64,000 nucleotides of DNA from Lichina pygmaea (taxonomy: Eukaryota > Ascomycota > Lichinomycetes > Lichinales > Lichinaceae), in contig OY730171.1 in NCBI GenBank assembly GCA_963422465.1, positions 3,100,001 through 3,164,000 of the forward strand. Reading direction: 5' to 3'. Numbering within the stretch: the first letter of the stretch is position 1; every line of letters starts with the position of its first letter. Position numbers and translations under genes: made by a program. Shown piece by piece: positions 1-64,000 of this stretch. A model generated the notes under the pieces. That model did no database searches, had not been told where the DNA came from, and was given only the letters and a program-made list of their open reading frames with translations.

Positions 1-9
1 CTGGACAGA

Positions 10-768
10 TTGGTCAGGGACCACAGAGTTCCAATCACAGTCATTACTGACAGAGACAAACTCTTCACATCCAACTACTGGAAAACAATCAGTGCAGCCA
101 TGGGAACAAAACCCAAGATGTCTACAGTCTACCACCCACAAACTGACGGCCAGACAGAGCGAGCAAACCAAGTCCTGGAGACTTATTTGCGGTATTACAT
201 CAACCAGACCCACAGCAATTGGGTACAATTATTACCAGTGGCACAGCTGGCAATCAACCAGCACAGATCAGACTCAACAAAGGAGTCGCCATTCTTTGCC
301 AATTTTGGACGACACGCAAACATCGGAATGCCAAGCAGAGCTTCACCAAACGCGGAGAAAGCACTCCAACATGACAAGCTCCTACGACAAACGCATACGA
401 TGATGAGGCATTACCTTCAAGAGACCTCAGAAAAGATGCAACACCAAATGGACAAAAAATCGAAAATGGCACCTCAGCTGAAGAAGGGGGATAAAGTCTA
501 CCTCCTCACAAAAAATTGGAAAGTCAAGAAACCAAGAACAAAGAAACTGGACCATGTCAAGGTCAGACCATTTTCAGTCGAAGAAAGAACTGGACCAGTC
601 AACGTCAGACTGCGACTACCAAGAGACGCTCGGGTACACCCAAACTTTCACATCTCAATGATTGAATTAGCCGACCAGAGCACACCCTTGCAGGAAACAT
701 TTCATTACCAACCAGAGGAAGAACAGGAATTCAAGGCCGAACAGATCCTGAAGAGAAAAGGTCAGTGA
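10..768 (+). CDS. Integrase, C-terminal half (copy A, fossil)
   Basis: The frame carries late integrase-core blocks typical of Ty3/gypsy elements (ITDRDKLFTS, YHPQTDGQTERANQ, VLETYL), then the GKGDKVYLLT-like GPY/F-type C-terminal module and the start of the chromodomain (EAEQILKRKG). The integrase inserts the cDNA; the chromodomain is thought to guide insertion to marked chromatin. The chromodomain core ([15 protein letters not shown]) lies directly downstream at about 768-878. The upstream half is outside the window. Confidence 0.85.
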   Translation: MVRDHRVPITVITDRDKLFTSNYWKTISAAMGTKPKMSTVYHPQTDGQTERANQVLETYLRYYINQTHSNWVQLLPVAQLAINQHRSDSTKESPFFANFGRHANIGMPSRASPNAEKALQHDKLLRQTHTMMRHYLQETSEKMQHQMDKKSKMAPQLKKGDKVYLLTKNWKVKKPRTKKLDHVKVRPFSVEERTGPVNVRLRLPRDARVHPNFHISMIELADQSTPLQETFHYQPEEEQEFKAEQILKRKGQ

Positions 769-820
769 TACCTTGTCAAGTGGAAAGACTACCCAGACTC
801 GGAAAATACCTGGGAGCCAC

Positions 821-1252
821 TCAGAAACCTCGCGAACTGCCAGCTCCTCCTGCAGCAGTTCCGGCAGGAGCAGGACTGAACAGCTTGGCCTGCAGCGTGG
901 ACACATCAATGACTGTCGCCGACAAGTCTTCACCATCCGCCTCCATTTCAGCAACAAGGCACTGGAGCTTCTTCCTTGCTCGACCTTCAGCACCCTCAAG
1001 AACCTTTCGCTTTCGGGACACACGAGCCTGCAGCTCGGCAAGCTGCTCGACAAGAGCATCCCGCTTGGCCTCATCAACAGCCAAATCCTCGTGAAGGTTA
1101 TCCTGAGTCATGTTCAGCAACTCCCAAGAAAGTGACACACAGGACTTTCCCCGACAAGTGCACTCAGCGCACTTCAACTTATCGTTGTCGTCAGACATTC
1201 GGAAGCAGGGCTTGTGGTTCAAAACACAGAAGTCACACGGAGCAAGCAACAT
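821..1252 (-). CDS. Antisense Zn2Cys6 + coiled-coil ORF (copy A)
   Basis: An open frame of 143 codons runs opposite to gag-pol, from near the 3' LTR inward. Its tail overlaps the end of the chromodomain frame by about 58 bp. Near the start it has [11 protein letters not shown], then CAEC and RGKSC, giving CX2CX6CX11CX2CX6C, which is the exact spacing of the fungal Zn(II)2Cys6 binuclear cluster. About 95 residues rich in Leu, Glu, Lys and Arg follow with heptad-like spacing ([20 protein letters not shown]), then a small Ala/Gly/Ser tail. Cognate copies, which keep the same cluster spacing or a decayed version of it, lie in B, C, D and G. Known family logic: such proteins are DNA-binding regulators that often dimerise by a coiled coil. 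A role in the element is inference. A structural, non-DNA-binding role is also possible. Confidence 0.75.
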
Positions 1253-1365
1253 GAAGTTATGATCACAGATCTGGGCTGCCAGTTGGTTTCAGTAAGCAGA
1301 GGCACGTGATTTTGCAGACATACTCAAGAATTCATCAGGACAATGAATGAAGGAGAGGAGGGTAG

Positions 1366-1964
1366 TGTTACGACCCAGGGATGGGAGCCACTCATTTATA
1401 GGCAATCAGGCCGCGGGCCAGGCAAGAGGACACCATGGAAGTCAAGTGACCAACCAACAAGGGGTCACGTGACTGTCGAGACACACACAGGAGTCTCGAC
1501 GCATGATGCATGAAGCATCAAGACAATCTCACCAGTCTTGACGCAGGGTGCATGAAGCATCAAGACAATCTCACCTGTCTTGATACAGGATGCATGAAGC
1601 ATCGAGACAATCTCACCCGTCTTGACGCAGGGTGCATAACATGGTGGGACTGTCGAGACAATCTCACCTGTCTCGACGTCAAGACTGTCAAGACAATCTC
1701 AATTGTCTTGACAGGCCAGCACTATATAGTCCGGTGATAGTTCCCTTATGGAACGATTGTCTTCAACTCATGTTGTGATCCAGACAACTAGATCTACTTC
1801 AATACAATCCTTTGTACGAAGCCATTGATCAGGTGTCACCACCACCACGTTCCACCAAACCCCTTCGCACTCCTTGACACTCCTCTCCTGCAAGAACCAA
1901 CCCGCCTTCCACCTCTCGCCCTAATCCTATACTCAGATAGGACAGTACGGTACAGACCGCAACA
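1366..1964 (+). repeat. 3' LTR of copy A (family I, type 1)
   Basis: 599 bp bounded by TGTTACGACC and GACCGCAACA (TGTT/AACA inverted ends). U3 holds three near-perfect 42-bp tandem units (about 1506-1632), each with the dyad TCAAGAC-N10-GTCTTGA or a close variant (for example 1560-1583), followed by a degenerate unit. The sense TATA box is ACTATATAGT at 1721-1730. An antisense TATA (TATAAAT) lies 28 bp from the outer edge. The last roughly 230 bp (R/U5) are shared by every family I LTR. Confidence 0.93.
1394..1400 (-). promoter_or_regulatory. Antisense TATA box in family I LTR
   Basis: Read on the minus strand this is TATAAAT, 28 bp inside the LTR edge. A transcript starting 25-30 bp downstream would begin at the LTR/internal junction, about 45 bp before the antisense ATG at 1321. 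The other LTR types keep a TATA at the same place (18343-18351, 26461-26467, 49267-49274) although the bases around it differ. Confidence 0.6.
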
Positions 1965-2347
1965 ACTGCCAGACTTCTCCAGAAACTCTAACACCAAAAT
2001 GTGCAAACTGCAAGGGAAACCACCCAGCCTGGTCAAAGTCCTGCCAGAAAAAACAGGAAGCAATCCAGAAAGCAAGAGAGGTATGGCTAGCAAGACCAGA
2101 GAGGTACACAATAGCTCCCAGACTAGCTCTACCTCAGACTCCCTCAACACAAGAAAAAAGGCCAAGTCTACAAGACAGACAAGAAGCTAAGAAAAGAAAA
2201 CAAGGGGAAGTACTAAGAGCATGCTCAAGCTCAAGACTGAACACTCAGCTCCCCACTTTCCCACTTGCACAGAACTCAGAGTTCCAAATCAACATACCCA
2301 GAAAAAAAGCTACTGAGATCTTGGAAGACTCTAGCCAAGAGGATTAA
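1965..2347 (+). pseudogene. LINE-a ORF1, C-terminal part
   Basis: The frame that ends with TAA at 2345-2347 is open from 1965. It contains a CCHC knuckle (CANCKGNHPAWSKSC), then a lysine-rich stretch (REVWLARPERY, KKRKQGEV) matching the end of LINE-d ORF1. ORF1 proteins of this type are Gag-like RNA-binding proteins that form the LINE ribonucleoprotein. The N-terminal two thirds is absent because the copy begins at 1965. The stop codon shares its last base with the ORF2 start (TAATG). Confidence 0.8.
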
Positions 2348-5300
2348 TGAGTTACTCCACACTTAACCTTCTCCAGTACAATGTCCAGAAAAGCCAGACA
2401 TGCCAAGAACTTCTACTGGCAAACCCTAGACTACAGGAAGTGGATATCATCACTCTGCAAGAACCCTGGAAAAACCCCCACCAAGAATCAAGCATCTCTA
2501 CAACATTCTCAGTCTTCTACCCTTTACAAAGCCAGGAGCTAGGGAGAACACTTGTTCTTGTTAACAGAAGAATTTTGCGGTCATCTATAAGCCCAATTTT
2601 CTGGAGTAAAGATCTAGTCTCCTTGGAGATAAGAGTTCAAACAAAGTCATTCTGGATCCACAACCTCTATTTCACACCCACAAGCCAAAGGAACTATAGA
2701 GAGTCAGCTCAGACTCTTCTAGACCTACTGGAACAAGCTATCCAAAAAGAGGGTGAACATATTCTCCTGACAGACTCAAATCTCCACCACCCAAGTTGGT
2801 CAAAGTCAAGCCAGCTATACTCAGAACTAGCCTTATCCTTCAAGAACCTAACAGACAAATAGGGACTAGAGCTGGCAATAGCTCCCTACACACCAACAAG
2901 AGCAAGAACTCTTCTAGAACCACCTTCATCAGCAATTGATCTTTCTTTTATTTCAAGTTCTTTACTTAATTCTCTTATTTACTTACAAATTAATATAAGA
3001 TTCCACACAGAGTCAGACCACAGACCAGTGCACACAATTCTCAGTCTGGAGACTCCAAGAAAAACCAGAACAGATAAAAAGAACTGGAGAACTCTGGATG
3101 CTAGTCAAGCAAGACAAGAAGCTGATAACCTACCACCTATTCCATCTCTAACCAGCAAGAAAGAAGTGGATGATTACCTGGAAAGACTGGACAAAACTCT
3201 CCAAGAAATTGCAAACAAGACAACTCAACCTTGCAAAGAGTCCAGGTATGCAGTACCATGGTGGAACCAGGAAATCGAAGAAATAATCCAGGAGGAAAGA
3301 AAAGTAAGAAGAAAAGTACTCCAAGGCCAAGAGGAAACCACCAGACTAGAGAAGATAACTAAAAAGAAAAAGAGTCTGATCAGACAAGCCAAAAGAAAGA
3401 CAATCAGAACACATCTCCACCAGCTAGCAGAAACCCAGGACTACTGGAGAATTGCCAAATAGGGAAAAGAAAAAGCTGGCAAAGTTCCTGACCTACCAAT
3501 AGTCCCAGAACTTATAGGACAACAAGGACAGCTGGCAAAGTCTTTTGAAGAGAAAACAGAAGCTTTCAGGACTCAATTCTTCCCTCTGCCTCTACAGCCA
3601 GAGCCAGAGGAACAGGACCTGCCAGAAGAAACCTAGGAATAGCAACTATCCCAAGAAGTCTTCAAGGAAGAAGTACAAGAGGTTCTAAAGAAGAAAAAAC
3701 CTCTCTCAGCACCAGGCCAAGATACTCTACCAAATGGATTTCTAAGAGCACTGGGAGACCCTTTCAACAAAAGAATTGCTAAGGTTTTGGAGGCTTGCTG
3801 GAGACTGGAATACTTTCCAGACAGGTACAAGTCAGCCAAGACAATCTGCCTAAGGAAACCTGGCAAGAGATCCTACTGTCAAGCAAAAGCATGGCGCCCT
3901 ATAGCTCTCCTGAATACAATTGGGAAGCTAATGGAAGCTATTGCAGCTGCAAGACTAAGTGAACTAGCTGAGAAAGAAAATCTCTTGCCAGAAATCCAGA
4001 TAGGATTCAGAAAAGGAAGATCAACAGAATCAGCACTTTTTCTTCTGACCTCCCAGGTAGAAAAGATCTGGAAAGAAGGAATGGTTGCTAGTCTTCTCTC
4101 TCTAGACATCTCTGGAGCCTATGACAGAGTCTTGCCAGAAGTTCTCAGAAAGATCCTGATTAAGAGAAAGATTCCTAAGTGGTTTGTATCCTGGATCTTT
4201 TCCTTCACTACTTCATGTACTACCTCTCTGGTGTTTGATGACTCAGAATCCCCCCAGTTCCCTATATACTGTGGAGTCCCTCAAGGATCACCTTTCTCTC
4301 CTATTCTATTTCTTTTCTATATCTCAGAACTGCACAATACTGTACACACCCCTGAGAAAGAAGTTTCAGCACTTGGTTTTGTAGATGACACTAATCTTCT
4401 TGCATTCTCCTCTTCCTTGAAAAGCAACCTTCTCAAGTTGAAGTCTACACATTCCAAATGTCAGGACTGGGCAAGAAAACATAGTATGAAGTTTGCACCT
4501 GAAAAGTATGAACTTCTCCATTTTTCTAGAAGAAGAAGAGACAATCTTCAGCTTAGTCTAAGACTTGGAGAAGTGGTACTTCAACCAAAAGAAGAAGTGC
4601 GCATCTTGGGACTTTACTTTGACTCAAAACTTGTCTGGAAAAAACACCAAAAAATCATGTCACAGAAAGTCTTCAAATATTTCTCAGCTTTATCCAGAAC
4701 AACCTACTCTCCTTGGGGACTACCAGTCCTAACAGCATGTCATGTCTACACTGCTATACTAAGATCTCTTCTTAGTTATGCAGTAGAAGTCTGGTTCAAT
4801 CCCCAAAAGAAACTCTCTAATATTATTTCATTATCTACTTTCCAAAATAAATGTTTAAGAACTATAGGAGGTGTCTTTAAAGCCACTCCTATTTTCCTAC
4901 TTGAATCAGAACTATTTCTACCCCCTCTAGACTTATACTTCAAGCTGAGAACAGTATGTTTTCTTTCATCTTTCTATTCAAACACACTACCCAACTCTCC
5001 TTCTACACTTCTCCACAAACTACACAGTCAAATTTCTCTCTGTTTCTTCTCTCAGAACTACACCAAAGTCTCTGACAACTATTTCTCTAAACTGGAGAAC
5101 AGTCTGGCTGGAACAACTAACTACTAACCAAGACTTCTCAAAGAAAAGTCTACAGGAGGTTTTCCACAAAGAATAGGAAGCCGGATGGCAGGTAAGCAGA
5201 GGAAATTGTTCTGCTATTTGGGACATGTTCACCAGAAGGCCACAGAAGAAAAACCTCAATATCTTCAAAGGTTTGAGAAAAGCTGAGTCTAGTCTATTTC

Positions 5301-5584
5301 TTCAAATTCTGTCAGCAAGAATAGGACTGGCCAGTTTTCTTTTCAGAGCAAATGTTCCAGACTTTAACTCCCCTCTATGCACATGTGGTTTTGGAGAAGA
5401 AACAGCCCAACACATCACTTTTTTCTGTAACAAATTTTCAAACCAAAGACAACAAGTCCAATTCCCTCTACAAGATTTCCCATCTATCTTATTCTCCTCC
5501 AAGCTACTTCCTAAACTTCTTTTCTGGTTTATGTCTTTGAAAAGACTTGACCAGTTCAACCTAGCCCACCAACTCTCTTTCTAA
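2347..5584 (+). pseudogene. LINE-a ORF2: endonuclease-reverse transcriptase
   Basis: The ATG at 2347 overlaps the ORF1 stop (TAATG). The first ~230 residues are an APE-type endonuclease (LLQYNVQKSQ, ITLQEPW, HILLTDSNLHH, SDHRPVH). The RT lies at about 3690-4700, with GFRKGRSTESAL, SLDISGAYDRVLPE, YCGVPQGSPFSPILF and a catalytic block FVDDTNLL. The C-terminal part ends in a zinc finger (PLCTCGFGEETAQHITFFC, about 5380-5435). In-frame stops interrupt it near 2860, 3460, 3635 and 5125, and there is at least one frame change, so it cannot make one protein. LINE-d has the usual FADDTNLL at the catalytic block. Confidence 0.88.
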
Positions 5585-5796
5585 GCTCTACCAAGTCAAC
5601 TGTTTGTTTTAACAAATAGCTACATGTACAAATTTCCTTAGCTACTGCATATTCCACAAGATTTTCCCTAGTCTCTCCCAAGCTCCAGTTTTTATTCCTC
5701 CAAAGGTTTTCTGGAGAAACAAACATGTACCTAGAAGTTCTGCATGGCTCTACAGCTAAATCAGTGTAAGAATAAAATAAATAAATAAATAAAAAT

Positions 5797-5876
5797 TCAT
5801 CTGTTGAGTCTCTGCCCTCCTTACTCAGACATGCAGACCACCCACATTCTGTGTGAACATGGACTGGCTCTTAACA
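5797..5876 (+). repeat. 80-bp remnant of a family II LTR
   Basis: The stretch matches the terminal ~80 bp of the sense strand of the family II LTR of copy E, including the ACCACCCACATTCTGTGTGAAC block and the end TTAACA, with scattered transitions. It sits between the LINE-a tail and LINE-b. It is an old scrap showing that family II was active here well before the young insertion E. Confidence 0.75.
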
Positions 5877-6205
5877 CTTGAGCAAAGACAGTAAACTATC
5901 TTTCTTTTCTATAATTTCTCTACCCTTCTCCAAGAACCTAAAGTTCTCAAACAATTCCTTCTCTGGTATATGTCTTTGAAAAGACTAGACCAGTTCAACT
6001 TAGCAGACCAACTCTTGTCAGCAACCACAACATCTCTCTGATTCTTATTTTTCTCTAGACACTACATATTCCTTATAATATTCCCCTAGTCTTACCCAAG
6101 TCTCAGTTTTTATTTCTTCAAAGGTTTTCTGAGAAAACAAGCATGTATCCAGAAGTTCTGCATGGCTCACCAGCCAAATCAGAGTAAGAATAAAATAAAA
6201 TTAAA
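5877..6205 (+). mobile_element. LINE-b, 3' end fragment
   Basis: About 330 bp match the last part of LINE ORF2 (GLCL/KRLDQFNL-like end) and the 3' UTR seen in LINE-a (5585-5790) and, reversed, in LINE-d (11727-12000). It ends in an (AAAT)n-like tail at 6185-6205. It is a strongly 5'-truncated insertion next to, or inside, the RT region of chromovirus G. Confidence 0.8.
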
Positions 6206-6373
6206 ATATCAGAAAAAAAGCTCTGAGTACTTTGTGAGTACCTGGAGGAAAACCTGAAAAAGAGTTTCATTCAAGAATCTCAATTGCCAGCAGAATACCT
6301 GATACTATTTACACCAAAGAAAGACAGAGGTCTTTGAATTTGTGTGGACTACAGGAAACTCAACAATATCACT

Positions 6374-6387
6374 ATCAAGAACTGATA
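6374..6387 (+). repeat. Left TSD of LINE-c
   Basis: ATCAAGAACTGATA occurs here and again at 8008-8021, on either side of LINE-c. Copies B and C have this sequence once at the matching RT site, so it is a true target-site duplication of about 14 bp. Confidence 0.85.
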
Positions 6388-8007
6388 TCCTCCAACAAAT
6401 CCTAGAGAGAAAAGAAATTCCTCTCTGGCTATCTTTCTGGATTCTCTCTTTCTGCACCAGTCACTCTACCACTCTTGTGTTTGATGACTCTGAGTCTTCT
6501 GCTATTCCTATTCACTGTGGAGTTCCCCAAGATTCCTCTTTATCTTCTATTCTTTTTCTATTCTATATTTCTGAACTTCATGAAACTGTACATTCTTCTT
6601 CCACTAGTGTTTCTGCTCTGGGATTTGCAGATAATACAAATCTGCTTGTATTTGGACACTCTCTAAGAAGTAACTTTTTGGAGTTGAAGAACACACACCT
6701 CAAATGTCTATCATAGGCTGTAAGACATGGAATAGTCTTCTCTCCTGAGAAATATAAAATACTTTATTTTTCCAGAAGAAGATCAGACAATCTTCAGCTT
6801 AAGCTCAGACTGGAGAATGTGATTCTAAGACTAAAAGAAGAATTGTGAGTATTAGGAGTGTACCTGGATACAAAACTCCACTGGCATAAGCACCAGAGGA
6901 TTATTCTTTAAAAAGCTCAGAAAGCACTTTCCTTTTTTTCCAGAACTTTATATTCTACTTGGAGTTTCCCAGTCCTCACATCATGTCTTGTGTACACTGC
7001 AATACTCAGATCTTTACTGAGTTATACTGTGGGGATCTGGTTCAATCCTCTAAGAAAATCTTCTAATATCTCTTCTCTTAGCACATTCCAGAACAAATAC
7101 CTGAGACTTATTGGAGGTGCCTTCAAAGTCACTCCATCTTTCTTATTAGAGAGTGAGCTTTTTCTTTTACCTCTAGATCTCTATTTCAAGTTTTGCACAG
7201 CCTGTTTTCTCTCTTCTATTCAAACCTCCTCTCTGAAAACACTTCTGGACAATATCTTTTCTAATATCTCCCACTATGCCTCTTCTGTGAAGAAACCTTT
7301 AAAGAAATCCTCAACTATCTCTCCCTATTGGAAGTTCACTTGGTTAAACCAATTAACTACTAACCAGGCTAGTTTGAAGAAAGAACTACAGAAACTCTTT
7401 GTTAAAGAGTGGGAAAACCAATAGGAGGAGAAGAAAAGAAGAAGCTACTCTGGGTGGCAGATGTTTTGTCAAAAGCCTCACCACAATAACCTGAAGCTCT
7501 ACAAAAAGCTACAGAAAGCTGAGGTAAGTCTGCTACTACAAACCAGAACTGGGAGAATTGGCCTGGCAAGTTTTCTATTCAAAGCTGGAGTTCTAGATTT
7601 TCCTACCTCTTTATGTGTCTGTAGTCAAGCAGAAGAGACAGTGAAACATATCATCTCTTCATGCTCTCTTTATTCAAGTCAAAAACAGCAAGCTTCTTTC
7701 AATTCTCAAGATTTCACTTCTATTATTTCAAACCCAGAACTTCTACAGAAGTTTCTATACTGGTTCATGTTTTTGAAAAAACTGAACCAGTTTAATCTGG
7801 CTTTCAAACTCCACTATTCACACGCTAATATCTAGAAGTTTTCTCTCTACCAGTCACTACAAGATTTCCTTTTGCTACATCCTCTAGTCACTCTCAGTCT
7901 TCAGTTTTTATTTCCCTAAAGGTTTTCTGAAGAAAATCACTCTTAGCTAGATGATCTGCATAGCTGAAAAGCTACTGTCAGTGTAAGAATCAAATAAAAT
8001 AAATAAA
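6388..8007 (+). mobile_element. LINE-c, 5'-truncated LINE inside chromovirus G
   Basis: The copy begins inside the RT domain (ERKEIPLWLSFW), runs through VFDDSES, HCGVPQDSSLSSILFLF and a DNTNLL block, the C-terminal region, the finger (SLCVCSQAEETVKHIISSC, about 7605-7665) and a 3' UTR, and ends in (AAAT)n at about 7990-8007. It differs from LINE-a/d in the terminal part (AGVLDFPTSLCVC against ANVPDFNSPLCTC) and shares that version with LINE-e, so two LINE subfamilies are present. The frame is broken at several points (for example near 6716 and 7424). It is flanked by a ~14-bp TSD. Confidence 0.9.
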
Positions 8008-9827
8008 ATCAAGAACTGATACCTGTTGCCAAATGTGAACAAACTGCAAGACAGGATCAGCCAAGCTACAATCTTCACCAAGCTAGACTTGAAAGAAGTA
8101 TATAACCTGATACACATAAAAGAAGAAAAAGAATAGAAAACAGTCTTCAGAACTTGATACAGATGCTACAAGTATCTGGTTATACTAATCAGACTTACAA
8201 ACACACCAGCAATATGTCAAGCCTTGATCAACAACATTATTAGAGCACACCTAGACTAAACAGCTATTACCTACCTGGACAACATTCTTGTCTACTCAAA
8301 CATATAACAGGAATATACCAAGTATGTGAAGAATATTCTATAATATCTACAAGAGGTAGAGCTCAAGCTTAACCTGAAGAAATGTGAGTTTAACAAACTG
8401 GAAGTTGAATTCCTCAGATACATCATAGAAATCAAAAAGATCAAGATTGACTCTGAGAAAATCAAAGTAATTTAGTAATAGCCAACACCAACATCAGTCA
8501 AGGAAGTACAAGCTTTCCTAGAATTTGCCAACTTCAACTGACAGTTTATCAAGAACTACTCACAGATAGTAACACCACTGACAGAACTCACAAAGAACAT
8601 GGAGTACTGGTGGATAGAGAGATAACAAAAAATATTCTAACAGCTTAAGAGCAGTTACACCAAGAAACTAGTTCTTCTTAACTTTAAGACAGGCCAACCA
8701 ACATGAATTAAAACAGACACTTCAGACCAAGCAGTAGGAGTATGTCTATGCCAACAGGCAGACAGCAAATAGCACCCAGTTGCCTACTACTCACACAAGA
8801 TGTCACAAGTAGAAAGAAACTATAATATCCATGACAAAGAGCTATTGGCAGTTGTCAACACACTTGAACACTGGAGAGTGTACATAGAAAGTAGTTCTGA
8901 ACTTACCATTCTCACAGACCACAAGAACCTGACAACATTCACAACAACAAAGAAGCTAGACTGATAACAAGTCAGATAGACTGAACTTCTCAGGCAACAC
9001 AAGTTTAAGATCTTGTACACCCCCAGACAAGATAATAGGAGAGCAGACACACTAAGCTAATAAAAAAACTACATGGAAGATGATGAACACCAAGGAATAA
9101 TCTTACAGCAGAACTATTAAGGAAATCTGGTACCACAACCACAGATCAACAAGCTCACAGCAGAAGATACTGAAGAACTAATAAGGAACTACCACAACAA
9201 CCCAGTACATAGTCACCCAGAAATCACCAAGACTATAGACTTTATCTAACAGGCAGAGAACAATATTATTAATCTCTGACAACAAGTCATGAACTACGTT
9301 AGCAAATATCTACTATGCCAGAAAAACAAACATAGACAACATAAGCTATATAGAGAAAGACACCTGAACATGATACCAAGAAGTCTATAGCAAGACATGT
9401 CAATAGACTTCATCACAAAACTACCAAAGTCCACAGACCCAGTCACAGGAATCATCTACAACTCAATCATAGTGATAGTGGATAGATTTATGAAATACCT
9501 AATAGTGGTACTATTCAAGAAGACCTATACAGTAGAACAATTAAGATAGCTTTTACTGGACAGATTGGTCAGAGACCACAGAGTTCTAATCATGATTATT
9601 ACAGACAGAGATAAACTCTTCACATCTAACTACTGGAAGACAATCAGTGCAGCTATAGGAGCAAAACCCAAAATGTCTACAGTCTATCACCTATAAACAG
9701 ACAGCCAGACAGAATAAGTGAATCAAGTCCTGCAGACTCACTTACAGTATTACATCAATCAGATCTATAGCAATTAGGTACAACTACTACCAGTGGCATA
9801 GCTGGCAATTAACTAGCACAGATCAGA
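8008..9827 (+). mobile_element. Chromovirus G, RT-RNase H-integrase segment
   Basis: The sequence aligns block by block with 23,520-25,330 of copy C (RT palm, RNase H, integrase zinc-binding and core regions) but holds no long open frame. The base composition is shifted to A+T and CpG is nearly absent, as expected for a long-silent copy. Confidence 0.85.
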
Positions 9828-10425
9828 TGTTGCGGTCTGTACTGTACTGTCCTATCCGAGTATAGGATTAGGGCGAGAGGTGGAAGGCAGGTTGGTTCTC
9901 GCAGGAGAGGAGTGTCAAGGAGTGTGAAGGGGTTTGGTGGAATGTGGTGGTGATGACACCTGATCAGTGGCTTTGTACAAGATTGTATTGAAGTAGATCT
10001 AGTTGTCTGGATCACAACATAAGTTGAAGACAATAATTCCATAAGGGAACTATCACCGGACTATATAGTGCTGGCCTGTCAAGACAATCAAGATTGTCTT
10101 GACAGTCTTGATGTCAAGACAGGTGAGATTGTTTTGACAGTCCCACCATGTTATGCACTCTGCGTCAAGACTGGTGAGATTGTCTTGATGCTTCATGCAC
10201 ACTGTGTCAAGACTGGTGAGACTGTCTTGATGCTTCCTGCATCCTGCATCAAGACTGGTGAGATTGTCTTGATGCTTCATGCATACTGTGTCAAGCCACC
10301 TGTGTGTGTCTTGACAGTCACGTGACCCCTTGTTGTTTGGTCACTTGACTTCCATAGTGTCCTCTTGCCTGGCCTGCGGCCTGATTGCCTATAAATAAGT
10401 GGCTCCTATCCCAGGGGTCATAACA
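9828..10425 (-). repeat. Solo LTR, family I type 1
   Basis: A single 598-bp LTR in reverse orientation (ends TGTTGCGG...CATAACA on the plus strand), flanked by the 5-bp TSD tcaga at 9823-9827 and 10426-10430, inside the integrase of G. It carries the 42-bp U3 repeats, the TATATAG box and the outward TATAAATAAG. The rest of the element was lost, most simply by LTR-LTR recombination. Confidence 0.92.
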
Positions 10426-10562
10426 TCAGACTCAACAAAGAAATCACTATTCTTTGCCAACTTTAGACAACATACAAACATCAGAATACCAAGCAAAGCT
10501 TCACCAAGTGTGGAGAAAGTACTCCAACACAACAAGCTACTACAGTAAACACACATGATGAT
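10426..10562 (+). mobile_element. Chromovirus G, short integrase segment
   Basis: A 137-bp piece of the integrase C-terminal region continues from 9827 after the solo LTR and stops where element F was inserted. The last five bases (atgat, 10558-10562) are the left TSD of F. Confidence 0.85.
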
Positions 10563-10836
10563 TGTCACAGTTCTGGCCCAGTTGCATATCTGGCACAAGT
10601 CACACACCTTGCCGGGAAGTTCCATCTGCACTGTTGCCTGTTTGCTCCACTGTTGCCTGATCCCCTGCCTATAAGAACTTCTCCTGCTCCCCCAGCTTCT
10701 TCTCTTCTTTTCTATTTTTCTTCCTTCCTTGTCTTTTGTCTTGTACATCAATCCAAGTCTCAAGTCTCACGCCAAGTCAGGTCAAGGTTACTGAATCAGT
10801 TAGGCTCAAGTTCTGCTCTGCTATTGCCTTGTCACA
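10563..10836 (+). repeat. 5' LTR of F
   Basis: 274 bp from TGTCACAG to TTGTCACA. A TATA-like CCTATAAGAA lies at about 10667-10676, followed by a long pyrimidine tract. The partner LTR is 48003-48276. Confidence 0.9.
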
Positions 10837-10838
10837 CT

Positions 10839-10847
10839 ACGAAAGAC
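10839..10847 (+). promoter_or_regulatory. Candidate self-priming PBS of F
   Basis: ACGAAAGAC starts two bases after the 5' LTR. It is the exact complement of GTCTTTCGT in the R region of the 3' LTR (48171-48179); the 5' LTR has the same site with one CpG transition. No tRNA 3' end was needed to explain it. This fits priming by the element's own RNA 5' end as in Tf1. Confidence 0.5.
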
Positions 10848-10894
10848 CTACCCAACTATAACACACTTCACCAAGCCATGTTCATGTTCTTGTC

Positions 10895-11726
10895 ATGTCT
10901 CAACAACCAGACCAAGCTATGCCAGTTGCTGGAAATGACAAGTTCCTTCGCAACATGTTTGCAGAGTTCATGCGAATTCAAGCTACCAACACCACTCCCA
11001 AGTCCAAGTCTGAACACACTGCTGACCCAGAGATCTTCAGTGGCAATAGCAGAAACATGGAAATCATGTATAAGAAGCTTGAAAGCTTCATCATATCACT
11101 GACACTCAAGATAACACTTAACACTGACTGGTACCCCACAGAAACATCATGGATTGTGTACGTCTTTTCATGCACAACTGGCACTGCGCAGTCCTACATC
11201 TCAGCTAAGATCACAGCTGGCCAGTACATTGACTGGCACAACATTGTCCAAGATCTCCAGAACACCTTCTCTGACCCAGACCCAGAGTTCCTAGCTCAGA
11301 GAAAGCTTATCACCTTGTGTCAGACCAACTGTTCCTTTGCCAAGTTTTTCACAGAGTTCAATCAGTATACTCCACGCACAGGCTTCAACAACAAGGTCTT
11401 GAAGTGCCATCTTTGATACACTGTCTCTGAAGAGCTTGCCAAGCAGCTTGTCAGCATCAACCTCAAGAACATCAGCTATCAGAAGCTTGTTGAGGAATGC
11501 CAGCTGTAGGACAACCAGTTGTGTACCACTTCTGCCAACTCTCACTATCCACGTCAAGCACCTTCCACCCAAGCCTCAGTTCCACAGTCACTAGCTTCAG
11601 TTCCATGTCCAGGGTTCATCAAGCCAGTCTTCACACCACAGCCACCAAGTCCTACTATAGATCTCAGCCGCTCTAAGCTGACGCCAGAAGAGCAAGAACA
11701 TCACTGAAGCAAAGACCTCTGCTTCT
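10895..11726 (+). pseudogene. F gag, N-terminal part (fossil)
   Basis: The frame starts with MSQQPDQAMPVAGND and contains a Ty3-type capsid region (GTAQSYISAKITAGQ, DWHNIVQDLQNTFSD, CSFAKFFTEFNQY). It runs toward the CCHC knuckle, whose code is cut at LCF by the LINE-d insertion and resumes at 31234. Gag would form the particle that packages the element RNA. Confidence 0.8.
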
Positions 11727-11896
11727 TTATTTTTTTATTTTATTTTATTCTTACTCTGATTTGGCTGGTGAGCTATGCAGAACTTCTAGATACATACTTT
11801 TTTTTCCCAGAAAACCTTTGAAGGAATAAAAACTGAGACTTGGGTAAGACTAGGGAATTATCTGGGAGAATATGCAGTGTCTGGAGAAAATAAAAT

Positions 11897-12200
11897 CACA
11901 GAGATGATAGGTTTTCTGGTAAGAGTTGGTGTACTAAGTTAAACTGGTCTAGTCTTTTCAAAGACATAAACCAGAGAAGAAATTCTTTAAGCACTTTAGA
12001 CTTTTGAAGTAAAGTAGAGAAATTGTAGGAAAGAAAAGTGGCTTGCTGTCTTTGAGTAAGAAACTTGTTACAAGAGAAAGTGATATATTGAGCAGTCTCT
12101 TCTCCAAAACCACAGAAACATAGAGAGGATTGGAAGTCTGGAACATTTGCTCTGAAAAGAAAGCTGGCTAGTCCTATCCTTGCTGATAGAATCTGCAAGT
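11897..12200 (-). pseudogene. LINE-d ORF2, C-terminal end
   Basis: This last ORF2 piece holds ILSARIGLASFLFRANVPDF and the finger SLCFCGFGEETAQYITFSC, then the KRLDQFNL end, closely matching LINE-a. Upstream coding resumes at 19660 after LINE-e. The finger is the typical C-terminal zinc motif of fungal LINE ORF2. Confidence 0.8.
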
Positions 12201-12382
12201 TTTTTTATTTTTATTTTTATTTGATTCTTACACTGGTAGTAGCTTTACAGCCATGCAGATCTTCTAGCTAATAGTGAACTCCTTCAGAAAACCTTTGAAG
12301 AGATAAAAACTGAAGGCAGGGTGTGACTAGGGAATGTAACAAAAGAAATCTTGAAGTTTCTGGTAAGAGAAGAGAATCTAGA

Positions 12383-12976
12383 TGTTACGACCCAGGAGGA
12401 ACACAGTCTTTATATACTCACAGAAAGCAGCAGACAGGATACTGGACAGAAGTACCAGACAGCGTGACAGGGGAACCAGTCACGTGACCAGCGAGACAAA
12501 CCAGGAGGTGCTCGCCGCAGCATGTATATGCACGAACAAGTGAGCAAAGTGAGCAGAGCTCACCCAGCTCACCGCAGTGTGCATGAAAAGTGAGCAAAGT
12601 GAGCAGAGCTCACCCAGCTCACCGCAGCGTGCATGAAAAGTGAGCAAAGTGAGCAGAGCTCACCCAGCTCACTGCAGCGTGCATGAAAAGTGAGCAAAGT
12701 GAGCAGAGCTCACTCTGCTCATGAACTGGGCACTATATAGCCAGGCAATAGTTCCCCTATGGAACAATCGTCTTCAACTCATGTTGTGATCCAGACAACT
12801 AGATCTACTTCAATACAATCCTTTTGTATGAAGCTGTTGATCAGGTGTCACCACCACCATATTCCACCAAACCCCTTCGCACTCCTTGACACTCCTCTCC
12901 TGCGAGAACCAACCCGCCTTCCACCTCTCGCCCTAATCCTATACTCGGATAGGACAGTACAGTACAGACTGCAACA
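12383..12976 (+). repeat. 5' LTR of B (type 2)
   Basis: 594 bp, TGTTACGACC...GACTGCAACA. U3 carries four ~50-bp units, each with GTGAGC-AGA-GCTCAC (for example 12549-12563). The sense TATA box is CACTATATAG (about 12731-12740). The R/U5 half is shared with type 1. GTCTTCAA at 12770-12777 is the partner of the priming site. Confidence 0.93.
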
Positions 12977-12978
12977 CT

Positions 12979-12986
12979 TTGAAGAC
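12979..12986 (+). promoter_or_regulatory. Candidate self-priming PBS of B
   Basis: TTGAAGAC lies two bases after the 5' LTR and is the exact complement of GTCTTCAA at 12770-12777, which sits about 37 bp downstream of the TATA box, near the expected RNA 5' end. Only 18 bp separate the LTR from the gag ATG at 12995, which leaves little room for a tRNA-type site. Copies C and D have the same site. Confidence 0.55.
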
Positions 12987-12994
12987 CCTCAAGG

Positions 12995-13822
12995 ATGAGT
13001 ACCTCAGGAGCAACCAACCCCAACTTCCCAGATGGAAAGATTAGTGTCGCCAAGCCAGACCTGTTCTACAGTGAAAGAAACAAGGTTGACGACTGGCTTA
13101 TGCAACTCCAAGTCTACTTTCAATTCCAACCAGAGACAAAGCTGCCTAAGGAGAAGTGGCCCCTCTTCGCAACCACTTACATAAGAGGCAATGCTTATTG
13201 ATGGATCAAGCCCTACATCAACAAACATCTCTCAGGAAACAGAGACCACGACAGCACAACAGAATGGATGACAAAATAGACATGATTCAAGGACAAGATC
13301 AAAAGGATCCTTGGACTATCTAACAAAGACAAAGTGGCTATACAAATGATCCAGCACATCAAACAACAACGCTCAGCCGCAGAGTACACCACGCAGTTCA
13401 AACAATACTCAGTACTGACTGACTGGGATACCAACACCCTGATGGTCATGTACCAACGTGGACTCAAGGAAAACATGAAGGATGAAATCACCTTTGACAG
13501 ATAAGCAGTTGACACACTGGACAAACTCATCGCACAAGCAATCAACATCGATGACAAGCTATTCGAGTGAGCGATAGAGAAACACCACAACAGAGAATAC
13601 AGCCACTCCGCATAGCATGTGAGCAACCACTACAAGCCACCTAACAAGGCACTGCCACATGACCTATATGGCTATGCACCCATGGAACTGGATGCAGTCC
13701 ACCACAAGAGAAGGTTCACAAAGGGAAGGAACAACAAAAAAAGGAAAGCACTGAAGTGCTATGCCTGTGGCAAGCTAGGCCACATGGTGAAAGACTGTCA
13801 TTCAAAGAACAAGGTGCACTGA
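12995..13822 (+). pseudogene. B gag (fossil)
   Basis: Starts MSTSGATNPNFPDGK, with capsid blocks (KVDDWLMQLQVYFQF, KEKWPLFATTY) and a CCHC knuckle near the end (CYACGKLGHMVKDC, about 13759-13800). Copies C (21109), D (44686, minus) and B share this Gag. It is broken at several points. Confidence 0.85.
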
Positions 13823-16800
13823 CAGCAACTTAATACGCTCGACAGAGACTGGAATGTCATCAAGCCAGAGGACCCACCAGGAGAGGCTCAGCTATCCCTT
13901 GAACAATAGGACAACTACGATCAGACATTGGAAGCAGCCCACCAACTGGCAACATCAGGAGGCAAGGACCTACCAGAACAGACAGGTCAGGACAAGGGAC
14001 AGGAGCCCTTAACCACCTCTGATGGGGACTGAGACAAACCCACGTCTATCAAAGAAGAAATACCACAAGGAAGCTATGCTTACAGCATGGACCCACGAAA
14101 TCTACGGCACAGCGAACTACAGTGGAGGTTTTGCACAAAGCACTACTGCACCTACCACGAACAACTACGAAGGTACAGAGGACATTCACCCTACCACGCC
14201 ACCTGCCACAAGCATTGGGTCAATTGTGAGAAGGATGTGTGTAAGATCTATCTTTGGGACAAACGCCAACACACCACATTCCCCGGGCACACACATGATT
14301 AGCATGAACACCTCATGTTCCTACAGCAAGGCAACAACTACAACTGCTACGTTGACAATTGGCAGTACTGCCTTAAGCCTGGATGTGACAAGCATCAGCA
14401 AGACAAATTCATGAACAGATTCCTCAGAACTGATGGGAATGGCTGGACCCATTGCCCAGTCAGTAGTAAGACACTTCGATCAGGAAAAGACTGAACTCCC
14501 TTGTCAAGGGGCAACATCAGGAGCTCAACAACATGACCCCTAGCAACGTAAAGCACCTGTGATTACCTGTGTCACTACACGCCAACATGCCAGTACAGAC
14601 ATACGCACTTGTGGACTCTGGAGCCAGTGGAAACTACATCTCAAGACAACTTTATGATACCCTCAGCACTGGAAGGAGACGCAAGCAGCAGCCCTATCAG
14701 CTTGCGATGGCAAATAGACAGACAGAGCTAGTCTGCCATGAGACGCAGCCAATGGAAATAGTTACCAGACACCATGCTGAAAGGATCCACCTTGATATTG
14801 TTGAGTTGGCCACTCAGGATATCTATTTGGGGATGCCTTGGCTAAAGAAGCACAACCCAGTTGTTAACTGGAGGACAGAAGTACTCACATTTAGGAACTG
14901 CACTAACAACACAGCTCGGACCTGTTACCAGCCACAGAAGGTGTAGACAGATAAGGGAAGGAGTCCTCAGTGGAACCTCACCGACAGAAAGGACAACTCT
15001 CAAGAGAAGAGGTCTGCCTTGACAGGCACACCCTGGAACCAGGTGGCCAAACAGTCAGAGATGAAGAGAGAGGAAGTTGTTAACCCTCTGGAGATCCCTG
15101 AAGAGTACTGACCTGGGTATGATAACCTCTTTCAGGAAGAGACAACAACAGCAGTGTTGCCTAAGCACCAACCTTAGGATCATGAGATCAAGTTGCAACC
15201 AGGGATGGAGCCAGGATTTGGACCAATTTACCAGTTATCAGAGAAAGAGCTCCAAGTACTTCGCGAGTACCTGGAGGAAAACCTGAAAAAGAGTTTCATT
15301 CGAGAATCTCAATCACCAGCAGGATACCTGATACTATTTGCACCAAAGAAAGACAGAAGTCTTCAACTTTGTGTGGATTACAGGAAACTCAACAACATTA
15401 CCATCAAGAACTGATATCTGTTGCCAAATGTGAACAAATTGCAAGACAGGATCAGCCAAGCTACAATCTTTACCAAGCTGGACTTGAAAGGAGCATACAA
15501 CCTGATACGCATGAAAGAAGGAGAAGAATGGAAGACAGCCTTCAGAACCTGATACAGACACTACAAGTATCTGGTTATGCTATTCAGACTCACAAACACA
15601 CCAGCAACATGTCAAGCATTGATCAACAACATTATCAGAGCACACCTGGACCAAACAGCTATCGCCTACCTGGACAACATTCTTGTCTACTCGAACACGC
15701 AACAGGAACATACCAAACATGTGAAGGATGTTCTACAATTCCTACAACAGGCAGGGCTCAAGCTCAACCCAAAGAAATGCGAGTTCAACAAACTGGAAGT
15801 TGAATTCCTTGGATATATCATAGGGATCAAAGGGATCAAGATTGACCCTGAGAAAATCAAAGTGATTCAGCAATAGCCAACACTGACATCAGTTAAGAAA
15901 GTACAAGTCTTCCTAGGATTTACCAACTTCAACTGACAGTTCATAAAGAACTACTTACAGATGGCAACACCACTGACAGAACTCACGAAGAAGGACATGG
16001 AGTACCAGTAGACAGAGAGACAACAAAAAGCATTCCAACAGTTCAAGGACACTTGCGCCAAGAAACCAGTTCTCCTCAACTTCAAGACAGGCCAACCAAC
16101 ACAAATCAAGATGGACACTTCAGATCAGGCAGTAGGAGCATGTCTATACCAACAGGCAGACAGCAAGTGGCACCCAGTTGCCTACTACTCACGAAAAATA
16201 ACACAAGTGGAACAAAACTATAATATCCACAACAAAGAGCTATTGGCAGTTGTCAACGCACTCGAACACTGGAGAGTGTACGCAGAAAGTAGTTCTGAAC
16301 TCACTGTTCTCACAGACCACAAGAATCTGACAACATTCACGACAACCAAGAAGCTGAACAGATGGCAAGTCAGATAGGCTGAACTCCTAGGGCAACACAA
16401 GTTCAAGATCTTGTACACCCCTGGACAAGACAACAGGAGAGCAGACACACTAAGCTGACGAAAAGACCACATAGAAGATGATGAATACCAAGGAACAATC
16501 TTACAGCAGGACCAGCAAGGAAACCTGGTGCCTCAGCCACAGATCAACAAGCTCACAGCAGAAGACACTGAAGAACTAATAAGGAACTACCACGACAATC
16601 CAGCACATGGTCACCCAGGAATCTCTAAGACCACAGACCTTATCCAACAGGCAGGGAACAATGTTATTAACCTCTGACAACATGTCACAAACTACATCAG
16701 CAAGTGTCTACTATGCCAGAAAAACAAACATGGAAGACACAAGCCATACAGAGAAGGACACCTGAACACAATACTGAGAGGCCTGTGGGAAGACGTGTCA

Positions 16801-17859
16801 ATGGACTTCATCACAAAGCTACCCAAGTCCAAAGACCCAGTCACAGGAATCACCTACAACTTGATTATGGTGATAGTGGACAGATTCACAAAATATCTAA
16901 TAGTAGTACTATTCAAGAAGACCCACACAGCAGAACAGTTGGGACACCTTTTACTGGACAGATTGGTCAGAGACCACAGAGTTCTGATCACGATTATTAC
17001 AGACAGAGACAAACTCTTCACATCCAACTACTGGAAGACAATCAGTGCAGCTATGGGAACAAAACCCAAAATGTCTACAGCCTATCACCCATGAACTGAC
17101 AGCCAGACAGAGTGAGCAAACCAAGTCCTGGAGACTTACTTACAGCATTACATCAACCAGACCCACAGCAATTGGGTACAGTTATTACTGGTGGCACAGC
17201 TGGCAATCAACCAGCACAGATCAGACTCAACAAAGGAATCACTATTTTTTGCCAATTTTGGATGACATGCGAACATCAGGATGCCAAGCAGAGCTTCACC
17301 AAACACGGAGAAAGCACTCCAACATGACAAGCTCCTACAACAAACACACACAATGATGAGGCACTACCTTCAAGAGACCTCAGAAAGAATGCAACATCAA
17401 ATAGACAAGAAATCAAAAATAGCACCTCAGCTAAAGAAGGGGGATAAAGTCTACCTCCTTACAAGAAATTGGAAAACAAAGAAACCAAAGACAAAGAAAC
17501 TTGACAACATCAAGGTCAGACTATTTTCAGTCGAAGAAAAAACAGGACCAGTCAACGTCAAGATACAACTACCAAGGGATGCCAGAGTCCATCCAAACTT
17601 TCATATATCAATGATTGAACCAGCTGACCAGAGCACACCCTTGCAGGAAACATTCCATTACCAACCTGAAGAAGAATAAGAGTTTGAGGTTGAACAGATC
17701 CTGGCTAGAAAAGGTCAGCAATACCTTGTCAAGTGGAAAGGATACCCAGACTCGGAAAATACCTGGGAACCACTCAAGAACCTTGCGAACTGCCAGCTTC
17801 TTCTGCGACAGTTTCAGCAGGAGCAGGACTGAACAGCTCAGCCTGCAGGAGGGATGTGT

Positions 17860-18274
17860 CAATGACTGATCAAGTCAAATCCTCGCTATCTGACTCCATC
17901 TCTTTCACCAAGCACTGAAGCTTCTGCCTTGCACAGACCTCGGCGCCCTCCAACACCTTTCACTTCCGAGACAGACAAGTCTGCACTGTGGCAAGTTGTT
18001 CAAAGAGTGCATCGTGTGTTGCCTTGTCAGCGGCAACATCCTCACAGAGGTTATCCCAGGACATGTTCAAAGATTCCCAGGACACAGAGACACAAGACCT
18101 TCCGCGCCGAGTGCACGCAGCACATTTCAACTTATCATCTTCTCCCAGTATCTGGAAGCACGGATGACCACAGAGAACACAAAAGTCGCAGGGCGTACGC
18201 GAAACAAAACCCTGATCGCAGATTTGAGCAGCCAGCTGAGTTCAGCTAACAGTCGCACGTGACCTTGGAGGCAT
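17860..18274 (-). pseudogene. Antisense Zn2Cys6 region of B
   Basis: The minus strand reads CDFCVLCGHPC, then CAAC and RGRSC, which is CX2CX6CX11CX2CX6C, followed by SWESLNM and a coiled-coil-like stretch (FEQLATVQTCLS). It diverges from the copy A/C version at many residues (QILGEDDKLK in place of [10 protein letters not shown]) while every cysteine is kept. It lies between the chromodomain and the 3' LTR. The copy is broken. Confidence 0.65.
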
Positions 18275-18317
18275 GACCAGATTTCATCAAGACAATGAAA
18301 GATGGAGAGGAGGATAG

Positions 18318-18911
18318 TGTTACAACCCAGGAGGAACACAGTCTTTATATACTCACAGAAAGCAGCAGACAGGATACTGGACAGAAGTACCAGACAGCGT
18401 GACACAGGAACCGGTCACGTGACTGGTGAGACAAACCAGGGGGTGCTCGCCACAGCATGCATATGCACGAACAAGTGAGCAGAGTGAGCAGAGCTCACCC
18501 AGCTCACCGCAGTGTGCATGAAAAGTGAGCAAAGTGAGCAGAGCTCACCCAGCTCGCCGCAGCGTGCATGAAAAGTGAGCAAAGTGAGCAGAGCTCACCC
18601 AGCTCACCGCAGCGTGCATGAAAAGTGAGCAAAGTGAGCAGAGCTCACTCTGCTCACAAACTGGGCACTATATAGCCAGGCGATAGTTCCCCTATGGAAC
18701 AATCATCTTCAACTTATGTTGTGATCCAGACAACTAGATCTACTTCAATACAATCCTTTTGTATGAAGCTGTTGATCAGGTGTCACCACCACCACATTCC
18801 ACCAAACCCCTTCGCACTCCTTGACACTCCTCTCCTGCGAGAACCAACCCGCCTTCCACCTCTTGCCCTAATCCTATACTCGGATAGGACAGTACAGTAC
18901 AGACCGCAACA
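18318..18911 (+). repeat. 3' LTR of B (type 2)
   Basis: 594 bp, TGTTACAACC...GACCGCAACA, with the same four U3 units as the 5' LTR. The antisense TATA (TATATAAAG on the minus strand, 18343-18351) lies 25 bp from the outer edge. Confidence 0.93.
18343..18351 (-). promoter_or_regulatory. Antisense TATA box in type 2 LTR
   Basis: Minus strand TATATAAAG, 25 bp inside the LTR, at the same place as TATAAAT in type 1. The surrounding 40 bp differ between the types, so the box looks kept while its context changed. Confidence 0.6.
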
Positions 18912-19659
18912 CTAGATATTGGGTTGGGAATAGTGGAGTTTGAAAGCTAGATTAAACTGGTTTAGTCTTTTCAAAAACATAAACCAGTACAAGAACTTCT
19001 GTAGTAGATCTGGGTTTGAAATAATAGTGGTGAAGTCTTGGGGATTAAAAAAGACTTCTTGTCTTTGTCTTGAATAAAGAGAGCATGAAGCAGTGATATG
19101 TTTTGCAGTTTCTTCTGCTTGGCCACACACACATAGTGGGGTAGGGAAGTCAGAAACTCCAGCTCTGAAAAGAAAACTTGCCAGACCAATTCTTCCAGTC
19201 CTGATTTGCAGTAGCAGACTTGCCTCAGCTTTCTGTAACTCTTTGTAGAGCTTCAGATTGTTTTTGTGTGGCTTTTGATAGAAAGTCTGCCAGCCTGGAT
19301 AGCTTCTTCTTTTCTTCTCTTCCCATTGGTCTTCCCACTCTTTAGTAAAGAGCTTTTGTAGTTCTTTCTTTGAACTAGCCTGGTTAGTAGTTATTTGACT
19401 TAACCAAGTGAATTTCCACTTAGGAGAGATAGTTGAGAGTTCCTTTAAAGGTTTCTTCAAGAGAGAGGCATAGCTGGAAATAGTGGAAAAGATACTGTCA
19501 AGAAAGTATTTGAGAGGGGAGTTTTGAATAGAAGAAAGAAAACAGGCAGTGTGAAATTTAAAGTAGAGGTCTAGAGGTAGAAGAAAAAGCTCACTCTCTA
19601 ATAGAAAAGAAGGAGTGGCTTTGAAAGCACCCCCAATAAGTCTTAGGCATCTGTTTTGA

Positions 19660-20491
19660 AGAATCTGCAAGTAAAGACTAGCTTCAGCTTTTCTCAAGTC
19701 TTTGAAAACTTTGAGATTTTTCCTTTGGGGTAGTCTGCAAAATAGCTCCCAGACTGGAGAACACTTCTGTCTGTTTGCCTGCTATCTGGCTTCCCACTCT
19801 TTCTGAAACACTTCTTGAAATTGTTTCTTAGAGTAATCTTGGTTAGTGGTTAGTTCTTCTAGTCATCTTGCTTTCCAGTTAGGTGTGACAGTAGACAGAG
19901 ACTTTGGAGGTGTTCTCAGAGTAGAAACAAAAACAGTGATCTGGGAAAAGAGCTTATAGATAAGTGAGGAGAGAGAATTAGAAGAAGTATTAGAAAAATA
20001 GAAAGATTGTAGGAAAGTTGCTGTTCTAAATTTGAAATAAAGATCAAGAGGTGGTAGGAATAGTTCTCCTTCAATAAGAAATGTAGGAGTAGCTTTGAAG
20101 ACACCTCCTATAGTTTTTAGACACTTAGTCTGGAAAAGATTTAGAGAAGAAATATTAGAAGGTTTTTTGTGGGGATTGAACCAGACTCCTACTGCATAGC
20201 TGAGAAGTGATCTCAGTATTGCAGTATAGAAAAGTCTAGCAGAGAGAACAGGTAGACTCCATGTAGAAAAAGTAGTTCTGGAAAGTGCTGAGAAAAACTT
20301 GGAAGCTTTCTGTAACATGATTTTCTGGTGTTTTTTCCAGAGAAGCTTGGAATCATAGTGTAGTTCCAGAATACGCACTTCTTCCTTAGGCTGTAGTACC
20401 ACTTCTCCAAGTCTTAGACTGAGCTGAAGATTATCTGTTCTTCTTCTAGAAAAATGGAGAAGTTTATACTTTTCAGGTGCAAACTTCATTC
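19660..20491 (-). pseudogene. LINE-d ORF2, middle part
   Basis: It encodes the part after the RT catalytic block: MKFAPEKYKLLHFSRRR, LRLGEVVLQPKEEVRIL, SFFSALSRTTFSTWSLP-like and LLSYAVGVWFNPHKKP, ending at the LINE-e insertion. Chromovirus C cut the gene at 20491/27032 within ARKHGMKFAP. Confidence 0.8.
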
Positions 20492-21090
20492 TGTTACGAC
20501 CCAGGGATGGGAGCCACTCATTTATAGGCAATCAGGCCGTGGGCCAGGCAAGAGGACACCATGGAAGTCAAGTGACCAACCAACAAGGGGTCACGTGACT
20601 GTCGAGACACACACGGGAGTCTTGACGCATGATGCATGAAGCATCAAGACAATCTCACCAGTCTTGACGCAGGATGCATGAAGCATCAAGACAATCTCAC
20701 CAGTCTCGACGCAGGATGCATGAAGCATCAAGACAATCTCACCCGTCTCGACGCAGGGTGCATAACATGGTGGGACTGTCGAGACAATCTCACCTATCTC
20801 GACGTCGAGACTGTCAAGACAATCTTGATTGTCTTGACAGGCCAGCACTATATAGTCCGGTGATAGTTCCCTTATGGAACAATCATCTTCAACTCATGTT
20901 GTGATCCAGACAACTAGATCTACTTCAATACAATCCTTTGTACGAAGCCATTGATCAGGTGTCACCACCACCACGTTCCACCAAACCCCTTCACACTCCT
21001 TGACACTCCTCTCCTGCGAGAACCAACCTGCCTTCCACCTCTCGCCCTAATCCTATACTTGGATAGGACAGTACGGTACAGACCACAACA
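20492..21090 (+). repeat. 5' LTR of C (type 1)
   Basis: 599 bp, TGTTACGACC...GACCACAACA, with 42-bp U3 units, the TATATAG box and an antisense TATAAAT near the outer edge. The priming site TTGAAGAC follows at 21093-21100. Confidence 0.93.
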
Positions 21091-21108
21091 CTTTGAAGAC
21101 CCTCAAGG

Positions 21109-21936
21109 ATGAGTACCTCAGGAGCAACCAACCCCAACTTCCCAGATAGAAAGATTAGTGTTGCCAAGCCAGACCTGTTCTACGGCGAAAGGAACAAGGT
21201 CGACGATTGGCTCATGCAACTCCAAGTCTACTTTCAATTCCAACCAGAAACAAAGCTGCCTAAAGAAAAGTGGCCACTCTTCGCAACCACTTACATGAGA
21301 GGCAATGCTTATTGATGGATCAAGCCCTACGTCAACAAACATCTCTCAGGAAACAGAGACCACGATGGCACATCAGAATAGATGACAAAATGGACGCAAT
21401 TCAAGGACAAGATCAAAAGGATCCTTGGACTATCTAACAAAGACAAAGTGGCTATACGAATGATCCAGCACATCAAGCAATGACGCTCAGCCGCAGAGTA
21501 CACCACGCAGTTCAAACAATACTCAGTACTGACTGATTGGGACGACAACACCCTGATGGTCATGTACTGACGTGGACTCAAGGAAAACATGAAGGATGAA
21601 ATTACCTTCGACGGACGAGCGGTCGACACACTGGACAAGCTCATCGCACAAGCAATCAACATCGATGACAAACTATTCGAGCGAGCGATGGAGAAACACC
21701 ATGACAGAGGATACAGCCGCCCTGCATGGCATGTGAGCAACCACTACAAGCCGCCTAACAAGGCACCGCCACATGATCCATATGGCTATGCACCCATGGA
21801 ACTGGATGCAGTCCACCACAAGGGAAGGTTCACGAAGGGAAGGAACAACAAAAAGGGGAAAGCACTGAAGTGCTATGCCTGTGGCAAGCTAGGCCACATG
21901 GTGAAAGACTGTTGTTCAAAGAACAAGGTGCACTGA
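21109..21936 (+). pseudogene. C gag (fossil)
   Basis: Same Gag as in B and D, with the knuckle CYACGKLGHMVKDC at about 21871-21912. The ORF 21589-21936 covers the late capsid and nucleocapsid part. A few breaks lie in the capsid region. Confidence 0.85.
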
Positions 21937-22041
21937 CAGCAACTTAATACGCTCGACGGAGACTGGAATGTCATCAAGCCAGAGGACCCACCAGGAGAGG
22001 CTCAGCTATCCCTCGAACAATGGGACGACTACGATCAGATA

Positions 22042-22608
22042 TTGGAAGCAGCCCACCAACTGGCAACATCAGGAGGCAAGGACCTACCAGAACTAACAGG
22101 TCAGGACAAGGGACAGAAGCCCTTAACCACCTCTGATGGGGACCGAGACAAACCCGCGTCTATCAAAGAAGAAATACCACAAGGAAGCTATGCTTACAGC
22201 ATGGACCCACGAAATCTACAGCATGGTGAACTACAGTGGAGGTTTTGCACAAGGCACTACTGCACCTACCACGAACAACTACAAAGGTACAGAGGACATT
22301 CACCCTACCACGCCACCTGCCACAAGCATTGGGTCAATTGCGAGAAGGATGCGTGTGAGATCCATTTTTGGGACAAACGCCAACACACCACATTCCCTGG
22401 GCACACACATGATTGGCACGAACACCTCATGTTCCTACAGCAAGGCAACAACTACAACTGCTACGTCGACAATTGGCAGTACTGCCTCAAGCCTGGATGT
22501 GACAAGCATCAGCAAGACAAATTCATGAACAGATTCCTCAGAACTGATGGGAATGGCTGGACCCATTGCCCAGTCAGTGGTAAGACACTTCGATCAGGAA
22601 AAGACTGA
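22042..22608 (+). CDS. C Cys/His-rich linker between Gag and protease
   Basis: 188 codons with many paired Cys and His: FCTRHYCTYHEQL, HATCHKHWVNCEKDACEIH, WDKRQHTTFPGHTHDWHEH, WQYCLKPGCDKHQQDK and WTHCPVSG. The arrangement C-x4-C-x2-H...FPG...W-x2-C-x4-C-x2-H is mirrored in family II (copy E, about 41,340-41,600). The position between the CCHC knuckle and protease, and the cysteine pairs, suggest a zinc-binding module of the Gag-Pol precursor. Its function is unknown to me. Confidence 0.6.
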   Translation: MEAAHQLATSGGKDLPELTGQDKGQKPLTTSDGDRDKPASIKEEIPQGSYAYSMDPRNLQHGELQWRFCTRHYCTYHEQLQRYRGHSPYHATCHKHWVNCEKDACEIHFWDKRQHTTFPGHTHDWHEHLMFLQQGNNYNCYVDNWQYCLKPGCDKHQQDKFMNRFLRTDGNGWTHCPVSGKTLRSGKD

Positions 22609-22646
22609 ACTCCCTTGTCAAGGGGTGACATCGGGAGCTCAACAAC

Positions 22647-23225
22647 ATGACCCCTAGCAACGCAAAGCACCTGCGATTGCCTGTGTCACTACACGCCAAC
22701 ACGCCAGTACAGACATACGCACTTGTTGACTCTGGAGCCAGTGGAAACTACATTTCAAGACAACTTTACGACACCCTTGGCACTGGAAGGAGACGCAAGC
22801 AGCAGCCCTATCAGCTCGCGATAGCAAATGGACAGACAGAGCTAGTCTGCCATGAGACGCAGCCAATGGAAATAGTTACCGGACACCATGCTGAAAGGAT
22901 CCACCTTGATATCGTCGAGTTGGCCACTCAGGATATCTACTTGGGGATGCCTTGGCTAAAGAAGCACAACCCAGTTGTTAACTGGAAGACAGGAGTACTC
23001 ACGTTTAGGAACTGCACTAACAACACAGCTCAGACCTGTTACCAGCCGCAGAAGGTGTGGACAGATGAGGGAAGGAGTCCTCAGTGGAACCTCACCGACA
23101 GAAAGGACGACTCTCAAAAAAAGAGGTCTGCCTTGACAGGCACACCCCGGAACCAGGTGGCCAAACAGTCAGAGATGAAGAGAGAGGAAGTTGTTAACCC
23201 TCTGGAGATCCCTGAAGAGTACTGA
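22647..23225 (+). pseudogene. C protease region (fossil)
   Basis: A retropepsin-type block (YALVDSGASGNYISRQL) followed by a flap-region match (YLGMPWLKKHNPVVNWKTG). Aspartic proteases of this kind mature Gag and Pol. Confidence 0.85.
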
Positions 23226-24074
23226 CCTGGGTATGATAACCTCTTTCAGGAAGAGACAACGACAGCAGCGTTGCCTAAGCACCAACCTTGGGATCATGAG
23301 ATCAAGTTGCAACCAGGGACAGAGCCAGGATTTGGACCAATTTACCAGTTATCAGAGAAAGAGCTCTGAGTACTTCGCGAGTACCTGGAGGAAAACCTGA
23401 AAAAGGGTTTCATTCAAGAATCTCAATCACCAGCAGGATACCCAATACTATTTGCACCAAAGAAAGACAGAAGTCTTCGACTTTGTGTGGACTACAGGAA
23501 ACTCAACGACATTACCATCAAGAACCGATATCCGTTGCCAAATGCGAACGAATTGCGAGACAGGATCAGTCAAGCTACAACCTTTACCAAGCTGGACTTG
23601 AAAGGAGCATACAACCTGATACACATGAAAGAAGGAGAAGAATGGAAGACAGCCTTCAGAACCTGATACAGACACTACGAGTATCTGGTTATGCCATTCG
23701 GACTCACAAACACACCAGCAACATGTCAAGCATTGATCAACAACGTCATCAGAGCACACCTGGACCAAACAGCTATCGCCTACCTGGACAACATTCTTGT
23801 CTACTCGAACACGCAACAAGAACATACCAAACATGTGAAGGATGTTCTACGATGCCTACAAGAGGCAGGGCTCAAGCTCAACCCAAAGAAATGCGAGTTC
23901 AACAAACTGGAAGTTGAATTCCTCAGATACATCATAGGGATTGAAGGGATCAAGATTGACTCTGAGAAAATCAAAGCAATTCAGCAATAGCCAACACCGA
24001 CATCAGTTAAGGAAGTACAAGCCTTCCTGGGATTTGCCAACTTCAACCGACAGTTCATCAAGAACTACTCACAG

Positions 24075-25220
24075 ATGGCAACACCACTGACAGAACTCAC
24101 GAAGAAGGATGTGGAGTACCGGTGGATGGAAAGACAACAAAAAGCATTCCAACAGCTCAAGGACACTTGCGCCAAGGAACCAGTTCTCCTCAACTTCAAG
24201 ACAGGCCAGCCGACACAAATCAAGACAGACGCTTCAGATCAAGCAGTGGGAGCATGTCTATACCAACAGGCAGACGGCAAGTGGCACCCAGTTGCCTACT
24301 ACTCACGCAAAATGTCACAAGCGGAACAAAACTATGATATCCACAACAAAGAGCTACTGGCAGTCGTCAACGCACTCGAACACTGGAGAGTGTACGCGGA
24401 AAGCAGTTCTGAACTCACCATTCTCACAGACCACAAGAATCTGACAATGTTCACGACAACCAAGAAGCTGAACAGACAGCAAGTCAGATGGGCTGAACTC
24501 CTAGGGCAACACAAGTTCAAGATCTTGTACACCCCTGGACGAGACAATAGGAGAGCAGACACACTAAGCCAACGAAAAGACCACATGGAAGATGATGAAC
24601 GCCAAGGAACAATCTTACAGCAGGACCAGCAAGGAAACCTGGTACCTCAACCACAGATCAACAAGCTCACGGCAGAAGACACTGAAGAACTAATAAGGAA
24701 CTACCACGATAATCCAGCACATAGTCACCCAGGAATCTCCAAAACCACAGACCTGATCCAACAGGCAGGGAACAATGTCATTAACCTCCGACAACATGTC
24801 ACAAACTACATCAGCAAGTGTCTACTATGCCAGAAAAACAAACATGGAAGACATAAGCCATACGGAGAAGGACACCCGAACACGATACCGAAAGGCCTGT
24901 GGGAAGACATGTTAATAGACTTCATCACAAAGCTACCCAAGTCCAAAGACCTGGTCACAGGAATCACCTACAACTCGATTATGGTGATAGTGGACAGATT
25001 CACAAAATATCTAATAGCGGTACCATTCAAGGAAACCCACACAGCAGAACAGTTAGGACACCTTTTACTGGACAGATTGGTCAGAGACCACGGAGTTCCA
25101 ATCATGGTCATTACTGACAGAGACAAACTCTTCACATCTAACTACTGGAAAACAATCAGTGCAGCCATGGGAACAAAACCCAAGATGTCTACAGCCTACC
25201 ACCCACGAACTGACGGCTAG
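24075..25220 (+). CDS. C RNase H and integrase N-terminal part (fossil)
   Basis: The 381-codon frame begins at the end of RT, has an RNase H (QIKTDASDQAVGACLYQ, NKELLAVVNALEHWR, LTDHKNL), then the HHCC zinc module of integrase (IRNYHDNPAHSHPG, CLLCQKNKHGRHKPYGEGH) and the core (DFITKLPKSKD, VIVDRFTKYLIAVPF, ITDRDKLFTS). Confidence 0.9.
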   Translation: MATPLTELTKKDVEYRWMERQQKAFQQLKDTCAKEPVLLNFKTGQPTQIKTDASDQAVGACLYQQADGKWHPVAYYSRKMSQAEQNYDIHNKELLAVVNALEHWRVYAESSSELTILTDHKNLTMFTTTKKLNRQQVRWAELLGQHKFKILYTPGRDNRRADTLSQRKDHMEDDERQGTILQQDQQGNLVPQPQINKLTAEDTEELIRNYHDNPAHSHPGISKTTDLIQQAGNNVINLRQHVTNYISKCLLCQKNKHGRHKPYGEGHPNTIPKGLWEDMLIDFITKLPKSKDLVTGITYNSIMVIVDRFTKYLIAVPFKETHTAEQLGHLLLDRLVRDHGVPIMVITDRDKLFTSNYWKTISAAMGTKPKMSTAYHPRTDG

Positions 25221-25253
25221 ACGGAGCGAGCAAACCAAGTCCTGGAGACTTAT

Positions 25254-25979
25254 TTGCGGCATTACATCAACCAGACCCACAGCAATTGGGTACAATTATT
25301 ACCAGTGGCACAGCTGGCAATCAACCAGCACAGATCAGACTCAACAAAGGAATCACCATTCTTTGCCAATTTTGGACGACACGCAAACATCGGAATGCCA
25401 AGCAGAGCTTCACCAAACACGGAGAAAGCACTCCAACATGACAAGCTCCTACGACAAACGCATACAATGATGAGGCATTACCTTCAAGAGACCTCAGAAA
25501 AGATGCAACGCCAAATGGACAAAAAATCGAAAATGGCACCTCAGCTGAAGAAGGGGGATAAAGTCTACCTCCTCACAAAAAATTGGAAAGTCAAGAAACC
25601 AAGAACAAAGAAACTGGACCATGTCAAGGTCAGACCATTTTCAGTCGAAGAAAGAACTGGACCAGTCAACGTCAGACTGCGACTACCGAGAGACGCTCGG
25701 GTACACCCAAACTTTCACATCTCAATGATCGAATTAGCCGACCAGAGCACACCCTTGCAGGAAACATTTCATTACCAACCAGAGGAAGAACAGGAATTCG
25801 AGGCTGAACAGATCCTGAAGAGAAAAGGTCAGCGATACCTTGTCAAGTGGAAAGACTACCCAGACTCGGAAAATACCTGGGAGCCACTCAGGAACCTCGC
25901 GAACTGCCAGCTCCTCCTGCAGCAGTTCCGGCAGGAGCAGGACCGAACAGCTTGGCCTGCAGCGCGGACGCATCAATGA
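25254..25979 (+). CDS. C integrase C-terminus and chromodomain (fossil)
   Basis: 241 codons with the GKDKVYLL-type C-terminal integrase region and a full chromodomain ([30 protein letters not shown]). Almost identical to copy A at 188-878. Confidence 0.9.
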   Translation: MRHYINQTHSNWVQLLPVAQLAINQHRSDSTKESPFFANFGRHANIGMPSRASPNTEKALQHDKLLRQTHTMMRHYLQETSEKMQRQMDKKSKMAPQLKKGDKVYLLTKNWKVKKPRTKKLDHVKVRPFSVEERTGPVNVRLRLPRDARVHPNFHISMIELADQSTPLQETFHYQPEEEQEFEAEQILKRKGQRYLVKWKDYPDSENTWEPLRNLANCQLLLQQFRQEQDRTAWPAARTHQ

Positions 25980-26079
25980 CTGTCGCCGACAAGTCTTCAC
26001 CATCCACCTCCATTTCAGCAACAAGGCACTGGAGCTTCTTCCTTGCTCAACCCTCAGCACCCTCAAGAACCTTTCACTT

Positions 26080-26388
26080 TCAGGACACACGAGCCTGCAG
26101 CTCGGCAAGCTGCTCGACAAGAGCATCCCACTTGGCCTCATCAACAGCCAAATCCTCGCGAAGGTTATCCCGAGTCATGTTCAGCGACTCCCAAGAAAGT
26201 GACACACAGGACTTTCCCCGACGAGTGCACTCAGCGCACTTCAACTTATCGTTGTCGTCAGACATTCGGAAGCAGGGCTTGTGGTTCAAAACACAGAAGT
26301 CACACAGAGCAAGTGATATGAAGTTATGATCACAGATCTGGGCTGCCAGTTGGTTTCGGTAAGCAGAGGCACGTGATTTTGCAGACAT
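26080..26388 (-). pseudogene. Antisense Zn2Cys6 region of C
   Basis: The frame on the minus strand starts MSAKSRASAYRNQ at 26388, 45 bp inside the 3' LTR edge, and holds [15 protein letters not shown] and RGKSC with perfect Zn2Cys6 spacing, then [20 protein letters not shown]. It is the best view of the N-terminus of this ORF. Cognate stretches are in A, B, D and G. Confidence 0.7.
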
Positions 26389-26432
26389 ACTCAAGAATTC
26401 ATCGGGACAATGAATGAAGGAGAGGAGGGTAG

Positions 26433-27031
26433 TGTTACGACCCAGGGATGGGAGCCACTCATTTATAGGCAATCAGGCCGCAGGCCAGGCAAGAGGACAC
26501 CATGGAAGTCAAGTGACCAACCAACAAGGGGTCACGTGACTGTCGAGACACACACAGAAGTCTCGACGCATGATGCATGAAGCATCAAGACAATCTCACC
26601 AGTCTTGACGCAGGATGCATGAAGCATCAAGACAATCTCACCAGTCTCGACGCAGGATGCATGAAGCATCAAGACAATCTCACCTGTCTCAACGCAGGGT
26701 GCATAACATGGTGGGACCGTCGAGACAATCTCACCCGTCTCGACATCAAGACTGTCGAGACAATCTTGATTGTCTTGACAGGCCAGCACTATATAGTCCG
26801 GCGATAGTTCCCTTATGGAACAATCATCTTCAACTCATGTTGTGATCCAGACAACTAGATCTACTTCAATACAATCCTTTGTACGAAGCTATTGATCAGG
26901 TGTCACCACCACCATGTTCCACCAAACCCCTTCGCGCTCCTTGACACTCCTCTCCTGCGAGAACCAACCCGCCTTCCACCTCTCGCCCTAATCCTATACT
27001 CGGATAGGACAGTACGGTACAGACCGCAACA
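26433..27031 (+). repeat. 3' LTR of C (type 1)
   Basis: 599 bp, partner of 20492-21090. The antisense TATA is at 26461-26467 (TATAAAT on minus), 28 bp inside the edge. Confidence 0.93.
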
Positions 27032-29173
27032 CATTCCATGTTTTCTTGCCCAGTCTAAACACTTGGAGTGAGTAGACTTTAGCTTCAGGAGATTGCTTTT
27101 AAGAGAAGAGGAAAATGCCAGAAGGTTTGTGTCATCTGCAAAGCCCAGAGCTGATACACCTTTCTCTGGTGTATGAACAATATTATGAAGATCTGAAATA
27201 TAGAAAAGAAATAAAATAGGAGAGAGAGATGAACCTTGAGGGACTCCACAGTGTACTGGAAACAAAGAAGACTCTGAATCATCAAAAACAAGAGAGGTTT
27301 TTCTTTGGGTAGTGAAAGAAAAGATCCAGTTAACAAACCAGCTGGGAATTTCTTTTCTCTCCGGGATTTTCTTGAGAATTTCTGGTAGAACTCTATCATA
27401 AGCTCCTGAGATATCCAGAGAAAGAAGACTGGCTACCATTCCTTCCTTCCAGACTTTTTCAACTTGGGAAGTGAGTAGAAATAGTGCAGACTCAGTTGAT
27501 CTTCCTTTTCTGAAGTCTATCTGGATTTCTGGTAGCAGGTTTTCTTTCTCAGCCAGTTCACTTAGCTTTGTGGCTGCCAGAGCTTCCATCAGCTTCCCAG
27601 TTGTGTTGAGAAGTACTATTGGCCTCCAAGCTTTGGCATAGCAATAGGATCCTTTGCTAGACTTTCTCAAGCATATTGTTCTGGCTGCTTTGTATCTGTC
27701 AGGGAAATATTCTAGCTTCCAGCAGGCCTCCAGAACTTTGGCTATCTTTTCATTGAAAGAGTCTCCTAATACCTTTAGAAATCCATTGGGTAGAGTGTCT
27801 TTCCCAGGAGCTGTAAAAAGTTTTTTCTTTTTCAGAATATTATAGATATCTTCTTTGGAGATTTCCTGAGATAGCTGGTGTTGTTGGTGGTTGGCTGGCT
27901 GGTCCTGGGATTCTGGTACTGGCTGGAGAGGTAGAGGGAAGAACTGGGTTTTGAATACTTCTACCTTTTCTGTGAAAGTTCTGGCAGTTTCTCTATCTTG
28001 CTTTGTGAGCTCTGGAACAATTGGAAGTTCTGGTGGTTTGCCAGCTTTTTCTTTACCCCACTTGGCTATTTTCCAGTGCTTTTGTGTTTCAGCCAGGTTC
28101 TGGAGTTGTTCTCTGAATGTCTTTCTTTTAGCATTCTTGATCAGGTGTTTCTTTTCCTTTATTACCTTTTCAAGTTTGTAGACTGGTTCTTGGTTTTGGA
28201 AGATTTTTCTTCTTAGTTTTCTTTCCTCTTTAATTTTCTCTTTAATCTCTTGGTTCCACCAGGGAACAGTGTACTTTGAGTCTCTCAGAGGTCTTGTTGT
28301 CTTGTCAGCCAGTTCTTGAAGAGCTTTGTCCAGGTTCTCCAGATAGTTGTCCACTTCCTCTCTGTTAAGTAGTGGTGGAATAGGGGGAAGATTCTTAGCT
28401 TCTTTCTTGACTTGGTCCAGATCTAGTGTTCTCCAGTTTCTTTGGTGAGTTCTGGCTTTCTTTGGTGTTTCCAGACTTAGGATTGTCTAAACTGGTCTGT
28501 GGTCTGAACCTGTGTGGAAGTCTAGGTTAATCTGGGAAGAAATAAAGGAATTAAGAAGTGACATAGAAATAAAAGATAAGTCAATAGCAGAGGAGGGAGG
28601 CTCTGCCAGTGTTCTTGCTCTTGTTGGTGTGAAAGGTGCTATTGCCAGCTCTAGTCCTTGATCATCTGTGAGTTCTTTGAACTTAGTAGCTAGTTCAGAG
28701 TAGAGTTGGGAGAATTTTGACCAGGATAGGTGGTGGAGGTTTGAGTCAGTCAGAAGAATATGTTCTCCTTCTTTCTCTAGTGCCTGGGCCAGTACATCCA
28801 GTAGAGCTTCTGTTGATACTCTGTAGTTTTCCTGGTTTGTAGGTGTGAAGTACAGGTTATGTACCCAGAACACTTTTGCTTGCACTCTTATCTCCAGTGA
28901 TATTAAATTCTTGCTCCAGAACACAGGGGTTATAGCTGACCTCTGTATTCTTCTGTTGATTAGAACCAGAGTTCTCCCTAACACTTGGTCTTGAAGAGGG
29001 TAGAAGGCTGAGAAGACTGTTAAGGTACTTGTTTCCTGGTATGGATTTCTCTATGGTTCTTGAAGTGCAATCAGATCCACTTTCTGGAGTCTGGGGTTAG
29101 CTAGTAGAAGATCTTGACATGTCTGGCTTTTCTGCACATTATACTGGAGAAGGTTGAGAGTTGGTGTACTCAT
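27032..29173 (-). pseudogene. LINE-d ORF2, endonuclease and RT part
   Basis: The ATG at 29173 overlaps the ORF1 stop (TGATG). The endonuclease part reads LNLLQYNVQKSQTC, HILLTDSNLHHLSWSK and HTGSDHRPV. The RT has RKGRSTESALFLL, SLDISGAYDRVLPEILKK, HCGVPQGSSLSPILFLF and the intact catalytic block GFADDTNLLAF. An in-frame stop lies near 29050 and another near 28490; from about 28450 the RT frame is open to the C insertion at 27032. It is better kept than LINE-a. Confidence 0.88.
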
Positions 29174-30627
29174 CAAACCTCTGGGTTAGAATCCACAAGT
29201 ATCTCAAAAGAGTTTTGTTTTGGAAGATTAGTGGTAGTCTTCAGGTTTTGCAGAGAGGTTGCTTGAGAGCTAAGTCTTGCACTTGATCTAGTTCTCACCA
29301 GCTCTCCCTGTTTTCTTTTCTTCCCATCCTCTCTATCAGATAGATTAGGGCCACTTCCAGTATTAGTGGTCTGGCTTGGAGAGAAGATAAAAGTGGAAGA
29401 GATGTTTTCTGGAGTGGTGTATCTTCCAGGTCTGGTGAGCCAGAATTCTCTAGCTTTCTGTGTAGCTTCCTGCTTTTTAGGGCAGACTTTTTCCCAAGCA
29501 GAGTGCTTCCCTCCACAGTTAGCACATTTGGGAACTAGCTTTTCTTGAGGAATTAGGCAATCTCTTCTGGCATGTTTTCCTCCACATGCCAGGCACTGTG
29601 CTTGAGCTTGGCAGGTTCTTGCCTGGTGTCCAAACTTTGAGTATTTGTAGTATTAGACCACTGATGTATCCAGAAGTGCTGGCTCTACTTCATGGATCAT
29701 GTGGCCAAGTACAACTCCTCTCTTGATTAGTAGATTAGCTTGCTCAGGTGTTGCAAGATCTATGTGCAGAGATGTCACAGATTTCTTGAGAAGTTTGGAC
29801 TTTCTGGTCCAGTAGGTTCTCAGGATTTTGACCTGGTTTTCCATACCAGGGTTTTGCCTGAAGATAGTCTTAGTTGTCTTTTCCAGGTTATCTGGGTTAA
29901 AGTCCTTTGTTTGAACTCCATGAACTATGACTGGGAAGATTCTGGAAGAGATCTTAGCTTCTTCAGAGAACACTGCAGAGATCCAGTCTTTGTTCTGTTC
30001 TAGTTGGGTCTTGGCTGAGGAAGATTCTAGAGAGATAATAATATCACCAGAAGAGAGCTTTCTGACTGCTCTGATATCTTTCTGGCAAGATGTAGGGACT
30101 TTGTTCTTGATAGCCTGCACAAGCTGGGAGGGTGTTCTGTTTTCTGTCTGTGCTGTTTGGACTCCAGGTCTGATAGTAATCTCACTGAAGATTCTCTGGG
30201 GAACTGGAATTTCCTGAACTGTAGCTTTCTGGACTGCTTGAGCATAGGAGAGATTAGATGCTGGTGTTTGCATATTTTTCTCAATTCTGTCCAGTCTCTG
30301 GAGAACTTTCTGGATCTCTTGTCCAGTGGTGGAAGGTGTGGCTATATAGCTTGCTAGCTGGGTGGTGATTTTCTTCCATGCTGTTTGTACCTTTGGGGGA
30401 GCTTTAGACTGGTTTAGCCAGACTTCAACAATCTGGGATACTGGCAGTGTGTTTTCTCCAGCTTGTTGGTCTGGTGTTGCCAGAGAGGTATCTTGTTAGC
30501 TTGGCTCTGGGGGAGTAGATAAAGAAGAAGAGCTGGATTGGATGTTGGGGGATCTGGGAGCTAGTATAGAGATTGGTACTCTAGAGTTGTGTTGGAGATG
30601 ACTGGGTTTTTTCTTTTTTGAGGCCAT
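29173..30627 (-). pseudogene. LINE-d ORF1, Gag-like protein
   Basis: Starts MASKKKKPSHLQHN at 30627 and ends with TGA at 29175-29173. The middle part (30273-29653) has a helical region (LASYIATPSTTGQEIQKVL, RLDRIEKN) and a conserved domain seen in fungal ORF1 proteins (SLHIDLATPEQANLLI, KRGVVLGHMIHEVEP). Three knuckles follow: a decayed first one (KFGHQARTC), CLACGGKHARRDC and CANCGGKHSAWEKVC. In-frame stops lie near 30500 and 29655. The protein would coat LINE RNA. Confidence 0.82.
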
Positions 30628-31233
30628 AGCTCTGGGTTTCCAGTAGTGATACCTTTAGGAAGTTGAGAGAGTTGAGAGAAAGAGAAGAGTACCCTGACTT
30701 CCCAGCAGTAGTGATCTAGCCCTGAGTCCAGACCTCAGAGCTAGACTTTCCTGGGCAGCTTCTTTCTTCTAAGCTCTGGGTTAGGTCTGGGAGTATTCAC
30801 CTAGACTAGAGACCAGACCCCCTATCTAGACTTTCCTTGAATTCTTAGATTCTGCCAGCCAAGAGTAGAGCTCAAGTTATTCCACTTTTCCACTCTCTGT
30901 TTTCTTCTTGAACTGGGAGTACTTACTCAATCCTGGGACCACACCCCAAGACTGAGTGTTCCTAGGTAATTGGGACCTGTCCCCAGTTGTCCAGCAAACT
31001 ACTGGCCTCTCTCTCTCTTGTTATTGGTAGTCTGTTGCTTGTTGAAGTTGAAGATCGTAGAATCTGGAATCACAACTTTTGACAAACAGGTTGAGTTTTC
31101 CAAAGTGATGGGTTTTCACCTTAAGGTTTTGGTGGTTTGAGAGTGGAACTCGGCTGGTTTCCAGGACTTCTGACAAAATGCGGTGATTGTCAGAAGTGAT
31201 GGTCCTTGCACTGGGAGCATTGACTGGAGATAG
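30628..31233 (-). other. LINE-d 5' UTR
   Basis: About 600 bp upstream of LINE-d ORF1 with no coding frame. It ends at the TSD shared with F gag (31234-31247). It contains two copies of a motif like 'ctgggagtacttactcaatcc', which could be an internal promoter repeat; this is only a guess. Confidence 0.5.
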
Positions 31234-32396
31234 AGGTCTCTGCTTCTACTGTGGGAACCAAGGTCATGTCTCAACCTTCTGTTCAGTGAAAAGCATGCCT
31301 GTTGTTGCCACCACCACAACCACCACCAAGTCTGCCACTGTTGAGACTACTCCAAAGTCAGAAAACAAGTAGTCCTTGGTTATCATCACACCCAAGAACA
31401 TGAAAAGGATCTCCATGTTGGCTATCTGTCTCCAGACCAGCAATTGGACAGCAAGTGCTTGTTTCTTCCTTGTATCCTAGATGGGAAATTCAAGTGCAAT
31501 ACTCTTATTAACTCTGGTTGTTCAGCATTTGGCTGCATTAGTGCTTCCTTTACACAATCTCTTCACCAAGAACCTCTCCCCTACCTACGCACATTGTGAT
31601 TGTTCAATAGTAAGACATCACAAACCACACATCTTGCCAAGACAATCATGACCACAGCACATGGCGTGCACCAGAAGGAAGTCTCTCTCTTTGTGTCTTC
31701 TGGTCTTCACTATAATGTGATTCCGGGGATGCCATGGCTCCAGAAGCACAGGCCACACATTGATTGGACAAACACCTTAATCATGTTCAAGTCAGATCCC
31801 TGCTGATCTACATGCCTCAAGTCAAACAATGGCTATCCAATCTCTTTAGATCTTGAAGCCAAGATGTCTGCTAGAAAGCCTCAGAATCCCAAGCCCCTTT
31901 CTGCCACACCAATCCCCATCAATACTGCTGTATTTTCTCTCCTTGCTGCCAAGCTAGATCACCAGGTGTTGAGTGTTTCTCTGAGAGACATTGAGTAGGT
32001 GTTGAAGCCAAAGAAGTGTGTGGATCCTGCCACACTTCTCCCTGCTCAGTACCACAAGTTCCTGGACATCTTCAGCAAGGATGACACTGACAAGCTTCCT
32101 CCTCTACACCCAGGAGTTGACCACAAGATCAAGATAGAACCAGGAACCCAGGCACTCTCTGGACCTCTGTACAGTATGAGCAGAGAAGAACTTGAAGTTC
32201 TCAAGAAGTACCTGACAGAGAACCTGAACAAGAGCTTTATTCAAGCATCTTTATTATCTGCTGCTGCACCAGTCCTCTTTGTCAAGAAGCCAGAAAGTGG
32301 ATTACATTTCTGTGTAGACTACAGAGCACTCAACACTATCACCATCAAGAACTGTTACCCCCTGCCACTGATCTGGGAGATGTTGGACCAGCTTTG
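31234..32396 (+). pseudogene. F gag end, protease and RT start (fossil)
   Basis: Coding resumes after LINE-d with the CCHC knuckle (LCFYCGNQGHVSTFC, 31240-31285), then a protease-like region (TLINSGCSAFG, VIPGMPWLQKHRPHIDW) and the N-terminal RT ([51 protein letters not shown]). It stops at the D insertion, where ctttg is the TSD (32392-32396). Confidence 0.82.
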
Positions 32397-32997
32397 TGTT
32401 GCGGTCTGTACTGTACTGTCCTATCCGAGTATAGGATTAGGGCAAGAGGTGGAAGGTGGGTTGGTTCTCGCAGGAGAGGAGTGTCAAGAAGCACGAAAGA
32501 GTTTGGTGGAACATGGTGGTGGTGACACCTGATCAACAGCTTCATACAAAAGGATTGTATTGAAGTAGATCTAGTTGTCTGGATCACAACATGAGTTGAA
32601 GACAATCATTCCATAAGGGAACTATCACTGGACTATATAGTGCTGGCCTGTCAAGACAATCAAGATTGTCTTGACAGTCTTGACATCAAGACAGGTGAGA
32701 TTGTCTTGACAGTCCCACCATGTTATGCACCCTGCGTCAAGACAGGTGAGATTGTCTTGATGCTTCATGCATCCTGTGTCAAGACTGGTGAGATTGTCTT
32801 GATGCTTCATGCATCCTGCGTCAAGACTGGTGAGATTGTCTTGATGCTTCATGCATGCTGCGTCAAGACTCCTGTGTGTGTCTCGACAGTCACGTGACCC
32901 CTTGTTGGTTGGTCACTTGACTTCCATGGTGTCCTCTTGCCTGGCCTGCGGCCTGATTACCTATAAATAAGTGGCTCCCATCCCCTGGGTCATAACA
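32397..32997 (-). repeat. 3' LTR of D
   Basis: 601 bp, reverse orientation, with three near-perfect 42-bp units and the outward TATAAATAAG near 32961-32970. Ends TGTTGCGG...CATAACA on the plus strand. Confidence 0.92.
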
Positions 32998-33042
32998 CTA
33001 CCCTCCTCTCCTTCATTCATCATCCTGATGAATTCTTGAGTA

Positions 33043-33540
33043 TGTCTGCAAAATCATGTGCCTCTGCTTACTGAAACCAACTGGCAGCCCAGATCTGTGA
33101 TCATAACTTTGTGTCGCTTGCTCTGTGTGACTTCTGTGTTTTGAACCACAAGCCCTGCTTCCAAATGTCTGACAACAACAATAAGTTGAAGTGCGCTGAA
33201 TACACTCATTGTGGGAAGTTCTGTGTGTCACTTTCTTGGGAGTTGTTGAACATGACTCAAGATAACCTTCGCAAGGATTTGGCTGTTGATGAGGCCAAGT
33301 GGGATGCTCTTGTTAAGCAGCTTGCCAAGCTGCAGGCTTGTGTGTCCCAAAAGCGAAAGATTCTTGAGGGTGCTGAGGGTTGAGCGAAGAAGAAGCTCCA
33401 GTGTCTTGTTGCTGAAATGGAGGCAGATAGTGAAGATTTGTCAGCGACAGTCATTGACGTGTCCGCGCTGCAGGCCGAGCTGTTCAGTCCTGCTTCTGCC
33501 GGAACTGCTGCAGGAGGAGCTGGCAGTTCACAAGGTTTGT
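33043..33540 (+). pseudogene. Antisense Zn2Cys6 region of D
   Basis: Opposite to the D coding strand. It starts MSAKSCASAY-like at 33043, has [11 protein letters not shown] and a partly decayed second cysteine group, and continues with [20 protein letters not shown] and the coiled-coil region toward the chromodomain. The layout is the same as in A and C. The copy is broken. Confidence 0.65.
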
Positions 33541-34521
33541 GAGTGGTTCCCAGGTATTTTCCGAGTCTGGGTAGTTTTTCCACTTGACAAGGTATCGCTG
33601 ATCTTTTCTCTTCAGGATCTGTTCAGCCTTGAATTCCTGTTCTTCTTCAGGTTGGTAATGGAATGTTTCCTGCAAGGGTGTGCTCTGGTCAGCTGGTTCA
33701 ATCATTGATATATGAAAGTTTGGATGGACTCTGGCATCCCTTGGTAGTTGTATCTTGATGTTGACTGGTTCTGTTTTTTCTTCGACCGAAAATAGTCTGA
33801 CCTTGATATTGTCAAGTTTCTTTGTCTTTGGTTTCTTTGTTTTCCAATTTCTTGTAAGGAGGTAGACTTTATCCCCCTTCTTTAGCTGAGGTGCCATTTT
33901 TGATTTCTTGTCCATTTGACATTGCATTCTTTCTGAGGTCTCTTGAAGGTAGTGCCTCATCATCATGTGTGTTTGTCGTAGGAGCTTGTCATGTTGGAGT
34001 GCTTTCTCTGTGTTTGGTGAAGCTCTGCTTGGCATCCTGATGTTCGCATGTTGTCCAAAATTGGCAAAAAATAGTGATTCCTTTGTTGAGTCTGATCTGT
34101 GCTGGTTGATTGCCAGCTGTGCCACCGGTAATAACTGTACCCAATTGCTGTGGGTCTGGTTGATGTAATGCTGTAAGTAAGTCTCCAGGACTTGGTTTGC
34201 TTGCTCTGTCTGGCTATCAGTTTGTGGGTGATAGGCCGTAGACATTTTGGGTTTTGTTCCCATGGCTGCACTGATTGTCTTCCAGTAGTTGGATGTGAAG
34301 AGTTTGTCTCTGTCTGTAATGATCGTGATCAGAACTCCGTGGTCTCTAACCAATCTGTCCAGTAAAAGGTGTTCCAACTGTTCTGCTGTGTGGGTCTTCT
34401 TGAATAGTACTGCTATTAGATATTTTGTGAATCTGTCCACTATCACCATAATCAAGTCGTAGGTGATTCCTGTGACTGGGTCTTTGGACTTGGGTAGCTT
34501 TGTGATGAAGTCTATTGACAT
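33484..34521 (-). CDS. D integrase and chromodomain (fossil)
   Basis: 345 open codons: integrase core (DFITKLPKSKDPVTG, VIVDRFTKYLIAVLF, ITDRDKLFTS, YHPQTDSQTEQANQ), C-terminal integrase module and chromodomain ([29 protein letters not shown]). It is the longest continuous integrase frame among the family I copies in this window. Confidence 0.88.
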   Translation of the reverse strand: MSIDFITKLPKSKDPVTGITYDLIMVIVDRFTKYLIAVLFKKTHTAEQLEHLLLDRLVRDHGVLITIITDRDKLFTSNYWKTISAAMGTKPKMSTAYHPQTDSQTEQANQVLETYLQHYINQTHSNWVQLLPVAQLAINQHRSDSTKESLFFANFGQHANIRMPSRASPNTEKALQHDKLLRQTHMMMRHYLQETSERMQCQMDKKSKMAPQLKKGDKVYLLTRNWKTKKPKTKKLDNIKVRLFSVEEKTEPVNIKIQLPRDARVHPNFHISMIEPADQSTPLQETFHYQPEEEQEFKAEQILKRKDQRYLVKWKNYPDSENTWEPLTNLVNCQLLLQQFRQKQD

Positions 34522-36204
34522 GTCTTCCCACAGGCCTCTCAGTATTGTGTTCAGGTGTCCTTCTCTGTATGGCTTGTGTCTTCCATGTTTGTTTTTCTGG
34601 CATAGTAGACACTTGCTGATGTAGTTTGTGACATGTTGTCAGAGGTTAATGACATTGTTCCCTGCCTGTTGGATAAGGTCTGTGGTCTTGGAGATTCCTG
34701 GGTGACTATGTGCTGGATTGTTGTGGTAGTTCCTTATTAGTTCTTCAGTGTCTTCTGCCGTAAGCTTGTTGATCTGTGGCTGAGGCACCAGGTTTCCTTG
34801 CTGGTCCTGCTGTAAGATTATTCCTTGGCGTTCATCATCTTCCATGTGGTTTTTTCGTCAGCTTAGTGCGTCTGCTCTCCTGTTGTCTTGTCCAGGGGTG
34901 TACAAGATCTTGAACTTATGTTGCCCTAGGAGTTCAGCCCATCTGACTTGCTGTCTGTTCAGCTTCTTGGTTGTCGTGAATGTTGTCAGATTCTTGTGGT
35001 CTGTGAGAACAGTGAGTTCAGAACTGCTTTCTGTGTACACTCTCCAGTGTTTGAGTGTGTTGATGACTACCAATAGCTCTTTGTCGTGGATATTATAGTT
35101 TTGTTCTGCTTGTGTTATTTTTTGTGAGTAGTAGGCAACTGGGTGCCACTTGCTGTCTGCCTGTTGGTATAGACATGCTCCTACTGCCTGATCTGAAGTG
35201 TCTGTCTTGATTCATGTTGGTTGGCCTGTCTTGAAGTTGAGGAGAACTAGTTCCTTGGCACAAGTGTCCTTGAGCTGTTGGAATGCTTTTTGTTATCTCT
35301 CCGTCCACCAGTACTCCACGTCCTTCTTTGTGAGTTCTGTTAGTGGTGTTGCCATCTGTGAGTAGTTCTTAATGAACTGTCAGTTGAAGTTGGCAAATCC
35401 TAGGAAGGCTTGTACTTCCTTAACTGACATCAGTGTTGGCCATTGCTGAATCACTTTAATTTTCTCAGGGTCAATCTTGATCTCTTTAATCCCTATGACA
35501 TATCCAAGGAATTCAACTTCCAGTTTGTTGAACTCACATTTCTTTGGGTTGAGCTTGAGCCCTGCCTGTTGTAGGCATCGTAGAACATCCTTCACATGTT
35601 TGGTATGTTCCTGTTACGTGTTTGAGTAGACAAGAATATTGTCCAGGTAGACGATAGCTGTTTGGTCCAGGTGTGCTCTGATGATGTTATTGATCAATGC
35701 TTGACATGTTGCTGGTGTGTTTGTGAGTCTGAATAGTATAACCAGATACTTGTAGTGTCTGTATCAGGTTCTGAAAGCTGTCTTCCATTCTTCTCCTTCT
35801 TTCATGTGTATCAGGTTGTATACTCCTTTCAAGTCCAGCTTGGTAAAGATTGTAGCTTGGCTGATCCTGTCTCGCAATTTGTTCGCATTTGGCAACAGAT
35901 ATCAGTTCTTGATGGTAATGTTGTTGAGTTTCCTGTAATCCACACAAAGTCAAAGACTTCCGTCTTTCTTTGGTGCAAATAGTATCGGGTATCCTGCTGG
36001 TGATTGAGATTCTTGAATGAAACTCTTTTTCAGGTTTTCCTCCAGGTACTCGCGAAGTACTTGGAGCTCTTTCTCTGATAACTGGTAAATTGGTCCAAAT
36101 CCTGGCTCCGTCCCTGGTTGCAACTTGATCTCATGATCCCAAGGTTGGTGCTTAGGCAACACTGCTGTTGTTGTCTCTTCCTGAAAAAGATTATCATACC
36201 CAGG

Positions 36205-36753
36205 TCAGTACTTTTCAGAGATCTCCAGAGGGTTAACAACTTCCTCTCTCTTCATCTCTGACTGTTTGGCCACCTGGTTCTGGGGTGTGCCTGTCAAGGC
36301 AGACCTCTTCTCTTGAGAGTTGTTCTTTCTGTCAGTGAGGTTCCACTGAGGACTTCTTCCCTTATCTGTCCACGCCTTCTGCGGCTGGTAACAGGTCTGA
36401 GCTGTGTTGTTAGTGCAGTTCCTAAATGTGAGTACTCCTGTCTTCCAGTTAACAACTGGGTTGTGCTTCTTTAGCCAAGGCATCCCCAAATAGATATCCT
36501 GAGTGGCCAACTCAACAATATCAAGGTGGATCCTTTCAGCATGGTGTCCGGTAACTATTTCCATTGGCTGTGTCTTATGGCAGACTAGCTCTGTCTGTCC
36601 ATTTGCTATCGTGAGCTGATAGGGCTGCTGCTTGTGTCTCCTTCCAGTGCTGAGGGTATCATAAAGTTGTCTTGAGATGTAGTTTCCACTGGCTCCAGAG
36701 TCCACAAGTGTGTATGTCCGTACTGGCGTGTTGGCGTGTAGTGACACAGGCAA
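36205..36753 (-). pseudogene. D protease region (fossil)
   Basis: Retropepsin block TLVDSGASGNYISRQL and DIYLGMPWLKKHNPVVNW, as in copy C. It lies just left of the E insertion point. Confidence 0.82.
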
Positions 36754-36974
36754 TCACAGGTGCTTTGTGTTGCTAGGGGTCATGTTGTTGAGCTCCTGAT
36801 GTCACCCCTTGACAAGAGAGTTCAGTCTTTTCCTGATTGAAGTGTCTTACCACTGACTGGGCAATGGGTCCAGCCACTCCCATCAGTTCTGAGGAATCTG
36901 TTCATAAATTTGTCTTGCTGATGCTTGTCACATCCAGGCTTGAGGCAGTACTGCCAATTGTTGATGTAGCAGTT

Positions 36975-37388
36975 TGTTAAAGGCCAGTCCACGTTCACAC
37001 AGAATGTGGGTGGTCCTGTCTTCGACCGAGGAGGGCAGGGACTCAATAGATGAATAGCAAGTGGGGTAACTCTCTTGCTATTGTCACTCGTAATGTGCGT
37101 TCAGCCTGGAGAGCTATTCTCTCCGGCTATCTGGGTTCTTATATACAGGAGCCTGAGGGGGGGGGGGTCCTCCCGAGGGGTATCAGCTTTCTGCGTGGAC
37201 GAGCTGGACGAGCTGGTTACACATCGTCCACCTCGTCCACCGGGTCGGGTGAACATTGTTCCTGTGGACAAGCTGGACGAGCTGGTTACACATCGTCCAC
37301 CTTGTCCACCGGGTCGGGTGAACATTGTTCTGTGTACCTCTGTACACTCGCTTCAGTCGGCTCAGCCGTTCCGGCCTGGGCCTTAACA
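36975..37388 (-). repeat. 3' LTR of E
   Basis: 414 bp, TGTTAAAGG...GCCTTAACA on the plus strand. It holds two 69-bp tandem units (37195-37263 and 37264-37332), each with the dyad GTGGACGA/TCGTCCAC or one variant of it, a run of about 12 G, and a sense TATATAAG. In the antisense direction no clear TATA is seen before 37441. Confidence 0.93.
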
Positions 37389-37440
37389 CCAGCCCCTCCC
37401 TCCAAAGGTTCTGTCCCCAGATCCTCTCACTTCTCTTACC

Positions 37441-37971
37441 ATGACCCGGACATCTTGTGTTAATCGTCGTGGAGTCCTCGGTTCTCGTGTTGGCAAGATG
37501 GGCAAGGTATCCAAAGTTTCATGCAGCGCATGTCGTTGTGACCGTGCCAAGTGTGTCGTCAGTTCAGAGTCCACATCTTGCGGTCGGTGCCTTGAGAAGG
37601 GTCGCTGTTGCGATCTCCATCTCGCGGAGTCGGAGTGGGAGAAGATGGAGCTTGAGCGCACTCAGCTCAAGGCTCAACTGAAGGAGATCGAGGAGCAGGA
37701 GTCTGTTCTCCTTCCTCGCAAACTTCGTCTCCGTCGTCAGTTGGGTGTGTTGTCCAAGAAGGAGGGTGAGGCCATCAAGCGTGAGCTTGCTGCGATCAAG
37801 GATCAGGAGGATCTCGAGCAGGAGGCTACGCGTGTGGAGTCCCCGCCGCCTTTGGAGGACTTCTTCTCTTCGGAGGCTTTGGCTTCTCTCAAGCTTTTGT
37901 CTCCATCGATCCTGGCTTCTGCGGGTTTTGTCGGTGGAAACTCCGCAGTTTCTTGTTCGTCGCAGGGCTGA
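37441..37971 (+). CDS. Antisense Zn2Cys6 + coiled-coil ORF of E
   Basis: An uninterrupted 176-codon frame opposite to E gag-pol. It starts 53 bp after the LTR edge (the ATG at 37498 is a second candidate) and overlaps the end of the chromodomain frame tail-to-tail by 83 bp. CSACRCDRAKC, then CGRC and GRCC give CX2CX6CX8CX2CX5-6C, a textbook Zn(II)2Cys6 cluster with the usual CxxCRxxxxKC pattern. Residues ~60-135 are rich in Leu, Glu, Lys and Gln with heptad-like spacing (EKMELERTQLKAQLKEIEEQ), then an acidic Ser/Pro tail. Sequence outside the cysteines is unrelated to the family I version, so the layout, not just the copy, is conserved. DNA binding is inferred from the family. Confidence 0.8.
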   Translation: MTRTSCVNRRGVLGSRVGKMGKVSKVSCSACRCDRAKCVVSSESTSCGRCLEKGRCCDLHLAESEWEKMELERTQLKAQLKEIEEQESVLLPRKLRLRRQLGVLSKKEGEAIKRELAAIKDQEDLEQEATRVESPPPLEDFFSSEALASLKLLSPSILASAGFVGGNSAVSCSSQG

Positions 37972-39574
37972 AGTTCTCGGTGGGTTCCCACGAGTTCTCC
38001 TCATTGTCATACCCTAACCACTTGACCAGGTATTCAATTTTCCGTCCGCTTCTCCGGCTGTCTAGGATCCTTTCAACATCGTACTCTTCTTCGTCGTCCT
38101 CGAAGTGCCATTCTGTTTCGATTGCTGCGTCGCTGGGTGCTGGCTTGAGCAGTGAGACATGGAATACTCGGTGTATCCGTGCCTTTTTTGGCAGTCTCAG
38201 TCGGTAGTTGACTTCTCCAGTGCGCTTCTCAATCTCAAACAGTCCGATTCGTACATGATCCAGCTTTTTGCTTGGTCGCTTCGAGCGCAGGTTTTTTGTT
38301 GACAAATAGACCTTATCCCCCCTCTCCAGGGTTGGTCCCTTCAACCTTTTGCTGTTTAGGTGGTGGCTTGTTGTCTTTTGTGCGGATTCAATTGCAGTCT
38401 TCATTTCCTCATGCATAGCAGTGAGTTTTTCGACGTTCGTTGAAGTGCCACTTCCAGCCGCCATCGCTTCCCAGCGGGGGTTTCTGCTGTAGTTCGCAAA
38501 GAACGGCGTCATGCCCGTCACACTGTGTTGCTGATCGTTGTACGCAAACTGAGCCATTGGTAGCAGTTCTACCCAATCGTCCTGTCGGTGGTTGACGTAG
38601 TGGCGTAGATACTGTTCCATCGTCTGGTTTGTTCTCTCAGTTTGTCCGTCTGTTTGTGGATGGTAGGCAGTAGACATCCTTGTGTCTATCCCTAGCTGTC
38701 TTGTCCACGTGTTCCAGAATTTCAAGGTGAAGAGTTTGTCTTGATCTGAGATAATCTTCGTGGGTAGCCCTCGCTGGCTAACCAATTCTTTGAGCAGGAC
38801 ATTGGCGAGTTCGCTCGCTGTTCCTGTCTCTCGCCACAGGATCAGGTGAGCGTATTTGGTGAGTTTGTCAACAACCACCAAGATACTGTCATATTTCACC
38901 TTTGTTACCGGGTCCTCTGACCTTGGCAGCTTCACCACAAAATCCATTGTGATGGTATCCCAAGCCACTTCTGGGAGGTCCATTTGTTGACTCTCTCCAT
39001 AGGGTTTGTGGCGTGACGGTTTGTTTTTCGCACACTCTTCGCAGTTGCGAATAAATTCCGTCACTTTCCACTTCATTCCGTTGAAGTGGTAACGTCTCCA
39101 GATCTTTTCCAGGGTCTTGTCTCGCCCAGGATGTCCGTGTAGAGGTCCATCGTGATGTTGTCGAATCACGTCCTCTTGTGCGCTCTCTGGCACTTCTTCC
39201 TTGTTTGTGGCCGCAACGTTGTGGCCTAGGGTCAGGAGTGCACCCATTTCTTCAGTTTTCGCTAACTGAGGTTGAGCATAGACCAGAGTTTGTCCTTTTG
39301 TCACTAGGATTGGGCGCTCTTCTGTCGTGTCGTCTGTTGTCATATCAGGCCGTCTGCTAAGCACGTCCGCTCGTGTGTTTTCTGATCCTTTTCGATAGAA
39401 GATCTGGAAGTTGTATGAAGCTAAAAGCTCTGCCCATCGGACTTGTCGTCTGTTTAGCTTCTTCGTCGTCGTGAAGTAAGCCAAATTCTTGTGGTCTGAG
39501 TACACGTCCACTGTGTACTTTGCTCCTTCCAGGTAAGGTCTCCACTCCTGGAATGCGTCGACAATCGCTAACAA
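37889..39574 (-). CDS. E RNase H end, integrase, chromodomain (fossil)
   Basis: 561 codons: end of RNase H (VDVYSDHKNLAYFTT), integrase HHCC module (IRQHHDGPLHGHPG, CEECAKNKPSRHKPYGES), core (DFVVKLPRSED, VVDKLTKYAHLILW, YHPQTDGQTERTNQ), C-terminal module and chromodomain (VERILDSRRSGRKIEYLVKW, EENSWEPTENF). It lies in a single frame. Confidence 0.92.
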   Translation of the reverse strand: MLAIVDAFQEWRPYLEGAKYTVDVYSDHKNLAYFTTTKKLNRRQVRWAELLASYNFQIFYRKGSENTRADVLSRRPDMTTDDTTEERPILVTKGQTLVYAQPQLAKTEEMGALLTLGHNVAATNKEEVPESAQEDVIRQHHDGPLHGHPGRDKTLEKIWRRYHFNGMKWKVTEFIRNCEECAKNKPSRHKPYGESQQMDLPEVAWDTITMDFVVKLPRSEDPVTKVKYDSILVVVDKLTKYAHLILWRETGTASELANVLLKELVSQRGLPTKIISDQDKLFTLKFWNTWTRQLGIDTRMSTAYHPQTDGQTERTNQTMEQYLRHYVNHRQDDWVELLPMAQFAYNDQQHSVTGMTPFFANYSRNPRWEAMAAGSGTSTNVEKLTAMHEEMKTAIESAQKTTSHHLNSKRLKGPTLERGDKVYLSTKNLRSKRPSKKLDHVRIGLFEIEKRTGEVNYRLRLPKKARIHRVFHVSLLKPAPSDAAIETEWHFEDDEEEYDVERILDSRRSGRKIEYLVKWLGYDNEENSWEPTENFSPATNKKLRSFHRQNPQKPGSMETKA

Positions 39575-39877
39575 CTCCTTGTCGTGAACATCGTACCTGA
39601 GTTCTGGGCCAGAGAACTTTCTCGATCAGTATGCGACAGGGTGTAGGCGGTTTTCGGCGTCTGGTTGACACAAGCAAGATCCAAGTGCTTGGTCCGAGGC
39701 ATCTGTCTCTATGATGATCCGCCGTCCGGGATCAAATGATGCCAGTATGGGTGCGGAGGTGAACTTCTCTTTCAGCTCCTGGAACGCTCTCTCTTGGCTG
39801 TTCCCCCATGTGAAGGTTTCTTCCTTCTTTGTTAGTTCAGTCAAGGGTGCTGCTGTCCTTGAGTACTCCTTGATGAA

Positions 39878-40309
39878 TCATCGGTAGAAGTTCGCAAATC
39901 CCAGGAAGGATTGGACTTCTTTGAGGTTTTTGGGTGTTGGCCAGTCTCGTACTGCCGTGATCTTTGTATCGTCCATACGGATTCCTTCCGTTGTCAGGAT
40001 CGATCCCAAATATTCCACTTCTTTCACGTGGAAGACACTCTTATCAAGGCGTAACCTCATTCCTGCTTCTTGGAGCGCATGTAGGATCTTCTTGACATGC
40101 TGTCTGTGCTCCTCCAGGGTTCCATTGGTGTAAACCAAGACATCGTCGATATAAGCGGTAACAAATATATCCAGGTATTGTCGGAGGATGGTGTTAATGA
40201 GTGATTGGAACATCGCCGGTGCATTCGTAAGGCTGAATGGCATAACAGTATACTCGTAATGCCCGTACCTCGTACGAAAGGCTGTCTTCCATTCTTCGCC
40301 ATCTTTCAT
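39878..40309 (-). CDS. E reverse transcriptase, central part (fossil)
   Basis: RT palm with YEYTVMPFSLTNAPAMFQSL, the catalytic AYIDDVLVYT, and the EGIRMDDTKITAVRDWPTP and VQSFLGFANFYR blocks typical of Ty3/gypsy. Confidence 0.9.
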   Translation of the reverse strand: MKDGEEWKTAFRTRYGHYEYTVMPFSLTNAPAMFQSLINTILRQYLDIFVTAYIDDVLVYTNGTLEEHRQHVKKILHALQEAGMRLRLDKSVFHVKEVEYLGSILTTEGIRMDDTKITAVRDWPTPKNLKEVQSFLGFANFYR

Positions 40310-40369
40310 CCTAACCAGGTTGAAAGCACCTCGGATGTCAAACTTGGTAAACCACTTGGCTCCTTGGAT

Positions 40370-41434
40370 TCAGTCCTGGATTTCCGATATTAATGGTAGC
40401 GGGTAGCGATTCTTAATCGTGATCGCATTAAGCTGCCGGTAGTCGACACACAGTCGTAATTTGCCATCTTTCTTTGGCACAAACAATATCGGGTATCCGG
40501 CCGGTGATGTTGAAGGTCTTATGAACCCTTTCGCTAGGTTCTCGTCCAGGTAATCTCTTAAGGCCTCAAGCTCCTTTGCTGATAGGGCGTAAATAGGGCC
40601 ATGTGTGGGTTTCTTTCTGTCTTCCAGCAGAATTTCGTGATCCCACTCTTGGTGTTCTGGTAGCGTCGCGACCACTTCCTCACTAAACATCTCCTGGTAG
40701 TCTTTATACTCACTTGGCAGCTGCGGTGCCTGAGTCTCGCCCACGGCGTCATGCGTGGTGCAAAGTTGATGGTTTCGGGGCTTCATCCAAGCCACATAGG
40801 CTTGCCCTCGCCGGTGGTGCTTCTTCCACCCTGCATATGAGATCTCTTTGATTCTCACTTTCTCTGGCTCTGCTCGAGTTGCCAGACTCCTCTTCAGAAA
40901 GACTAGGTGCCTTCTTTTCCAGTCGATCCTTGGGTTTTGACTTTCCAACCACGGAAGACCCAATATAACTTCATGTGGTATCTGGACCAAGTTGAATTCT
41001 TCTGATCTGATTGTCGTACTGTCGACACACAGTCGTAGGTTCTTGGTCTCCTTCGTCACTCGTCCTTGGTCGTTGGAGAGTGGTGTCCCGTCCACTACCG
41101 TTAGTTGGTATGGATTCCTCTTTTCCTGAGTCGGGATCTTGTGCTTCCTGGCAAAACTTTCTGACATGAAGTTGCCAGTAGCTCCAGAGTCGATCATGGC
41201 GTTTGTCAGGTGCCTGTTGACTCTCATCTTGATGCGAAAATGCGGACTGCAGGCTGTCGCGTCGAGGCTCTGCTCGACCCCTTCTCTCCGGAGTGTTGTC
41301 TTGCCTGCTCTTCCGACTCCGGATTTGAAGAGCACTGCTAGTTTTTTGAACAACCAAGGCCCTGAGCCTGGCGTTCTGCCACGTGTCTTTCGCATTTTTC
41401 GGTGAAGCATAGCTCCCATGCGTCTTCTCCGCAA
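40370..41434 (-). CDS. E protease and RT N-terminal part (fossil)
   Basis: 354 codons: retropepsin ([31 protein letters not shown]) and the start of RT ([57 protein letters not shown]). Confidence 0.9.
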
Positions 41435-42180
41435 TCATCGTGTTCTTTCTCTTGCTGGCTTAGCTGGTGCTTGATGCTCCAGACTTTCTTGTGGTATTCT
41501 GGGCCAGGGAAGTAGTGCCTTCTCCTTTTCTCTAGGAGATGTTCCTTGCAGTGGTGGTCCTCACATCCTTTCCAATAAGGACGTCCGCAGGCTGGTGTTG
41601 TAGCCTGGTGAAGGTCCACTTGCGCTGCGATGTCTCGGGGCTGTGAGATGCTGATGGTGTCGTCCACCCATCGTGTCACTCTTGCTTCACCGTCCTCCGA
41701 CAAGGTCGCATCCTGTCGTCGGAGTAGTGGTGTCTCGGGAATTGGTGGCATGCCGGTTATGTCAATCTCGTAGTCTGTTGTGTCGAATTCGGAGATCAGG
41801 TCATCCTCCCAATGAACCTTATCGATCTGGTCTTGGATTGCGTGCAGGTCCTCCAGTGACCTCTGCAGATCGTTCTCCAGTCTTTTGATGTGCTGTCTGA
41901 GATTGTCCTCCTGTCCGAGGAGTGTTGCTTCTGACCGGTTCATGGGTAGCGTGCCTCTGGGAGCCCTCGGTGGCTCCTGAATGCCCTTGCCTTTCCAGGC
42001 GCCGGTGGCATTCAACTGCTTACCCTTGCCTTCTTTCTTCTTCTTGCTTTGGCAGTTGGCTGCGAGGTGTCCTACCTTCTGGCAATTGTAACACTTCCGT
42101 GTTTCTTTCTTCTTTGTTGCCTGTGGTGTTGTTGCATCAATCTCCATGGGTGTCAGGCTGTACTTGTCTTGTGCTGGCAC
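41338..42180 (-). CDS. E nucleocapsid and Cys/His-rich region (fossil)
   Basis: 280 codons with a CCHC knuckle ([14 protein letters not shown]), a coiled-coil-like stretch ([19 protein letters not shown]) and a Cys/His block ([49 protein letters not shown]) that parallels the linker of family I. Confidence 0.82.
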
Positions 42181-42213
42181 TGTCTTTTTGCCCTATGGCC
42201 TTGCATGCTTGCC

Positions 42214-42882
42214 TCACTTCTCAAGTTCTCGTTCGAACTGTCGGTCGTCAATGCGTACCGCTGTGTCGATCATATCCTCGAGGTCGGTGGGTCGGTCTCC
42301 TCGTGCGATGTCATCCTTGACTCGTTCCTTGAGAGCTTGGTAGAATAGTGCCGTCAAGGCACTGTCTCCCCATTGCGTCCTCACTGACAACTGTTGGAAC
42401 TTCGCCGCAAAGTCTGATGCTGACCCTGTCTGCCGTAGTGCTTGGAGCTTTCGTTCCGCATCTCGTTCTTCATCAATGACCCCGAAGGTCTTCTTCATCT
42501 GGGTCTTGAAGGTAGAGAATCTCCCAATGATCTGCCGTGTCATGGTCTCCATGCTAGAGGGATCTTCCTTGTTGTCGAGGAAGTCTCGTAGGTAGACATT
42601 GAACCAGGCAAATGTCGGTCCGTCCAGGTAGGAAGCTGCGAACAGCACCTTCTCCTGTTCCGTAGGGAATTGTGCGGCGTTGAATCTGTAGTAAAGCTCA
42701 AGCTGAGAGAAGAATAATTCCAATCCCCCTTGTGATCCATCGTACCTCTTCGGCGTACCTACCTTCAACAGCTTTGGAGGTAAGGTGAGGGTGGTAGGGA
42801 CAGGTGGTTCCTGGGCTTGCGCCTGAGGCGCAGCCCGAGGTTGGCCTGCCTGCGAAGGGGTAGGGCTGCGTGGATCTGCCAT
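42214..42882 (-). CDS. E gag, capsid part (fossil)
   Basis: 222 codons from MADPRSPTPSQAGQP, with Ty3-type capsid blocks (PKRYDGSQGGLELFFSQLEL, EKVLFAASYLDGPTFAWF, DFAAKFQQLSVRTQWGDSAL, FYQALKERVKDDIA). Confidence 0.9.
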   Translation of the reverse strand: MADPRSPTPSQAGQPRAAPQAQAQEPPVPTTLTLPPKLLKVGTPKRYDGSQGGLELFFSQLELYYRFNAAQFPTEQEKVLFAASYLDGPTFAWFNVYLRDFLDNKEDPSSMETMTRQIIGRFSTFKTQMKKTFGVIDEERDAERKLQALRQTGSASDFAAKFQQLSVRTQWGDSALTALFYQALKERVKDDIARGDRPTDLEDMIDTAVRIDDRQFERELEK

Positions 42883-42910
42883 CGTATTGAGCCGGTGTCC
42901 TATGTGTTAG

Positions 42911-42918
42911 AGGCTGAA
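42911..42918 (-). promoter_or_regulatory. Candidate self-priming PBS of E
   Basis: On the element's sense strand TTCAGCCT follows two bases after the 5' LTR. It is the exact complement of AGGCTGAA in R (plus-strand 43046-43053), about 39 bp downstream of the TATATAAG box. The spacing is the same as in B (about 37 bp). Confidence 0.55.
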
Positions 42919-42920
42919 AC

Positions 42921-43334
42921 TGTTAAAGGCCAGTCCACGTTCACACAGAATGTGGGTGGTCCTGTCTTCGACCGAGGAGGGCAGGGACTCAATAGATGAA
43001 TAGCAAGTGGGGTAACTCTCTTGCTATTGTCGCTCGTAATGTGCGTTCAGCCTGGAGAGCTATTCTCTCCGGCTATCTGGGTTCTTATATACAGGAGCCT
43101 GAGGGGGGGGGGGTCCTCCCGAGGGGTATCAGCTTTCTGCGTGGACGAGCTGGACGAGCTGGTTACACATCGTCCACCTCATCCACCGGGTCGGGTGAAC
43201 ATTGTTCCCGTGGACAAGCTGGACGAGCTGGTTACACATCGTCCACCTTGTCCACCGGGTCGGGTGAACATTGTTCTGTGTACCTCTGTACACTCGCTTC
43301 AGTCAGCTCAGCCGTTCCGGCCTGGGCCTTAACA
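42921..43334 (-). repeat. 5' LTR of E
   Basis: 414 bp, partner of 36975-37388 with four differences, all CpG to TpG or CpA. TSD cagtt follows at 43335-43339. Confidence 0.93.
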
Positions 43335-43339
43335 CAGTT

Positions 43340-44686
43340 GTAGTTGTTGTCTTGCTGTAGGAACATGAGGTGTTCATGCCAATCATGTGTGTGCCCAGAG
43401 AATACGGTGTGTTGGCGTTTGTCCCAAAGATGGATCTCACACGCATCCTTCTCACAATTGACCCAATACTTGTGGCAGGTGGCGTGGTAGGGTGAATGTC
43501 CTCTGTACCTTTGTAGTTGTTCGTGGTAGGTGCAGTAGTGCTTTGTGCAAAACCTCCACTGTAGTTCGCCGTGCTGTAGATTTCGTGGGTCCATGCTGTA
43601 AGTATAGCTTCCTTGTGGTATTTCTTCTTTGATAGACACAGGTTTGTCTTGGTCTCTATCAGAGATGGTTAAGGGCTCCTGTCCCTTGTCCTGACCTGTC
43701 TGTTCTGGTAGGTCCTTGCCTCCTGATGTTGCCAGTTGGTGGGCTGCTTCCAATGTCTGATTGTAGTTGTCCCATTGTTTGAGAGATAGCTGAGCCTCTC
43801 CTGGTGGGTCCTCTGGCTTGATGACATTCCAGTCTCTGTCAAGTGTATTAAGTTGCTGTCGGTGCACCTTGTTCTTTGAACAACAGTCTTTCACCATGTG
43901 GCCTAGCTTGCCACAGGCATAGCACTTCAGTGCTTTCCTCTTTTTGTTGTTCCTTCCTTTTGTGAACCTTCCCTTGTGGTGGACTGCATCCAGTTCCATG
44001 GGTGCATAGCTATATGGGTCATGTGGCGGTGCCTTGTTAGGCAGCTTGTAGTGGTTGCTCACATGCTATGCAGGGTGGCTGTATCCTCTGTTGTGGTGTT
44101 TCTCCATCACTCACTCGAATAGCTTGTCATCAATGTTGATTGCTTGTGCGATGAGTTTGTCCAGTGTGTCGACTGCTTGTCTGTTGAAGGTGATTTCATC
44201 CTTCATGTTTTCCTTGAGTCCACGTTGGTACATGACCATCAGAGTGTTGTCGTCCCAGTCAGTCAGTACTGAGTATTGTTTGAACTGTGTGGTGTACTCT
44301 GCGGCTGAGCGTTGTTGTTTGATGTGCTGGATCATTTGTATAGCCACTTTGTCTTTGTTAGATAGTCCAAGGATCCTTTTGATCTTGTCCTTGAATTGTG
44401 TCCATTTCATCATCCATTCTGTTGTGCTGTCGTGGTCTCTGTTTCCTGAGAGATGTTTGTTGACGTAGGGCTTGATCTATCGATAAGCATTACCTCTCAT
44501 GTAAGTGGTTGTGAAGAGGGGCCACTTCTCCTTAGGCAGCTTTGTCTCTGGTTGGAATTGAAAGTAGACTTGGAGTTGCATGAGCCAGTCGTCAACCTTG
44601 TTTCTTTCACTGTAGAACAGGTCTGGCTTGGTGACACTAATCTTTCCATCTGGGAAGTTGGGGTTGGTTGCTCCTGAGGTACTCAT
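43340..44686 (-). pseudogene. D gag and start of Cys/His block (fossil)
   Basis: Starts MSTSGATNPNFPDGK at 44686, with capsid blocks and the knuckle CYACGKLGHMVKDC (about 43,885-43,926), then the Cys/His-rich linker up to the E insertion. Same protein as in B and C. Confidence 0.85.
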
Positions 44687-44704
44687 CCTTGAGGGTCTTT
44701 AAAG

Positions 44705-45263
44705 TGTTGCAGTCTGTACTGTACTGTCCTATCCGAGTATAGGATTAGGGCGAGAGGTGGAAGGCAGGTTGGTTCTCGCAGGAGAGGAGTGTCAAGAAGT
44801 GCGAAGGGGTTTGGTGGAACATGGTGGTGGTGACACCTGATCAACAGCTTCGTACAAAAGGATTGTATTGAAGTAGATCTAGTTGTCTGGATCACAACAT
44901 AAGTTGAAGACGATTGTTCTATAAGGGAACTATCACTGGACTATATAGTGCTGGCCTGTCAAGACAATCAAGATTGTCTCGACAGTCTTGACATCAAGAC
45001 AGGTGAGATTGTCTTGACAGTCCCACCATGTTATGCACCCTGCGTCAAGACAGGTGAGATTGTCTTGATGCTTCATGCATCCTGTGTCAAGACTGGTGAG
45101 ATTGTCTTGATGCTTCATGCATGCTGCGTCGAGACTCCCGTGTGTGTCTCGACAGTCACGTGACCCCTTGTTGGTTGGTCACTTGACTTCCATAGTGTCC
45201 TCTTGCCTGGCCTGCGGCCTGATTGCCTATAAATAAGTGGCTCCCATCCCCTGGGTCGTAACA
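44705..45263 (-). repeat. 5' LTR of D
   Basis: 559 bp, one 42-bp U3 unit shorter than its partner. Outward TATAAATAAG lies at about 45228-45237. Confidence 0.92.
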
Positions 45264-48002
45264 CTTTGCAAAGCTGTGTGGTACACCAAGCTTGACATTG
45301 TTAGTGCCTTCAACTGTATCTGGATGAAGGAAGGTGAAGAATGGAAGACTGTGTTCTGCATACACTCAGGCCTCTACAAATACCTTGTCATGCCTTTTGG
45401 TCTTGCCAATACTCCAAGCACATTCCAGAACTACATCAATGATGTTTTGGGACCTGACATCCTTGACATCTTTGGCACTGCCTATGTGGATAACATCCTT
45501 GTCTACAGTCAGACACTCAAGAAACACTAGAAGCACGTCAAGCTTGTTCTCAGTCAACTACAAGATGCAAGCCTGCAAGTTGATATCTCCAAGTGTGACT
45601 TTAAAGTGTATCAAGTCAAGTACCTTGGCCTCATTATTCAGTCTGCCACTGAAGATAGCCAACCCAGATCTGTGAGCATGGACCCAGCCAAGACTAATGC
45701 CATCAAGGAGTGGAAGCCTCCTGCCAGTCTCAAGGAAGTGCAGAGCTTCATTACCTTTGCAAACTTCTACCACTGGTTTATCAAAGACTTTGCCAAGCTT
45801 ACATCTCCACTCACAGCTCTGACCAAGAAGAATGTTGCCTTCAAGTGGGAAACCCCAGAGCAGTGCTTATTTGAAAGTATCAAGGTGTTCAGCACTGCAC
45901 CCATCCTGCAGCACTTTGTTCTGGAGAAGGAGTGTGTTGTTAAGACTGACACTTCTGACTATGTCTCTGGTGCTGTCCTGTCACAGCCAGACCATGAAGA
46001 AGTTCTACACCCTGTTGCCTTCTTGTCACACCACTATCTGCCAGCAGAATGCAACTACAAGATCTATGACAAAGAGTTGCTGGCAATTATCTGTGCCTTT
46101 GAAGAATAGTGAGCAGAGTTTGAAGAATCTCCAGAATCTGTCAAGGTGATCTCTGATCATAAGAACTTGGAGTACTTCATGTTGTCAAAGTGCTTTTCCT
46201 GCCATCAAGTCTGTTAGAGCAAGTTCTTGTCACACTTCAATTTCAAGATCAGCTACTGTCCAGGCAGTCAGTGCAAGGCCGACACTCTCATTCAACATTC
46301 CCAAGACCTCCTGTCAGACAGTGGTCTCTGTCAAGACTTCATGGAGCAAGTTATCCTCAAGCCCAAGAATCTTGCACATTCAGAGGTTCAAGTCAAGCCC
46401 ATCCAGATCCTGAGATGTTCAGAAGCTGCACCAGTTAACACTGAACCTGATGCTGTACCTTTTTCAGATGTCATCCAAGCTACCTATAACAACCTTGCTG
46501 AAGGTGATCTAGTGGCAACAGTGTCACAGATGCTAAGGGATGGTATCAGGCATAGTCAAGAAGTGTCTCTCTCAGACTGCAGCTTGGAAAATAACTGTCT
46601 CTTCTACAAGAACTGACTCTGGATCTCTGAGAACAATAAGCTACACCTATACCTGTTCCAAGAAGCCCATGACCAAGCAATAGCTGGCCACACTGGGATT
46701 GCCAAGACTTACAATCTTCTGTCTTGTTGGTACTATTGGCCAAAGATAGTGAACATCATACAGTAGTACATCAGGAATTGTCATATCTACTCTTGAGCAA
46801 AGCCTGCCCGTGATCACCAAGAAGAGCTGCTGTCTCTTCCTGTACCTCAGCAATGTTGGCAGGATCTGGCTATAGATTTCATTACTGACTTACCTAAGTC
46901 AAGAGATACCTGCTTCCCTGGTGCCAAGCACATCTGGGTTATCACTAACTGTCTCACCAAAGAATACCACTTTGTGCTATGTGCTGAGATAACAACCTCA
47001 CATCTTGTCTGGATGTTTATCCAGTTTGTTGTTTGTACCCATGGCTTACCCAGGAGTATTGTCTCAGACAGAGGAGGTCAGCTTGTCAGCTTATTCTGGA
47101 AAGCACTCTGTACCCATCTTGACATCATACTACAACTATCCTCAGGACACCACCCAGAGACAGATAGTCAGACAGAATAAGAGAATCAGGAGCTTGAACA
47201 CTACCTGAGATCCTATGTCAACTATCTCCAAGATGACTGGGTCCAATGGCTTCCTCTGGCAGAGTTCACACAGAACAACTCCCAGTCTGATTTCTCTGGT
47301 ATGTTACTGTTCTTTGCCAACAAAGAGTTCTATCCACGGCTCAGTATCACACCCATAAGTGAAGCCTGCAACCAAGATACTATGGAAATCTCTGGAGAAA
47401 TGACGTAGATTCTGGAACAGTTGCAAGATGAACTCCGACTATCCCAGGAAACTCAAGCTCACACCACCAATTTGCATCAAGTCCTGTCACTATCCTATCA
47501 AAATGGAGATCTTGTTTAGCTGAATACCAAGAACATCAGGACACGCCACCCATGTAAAAAGCTTGACGACAAGTGGATTGGACTATTCAAGGTGTTGAAG
47601 ACAATCGGAAGCTGTGCCTGCCATCTGCAGTTTCCACACACTCTCAAGATCCACCCTGTCTTTCACATTTCCCTTCTATGTCTGACACCTGCTAATCCTA
47701 TCCCTGGCCAATTAAATGAACACCCTGGCCCTGTCATTAGTCAAGACACAGATAAAGAGTTCCAGGTTGAAGAAATCCTTGACTCCAAGCCAGCAACGTC
47801 TTGACAGAAGTTCAAGTACCTGGTCAAATAGTCTGGATAGCCAATTGAAGATGCCACTGAAGAGCCTATTGAGCATCTTGACAACGCCAAAGACGCCATC
47901 TACAACTTCCATGAGAAATACCCAAGGAAACCACAGCCACAGAACTACGCCCACGAGCGGCCTGAGACTCACAGGAGTTTGCCATGTGAAGGAGGGGGGT
48001 AA
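45264..48002 (+). pseudogene. F RT, RNase H, integrase, chromodomain (fossil)
   Basis: Continues F after D: RT (WYTKLDIVSAFNCIWMKEG, YLVMPFGLANTPSTFQNYIN), RNase H (CVVKTDTSDYVSGAVLSQ, YDKELLAIICAFEE), integrase (AGHTGIAKTY, DFITDLPKSRDTC, GLPRSIVSDRGGQLVS) and a chromodomain (QVEEILDSKPAT, then KFKYLVK) that ends about 47,940. A purine tract and the 3' LTR follow at once. Confidence 0.88.
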
Positions 48003-48276
48003 TTTTACAGTTCTGGCCCAGTTGTGTATCTGGCACAAGTCACGCACCTTGCCGGGAAGTTCTATCTGCACTGTTGCCTGTTTGCTCCACTGTTGCCTGA
48101 TCCCCTGCCTATAAGAACTTCTCCTGCTCCCCCAGCTTCTTCTCTTCTTTTCTTTTTTTCTTCCTTCCTTGTCTTTCGTCTTGTACATCAATCCAAGTCT
48201 CAAGTCTCAAGCCAAGTCAGGTCAAGGTTACTGAATCAGTTAGGCTCGAGTTCTGCTCTGCTATTGCCTCGTCACA
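48003..48276 (+). repeat. 3' LTR of F
   Basis: 274 bp, partner of 10563-10836. It keeps the R-region sequence GTCTTTCGT (48171-48179) that is complementary to the priming site. TSD atgat follows at 48277-48281. Confidence 0.9.
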
Positions 48277-48760
48277 ATGATAAGGCACTACCTTCAAGAA
48301 ACCTCAAAGAAAATACAATGCCAAATAGACAGAAAATCAAAAATATTACCTCAGCTGAAGAAGGGGGATAAAGTCTACCTTCCCACCAAAAATTGGAAAA
48401 TGAAGAAACTAAAAATAAAGAAACTTGACAATATCAAGGTCAGACTATTTTTGGTTGAAAAAAGAACAGGACCAGTCAACATCAAGATACAACTACCAAG
48501 AGATGCCAGAGTCTATCCAAACTTTCATATCTTAATGATTGAACTAGCCAACCAGAGCACACCCTTGTAGAAGATATTTTATTACCAGCCTGAAAAGGAA
48601 CAGGAATTTGAAGTTGAACAAATTCTGGCTAAGAAAAGTCAGCAATACCTCATCAAGTGGAAAGGATACCCAGACTTGGAAAATACCTGGAAACCACTTA
48701 AGAACTTCAAGAACTGCCAGCTTTTTCTGTGACAGTTCCAGCAGAGGTAGGACTGAAGAG
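48277..48760 (+). pseudogene. G integrase end and chromodomain (fossil)
   Basis: Continues G after F: C-terminal integrase module (KKGDKVYLPTKNWK) and a chromodomain (EVEQILAKKSQQYLIKWKG, YPDLENTWKPL), diverged but collinear with copy C. Confidence 0.82.
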
Positions 48761-48789
48761 CTCAGTCTGCAGAAGAGATATGTTGATGA

Positions 48790-49204
48790 CTGTTGCAGTC
48801 AAATCCTCACCATCTGACTCCATCTCTTTCACAAGACACTGAAGCTTCTGCTTCACACAAACCTTGGTCTCTTCTAACACCTTCCACTTTCAAGAGACAC
48901 AGGCCTGTGCCACAGCAAGTTGTTCAACAAGTGTATCTTGTGTTACCTCTTCAACAGCCAGACTCTCACAAAGGTTATCCTGGGCTATATTCAGGGAATC
49001 CCAGGACAGAGAGACACAAGGCTTCCCACAATAAGTGCACTCAGCACACTTCAATTTGCTGCCCTCTTCCAGTATTTGGAAACATGGTTGACTACAGAGA
49101 ACACAGAGGTTATAGGGAACAGGTGATGCAAAGTTCTGATTGTGGATCTGAGCAGTAAGCTGCCTTTGGCTAACAGTTGCACACGACTTCAGAGGTATGA
49201 CCAA
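48790..49204 (-). pseudogene. Antisense Zn2Cys6 region of G
   Basis: The minus-strand frame 48890-49204 holds LCVLCSQPC, CAEC and CGKPC, then SLSWDSLNIAQDNLCE and VEEVTQDTLVEQLAVAQ. It is the most diverged family I version and is closer to copy B than to A/C. Five of the six cluster cysteines remain recognisable in place even in this old copy. Confidence 0.6.
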
Positions 49205-49241
49205 GTTTTATCAAGATGATGAAAGATGGAGAGAAGGATAG

Positions 49242-49850
49242 TGTTACAATCCAGGAGGGACATAGTCTTTTATACTCATACAAGCAGCAGACAGGGTACT
49301 GATTGGAAGTACCAAACAGCACGACACAGGAGAGAGTCACGTGACTGTCAAGACTGACCAGGGGTTGCTCGACACAGTGCGTATATGCATCGAGCATGGC
49401 GAGCCCAACTCGACCAGCTCGACACAGCGTGCATATGCAGCGAGACTTTTGAGCACAGCTCGACAGGCTCGACAGTGAGCAAGGTGAGCACAGCTCGCTG
49501 AGCTCGACACGGCGTGCATATGCAGCGAGACTTTCAAGCACAGCTCGACAGGCTCGACAGTGAGCAAAGCGAGCACAGCTCGCTGAGCTCGAAAACTGAG
49601 CACTATATAGTCAGACGATAGTTCCCTTATGGAACGATCGTCTTCAACTCATGTTGTGATCCAGACAACTAGATCTACTTCAATACAAACCACAGTCTTG
49701 TACGAAGCCACTGATCAGGTGTCATCACCACCACGTTCCACCAAACCCCTTCACACTCCTTGGCACTCCACTCCTGCGAGAACCAACCCGCCTTCCGCAT
49801 CTCGCCCTAATCCTACACTCGGGTAGGACGGTACGGTACGGACCGCAACA
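49242..49850 (+). repeat. 3' LTR of G (family I, type 3)
   Basis: 609 bp, TGTTACAATCC...GACCGCAACA. U3 has its own repeats with GCGAGC-ACA-GCTCGC (49569-49583). Sense TATA is CACTATATAG near 49602; antisense TATA (TATAAAAG on minus) lies at 49267-49274. This LTR ends the repeat island. Confidence 0.92.
49267..49274 (-). promoter_or_regulatory. Antisense TATA box in type 3 LTR
   Basis: Minus strand TATAAAAG, 25 bp inside the outer edge of the G LTR, the third LTR type with a TATA at this place. Confidence 0.55.
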
Positions 49851-49852
49851 CC

Positions 49853-49924
49853 CAGTTTGCAAACATCAAGGATATCCAGAACGCAATTGAGAAAGAGAAG
49901 AAGAAGCAGGCTGAAAAAAAGTGA
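49853..49924 (+). pseudogene. Possible C-terminal end of a gene cut by G
   Basis: A 23-codon frame reads QFANIKDIQNAIEKEK and then a Lys-rich end before TGA at 49922. Right after an LTR boundary it looks like the tail of a coding region that G invaded. Lysine-rich ends of this sort occur in fungal pogo-like transposases, but that is only a guess. I do not recognise the gene. Confidence 0.3.
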
Positions 49925-50328
49925 CTAGTGATACAGTGACAAGCTGGGAACTTGGCAAGAGATCCAGAGGTGCCTAGACTAGAAGACTGCCCATTTGAAT
50001 TCCAGTTATAATTCATTGGTGGTTGTCTATAAATATTCCTAGAATGTAGAGTCGTGATTGCTGTATTTAGGCAAGTGGACTGTTAGGAAGGGTGGTCCAC
50101 TTCCTCCCTCTTCTACATATGTATCACTGATGAGTAATTAGCCGGAGCCGACAATCTGTCTGGTAGCCCTAGCCGCTAATTAGTGGCGGCCGATGGCGAT
50201 GAAAAAGCCTATCTTCTAGTGGAGTCGGCTCCAACTACAGCAATCTGGCAAACAAGGAATTAGCTGGTGAAAATATTGTTCCGTTATCATCTGCGTTCAG
50301 TTGCTCACCAGCTAGGCCGCATCACAAG
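49925..50328. promoter_or_regulatory. PUS7 upstream region
   Basis: About 400 bp between the repeat island and the PUS7 start, with normal CpG content from about 50,140 on. It holds the 9-bp inverted pair GGAGCCGAC (50144-50152) and GTCGGCTCC (50224-50232) and two TAATTAG boxes nearby. CTATAAATA occurs at about 50,030. No coding frame was seen after 49924. Confidence 0.4.
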
Positions 50329-52801
50329 ATGTCTGGTCGCGAAGCAGAAGCTGAGCCTGCTGCAAAGCGGATCAGGACGTCCACCACAGATGGAACGATA
50401 GCATCTGGCTCCTGGTCATTCTCGCCAGAACAAATATCAGCAACGCGGCCGTCTCTATCTCTGTCTCTGGATGGGAACGTCAATCAGGACACTTTTCCAG
50501 AGCAGGTCATCAAGGAAACAGCTGAGGCAAGCCAAGAAGAGATCGTAGGCATAACTGAATTCGTGGCTGAAAAGCAATTACGCTTCTCAGGCATCTTCAA
50601 GAAAAGGTACGAACGACCAAGTTCTGATTGAGGGCACGTCGTTTTGTCCAGCTAACTAGACCACTCTACAGATACACAGACTTTCTTGTGAATGAGATTC
50701 TCCCCTCAGGCGAAGTGCTCCATCTCACCAATGTGGGAGATACGGGACGAACGTCAGGACAGCAAAACGGACCGCAGACTGAAGTGGCCCTGGAACCTTC
50801 TCAAGTAGCAGGAGAAGCTGAGAAGGCGGCACCTTCACCAACAGACTGCAATGGTCCACCCAACAGTGGTGCAAAAGATGATGTGGACAACAGTTCTGCG
50901 TCAGCGTCAGACTTGGCAGTAAGCAACGCTCAAAGGGAATCACAGCTGGACACTGACGGTAAATGAAGTTGACGCCGGAGGATGAAGCCGAGCTTTTGAC
51001 TTACTTCGACGAGGATGTTGTCAAATCAATCCTCGCAATGAACCTGAGAGCTCTTCGACCAAAACCCAGAGGAGCAGAACCCGCCGGAACTCTGACGCTG
51101 CCTGCCGTACAGAACAAGGACACCCGAACCAAGATACATCAATCCCTGCGGCGTATCTTTGCTTCACGATTAGAGACGATCGCAGACGGGAATGGCCGCA
51201 TCGTTGTATCTCGCTCCGCTGGAGCAAGACGGCGACAGAGAGATCCCCGCAGAAAGAGAGCCAATGACGGGTCTGGAGATTCCATGTCGTGGGATGAGCT
51301 AGGAGGGCAGTATCTGCATTTTACACTGTACAAAGAGAACAAGGACACCATGGAGGTAACGTCGTTCCTCGCTCGCCAGCTTCGATTGCCTCCAAAAACT
51401 CTTCAGTTCGCTGGCACAAAGGATCGTAGGGCTGTCACGGTTCAGAGAGCCAGCGTGTTCCGTGTACACGCCAAAAGACTCGCAGGGGTCAATGCTAGCC
51501 TGAGAGGCGCCAAGTTGGGCGGTTTTACTTACCACTCCGCAGGGCTCGAACTGGGCGATCTCGCGGGGAACGAGTTTGTCATCAGTCTCCGTCAATGCAC
51601 GTTTCCTTCCATCGACAAGGAGAGCAACTGCGATTGGTTACAGTTTGCCTCGAAATCGGCGGACCAAGCGATGCGGAACTTCAATGAGAAGGGCTTCCTA
51701 AACTACTATGGTCTACAGCGCTTTGGGGCCTTTGCGGCCAGGACAGACTCGATAGGAATGGAGATGCTGAAAGGCAACTTTCAGTCTGCCTGCGACCGGT
51801 TGCTGTCATACAACTCTGCCGTGCTAGGGGCGGCAGAGAAGAATCCGGGGGTGCTTGTTTCGTCGGACGACATCGGGAGGGCCAAGGCAATACATCTGTT
51901 CAAGAGCTCTGGCCAGGCCGATGCAGCGCTCAAAGATATGCCGAGAAGATTCGCGGCCGAAAGCACATTGATACGCCATCTGGGCAGCCCGCATCGCTCG
52001 GCAGACTTCCAAGGTGCCCTGCAGGGGGTTCCCAGGAACCTGCGTCTCATGTACGTCCACGCGTATCAGTCACTAGTCTGGAATGTCGTCGCCAGCGAGA
52101 GATGGAAACGGTTCGGGGCCGGCGTGGTCGAGGGCGACCTGGTGCTCATCGGCAAGGGTGCAAAACAAGCCGGCAACGCCAGTGCAGATCAGGATCCGGA
52201 TGACAAAGAGACGGGAACGGTAGGTCTCGACGGGGGCTCCAAGTCGGTCGGCGACGAGGACGATCCGTTTCAGCGTGCTCGACCTCTGTCCAAGGATGAA
52301 GCGGACAGCGGCAAGTGGAGCATCTACGACGTCGTGCTCCCGACCCCCGGGTTCGACGTCGTCTACCCTGCCAATACGATTGCGACGGTGTACGAAGACT
52401 TCATGGGCAGCAAGCGTGGCGGCGGCTTGGACCCGCATAACATGCGTCGGAAGTGGCGGGACATCAGCCTCAGCGGCAGCTACCGCAAGCTGCTGGCCCG
52501 GTCGCTGGGGGCTGGCGGCGCCACGTACGAGATACGGCCCTACCAAGGCGACGACGAGCAGCTGGTCGAGACGGACCTCGACAGGCTGCGGACGACATCG
52601 GGGACGGAGAGCTCATCACAAGCAGGGCGGAAAGCACCAGAAGTGTCTGCCACCGCCCCTACAGATGGACCGCCCACGAAGATGGCCGTGATCATCAGGT
52701 TGCAGCTCAGCTCGAGCCAGTACGCGACGATGGCGCTGCGGGAGCTGCTCGGGCCCGGCGGACTAGTGACGTACAAGCCAGAGTATGCGGGCGGGCGATG
52801 A
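50329..52801 (+). CDS. PUS7: tRNA/mRNA pseudouridine synthase, TruD/PUS7 family
   Basis: PUS7 isomerises uridine to pseudouridine in tRNAs, snRNA and mRNAs, in yeast mainly U35 of tRNA-Tyr and U13 of several tRNAs. The model is join(50329-50606, 50672-50918, 50969-52801), 785 aa. Intron 1 (65 bp, GTACGA...GCTAAC...CAG) joins to give KKRYTDFLVNEILPSGEVLHL, the family's N-terminal signature. The catalytic motif FAGTKDRRAVTVQRA has its Asp at about residue 327. TRUD-domain blocks follow: GNEFVISLR, FLNYYGLQRFG (about 420) and YVHAYQSLVWNVV. Intron 2 (50 bp) has a weak AAG acceptor; without it the frame would break at 50964. A low-complexity stretch (about 108-175) and an acidic insert before LSKDEADSGKW are poorly conserved regions. 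It is likely nuclear and cytoplasmic. Confidence 0.93.
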
Positions 52802-53620
52802 CCGTCAGGAATGACACTAGACATATGTTACTTGAATCACTTTCTCACCGTGCTTGCTTACCGTGCTCACTTGTCAGGAGACCTTTGGAGATGTTTCAAT
52901 TCTATGGCGTTAACTCACTACGAGTATTCGATGTTCGATAGGAAGAAGAGGGGAAGAGAAGGAGAACAGAGGAGGAGGATGAGGGTGTGCAAACCAAAGA
53001 TGGGGGGAAAAGCTTTAGAAAAGAGTAGAACAAAGAAGAGAAGGACAAAAAAAGGTTGAGCACAAGAACAGGTTCTCACGTCGGAGCAAAGAAGACATGT
53101 CCATGTCTGATGCTTGTAGCTAAACGTTACGTTCCGTACCAGCCAGTCGTGCCAGTCTACTTTACTGTACCCGCAGAGCCTTCTCTTTACCTCCGCAGCA
53201 GCGTCATAGGTAGTAATTGGCAGAGACGCATGCATGATGCACGACCCATCACACACAACATATCCTATGATTTCTCTGGAGAAAAGGACTGTATCCCATG
53301 ACCTACCAGGTGCATGTTGTATAGCATACGTAGTCTCTGTCTTGAGATGACCTGTAAGAAAAGGGAGAAATCCCCCGTCCTCCTCCCTCGACCTCTGTCC
53401 GACACAGGGCAGGCATCACCGACAGGATTTTTCATTGTTGTGGACCGCTCCTTCTTCACAGTACTTCTCGCAGCTTGGGGCGGATTGATTATTTTGTTCA
53501 TTACTCGCACGATCAAGCCATCACTTACTCCGGCACAGTCACGAAGCTGCTGTCATCATGCGCCATTCGGTCCTTGCTGCTGCTGCCGCTGGGATGATTC
53601 TCTGGGAGGGGGTTCTGAGA
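52802..53620. other. Intergenic region with purine tract
   Basis: No convincing gene. The plus strand is strongly purine-rich from about 52,938 to 53,056 (GAAGAAGAGGGGAAGAGAAGG-like). Short frames on both strands look accidental. The last ~60 bp precede the LPMO pseudogene; an in-frame ATG at 53558 would add 21 unlikely residues. Confidence 0.6.
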
Positions 53621-54671
53621 ATGGTGAACACGTTCGTGATACTTCTGCTCTTTGTTGGGCAAGTCTTTGTCACGGCGGTCCTGAGCCATATGCAGCTCGT
53701 CCATCCACCGCCCTTTGGCGGCGCCAACAATCCGCATCGCACCGATCCTCCGGATCCGTACCTGCAGTACCCCTACGACTGCTGCGGTCCGCTCGCGAGA
53801 TGGGAATATCCATGTCGCGGATACCTTCGGCTCCTCGGGACCCCGCAGGGCGCTTCGGTTGCCTCGTGGCCGGCCGGTAGTGTCCAGGCTTGGAAGTAAA
53901 TCGATCCCGTCGGCCGCTGGCGTCGTCGCTGGCTGGGATCCGGAGTTGATGTAACCGGGCAAACAGCATCTCCGGGATCGGCAACCACTACGGCGGTTCT
54001 TGCCAGATGGGCTTCTCCGTCGATCAAGGCAAGAGCTTCCAGGTTGCGACGTCGTACGAAGGAAACTGCCCGCATCGCAACGGCTGAGACAACGCCAACG
54101 GCCAGAACTTCAACTTCACGGTCCCTGCCGACATGCCCGTGGAGAGGCCGTCTTCGCTTGGTAGGTGTGTCATACGCATGGGTCTGGTCTGTCGTGCTCA
54201 TGGCCGTGTTCCAGGACCTGGTTCAATCGCGAGGGCGAGTTCAACATGAACTGCGCGGCCGTGACCATCTCCGATGGCCCGGAAAAGACGTCCGCCATGG
54301 AAACCCCGGGAGGCCGCTCAGTGACTACCATGGCTGCTTCCGGCACGGAAACTGTCCCTGGTGGCGCGGCGCACACCTACACATCGGAAGGATGTGTCTG
54401 CACCTGCACGAAGCCGTTGGCACGCCGGGCGTTGCATCTCCACAAGCATGTCGCGCACAGGCACCTGCATGGCCACGGTCTCCACGCGAGAAGCCCACAG
54501 ACGCCGTACCACGAGCGACCAGCCATGTTGGTTGCCGACACCGGCGACGGCTGCCTTACTCCGAAGACGACAGCTGAAGTGAAATTCCCTCATCCGGGAC
54601 CGGATGTCGTGGTCGGGGATGGCGAATATGCTCTGGAACACCCAAGTCCCGCCGAGGCCTGTGGCTTCTGA
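53621..54671 (+). pseudogene. LPMO-like secreted protein (AA11/chitin-binding-4 type), broken
   Basis: Lytic polysaccharide monooxygenases oxidatively cut chitin or cellulose outside the cell, using copper held by the mature N-terminal His. The ATG at 53621 gives a 22-aa signal (MVNTFVILLLFVGQV...TAVLS) that ends right before HMQLVHPPPFGG, so His 23 would be the copper ligand. PYDCCG and YPCRGYLRLLGTPQG follow. A 71-bp intron (53896-53966) restores AWNISGIGNHYGGSCQMGFS. The core GNCPHRNG, FTVPADMP and, after a 54-bp intron (54161-54214), WFNREGEFNMNCAAVTI are typical, as is the C-terminal tail LTPKTTAEVKFPHPGPDVV. Two defects are seen: a TGA at 54085-54087 and a missing base near 54142 (frame lost before the second intron). 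The expected length would be about 308 aa. It may be a pseudogene or hold sequencing errors. Confidence 0.8.
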
Positions 54672-55880
54672 GTGCAGCCGGTCATCTTCGACGGGCAAAC
54701 AATTCGAGTCCGGGTGGTACAAGTACGAGTAGGTAGCACAGCAGCTCCCGTGTGGCTGGAGGCAATCGGGCACTCGCCTCACTTTCGTGTGGCTGTGTCA
54801 GTCTTCTGGATGCGGCTCAAACTGGTCGTTGTTCACCCCTATTTCGTAGGCTCTCCACGCCTATAGACAGGGCCCAAGTGCTGGCAATATACGGTGACTG
54901 CCCAAGCCGCGCTAGTCTACTACACGGATGCCCAGGCCGAGCTGAAGCTGATTAAAGCCACAGACAGACGACCAATGGGACCATGGAGGGGAAGCTCCCG
55001 CTGTCCTCAACAATCTTCCAATGACGATCCCTTGTGAACATGATCCACAACGTCATAGCCAGCCTTCGATCTGCCGTAGAACATTCGGCTCGGCACAGGG
55101 CTGGGGCTTATCCACCCACTATCAGCTCGTCTTTCCTATGGTGATCGTACGTATGTGCGGAGTACATCACTCGGCATCGTCAACGATGGTTGAGCGCAAC
55201 CGGTTCGGGGTGGAGCAGCTGCCCCGCCGGCTCTACTGGTAGCTGGTACCGGCTTTCTCTGCAGGATCCGTACGCTCTGCACGTATCGTATCCATTCCAT
55301 CTTCCGTCCGTCAGGAGAAATGAGCCGTGAATTGGCAGCCTTTGTTGCCAATCCCAGCCTCGCCGTCGTTGCACAAACGACTTGACCAGCACTCTTTTTT
55401 CTTTTCTTTCCCCAACGCACATCAACCTGGGGTGTGGCGCAGGAAGCTGGAGCTGCCTTGCGAACTTTCTGCCAATGATTCCCGTTCTTTCACCGCCTGT
55501 CGAAGGTCCATGCTTTACGCCCTGTGCACAGCTCGATCGTGCTGTTCGACGTCCAACGCTGTCAGACAACGCTCCTGTGCTGTACATTTAAGGCGTGCCC
55601 AGCTGGTCAGCGCTCATGGGCTCTGTGTGCTGCCCTCTTGCCTGAGAACACACGAATAGCAACTGTGGCGCGGTCACCAGATCAGTGAACGAGTTCTCGA
55701 AACAGTCCTTTTCATTGCTCTGATCCCAACACCTGATAGGCTTGGCTTGTCATCGAGAGGAAGGTCCTGTCCCGTGTGGTCACGTCTCGGACGTCGACAC
55801 CGTCCCTCCAGACACGCTGACCTGTCTGGAGATGGGTCAATCTCAGCCGGACATTCTTACGCCTTTATGATTGGCTAAGC
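54672..55880. other. Intergenic region, no recognised gene
   Basis: 1.2 kb of G+C-rich sequence with only short overlapping frames on both strands. None showed a motif I know. It could hold decayed code, for example around 54,870-55,260, but I cannot support a gene. Confidence 0.5.
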
Positions 55881-57149
55881 TTGGGCTATCGTGCCTTGGA
55901 TCTGTTCTGTCATAATGAGATTGCTCTTCTCGCAGGCTTTCAGCTTCGATGTGAGTCCGGTGCTCGTGGTCCTGTGACGGTATCACGACGTACTTCAGAG
56001 TGCCCTTGCCGATCGCCAAGCTTCAACATCCAGCCGCGCCAATTCTCGATGATGGCCGTTTCCGGCCACTTTAGCCCCGTGTTTTCGGTCCTTCCTCTCG
56101 CCAAACCCGGTCCTTTCACGATGTCGGTTCATGGGAGCTGCTCGAGATGCCACCACTTCTTCAAACGCTTCCCGGTTCATTTCGATCCGAGCGCTCGCCC
56201 GCACGGTAGCGTGGGCTGCCCGAAGTGCGGGAAGCGATTGTTCGTGCTCGGTGACAATGCGAGCCACGACTCTTTGGCTTCTCAGCTCACCATCTGCCGA
56301 CGGGACGAGGCTCCTAGGCACGACGGCCCTCTGCCCGAGCCAGGTTCTGCCGTCGTGAATGGCTTGATGGGAATGCTTGCCCCTGCCAGCCTTGGCATCA
56401 TCCACGCTCCTCGCTATCCGTCGGTCCGGCCAGGGGCTGCGCTGTCAACGTATCGGGCCAGCCTCGAACGATCTCGAGGCACGTGCCCGACGGCTGCAGA
56501 CTTCCTTGGCAGGGGGCACGCTCAGATGGCGAGCCTGTCGGACCACGGCCGCAATCCGACTCGGACCATCGGATCTTGGACCAGCACCGCCACGCAGCTT
56601 CTCAAGTCGCTCAAGACCAAGGTCGCTCAGACGGCTCCTTCCTCGGATTCGATCCGAGCGCAGTCTCCTGTTCGGGACTGGCGTCATCCCTTCCAGACTG
56701 ACGACGCCGATCTCCATACGCGTCTCGGAGTGGCATCCGACCATTTGTCGACCGAGGGCGGCTCGGCTTTCGACGCCGAGGCGGAAGTCACGGACCACGA
56801 CGCAGAGAATCCGAGCGCCCAGACTCGGCAGGAAGACAAACGGAGAGCGCTCTGGCTCCGCCGCCAGGAGCGCACCCGCGCGGCTCAGGCGCCAGCACAA
56901 AGCCATCCTTGCCGAGACGACTGCAACTGCGCCAGGTCAAGCAGCGGCGGGACAAGCCGGCCCAGCATGTCCCACATATTCTCGTTGATTGGGGGGTACG
57001 CGCCGGGATACACTGACCGTGGCGACCTCGCATCGAGCGAACGACAGGCCAACATGCGGGCCTTCCGCGACCCTTTACGCTCGCCTCATCATCTGCGAGA
57101 AGTCGGCGGATGGATCCCGGATGGCTGCTTGGAGAACGAGGAACTGTGA
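55881..57149 (+). CDS. Zinc-ribbon protein of unknown function
   Basis: An open frame of 422 codons. In this numbering CSRC (residues 87-90) and CPKC (113-116) form a zinc-ribbon pair around HHFFKRFPVHFDPSAR. The start is uncertain: the ATG at 55881 is the first, but 56049 or 56121 (MSVHGSCSRC) would place the ribbon at the N-terminus. The middle is Ser/Arg/Ala-rich and probably disordered (TATQLLKSLKTKVAQTAPS). Near the C-terminus a basic stretch (RRALWLRRQERTRAAQ) precedes a second Cys cluster (HPCRDDCNCARSS). This layout, an N-terminal ribbon plus a late CxxxCxC group, recalls an unnamed family I have seen in Pezizomycotina. I cannot give a function. Long shadow frames on the other strand reflect high G+C. 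Confidence 0.6.
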   Translation: MGYRALDLFCHNEIALLAGFQLRCESGARGPVTVSRRTSECPCRSPSFNIQPRQFSMMAVSGHFSPVFSVLPLAKPGPFTMSVHGSCSRCHHFFKRFPVHFDPSARPHGSVGCPKCGKRLFVLGDNASHDSLASQLTICRRDEAPRHDGPLPEPGSAVVNGLMGMLAPASLGIIHAPRYPSVRPGAALSTYRASLERSRGTCPTAADFLGRGHAQMASLSDHGRNPTRTIGSWTSTATQLLKSLKTKVAQTAPSSDSIRAQSPVRDWRHPFQTDDADLHTRLGVASDHLSTEGGSAFDAEAEVTDHDAENPSAQTRQEDKRRALWLRRQERTRAAQAPAQSHPCRDDCNCARSSSGGTSRPSMSHIFSLIGGYAPGYTDRGDLASSERQANMRAFRDPLRSPHHLREVGGWIPDGCLENEEL

Positions 57150-58103
57150 CCATCACTTGGTCGACAAGGGTGTCTAGCGGTCGGGCCGTCACTCCTTCAG
57201 AGCACTTTCTCAACGTAATCTTTTCTTTCGTCTTGTCACTCTTTGCTAGATCACCTCACTGCGTGATCGTTCTTCATTCTTTTTGCCGTCTCGCAGCACG
57301 TCTCCAAGAGTTCGCCAAGCTACCTGCTATGAAGTTTTGACTGAGGTACACTCCTTGATTCAATCTCATTTCTCGGTATTTCTGTTTCATCACACTGCCT
57401 CAGTCTTCAGAACATTCTCTTCTCTTTGCTCATGTTTCCACCGCAACTTTAGGTTACTTGCAAGCCCTCTGGGGGTCTCATTCACCTCTTTCGCTTGCCA
57501 CTCACCTCACCATCTGAATCCTCTTCTTCATCCTTCACCATCCCCGCAGCATGACTTCAAGATCTCACAAGCTAACATATCCGTCATGATTTTTCTGATT
57601 GATGCACTCACGCTCCTTGATCTCTTCTTCCATCAATCTTTCTAGCTCATGGCTGTTTTCCAGCTCCTAATAACTGTGCTGTATTTAATTTCTGCGAGTG
57701 GATCAAATTGTTGGAGGAAAGAAAGATGAAGGTACACAGTGAACTCTCTTGTACATAGTACATACTTTTTACTTCTTCGTACTCATCTGAGCTAGAACAT
57801 ACTTACCAGCCAGCAGATTGAGCACCCCCTGAATGCCCTCTCACTGTGAATTTTACATGTGGAGGATAACATTTTGATGTCAGGTAGTCTTCCAACTCTA
57901 GCTACTCAATTTGAGAAAGGTGTCCCAGCCAACTACGCTATCAATACTCCTGCATAGCTACACAAATCAGTAGTACCAATTACTCCAGTCCATCAGCATT
58001 ACCATACCTACCTCATCCTGGTACTGCACACTGACTCCCAGCAGTGGAAGTAGATCCCTAACCTCACTCGGCTCTCGGTCAGTACTTCCATGGTGATCAT
58101 CTT

Positions 58104-58140
<37 letters not shown>

Positions 58141-59095
58141 GTCTCAGGGAAGTATCGAAAAATCCTGCATGTCTCGAAATTTTACTTCCTCTCGTCAAGT
58201 GCTAGGGTCCACGGTGATAGACCCTGCAAAGCACCGGACGCCTACTTCTAGTCGAGAAGAGAGCTCGATGCGTGTTGTATGTAGGTTGATTTATGATGCT
58301 AGCTAGCGAGCGAAGTGACTAATTATCTATAGACTGCTCCTAGCTCCTGCCTTCACGCTATGCCTGCCTTGCTCCTCCTACCTAGGCAGGCGCTCTGTCA
58401 GGTGCTGACTAACTCTGCTTGAGACTCCGTGCCGCCACAGGTGGCTCTGTGTGCGATGCTGCGTAGGCGTAGCCCATAACATCAAGGGCCTCGATTGTGG
58501 TAGCTTCAACGGTACAAGTGGGGGTCGGTTGTGATGCTTCTTAATGTTTCACTCCAGGTTTACTCTTAGTACTTCTTCTCATGACTGTTGGTGGCATGGG
58601 ATAGTGTAGCACAGGACAGTGAAGTAGAGGATAGTGTACGTGATGTAGTACAGTGTTTCTGGCATTTTGCGGCACAGCTACAAGAGAGTGAAGTATTGTA
58701 CGCACTTCATAGAGTAGTGTGTATATATAGAAGAGAAGAAGGAGGAGGAGGAAGAAGAGAGCGGGAATGAGAAATGGGAATCAAGAAACCAAGAGATAAG
58801 ATTGTTGTCAAAGAGTGGGAAAGGGGAAAGGGGGGGAAGGCGGCGCAGAGAGTTAATTACCAAGAAACAGGCTGGACATGAGAATATGGACAGAAAACAC
58901 GACTGAAAGAAGAAAGGAAAGCAAAGGAAAGGAAAAGCAAAAACTGCTATTTTCGTCCGCAGAATATGAGGGAATAAAGCAGGGTAAGTAGGATATCAAT
59001 AGAGGATCAGGACTTCTGCCAACAGATGAGAAATCGTTCAGAGTATTGCTGTTTCCCCCTCCCCGGCATGTGGTAGCACGAGCAAATGCACTCCT
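57150..59095. other. Long intergenic region
   Basis: About 1.9 kb without a supported gene. 57,180-57,660 is pyrimidine-rich and could be the 3' UTR of the gene on the left. There is a (CT)14 microsatellite at 58109-58136 and a purine-rich stretch at 58,730-58,940. Base composition is lower in G+C than in the genes. No tRNA was seen. Confidence 0.6.
58109..58136 (+). repeat. (CT)14 microsatellite
   Basis: Fourteen uninterrupted CT units followed by GTCTGTCT. Confidence 0.95.
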
Positions 59096-61433
59096 TCAAT
59101 GACCCCCGTCCTCAGCATTTGACCCCTTCGCTTTCTGTCCCCCCTCACTAGCATGCTTGCTCCCGTCTTTCTGCTCAGCCGGCGAGTCCGCTTTAGGGTT
59201 TCCGTTAACTACGACCAGAGATTGGTCAATGTCCGACCCCGTGTTTTTGTTATCGTTGTCGACGCCTCGGTCGCCGTCCGGGGCTGGCGAGCTTGCGGGC
59301 CGGTTCTCCTTGTCGCTGTCGCCCTCAGAGTCGTCATTCGTGGGGTCGTCGTTCTTGCTTCGCCGGCTCGCGTCCTCTGTGTCATATGGCTGCCCTGGCC
59401 GTGCTGAGCCGCTCTCGCCCTTTGCTTTCTTTGTGGCACTGCGTGAGTCTCCCTGCAGCTCGTCCGTCTCTTCATCTGGTAAATCTATCTCTTGCAGAAC
59501 ACTTGGTTTCTCGTCGCGTTCCTCTAGTGTAGCTTCATTCTGGTTCGACTTGTCCTGTTTGTCACTTTCGGCCGGTGGATTGTCTCCCTTCTTCGCCGAG
59601 GCGTCCAGATGGATGTCCGGAGGGGCGTGATGGTCATCGGCCTGTTTGTCCTTGGTTACATTCCCGTTCACCAAGGACCCTTGCTCCGGCTTACCATCCT
59701 CCCTGTCCTTTCCGTCGATACCGGAGTCCACCTTCTGCCTTACGTGCCCTTGGCCTTTGTAATTCCCAGGCATTCCGTCCAAGGTAGCCTCCGCGGTACC
59801 CTCCACTTCGTTCTCTAGGCCTCCGACCATCCGCTTGCCTGCCGCCGTCGCGGCCTTCGCAGCGCCATCGATCTGCTCCGGCAGCGGCGTAGGTTGTTCA
59901 TTGAACTGCCTCTGGACGCCTCTTACAGCATCGCGACTTGCCTTTCCAACGGCGGCGTGCTTTGTCGGATGGCGCGCTTCCGGCGAAGTTCGCCTGCTGT
60001 AGGACTTCTCGAAGTAGCGAACAAAGGAATACCTAGACGTAGCCCAACATGATCAGCGAACGCCACCTCCTAACGCTCAAAAAGAATTCACGTACGTGAG
60101 GGGGACGAGGTAGAGCAGGTTGAACCAAATCGCAAACGCCTGGCCTGAGGTGTCGAGGCATGGAATCATCTGGTCCTGGGTTGTGTATGTAACCTCCTCC
60201 TTCAATCCGTGCAATTGATCCGTTAGAGAAGAACCCAACCCCTGAAACATGTGCTCTTCATTGTGGAGCGGCACGTTGTCAGCCAGACCCTCCTGGCCGA
60301 CTGCCCGAAGCACAGCCTTCTGAGCCAGTTCTACGAGCCCGATGGACGACACGGCGCTGGCAACGGAAGTGACCGCAGACGAAGCTAGGGACGATGCCGC
60401 CGCCGGAGCTGCCGAAACAGCCGACGCGACGGTCGACGCGGCAGAAGCAGGCACCGAGACCGGAGCGCGATAAGAGACGAACAGATGAGCGAATGCGTAG
60501 GTAGCTGCCAGAACGAACTGCAAGATCTGCAGATCTGTCAAGATACGTTCGGCCCTGGTCGTGAAATGCATTGCCAGCGACTTGAGCGTATAGTTGGTGT
60601 ACTACATCTCGTAATGAGCAATCATGGCAAGCACCTCGGAGCTGGAATCTTACCATCAGAATATGAATGGCCGAGTTGAGGATCACGAACATCCAAATCG
60701 GGGGAGACATATATCTGATGCCCGCCCACAGAGACAGCATAGCCCCAGCATGATAAAATGCCTGTAACATTGAGCTCGTCTTTCCTTCCGCAAGCCAAAT
60801 GACCGTGTCCAGGACGCCGTAGAACTTGGACAGATAGAAGAGCCAGCCATAGAAGGCCAATCCCTCGTTCCAGAAGCGGCCAAGGTCCGTCGGGTCAGGG
60901 GTGCCCTCGGAGGTGACGTCGGTAGCAACGTTGGTCGACGTCCAGATGTTGGTGGTCGAATTGAAGGATACACCGGCCCCGAGGCCTCGCGGACCGTGGA
61001 TCTTGCACATGGCATCGACCACCTCGGCCAGGCTGTTCTCATGATGCCAACCGGGCCAAGAGTGTTTCATCGCTTGCAGCATTCCTTCGAGGATCGAGGC
61101 CGAGAAGATTGTCATGGCCAAGTTGTGGACCACGGTGAAGCCGTAGAATGCCTTGGTCCTGCACAACGGCCATGGCTGGTTGTTGCGCTGGCGGTTGACG
61201 TTGTTCATGTAGACAACTCCCGCAATATAGATGATAGCCGCCGCCAGCGGATAGTTGAAGGATAGAAAGTGGTTGAAGATACTCGGCGAGATCTGGTACA
61301 GGGTGGCGTACGTGAAGTCTGAGCCAGGCGCTGGCAGGACGCTTGGCTGCGAAGCCGGAGGGAACTTGAAGAGCGACGCCGAAGGCAGCGAGAAACGGAC
61401 GGAAGAGCCGTCCATGGCTGAGGCGCTAAACAT
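59096..61433 (-). CDS. ELO-family fatty-acid elongase with long acidic tail
   Basis: ELO proteins are ER membrane condensing enzymes that add two carbons from malonyl-CoA to long-chain acyl-CoA. The model is complement(join(59096-60032, 60096-60601, 60654-61433)), 740 aa. Both introns (52 and 63 bp) have clean GT-AG ends: GTAAGA...TAG joins HILM to YTNYTLKSLAMHF, and GTACGT...TAG joins LVPLT to YSFVRYF. Family blocks are FYLSKFYGVLDTVIWLAEGK, then LQAFYHAGAMLSLWAG (His at about residue 228), MSPPIWMFVILNSAIHILM and FVLAATYAFAHLFVSY. Six or seven membrane segments lie within residues 60-430. The usual HxxHH box is reduced to a single His. The last ~310 residues are Asp/Glu/Lys/Ser-rich and look disordered, about twice the normal length of the family. 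Substrate is unknown. Confidence 0.88.
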
Positions 61434-62236
61434 CTTCTAGCTCGACCGCGAAGATGGCGGTGGGGACGCGAGGTGCGGCTTGATCGCGATTGACCGAGTG
61501 AGGGAAACTCGGGACATGCGCCGGCGGCGCCTGATCAAACGGATCTCTTTCCCTTTTCTATGGAGCTTGCAGAGACGAGTGAGGTGACATCGATGGCTCG
61601 GTGAGTGTTGTAGGAGTGATTCAATCGTGAGTCGTAGCGAAGTTGATGTGAAACGGGCATTTCAGCTTCCTTTGACGAAGCACTGAAAACAGCTTTTGTA
61701 CGGAGTACGTATCTACACAGTACGTACGTTCCGTACTCGGAGTATAATCACGTGCATTGTAAGCGCGAGGGGCTCAATGACGTAACTGAACGTTATATCT
61801 TGGCACCCAGCCACATCTTTCCGGCCAGGCCTGGCGCTAGTCGGAAAAGAGAGCTGCATCACGTGCTTGTCTACAGTACGTACGTCCGTATGTACCTCCG
61901 TATCGATACTTGGAGTACGGAAGTACACGATGATCTCTACATACGTACGTGTGGTCCGTAAGTACTCCGTATGTCTAGCTACACTTCGGGTATGGACAGT
62001 ACCAGTAATTATTGTACGAGGTATGACAGTCTTCGGTCTAGTCACTTGCCCCGGGGCAATTGAGTTGTGGCGTTCAGGGGGGGATGCTGAATCAGCCAAC
62101 CTTTCGTCGCGTCGATTGAGACCTTTGCTGAGCCTGTCATGAGTTCTTTTCACAGTCTGATGATCATCCTTCCGGTATGAAGTATAGTTTGATTTCAGTC
62201 GATTGCTCTCGGAAGAAGCTCGGCCTCATGAAGAAA
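61434..62236. other. Shared spacer between ELO promoter and APC10 3' end
   Basis: 800 bp with no gene. From about 61,690 to 61,985 it is packed with TACGTA, GTACGTAC and CGGAGTAC-like palindromes on both strands, often met in Hypocreales spacers. The left part (61,434-61,660) is the likely promoter region of the elongase gene. Confidence 0.6.
61690..61985. repeat. TACGTA / GTACGGAGTAC-rich block
   Basis: About ten short palindromic motifs built on TACGTACG, TACGGAGTAC and TACTCCGTA in 300 bp. They are irregularly spaced, so this is not a simple tandem repeat. Confidence 0.75.
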
Positions 62237-63183
62237 CTACCTTAGAACCGGATTGGCCAACCACTCGGGCTCGTCCAGACCGTCAGCCTCCTCGTCAGGC
62301 GGAGGACGTCTTGGTCCAGTCTCTCCCCAAGGAGCTGCTTTGCGCGAACCAGTAGCTCGGACGCTTTCGTCCTTGGCGTAGATCTTGACACCTCGAACGT
62401 GGGTGTCCTTTCCGTTCTGGTGGTTCTCCATGACTTTCATCTGCACAATGAATGCCCGTAGCACGTTGCCGTCACGACCTCCTCCGACACCTGTCAAATC
62501 GACATCGATCCATCCTTTGGGCTGCTCCAAGGAGAGCTCGGCAAACTCGATCAGGTCGTGATTCGACGTTCCGGCAAGAAAGATCAGTCGAGTGGGAGTG
62601 TATGATTCGTCCAGCGTGAAGTCAAGATACACCCGGATATTGGTGATGTTCACCATCTTGATGAAGTGGATATTGAGGATGTGGGGTTGCGGACCGTCGG
62701 ATCTGAGTTGATCAACACCATGAGCTTGCGGACGTGGAATGTACAGAGCAGAATTAGACTGAGTTGACAAAAGGTGAAGCTACTCACTGCCAGTAGAGGT
62801 TCGCGTCGTCATCGCGGAGCGCTTGGACGCCACAACCCGGTTTGGCCGTTGAGACGGTCCAAGAAGCCAGGTTTCCTATCTCTCTGAGACCAGTGGTATC
62901 AAAGGGCTCCATCCTGTCTGTAGACGACGTAGTTGAGCCAAGAGCGACCCTTCTTGTGGGACCGTATGAGGGAATATACCGCTGGCATACCAGTTTCGGG
63001 ACTGTCCTGGTCATTATCATCCTCATCATCCACATCGACATCGACATCGACATCAACATCATCAACGTCAGCCATCTGCTCTGCTACATCGTCGGCAGAG
63101 AGCTCGGCATCCGGAGTCAACGCCCCCTCAATGTCAGACTCAGGCAGGACAAAATACTCCGTCGTAGGGGGACCTCCCGACAT
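62237..63183 (-). CDS. APC10: Anaphase-promoting complex subunit 10 (DOC1/APC10)
   Basis: APC10 is the DOC-domain subunit of the APC/C ubiquitin ligase; it helps bind D-box substrates together with the coactivator and so supports mitotic exit. The model is complement(join(62237-62702, 62788-62917, 62991-63183)), 262 aa. Intron 1 (73 bp, GTATGC...CTCAAC...CAG) joins the acidic N-terminus to DRMEPFDTTGLREIGNLASW. Intron 2 (85 bp) joins DDDANLYWQ to SDGPQPHILNIHF. The DOC fold carries SWTVSTAKPGCGVQALRDD, the VYLDFTLDESYTPT strand and the ligand loop ENHQNGKDTHVRGVKIYA. The protein ends in VLR, like the IR-type tail that docks to TPR subunits. The N-terminal 60 residues are acidic with a DV repeat. 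Confidence 0.92.
63016..63068 (-). repeat. In-frame hexanucleotide microsatellite in APC10
   Basis: A GAYGTY-type repeat on the coding strand (plus-strand CATCGA units) encodes the alternating Asp-Val stretch near residue 40-50 of APC10. Such repeats change length easily without breaking the frame. Confidence 0.75.
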
Positions 63184-64000
63184 GTTGACCTGGCTGCCCA
63201 GAGACTACCGTACTGAATAAGACTTGACAGCGTCCATTGCTTCAAAGAGATCGAGAGTCGCTTCGGAAGGTCGCCATGGGCATGTAAAGACGTGCATCTC
63301 TGCAGCAGAGCCAGTCAAGGCAGCGATGGACCAACGGCAACCGTTGTAGAAAAGTGGGAGCTTACCGTACGGTACGGGTTTAAGTTGTTCCGAGTTTTCA
63401 CTAAAGTCACTGAAACGGAGCGGAAAATCGTGATACCGATAGTTTACTATCTTGACGTCATGACAGTCATCCCAATGTGATGCCCAATGGCATGCGGTAC
63501 GTTTGTACAACTTGACAGCCACTTATCAGTCTCCGAGCGTCCGGAGATGGCGTCACTCATCTTGCTGTCCGGAAGCTGGATCTACGACAAGTAAATCCCC
63601 ATCATGACTTTGAGATGGTTTGCTCATGCGCATCAGGGTCTATGGACGCCGCAAGGAAAAGCGCGCATTCAACGAAGCTCGATTTGATGAGTTGAAGAAA
63701 GAGACCGAATCACGGCTACAGAGCTCGTCTGCGGACGAGCCCAACTCGAGTCGGCAGCAAAGGTTCTCGCAGACCGAGAGCCCACACGCACACCACTATG
63801 GTCAGGTCCACTCAAGCTCCGACATGGCATGGACACGCCAAGATCACAAGACGCGTTCTGGAACCGCACCTCGATGATCTATTCTCTGTACTCGAGTCTT
63901 CTTGGCTGGAAAAGTAGCTCTTTCAAGACGTAGACTGTCTCCGAAGCCGAGACGGGATCGACTCGAAGATTGATATCGCTCGTGGGTGCTTTTGTTATCG
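63184..64000. other. Region upstream of APC10, right window end
   Basis: 63,184-63,600 holds the likely APC10 promoter; no clear motif was found. The remaining 400 bp contain one small frame (63620-63877) described separately. Nothing else can be supported. Confidence 0.5.
63620..63877 (+). CDS. Small hypothetical ORF, doubtful
   Basis: 85 codons starting MLMRIRVYGRRKEKRAFNE, with a charged helix-like first half and a Ser/Gln/His-rich second half. No known motif. It may be a true short gene, a first exon of a gene beyond the window, or chance. Confidence 0.25.
   Translation: MLMRIRVYGRRKEKRAFNEARFDELKKETESRLQSSSADEPNSSRQQRFSQTESPHAHHYGQVHSSSDMAWTRQDHKTRSGTAPR

Follow-up and report, generated by a model that had tools for sequence, protein, structure and literature searches.

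The antisense genes and their host elements

The window considered here, a stretch of 64,000 nucleotides from Lichina pygmaea (GenBank assembly GCA_963422465.1, contig OY730171.1, positions 3,100,001 to 3,164,000), carries LTR retrotransposons of two families in which a gene lies beside the 3' LTR on the strand opposite to gag-pol (Table 1). In family I copy A, the original prediction had described a 143-codon open reading frame (821-1252, minus strand) with the cysteine pattern CX2CX6CX11CX2CX6C. Both the frame and its pattern exist, but its full length was underestimated: comparison between copies indicates that the ATG that opens it is a secondary start, that the frame begins at 1321 with a TGA at codon 11, and that family I frames comprise 166 codons with the N-terminus MSAKSRASAY or MPPKSRATVS. 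The 143-residue product is therefore the 3' part of a longer frame, whose presence in other copies rules out ORF 821-1252 as the full-length gene. The pol frame of copy A, which has premature TGA codons at 766 and 877, reaches its final stop at 910-912, such that 92 of the 501 nt of the antisense frame overlap pol and most of it lies, as had been claimed, outside the sense frame.

Table 1. Antisense genes and associated features in the window
Feature	Position	Strand	Remarks
Copy A pol 3' end (integrase C-terminus and chromodomain)	10..912	+	Overlaps antisense gene at 821-912
Copy A antisense gene, family I, full frame	821..1321	-	166 codons plus stop; one in-frame TGA at codon 11
Copy A long helix, predicted coiled coil	938..1135	-	Residues about 63-128 of frame; from AlphaFold model of equal-length family I relative and heptad-sized length steps among relatives
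Copy A cysteine cluster CX2CX6CX11CX2CX6C	1139..1237	-	
Copy A 3' LTR, family I	1366..1964	+	599 bp
Copy A antisense TATA box, TATAAAT	1394..1400	-	Inside 3' LTR; 79 nt upstream of antisense ATG
Copy B antisense gene, subfamily I-B	17774..18274	-	Three in-frame TGA; six cysteines intact
Copy B antisense TATA box, TATATAA	18345..18351	-	LTR position 34; U3 strongly unlike that of A and C
Copy C antisense gene, subfamily I-A	25888..26388	-	Three in-frame TGA, all downstream of cysteine cluster
Copy C antisense TATA box	26461..26467	-	In 3' LTR 26433-27031
Copy D antisense gene, decayed	33042..33542	+	Element on minus strand; fifth Cys to Tyr; two TGA
Family II 3' LTR	36975..37389	-	415 bp; 99.0% identical to 5' LTR 42921-43335
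Family II antisense gene, intact frame	37441..37971	+	176 codons; CX2CX6CX8CX2CX6C, then long helix
Family II cysteine cluster	37522..37611	+	
Family II pol 3' half (RNase H, integrase, chromodomain)	37889..39574	-	Last 83 nt overlap antisense gene
Copy G antisense gene, decayed	48707..49198	-	First Cys to Tyr; one TGA

The chromodomain of copy A is assigned on the basis of the Chromo domain detected in its sister copy C, where protease, RNase H and integrase were also matched and where the arrangement between the LTRs is that of a Ty3-type chromovirus; an upstream frame of copy C (22042-22605) gave no match in the domain scan. The second antisense gene of the window (37,441-37,971, plus strand) had escaped the original prediction and belongs to another chromovirus family. 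Family I copy D (32,396-45,265, interrupted) harbours its element (36975-43335), whose LTRs enclose coding sequence, in one direction, for Gag, protease, RNase H, integrase and Chromo. By the domains scanned, the host elements of both families are Ty3-type chromoviruses.

Among the remaining family I copies, B and C keep the exact cysteine spacing while D and G carry partly decayed versions, in which one cysteine each has become tyrosine and in-frame TGA codons occur, all in agreement with what had been reported. The exact pattern is present three times in the window and in none of 100 windows simulated with a first-order Markov model; a looser version occurs four times, as opposed to 0.01 times per simulated window. 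Two further kinds of sequence accompany these elements: segments 1977-4488 and 27032-29549, which adjoin family I LTRs, are inverted copies of another repeat family (73% identical), and an intact 612-residue frame at 50963-52801 matches the pseudouridine synthase TruD/PUS7 and is probably a host gene beside the repeats.

Genomic copies, layout and the antisense TATA box

Comparison with the genome (32.5 Mb in eight contigs) identified 505 candidate places with the copy A protein and 305 with the family II query, and in each case all of the 150 places that were scored matched. Copies were picked by protein score (150 of 505, 150 of 305 and 150 of 509 candidates), which favours conserved ones, a bias that cannot account for the high synonymous divergence described below. 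From 128 loci, 123 frames were obtained, 119 of them distinct after the removal of four duplicate places (I-A, 33; I-B, 18; I-C, 1; II-176, 30; II-190, 37); the five other loci (L065, L069, L092, L101, L118) were missed by the start-codon rule and are not defective. The single I-C copy (locus L149, G000:C7:1388500-1389260) adjoins an inverted LTR, and its 3' end looks rearranged. In-frame stops in the 119 copies are nearly all TGA (all 47 in family I, 15 of 22 in family II), and in many copies the translations show Cys, His, Gln or Trp in place of Arg, which is what decay at CpG sites would produce. Single copies of both families also gain extra cysteines, apparently through Arg-to-Cys changes at CpG; cysteine counts from one copy can thus mislead, and only positions shared across copies are to be trusted.

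The arrangement of the two genes is constant. In all 67 flanked loci, pol is on the opposite strand and ends 76-88 nt inside the antisense frame, this count consisting of I-A and II-176 loci and including four duplicate places twice; the same layout is found for I-B in copy B of the window and for II-190 in loci L131 and L132. The 3' end of pol and the antisense gene therefore overlap tail to tail by about 80-90 nt in both families. The antisense ATG lies 43 (B), 44 (A and C) or 51 nt (family II) from the 3' LTR, with a presumed polypurine tract in between (this tract, U3 and R-U5 being assigned by position), so that an mRNA with a leader of usual length would have to start within the LTR or at its edge. 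In family I, a TATA box in antisense orientation stands at LTR position 34-35, and is found in 31 of 33 I-A copies (79-80 nt before the ATG) and in 18 of 18 I-B copies (75 or 77 nt), amounting to 49 of 51. The LTRs of these two subfamilies can be aligned only in a 247-bp stretch at the far end and in another segment of 50 bp; the box is kept even though their U3 regions strongly differ. No such box was found in any of 67 family II copies searched up to 110 nt, nor in the whole LTR of the family II copy in the window. The LTR of subfamily II-190 also seems to contain a 73-bp tandem repeat, judging from off-diagonal BLAST matches between L147 and L148.

Purifying selection on the antisense frame

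The excess of synonymous change anticipated for the antisense frame is borne out by the copies. Between subfamilies, Ka/Ks ranges from 0.131 to 0.246, which is clear evidence of purifying selection, while within subfamilies it is higher (0.25-0.57), the pattern of decaying copies; these values derive from at most six copies with the fewest stops per group (eight for within-group runs), with stop codons skipped. Constraint is strongest in the cysteine cluster and the helix. Where the frame overlaps pol, pN/pS reaches 0.79 (family I) and 0.59 (family II), in line with mutual constraint between the two genes, and outside the overlap it falls to 0.25 and 0.35, the frequency of differences at synonymous sites of the antisense frame being there 2.9 to 4 times that at nonsynonymous sites. 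This last observation bears on the idea that the antisense transcript would act by itself, through double-stranded RNA or small RNAs, and that the open frame is incidental. Antisense transcription adjacent to the LTR would indeed yield double-stranded RNA, as is discussed for plant elements in PMC7264820, but neither the preference for synonymous change nor the existence of a recognisable protein in other ascomycetes would be expected of an RNA alone, and a role confined to the RNA is strongly disfavoured.

The signal could also be an artefact of a chance open frame, of constraint on an overlapping sense frame or of base composition. Of the five other frames in these alignments, four show pN/pS of at least 1.2, and the fifth, which shares wobble positions, has values of 0.34 and 0.48 yet is interrupted by two or more stops in every copy. 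An artefact would be favoured by sense frame 2, which is almost free of stops (0.45 on average), but this holds in subfamily I-A alone: every I-B, I-C, II-176 and II-190 copy has at least one stop in that frame, and its pN/pS is 1.4-1.7. Tests of codon position on single pairs, from which the last 66 nt were trimmed, gave p = 5e-11, 1e-6 and 2e-12 for all sites, and 0.0003, 0.003 and 0.0008 once CpG-like sites were left out. Since, in addition, the overlap with pol spans just 80-90 nt and the cysteine pattern is absent from simulations, the frame controls and simulated windows rule out such artefacts, whose likelihood is negligible, and the proposal that conservation does not come from gag-pol is upheld.

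A zinc-cluster-like domain and a long helix

A profile search with family I retrieved 255 proteins at E up to 0.01. Among the 120 that were listed, the longest contig is of retrotransposon size (6.0-8.2 kb) for 14, and two named relatives come from Sporormia fimetaria (Dothideomycetes) and Watsoniomyces obsoletus (Lichinomycetes); relatives in other fungi are known by protein match, the position antisense to pol being established in the present genome. Recent capture of a host gene is ruled out by the presence of the gene in two element families and by these relatives in other ascomycetes. The six cysteines, which had been noted to persist while other residues differ, are invariant in all 30 rows of the family I alignment (A5; 31-63% identity to the first row), where they make up six of 16 invariant columns. 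The least conserved cysteine of each group is kept in 32 of 33 (I-A), 18 of 18 (I-B), 29 of 30 (II-176) and 35 of 37 (II-190) copies, and 82 of 89 relatives with a complete N-terminus retain the pattern, the seven misses being six with Tyr for Cys and one fragment (P0121).

Zinc clusters of the Zn2Cys6 class follow the spacing rule CX2CX6CX5-12CX2CX6-8C, and that of the antisense proteins lies within it. The Zn_clus profile (PF00172) matches at E up to 1 in 14 of 30 (A3), 5 of 27 (A4) and 11 of 30 (A5) sequences, the best E values being 0.0051 for family II (roughly 17 bits, by estimate) and 0.049 for family I; no score shown reaches the gathering cut-off of 21 bits, the range being 8.7-14.9. 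Unrelated Pfam families equal it in number or strength of matches (DDE_Tnp_ISL3 in 7 of 27, as opposed to 5 of 27 for Zn_clus; Bunya_G1 in 8 of 30, E 0.0021). Profiles of the antisense proteins do match the genome's own Zn_clus domains better than cysteine-preserving shuffles. The assignment to Gal4-type clusters made in the original prediction is therefore likely from spacing and from this profile comparison but lacks a match at the Pfam threshold, and the protein, which would presumably bind zinc, is best termed zinc-cluster-like rather than a member of PF00172.

When the profiles of family I (A5) and family II (A3) are compared, the six cysteines and the Trp that follows fall in register, with E 2.7e-5 and a score of 38.4. 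Controls reached at most 23.1 in 40 shuffles that kept the cysteine columns and at most 19.4 in 40 full shuffles, 13.7 with a reversed profile, and 25.5 when Cys was turned to Ser in one profile. The two antisense genes are probably homologous, a grade set by the 74% probability that the program gives this match and by the 12.6% obtained with a narrower family I alignment.

AlphaFold models predict a helix of 63 residues in family I and of 71 in family II, with mean pLDDT of 73 and 66; in the family I relative modelled, it spans residues 66-128, with block means of 90-98 from residue 71 on, the cysteine region being modelled with low confidence in both. Foldseek searches with the two models returned one match at E 9 for one and none for the other. 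Of 30 sequences, 29 have 34, 41 or 48 residues across the helix, lengths that differ by heptad steps, and one has 40 (in a cruder count on relatives, the value was 36 residues for 49 proteins and 43 and 42 for one each). The helix announced downstream of the cluster is thus present in the models, and its length together with the heptad steps leads us to predict a coiled coil, and hence a dimer or higher oligomer.

Basic residues between the second and third cysteines are the DNA contacts of Gal4-type clusters; this loop reads RRDRAK in many family II copies and has no basic residues in family I. CGG/CCG triplets are the usual Gal4-type target, and the LTRs hold fewer of them than shuffled sequences (8-14, with 17.7-19.5 expected), a comparison confounded by CpG decay. 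The missing basic loop of family I, as well as the small size of a protein with no obvious domain beyond the helix and a short tail, could speak for an accessory nucleic-acid-binding protein of the particle or of integration, which would bind RNA, cDNA or a host chromatin partner and oligomerise through its coiled coil. Position and antisense orientation, however, uncouple the gene from the gag-pol message, the antisense TATA box and the divergence in common with U3 described below fit a transcriptional role better, and the proteins resemble Zn_clus profiles; a particle or integration protein is accordingly viewed as unlikely, though by no means far-fetched.

Joint divergence of the gene and U3

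Between subfamilies, synonymous divergence (pS) is far lower in pol than in the antisense gene: 0.244 and 0.723 in family I, 0.069 and 0.560 in family II, calculated from 12 pol pairs and 36 ORF pairs per family, with two pol loci on the I-B and II-190 sides. Copies B and C are 90-97% identical in each 100-bp step from 14,882 to 17,381 and 83-89% over the next 400 bp; identity is then 65-77% in the antisense gene and 58-65% in the presumed U3, and returns to 96% in the presumed R-U5. Identity in family II is 95-99% until about 38,040, within the 3' end of pol, where it drops to 65-83%, the LTR and the start of the gene being 73-75% identical. The gene and U3 form a divergent cassette joined to a much more similar gag-pol. 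Along their whole length, the family I elements 12383-18913 and 20492-27031 are mosaics, in which a shared gag-pol and LTR end (mostly 90-97%) surround a gene and U3 of 58-77% identity.

A similar pol attached to a different, older gene and LTR is explained by template-switching recombination. That gene and U3 travel together fits co-adaptation of a trans-acting product and its cis-acting target, but the two are neighbours at the 3' end of the RNA and a single template switch would move both in the absence of any functional link. Tentatively, and with more doubt than conviction, the pair may be seen as an exchangeable specificity cassette, comparable to the immunity region of temperate phages, whose regulator would recognise its own U3 only and leave the subfamilies blind to each other. 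Were this so, subfamilies with very similar gag-pol and different cassettes could invade the same genome, and template switching between co-packaged RNAs would swap the cassettes. The cassette is kept in two element families here, and relatives of its protein exist in other ascomycete classes.

A candidate element-encoded regulator

Taken as a whole, the observations are best accommodated, with a probability of roughly 58%, by a dimeric zinc-cluster regulator that the element itself encodes and expresses from its 3' LTR, much as the retrovirus HTLV-1 does with HBZ. The gene would serve these Ty3-type chromodomain retrotransposons as an accessory gene, with a promoter in the 3' LTR and a direction of reading opposite to that of gag-pol. 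A bidirectional 3' LTR would drive the antisense mRNA, whose product would be a small, dimeric nuclear protein with an N-terminal cluster of the Zn2Cys6 kind followed by a coiled coil of 60-70 residues. The dimer would enter the nucleus and, most likely, bind the element's own U3/LTR copies, thereby changing sense transcription of gag-pol, probably downward, in a form of negative feedback or copy-number control. Weighed against this regulator are the PF00172 cut-off and the equally good unrelated Pfam matches, the family I loop, the low-confidence models of the cysteine region and the nearly blank Foldseek result, the deficit of CGG/CCG in the LTRs, the lack of an antisense TATA box in family II, and the adjacency of gene and U3 at the RNA 3' end.

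A dimeric zinc-cluster protein could also act on host genes, or in targeting to heterochromatin, rather than on its own LTR: Zn2Cys6 proteins regulate host genes in fungi. HBZ, too, acts on host factors and genes (PMC10186651). The gene and U3 nevertheless diverge together, which suggests, without proving it, that the target lies in the element, and a host target appears improbable.

Relation to known systems

Antisense genes in this position have been described. The original prediction knew of no LTR element with an antisense zinc-cluster protein, and no description of one in fungal elements was found in the openly licensed PMC literature. Boty of Botrytis cinerea carries the antisense gene brtn between pol and the 3' LTR (Zhao et al. 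2011, through papers that cite it; PMC7264820), and a Monilinia transcript is reported to match both pol and BRTN (PMC5987419); genes of this kind also figure in PMC8365987 and PMC4227169. The present genes resemble brtn, as it is described, in orientation and position, and may well belong to the same gene family. The terms 'antisense' and 'ORF' are absent from PMC11540331, on Blastomyces LTR elements, as is 'antisense' from PMC13334192, on Histoplasma.

In plants, Grande (gene23), RIRE2, Retand and PvRetro13 (ORF2) have antisense ORFs in the same interval between pol and the 3' LTR (PMC7264820), for some of which DNA binding or a nuclear location is predicted (PMC7264820, PMC11963269). They belong to other protein families (TRP28 in Retand, SMC-like), the pol-LTR region of Retand is much longer, and the word 'zinc' does not appear in the main texts of these two papers.

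HBZ is likewise antisense; it is expressed from the 3' LTR and nuclear, as the present proteins are predicted to be, has the features of a transcription factor (bZIP) and lowers 5' LTR expression, but it differs in being a bZIP and not a zinc-cluster protein, in having spliced and unspliced forms and in acting through CREB-2 binding (PMC10186651). Its function is demonstrated, whereas a regulatory role in the present elements is inferred. Gal4, Leu3 and Cyp1/Hap1 share with the antisense proteins the cysteine spacing, a helix after the cluster and a weak, in-register profile similarity; the antisense proteins differ in falling below the Pfam cut-off and, in family I, in having no basic loop, and in contrast to fungal Zn2Cys6 factors they have only 165-190 residues and are encoded by a mobile element.

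According to reviews of antisense genes of this sort, function is demonstrated for the viral ones and open for those of plants. An antisense gene beside the 3' LTR is thus not new as a kind, and the present ones may be a fuller view of the brtn family; what is new here is the link to a likely DNA-binding class, the selection detected in two element families, and the natural allelic cassettes of gene and U3. The self-regulation of LTR retrotransposons by an antisense transcription factor becomes directly testable, and the sequence family can now be used to find such genes in other fungi.
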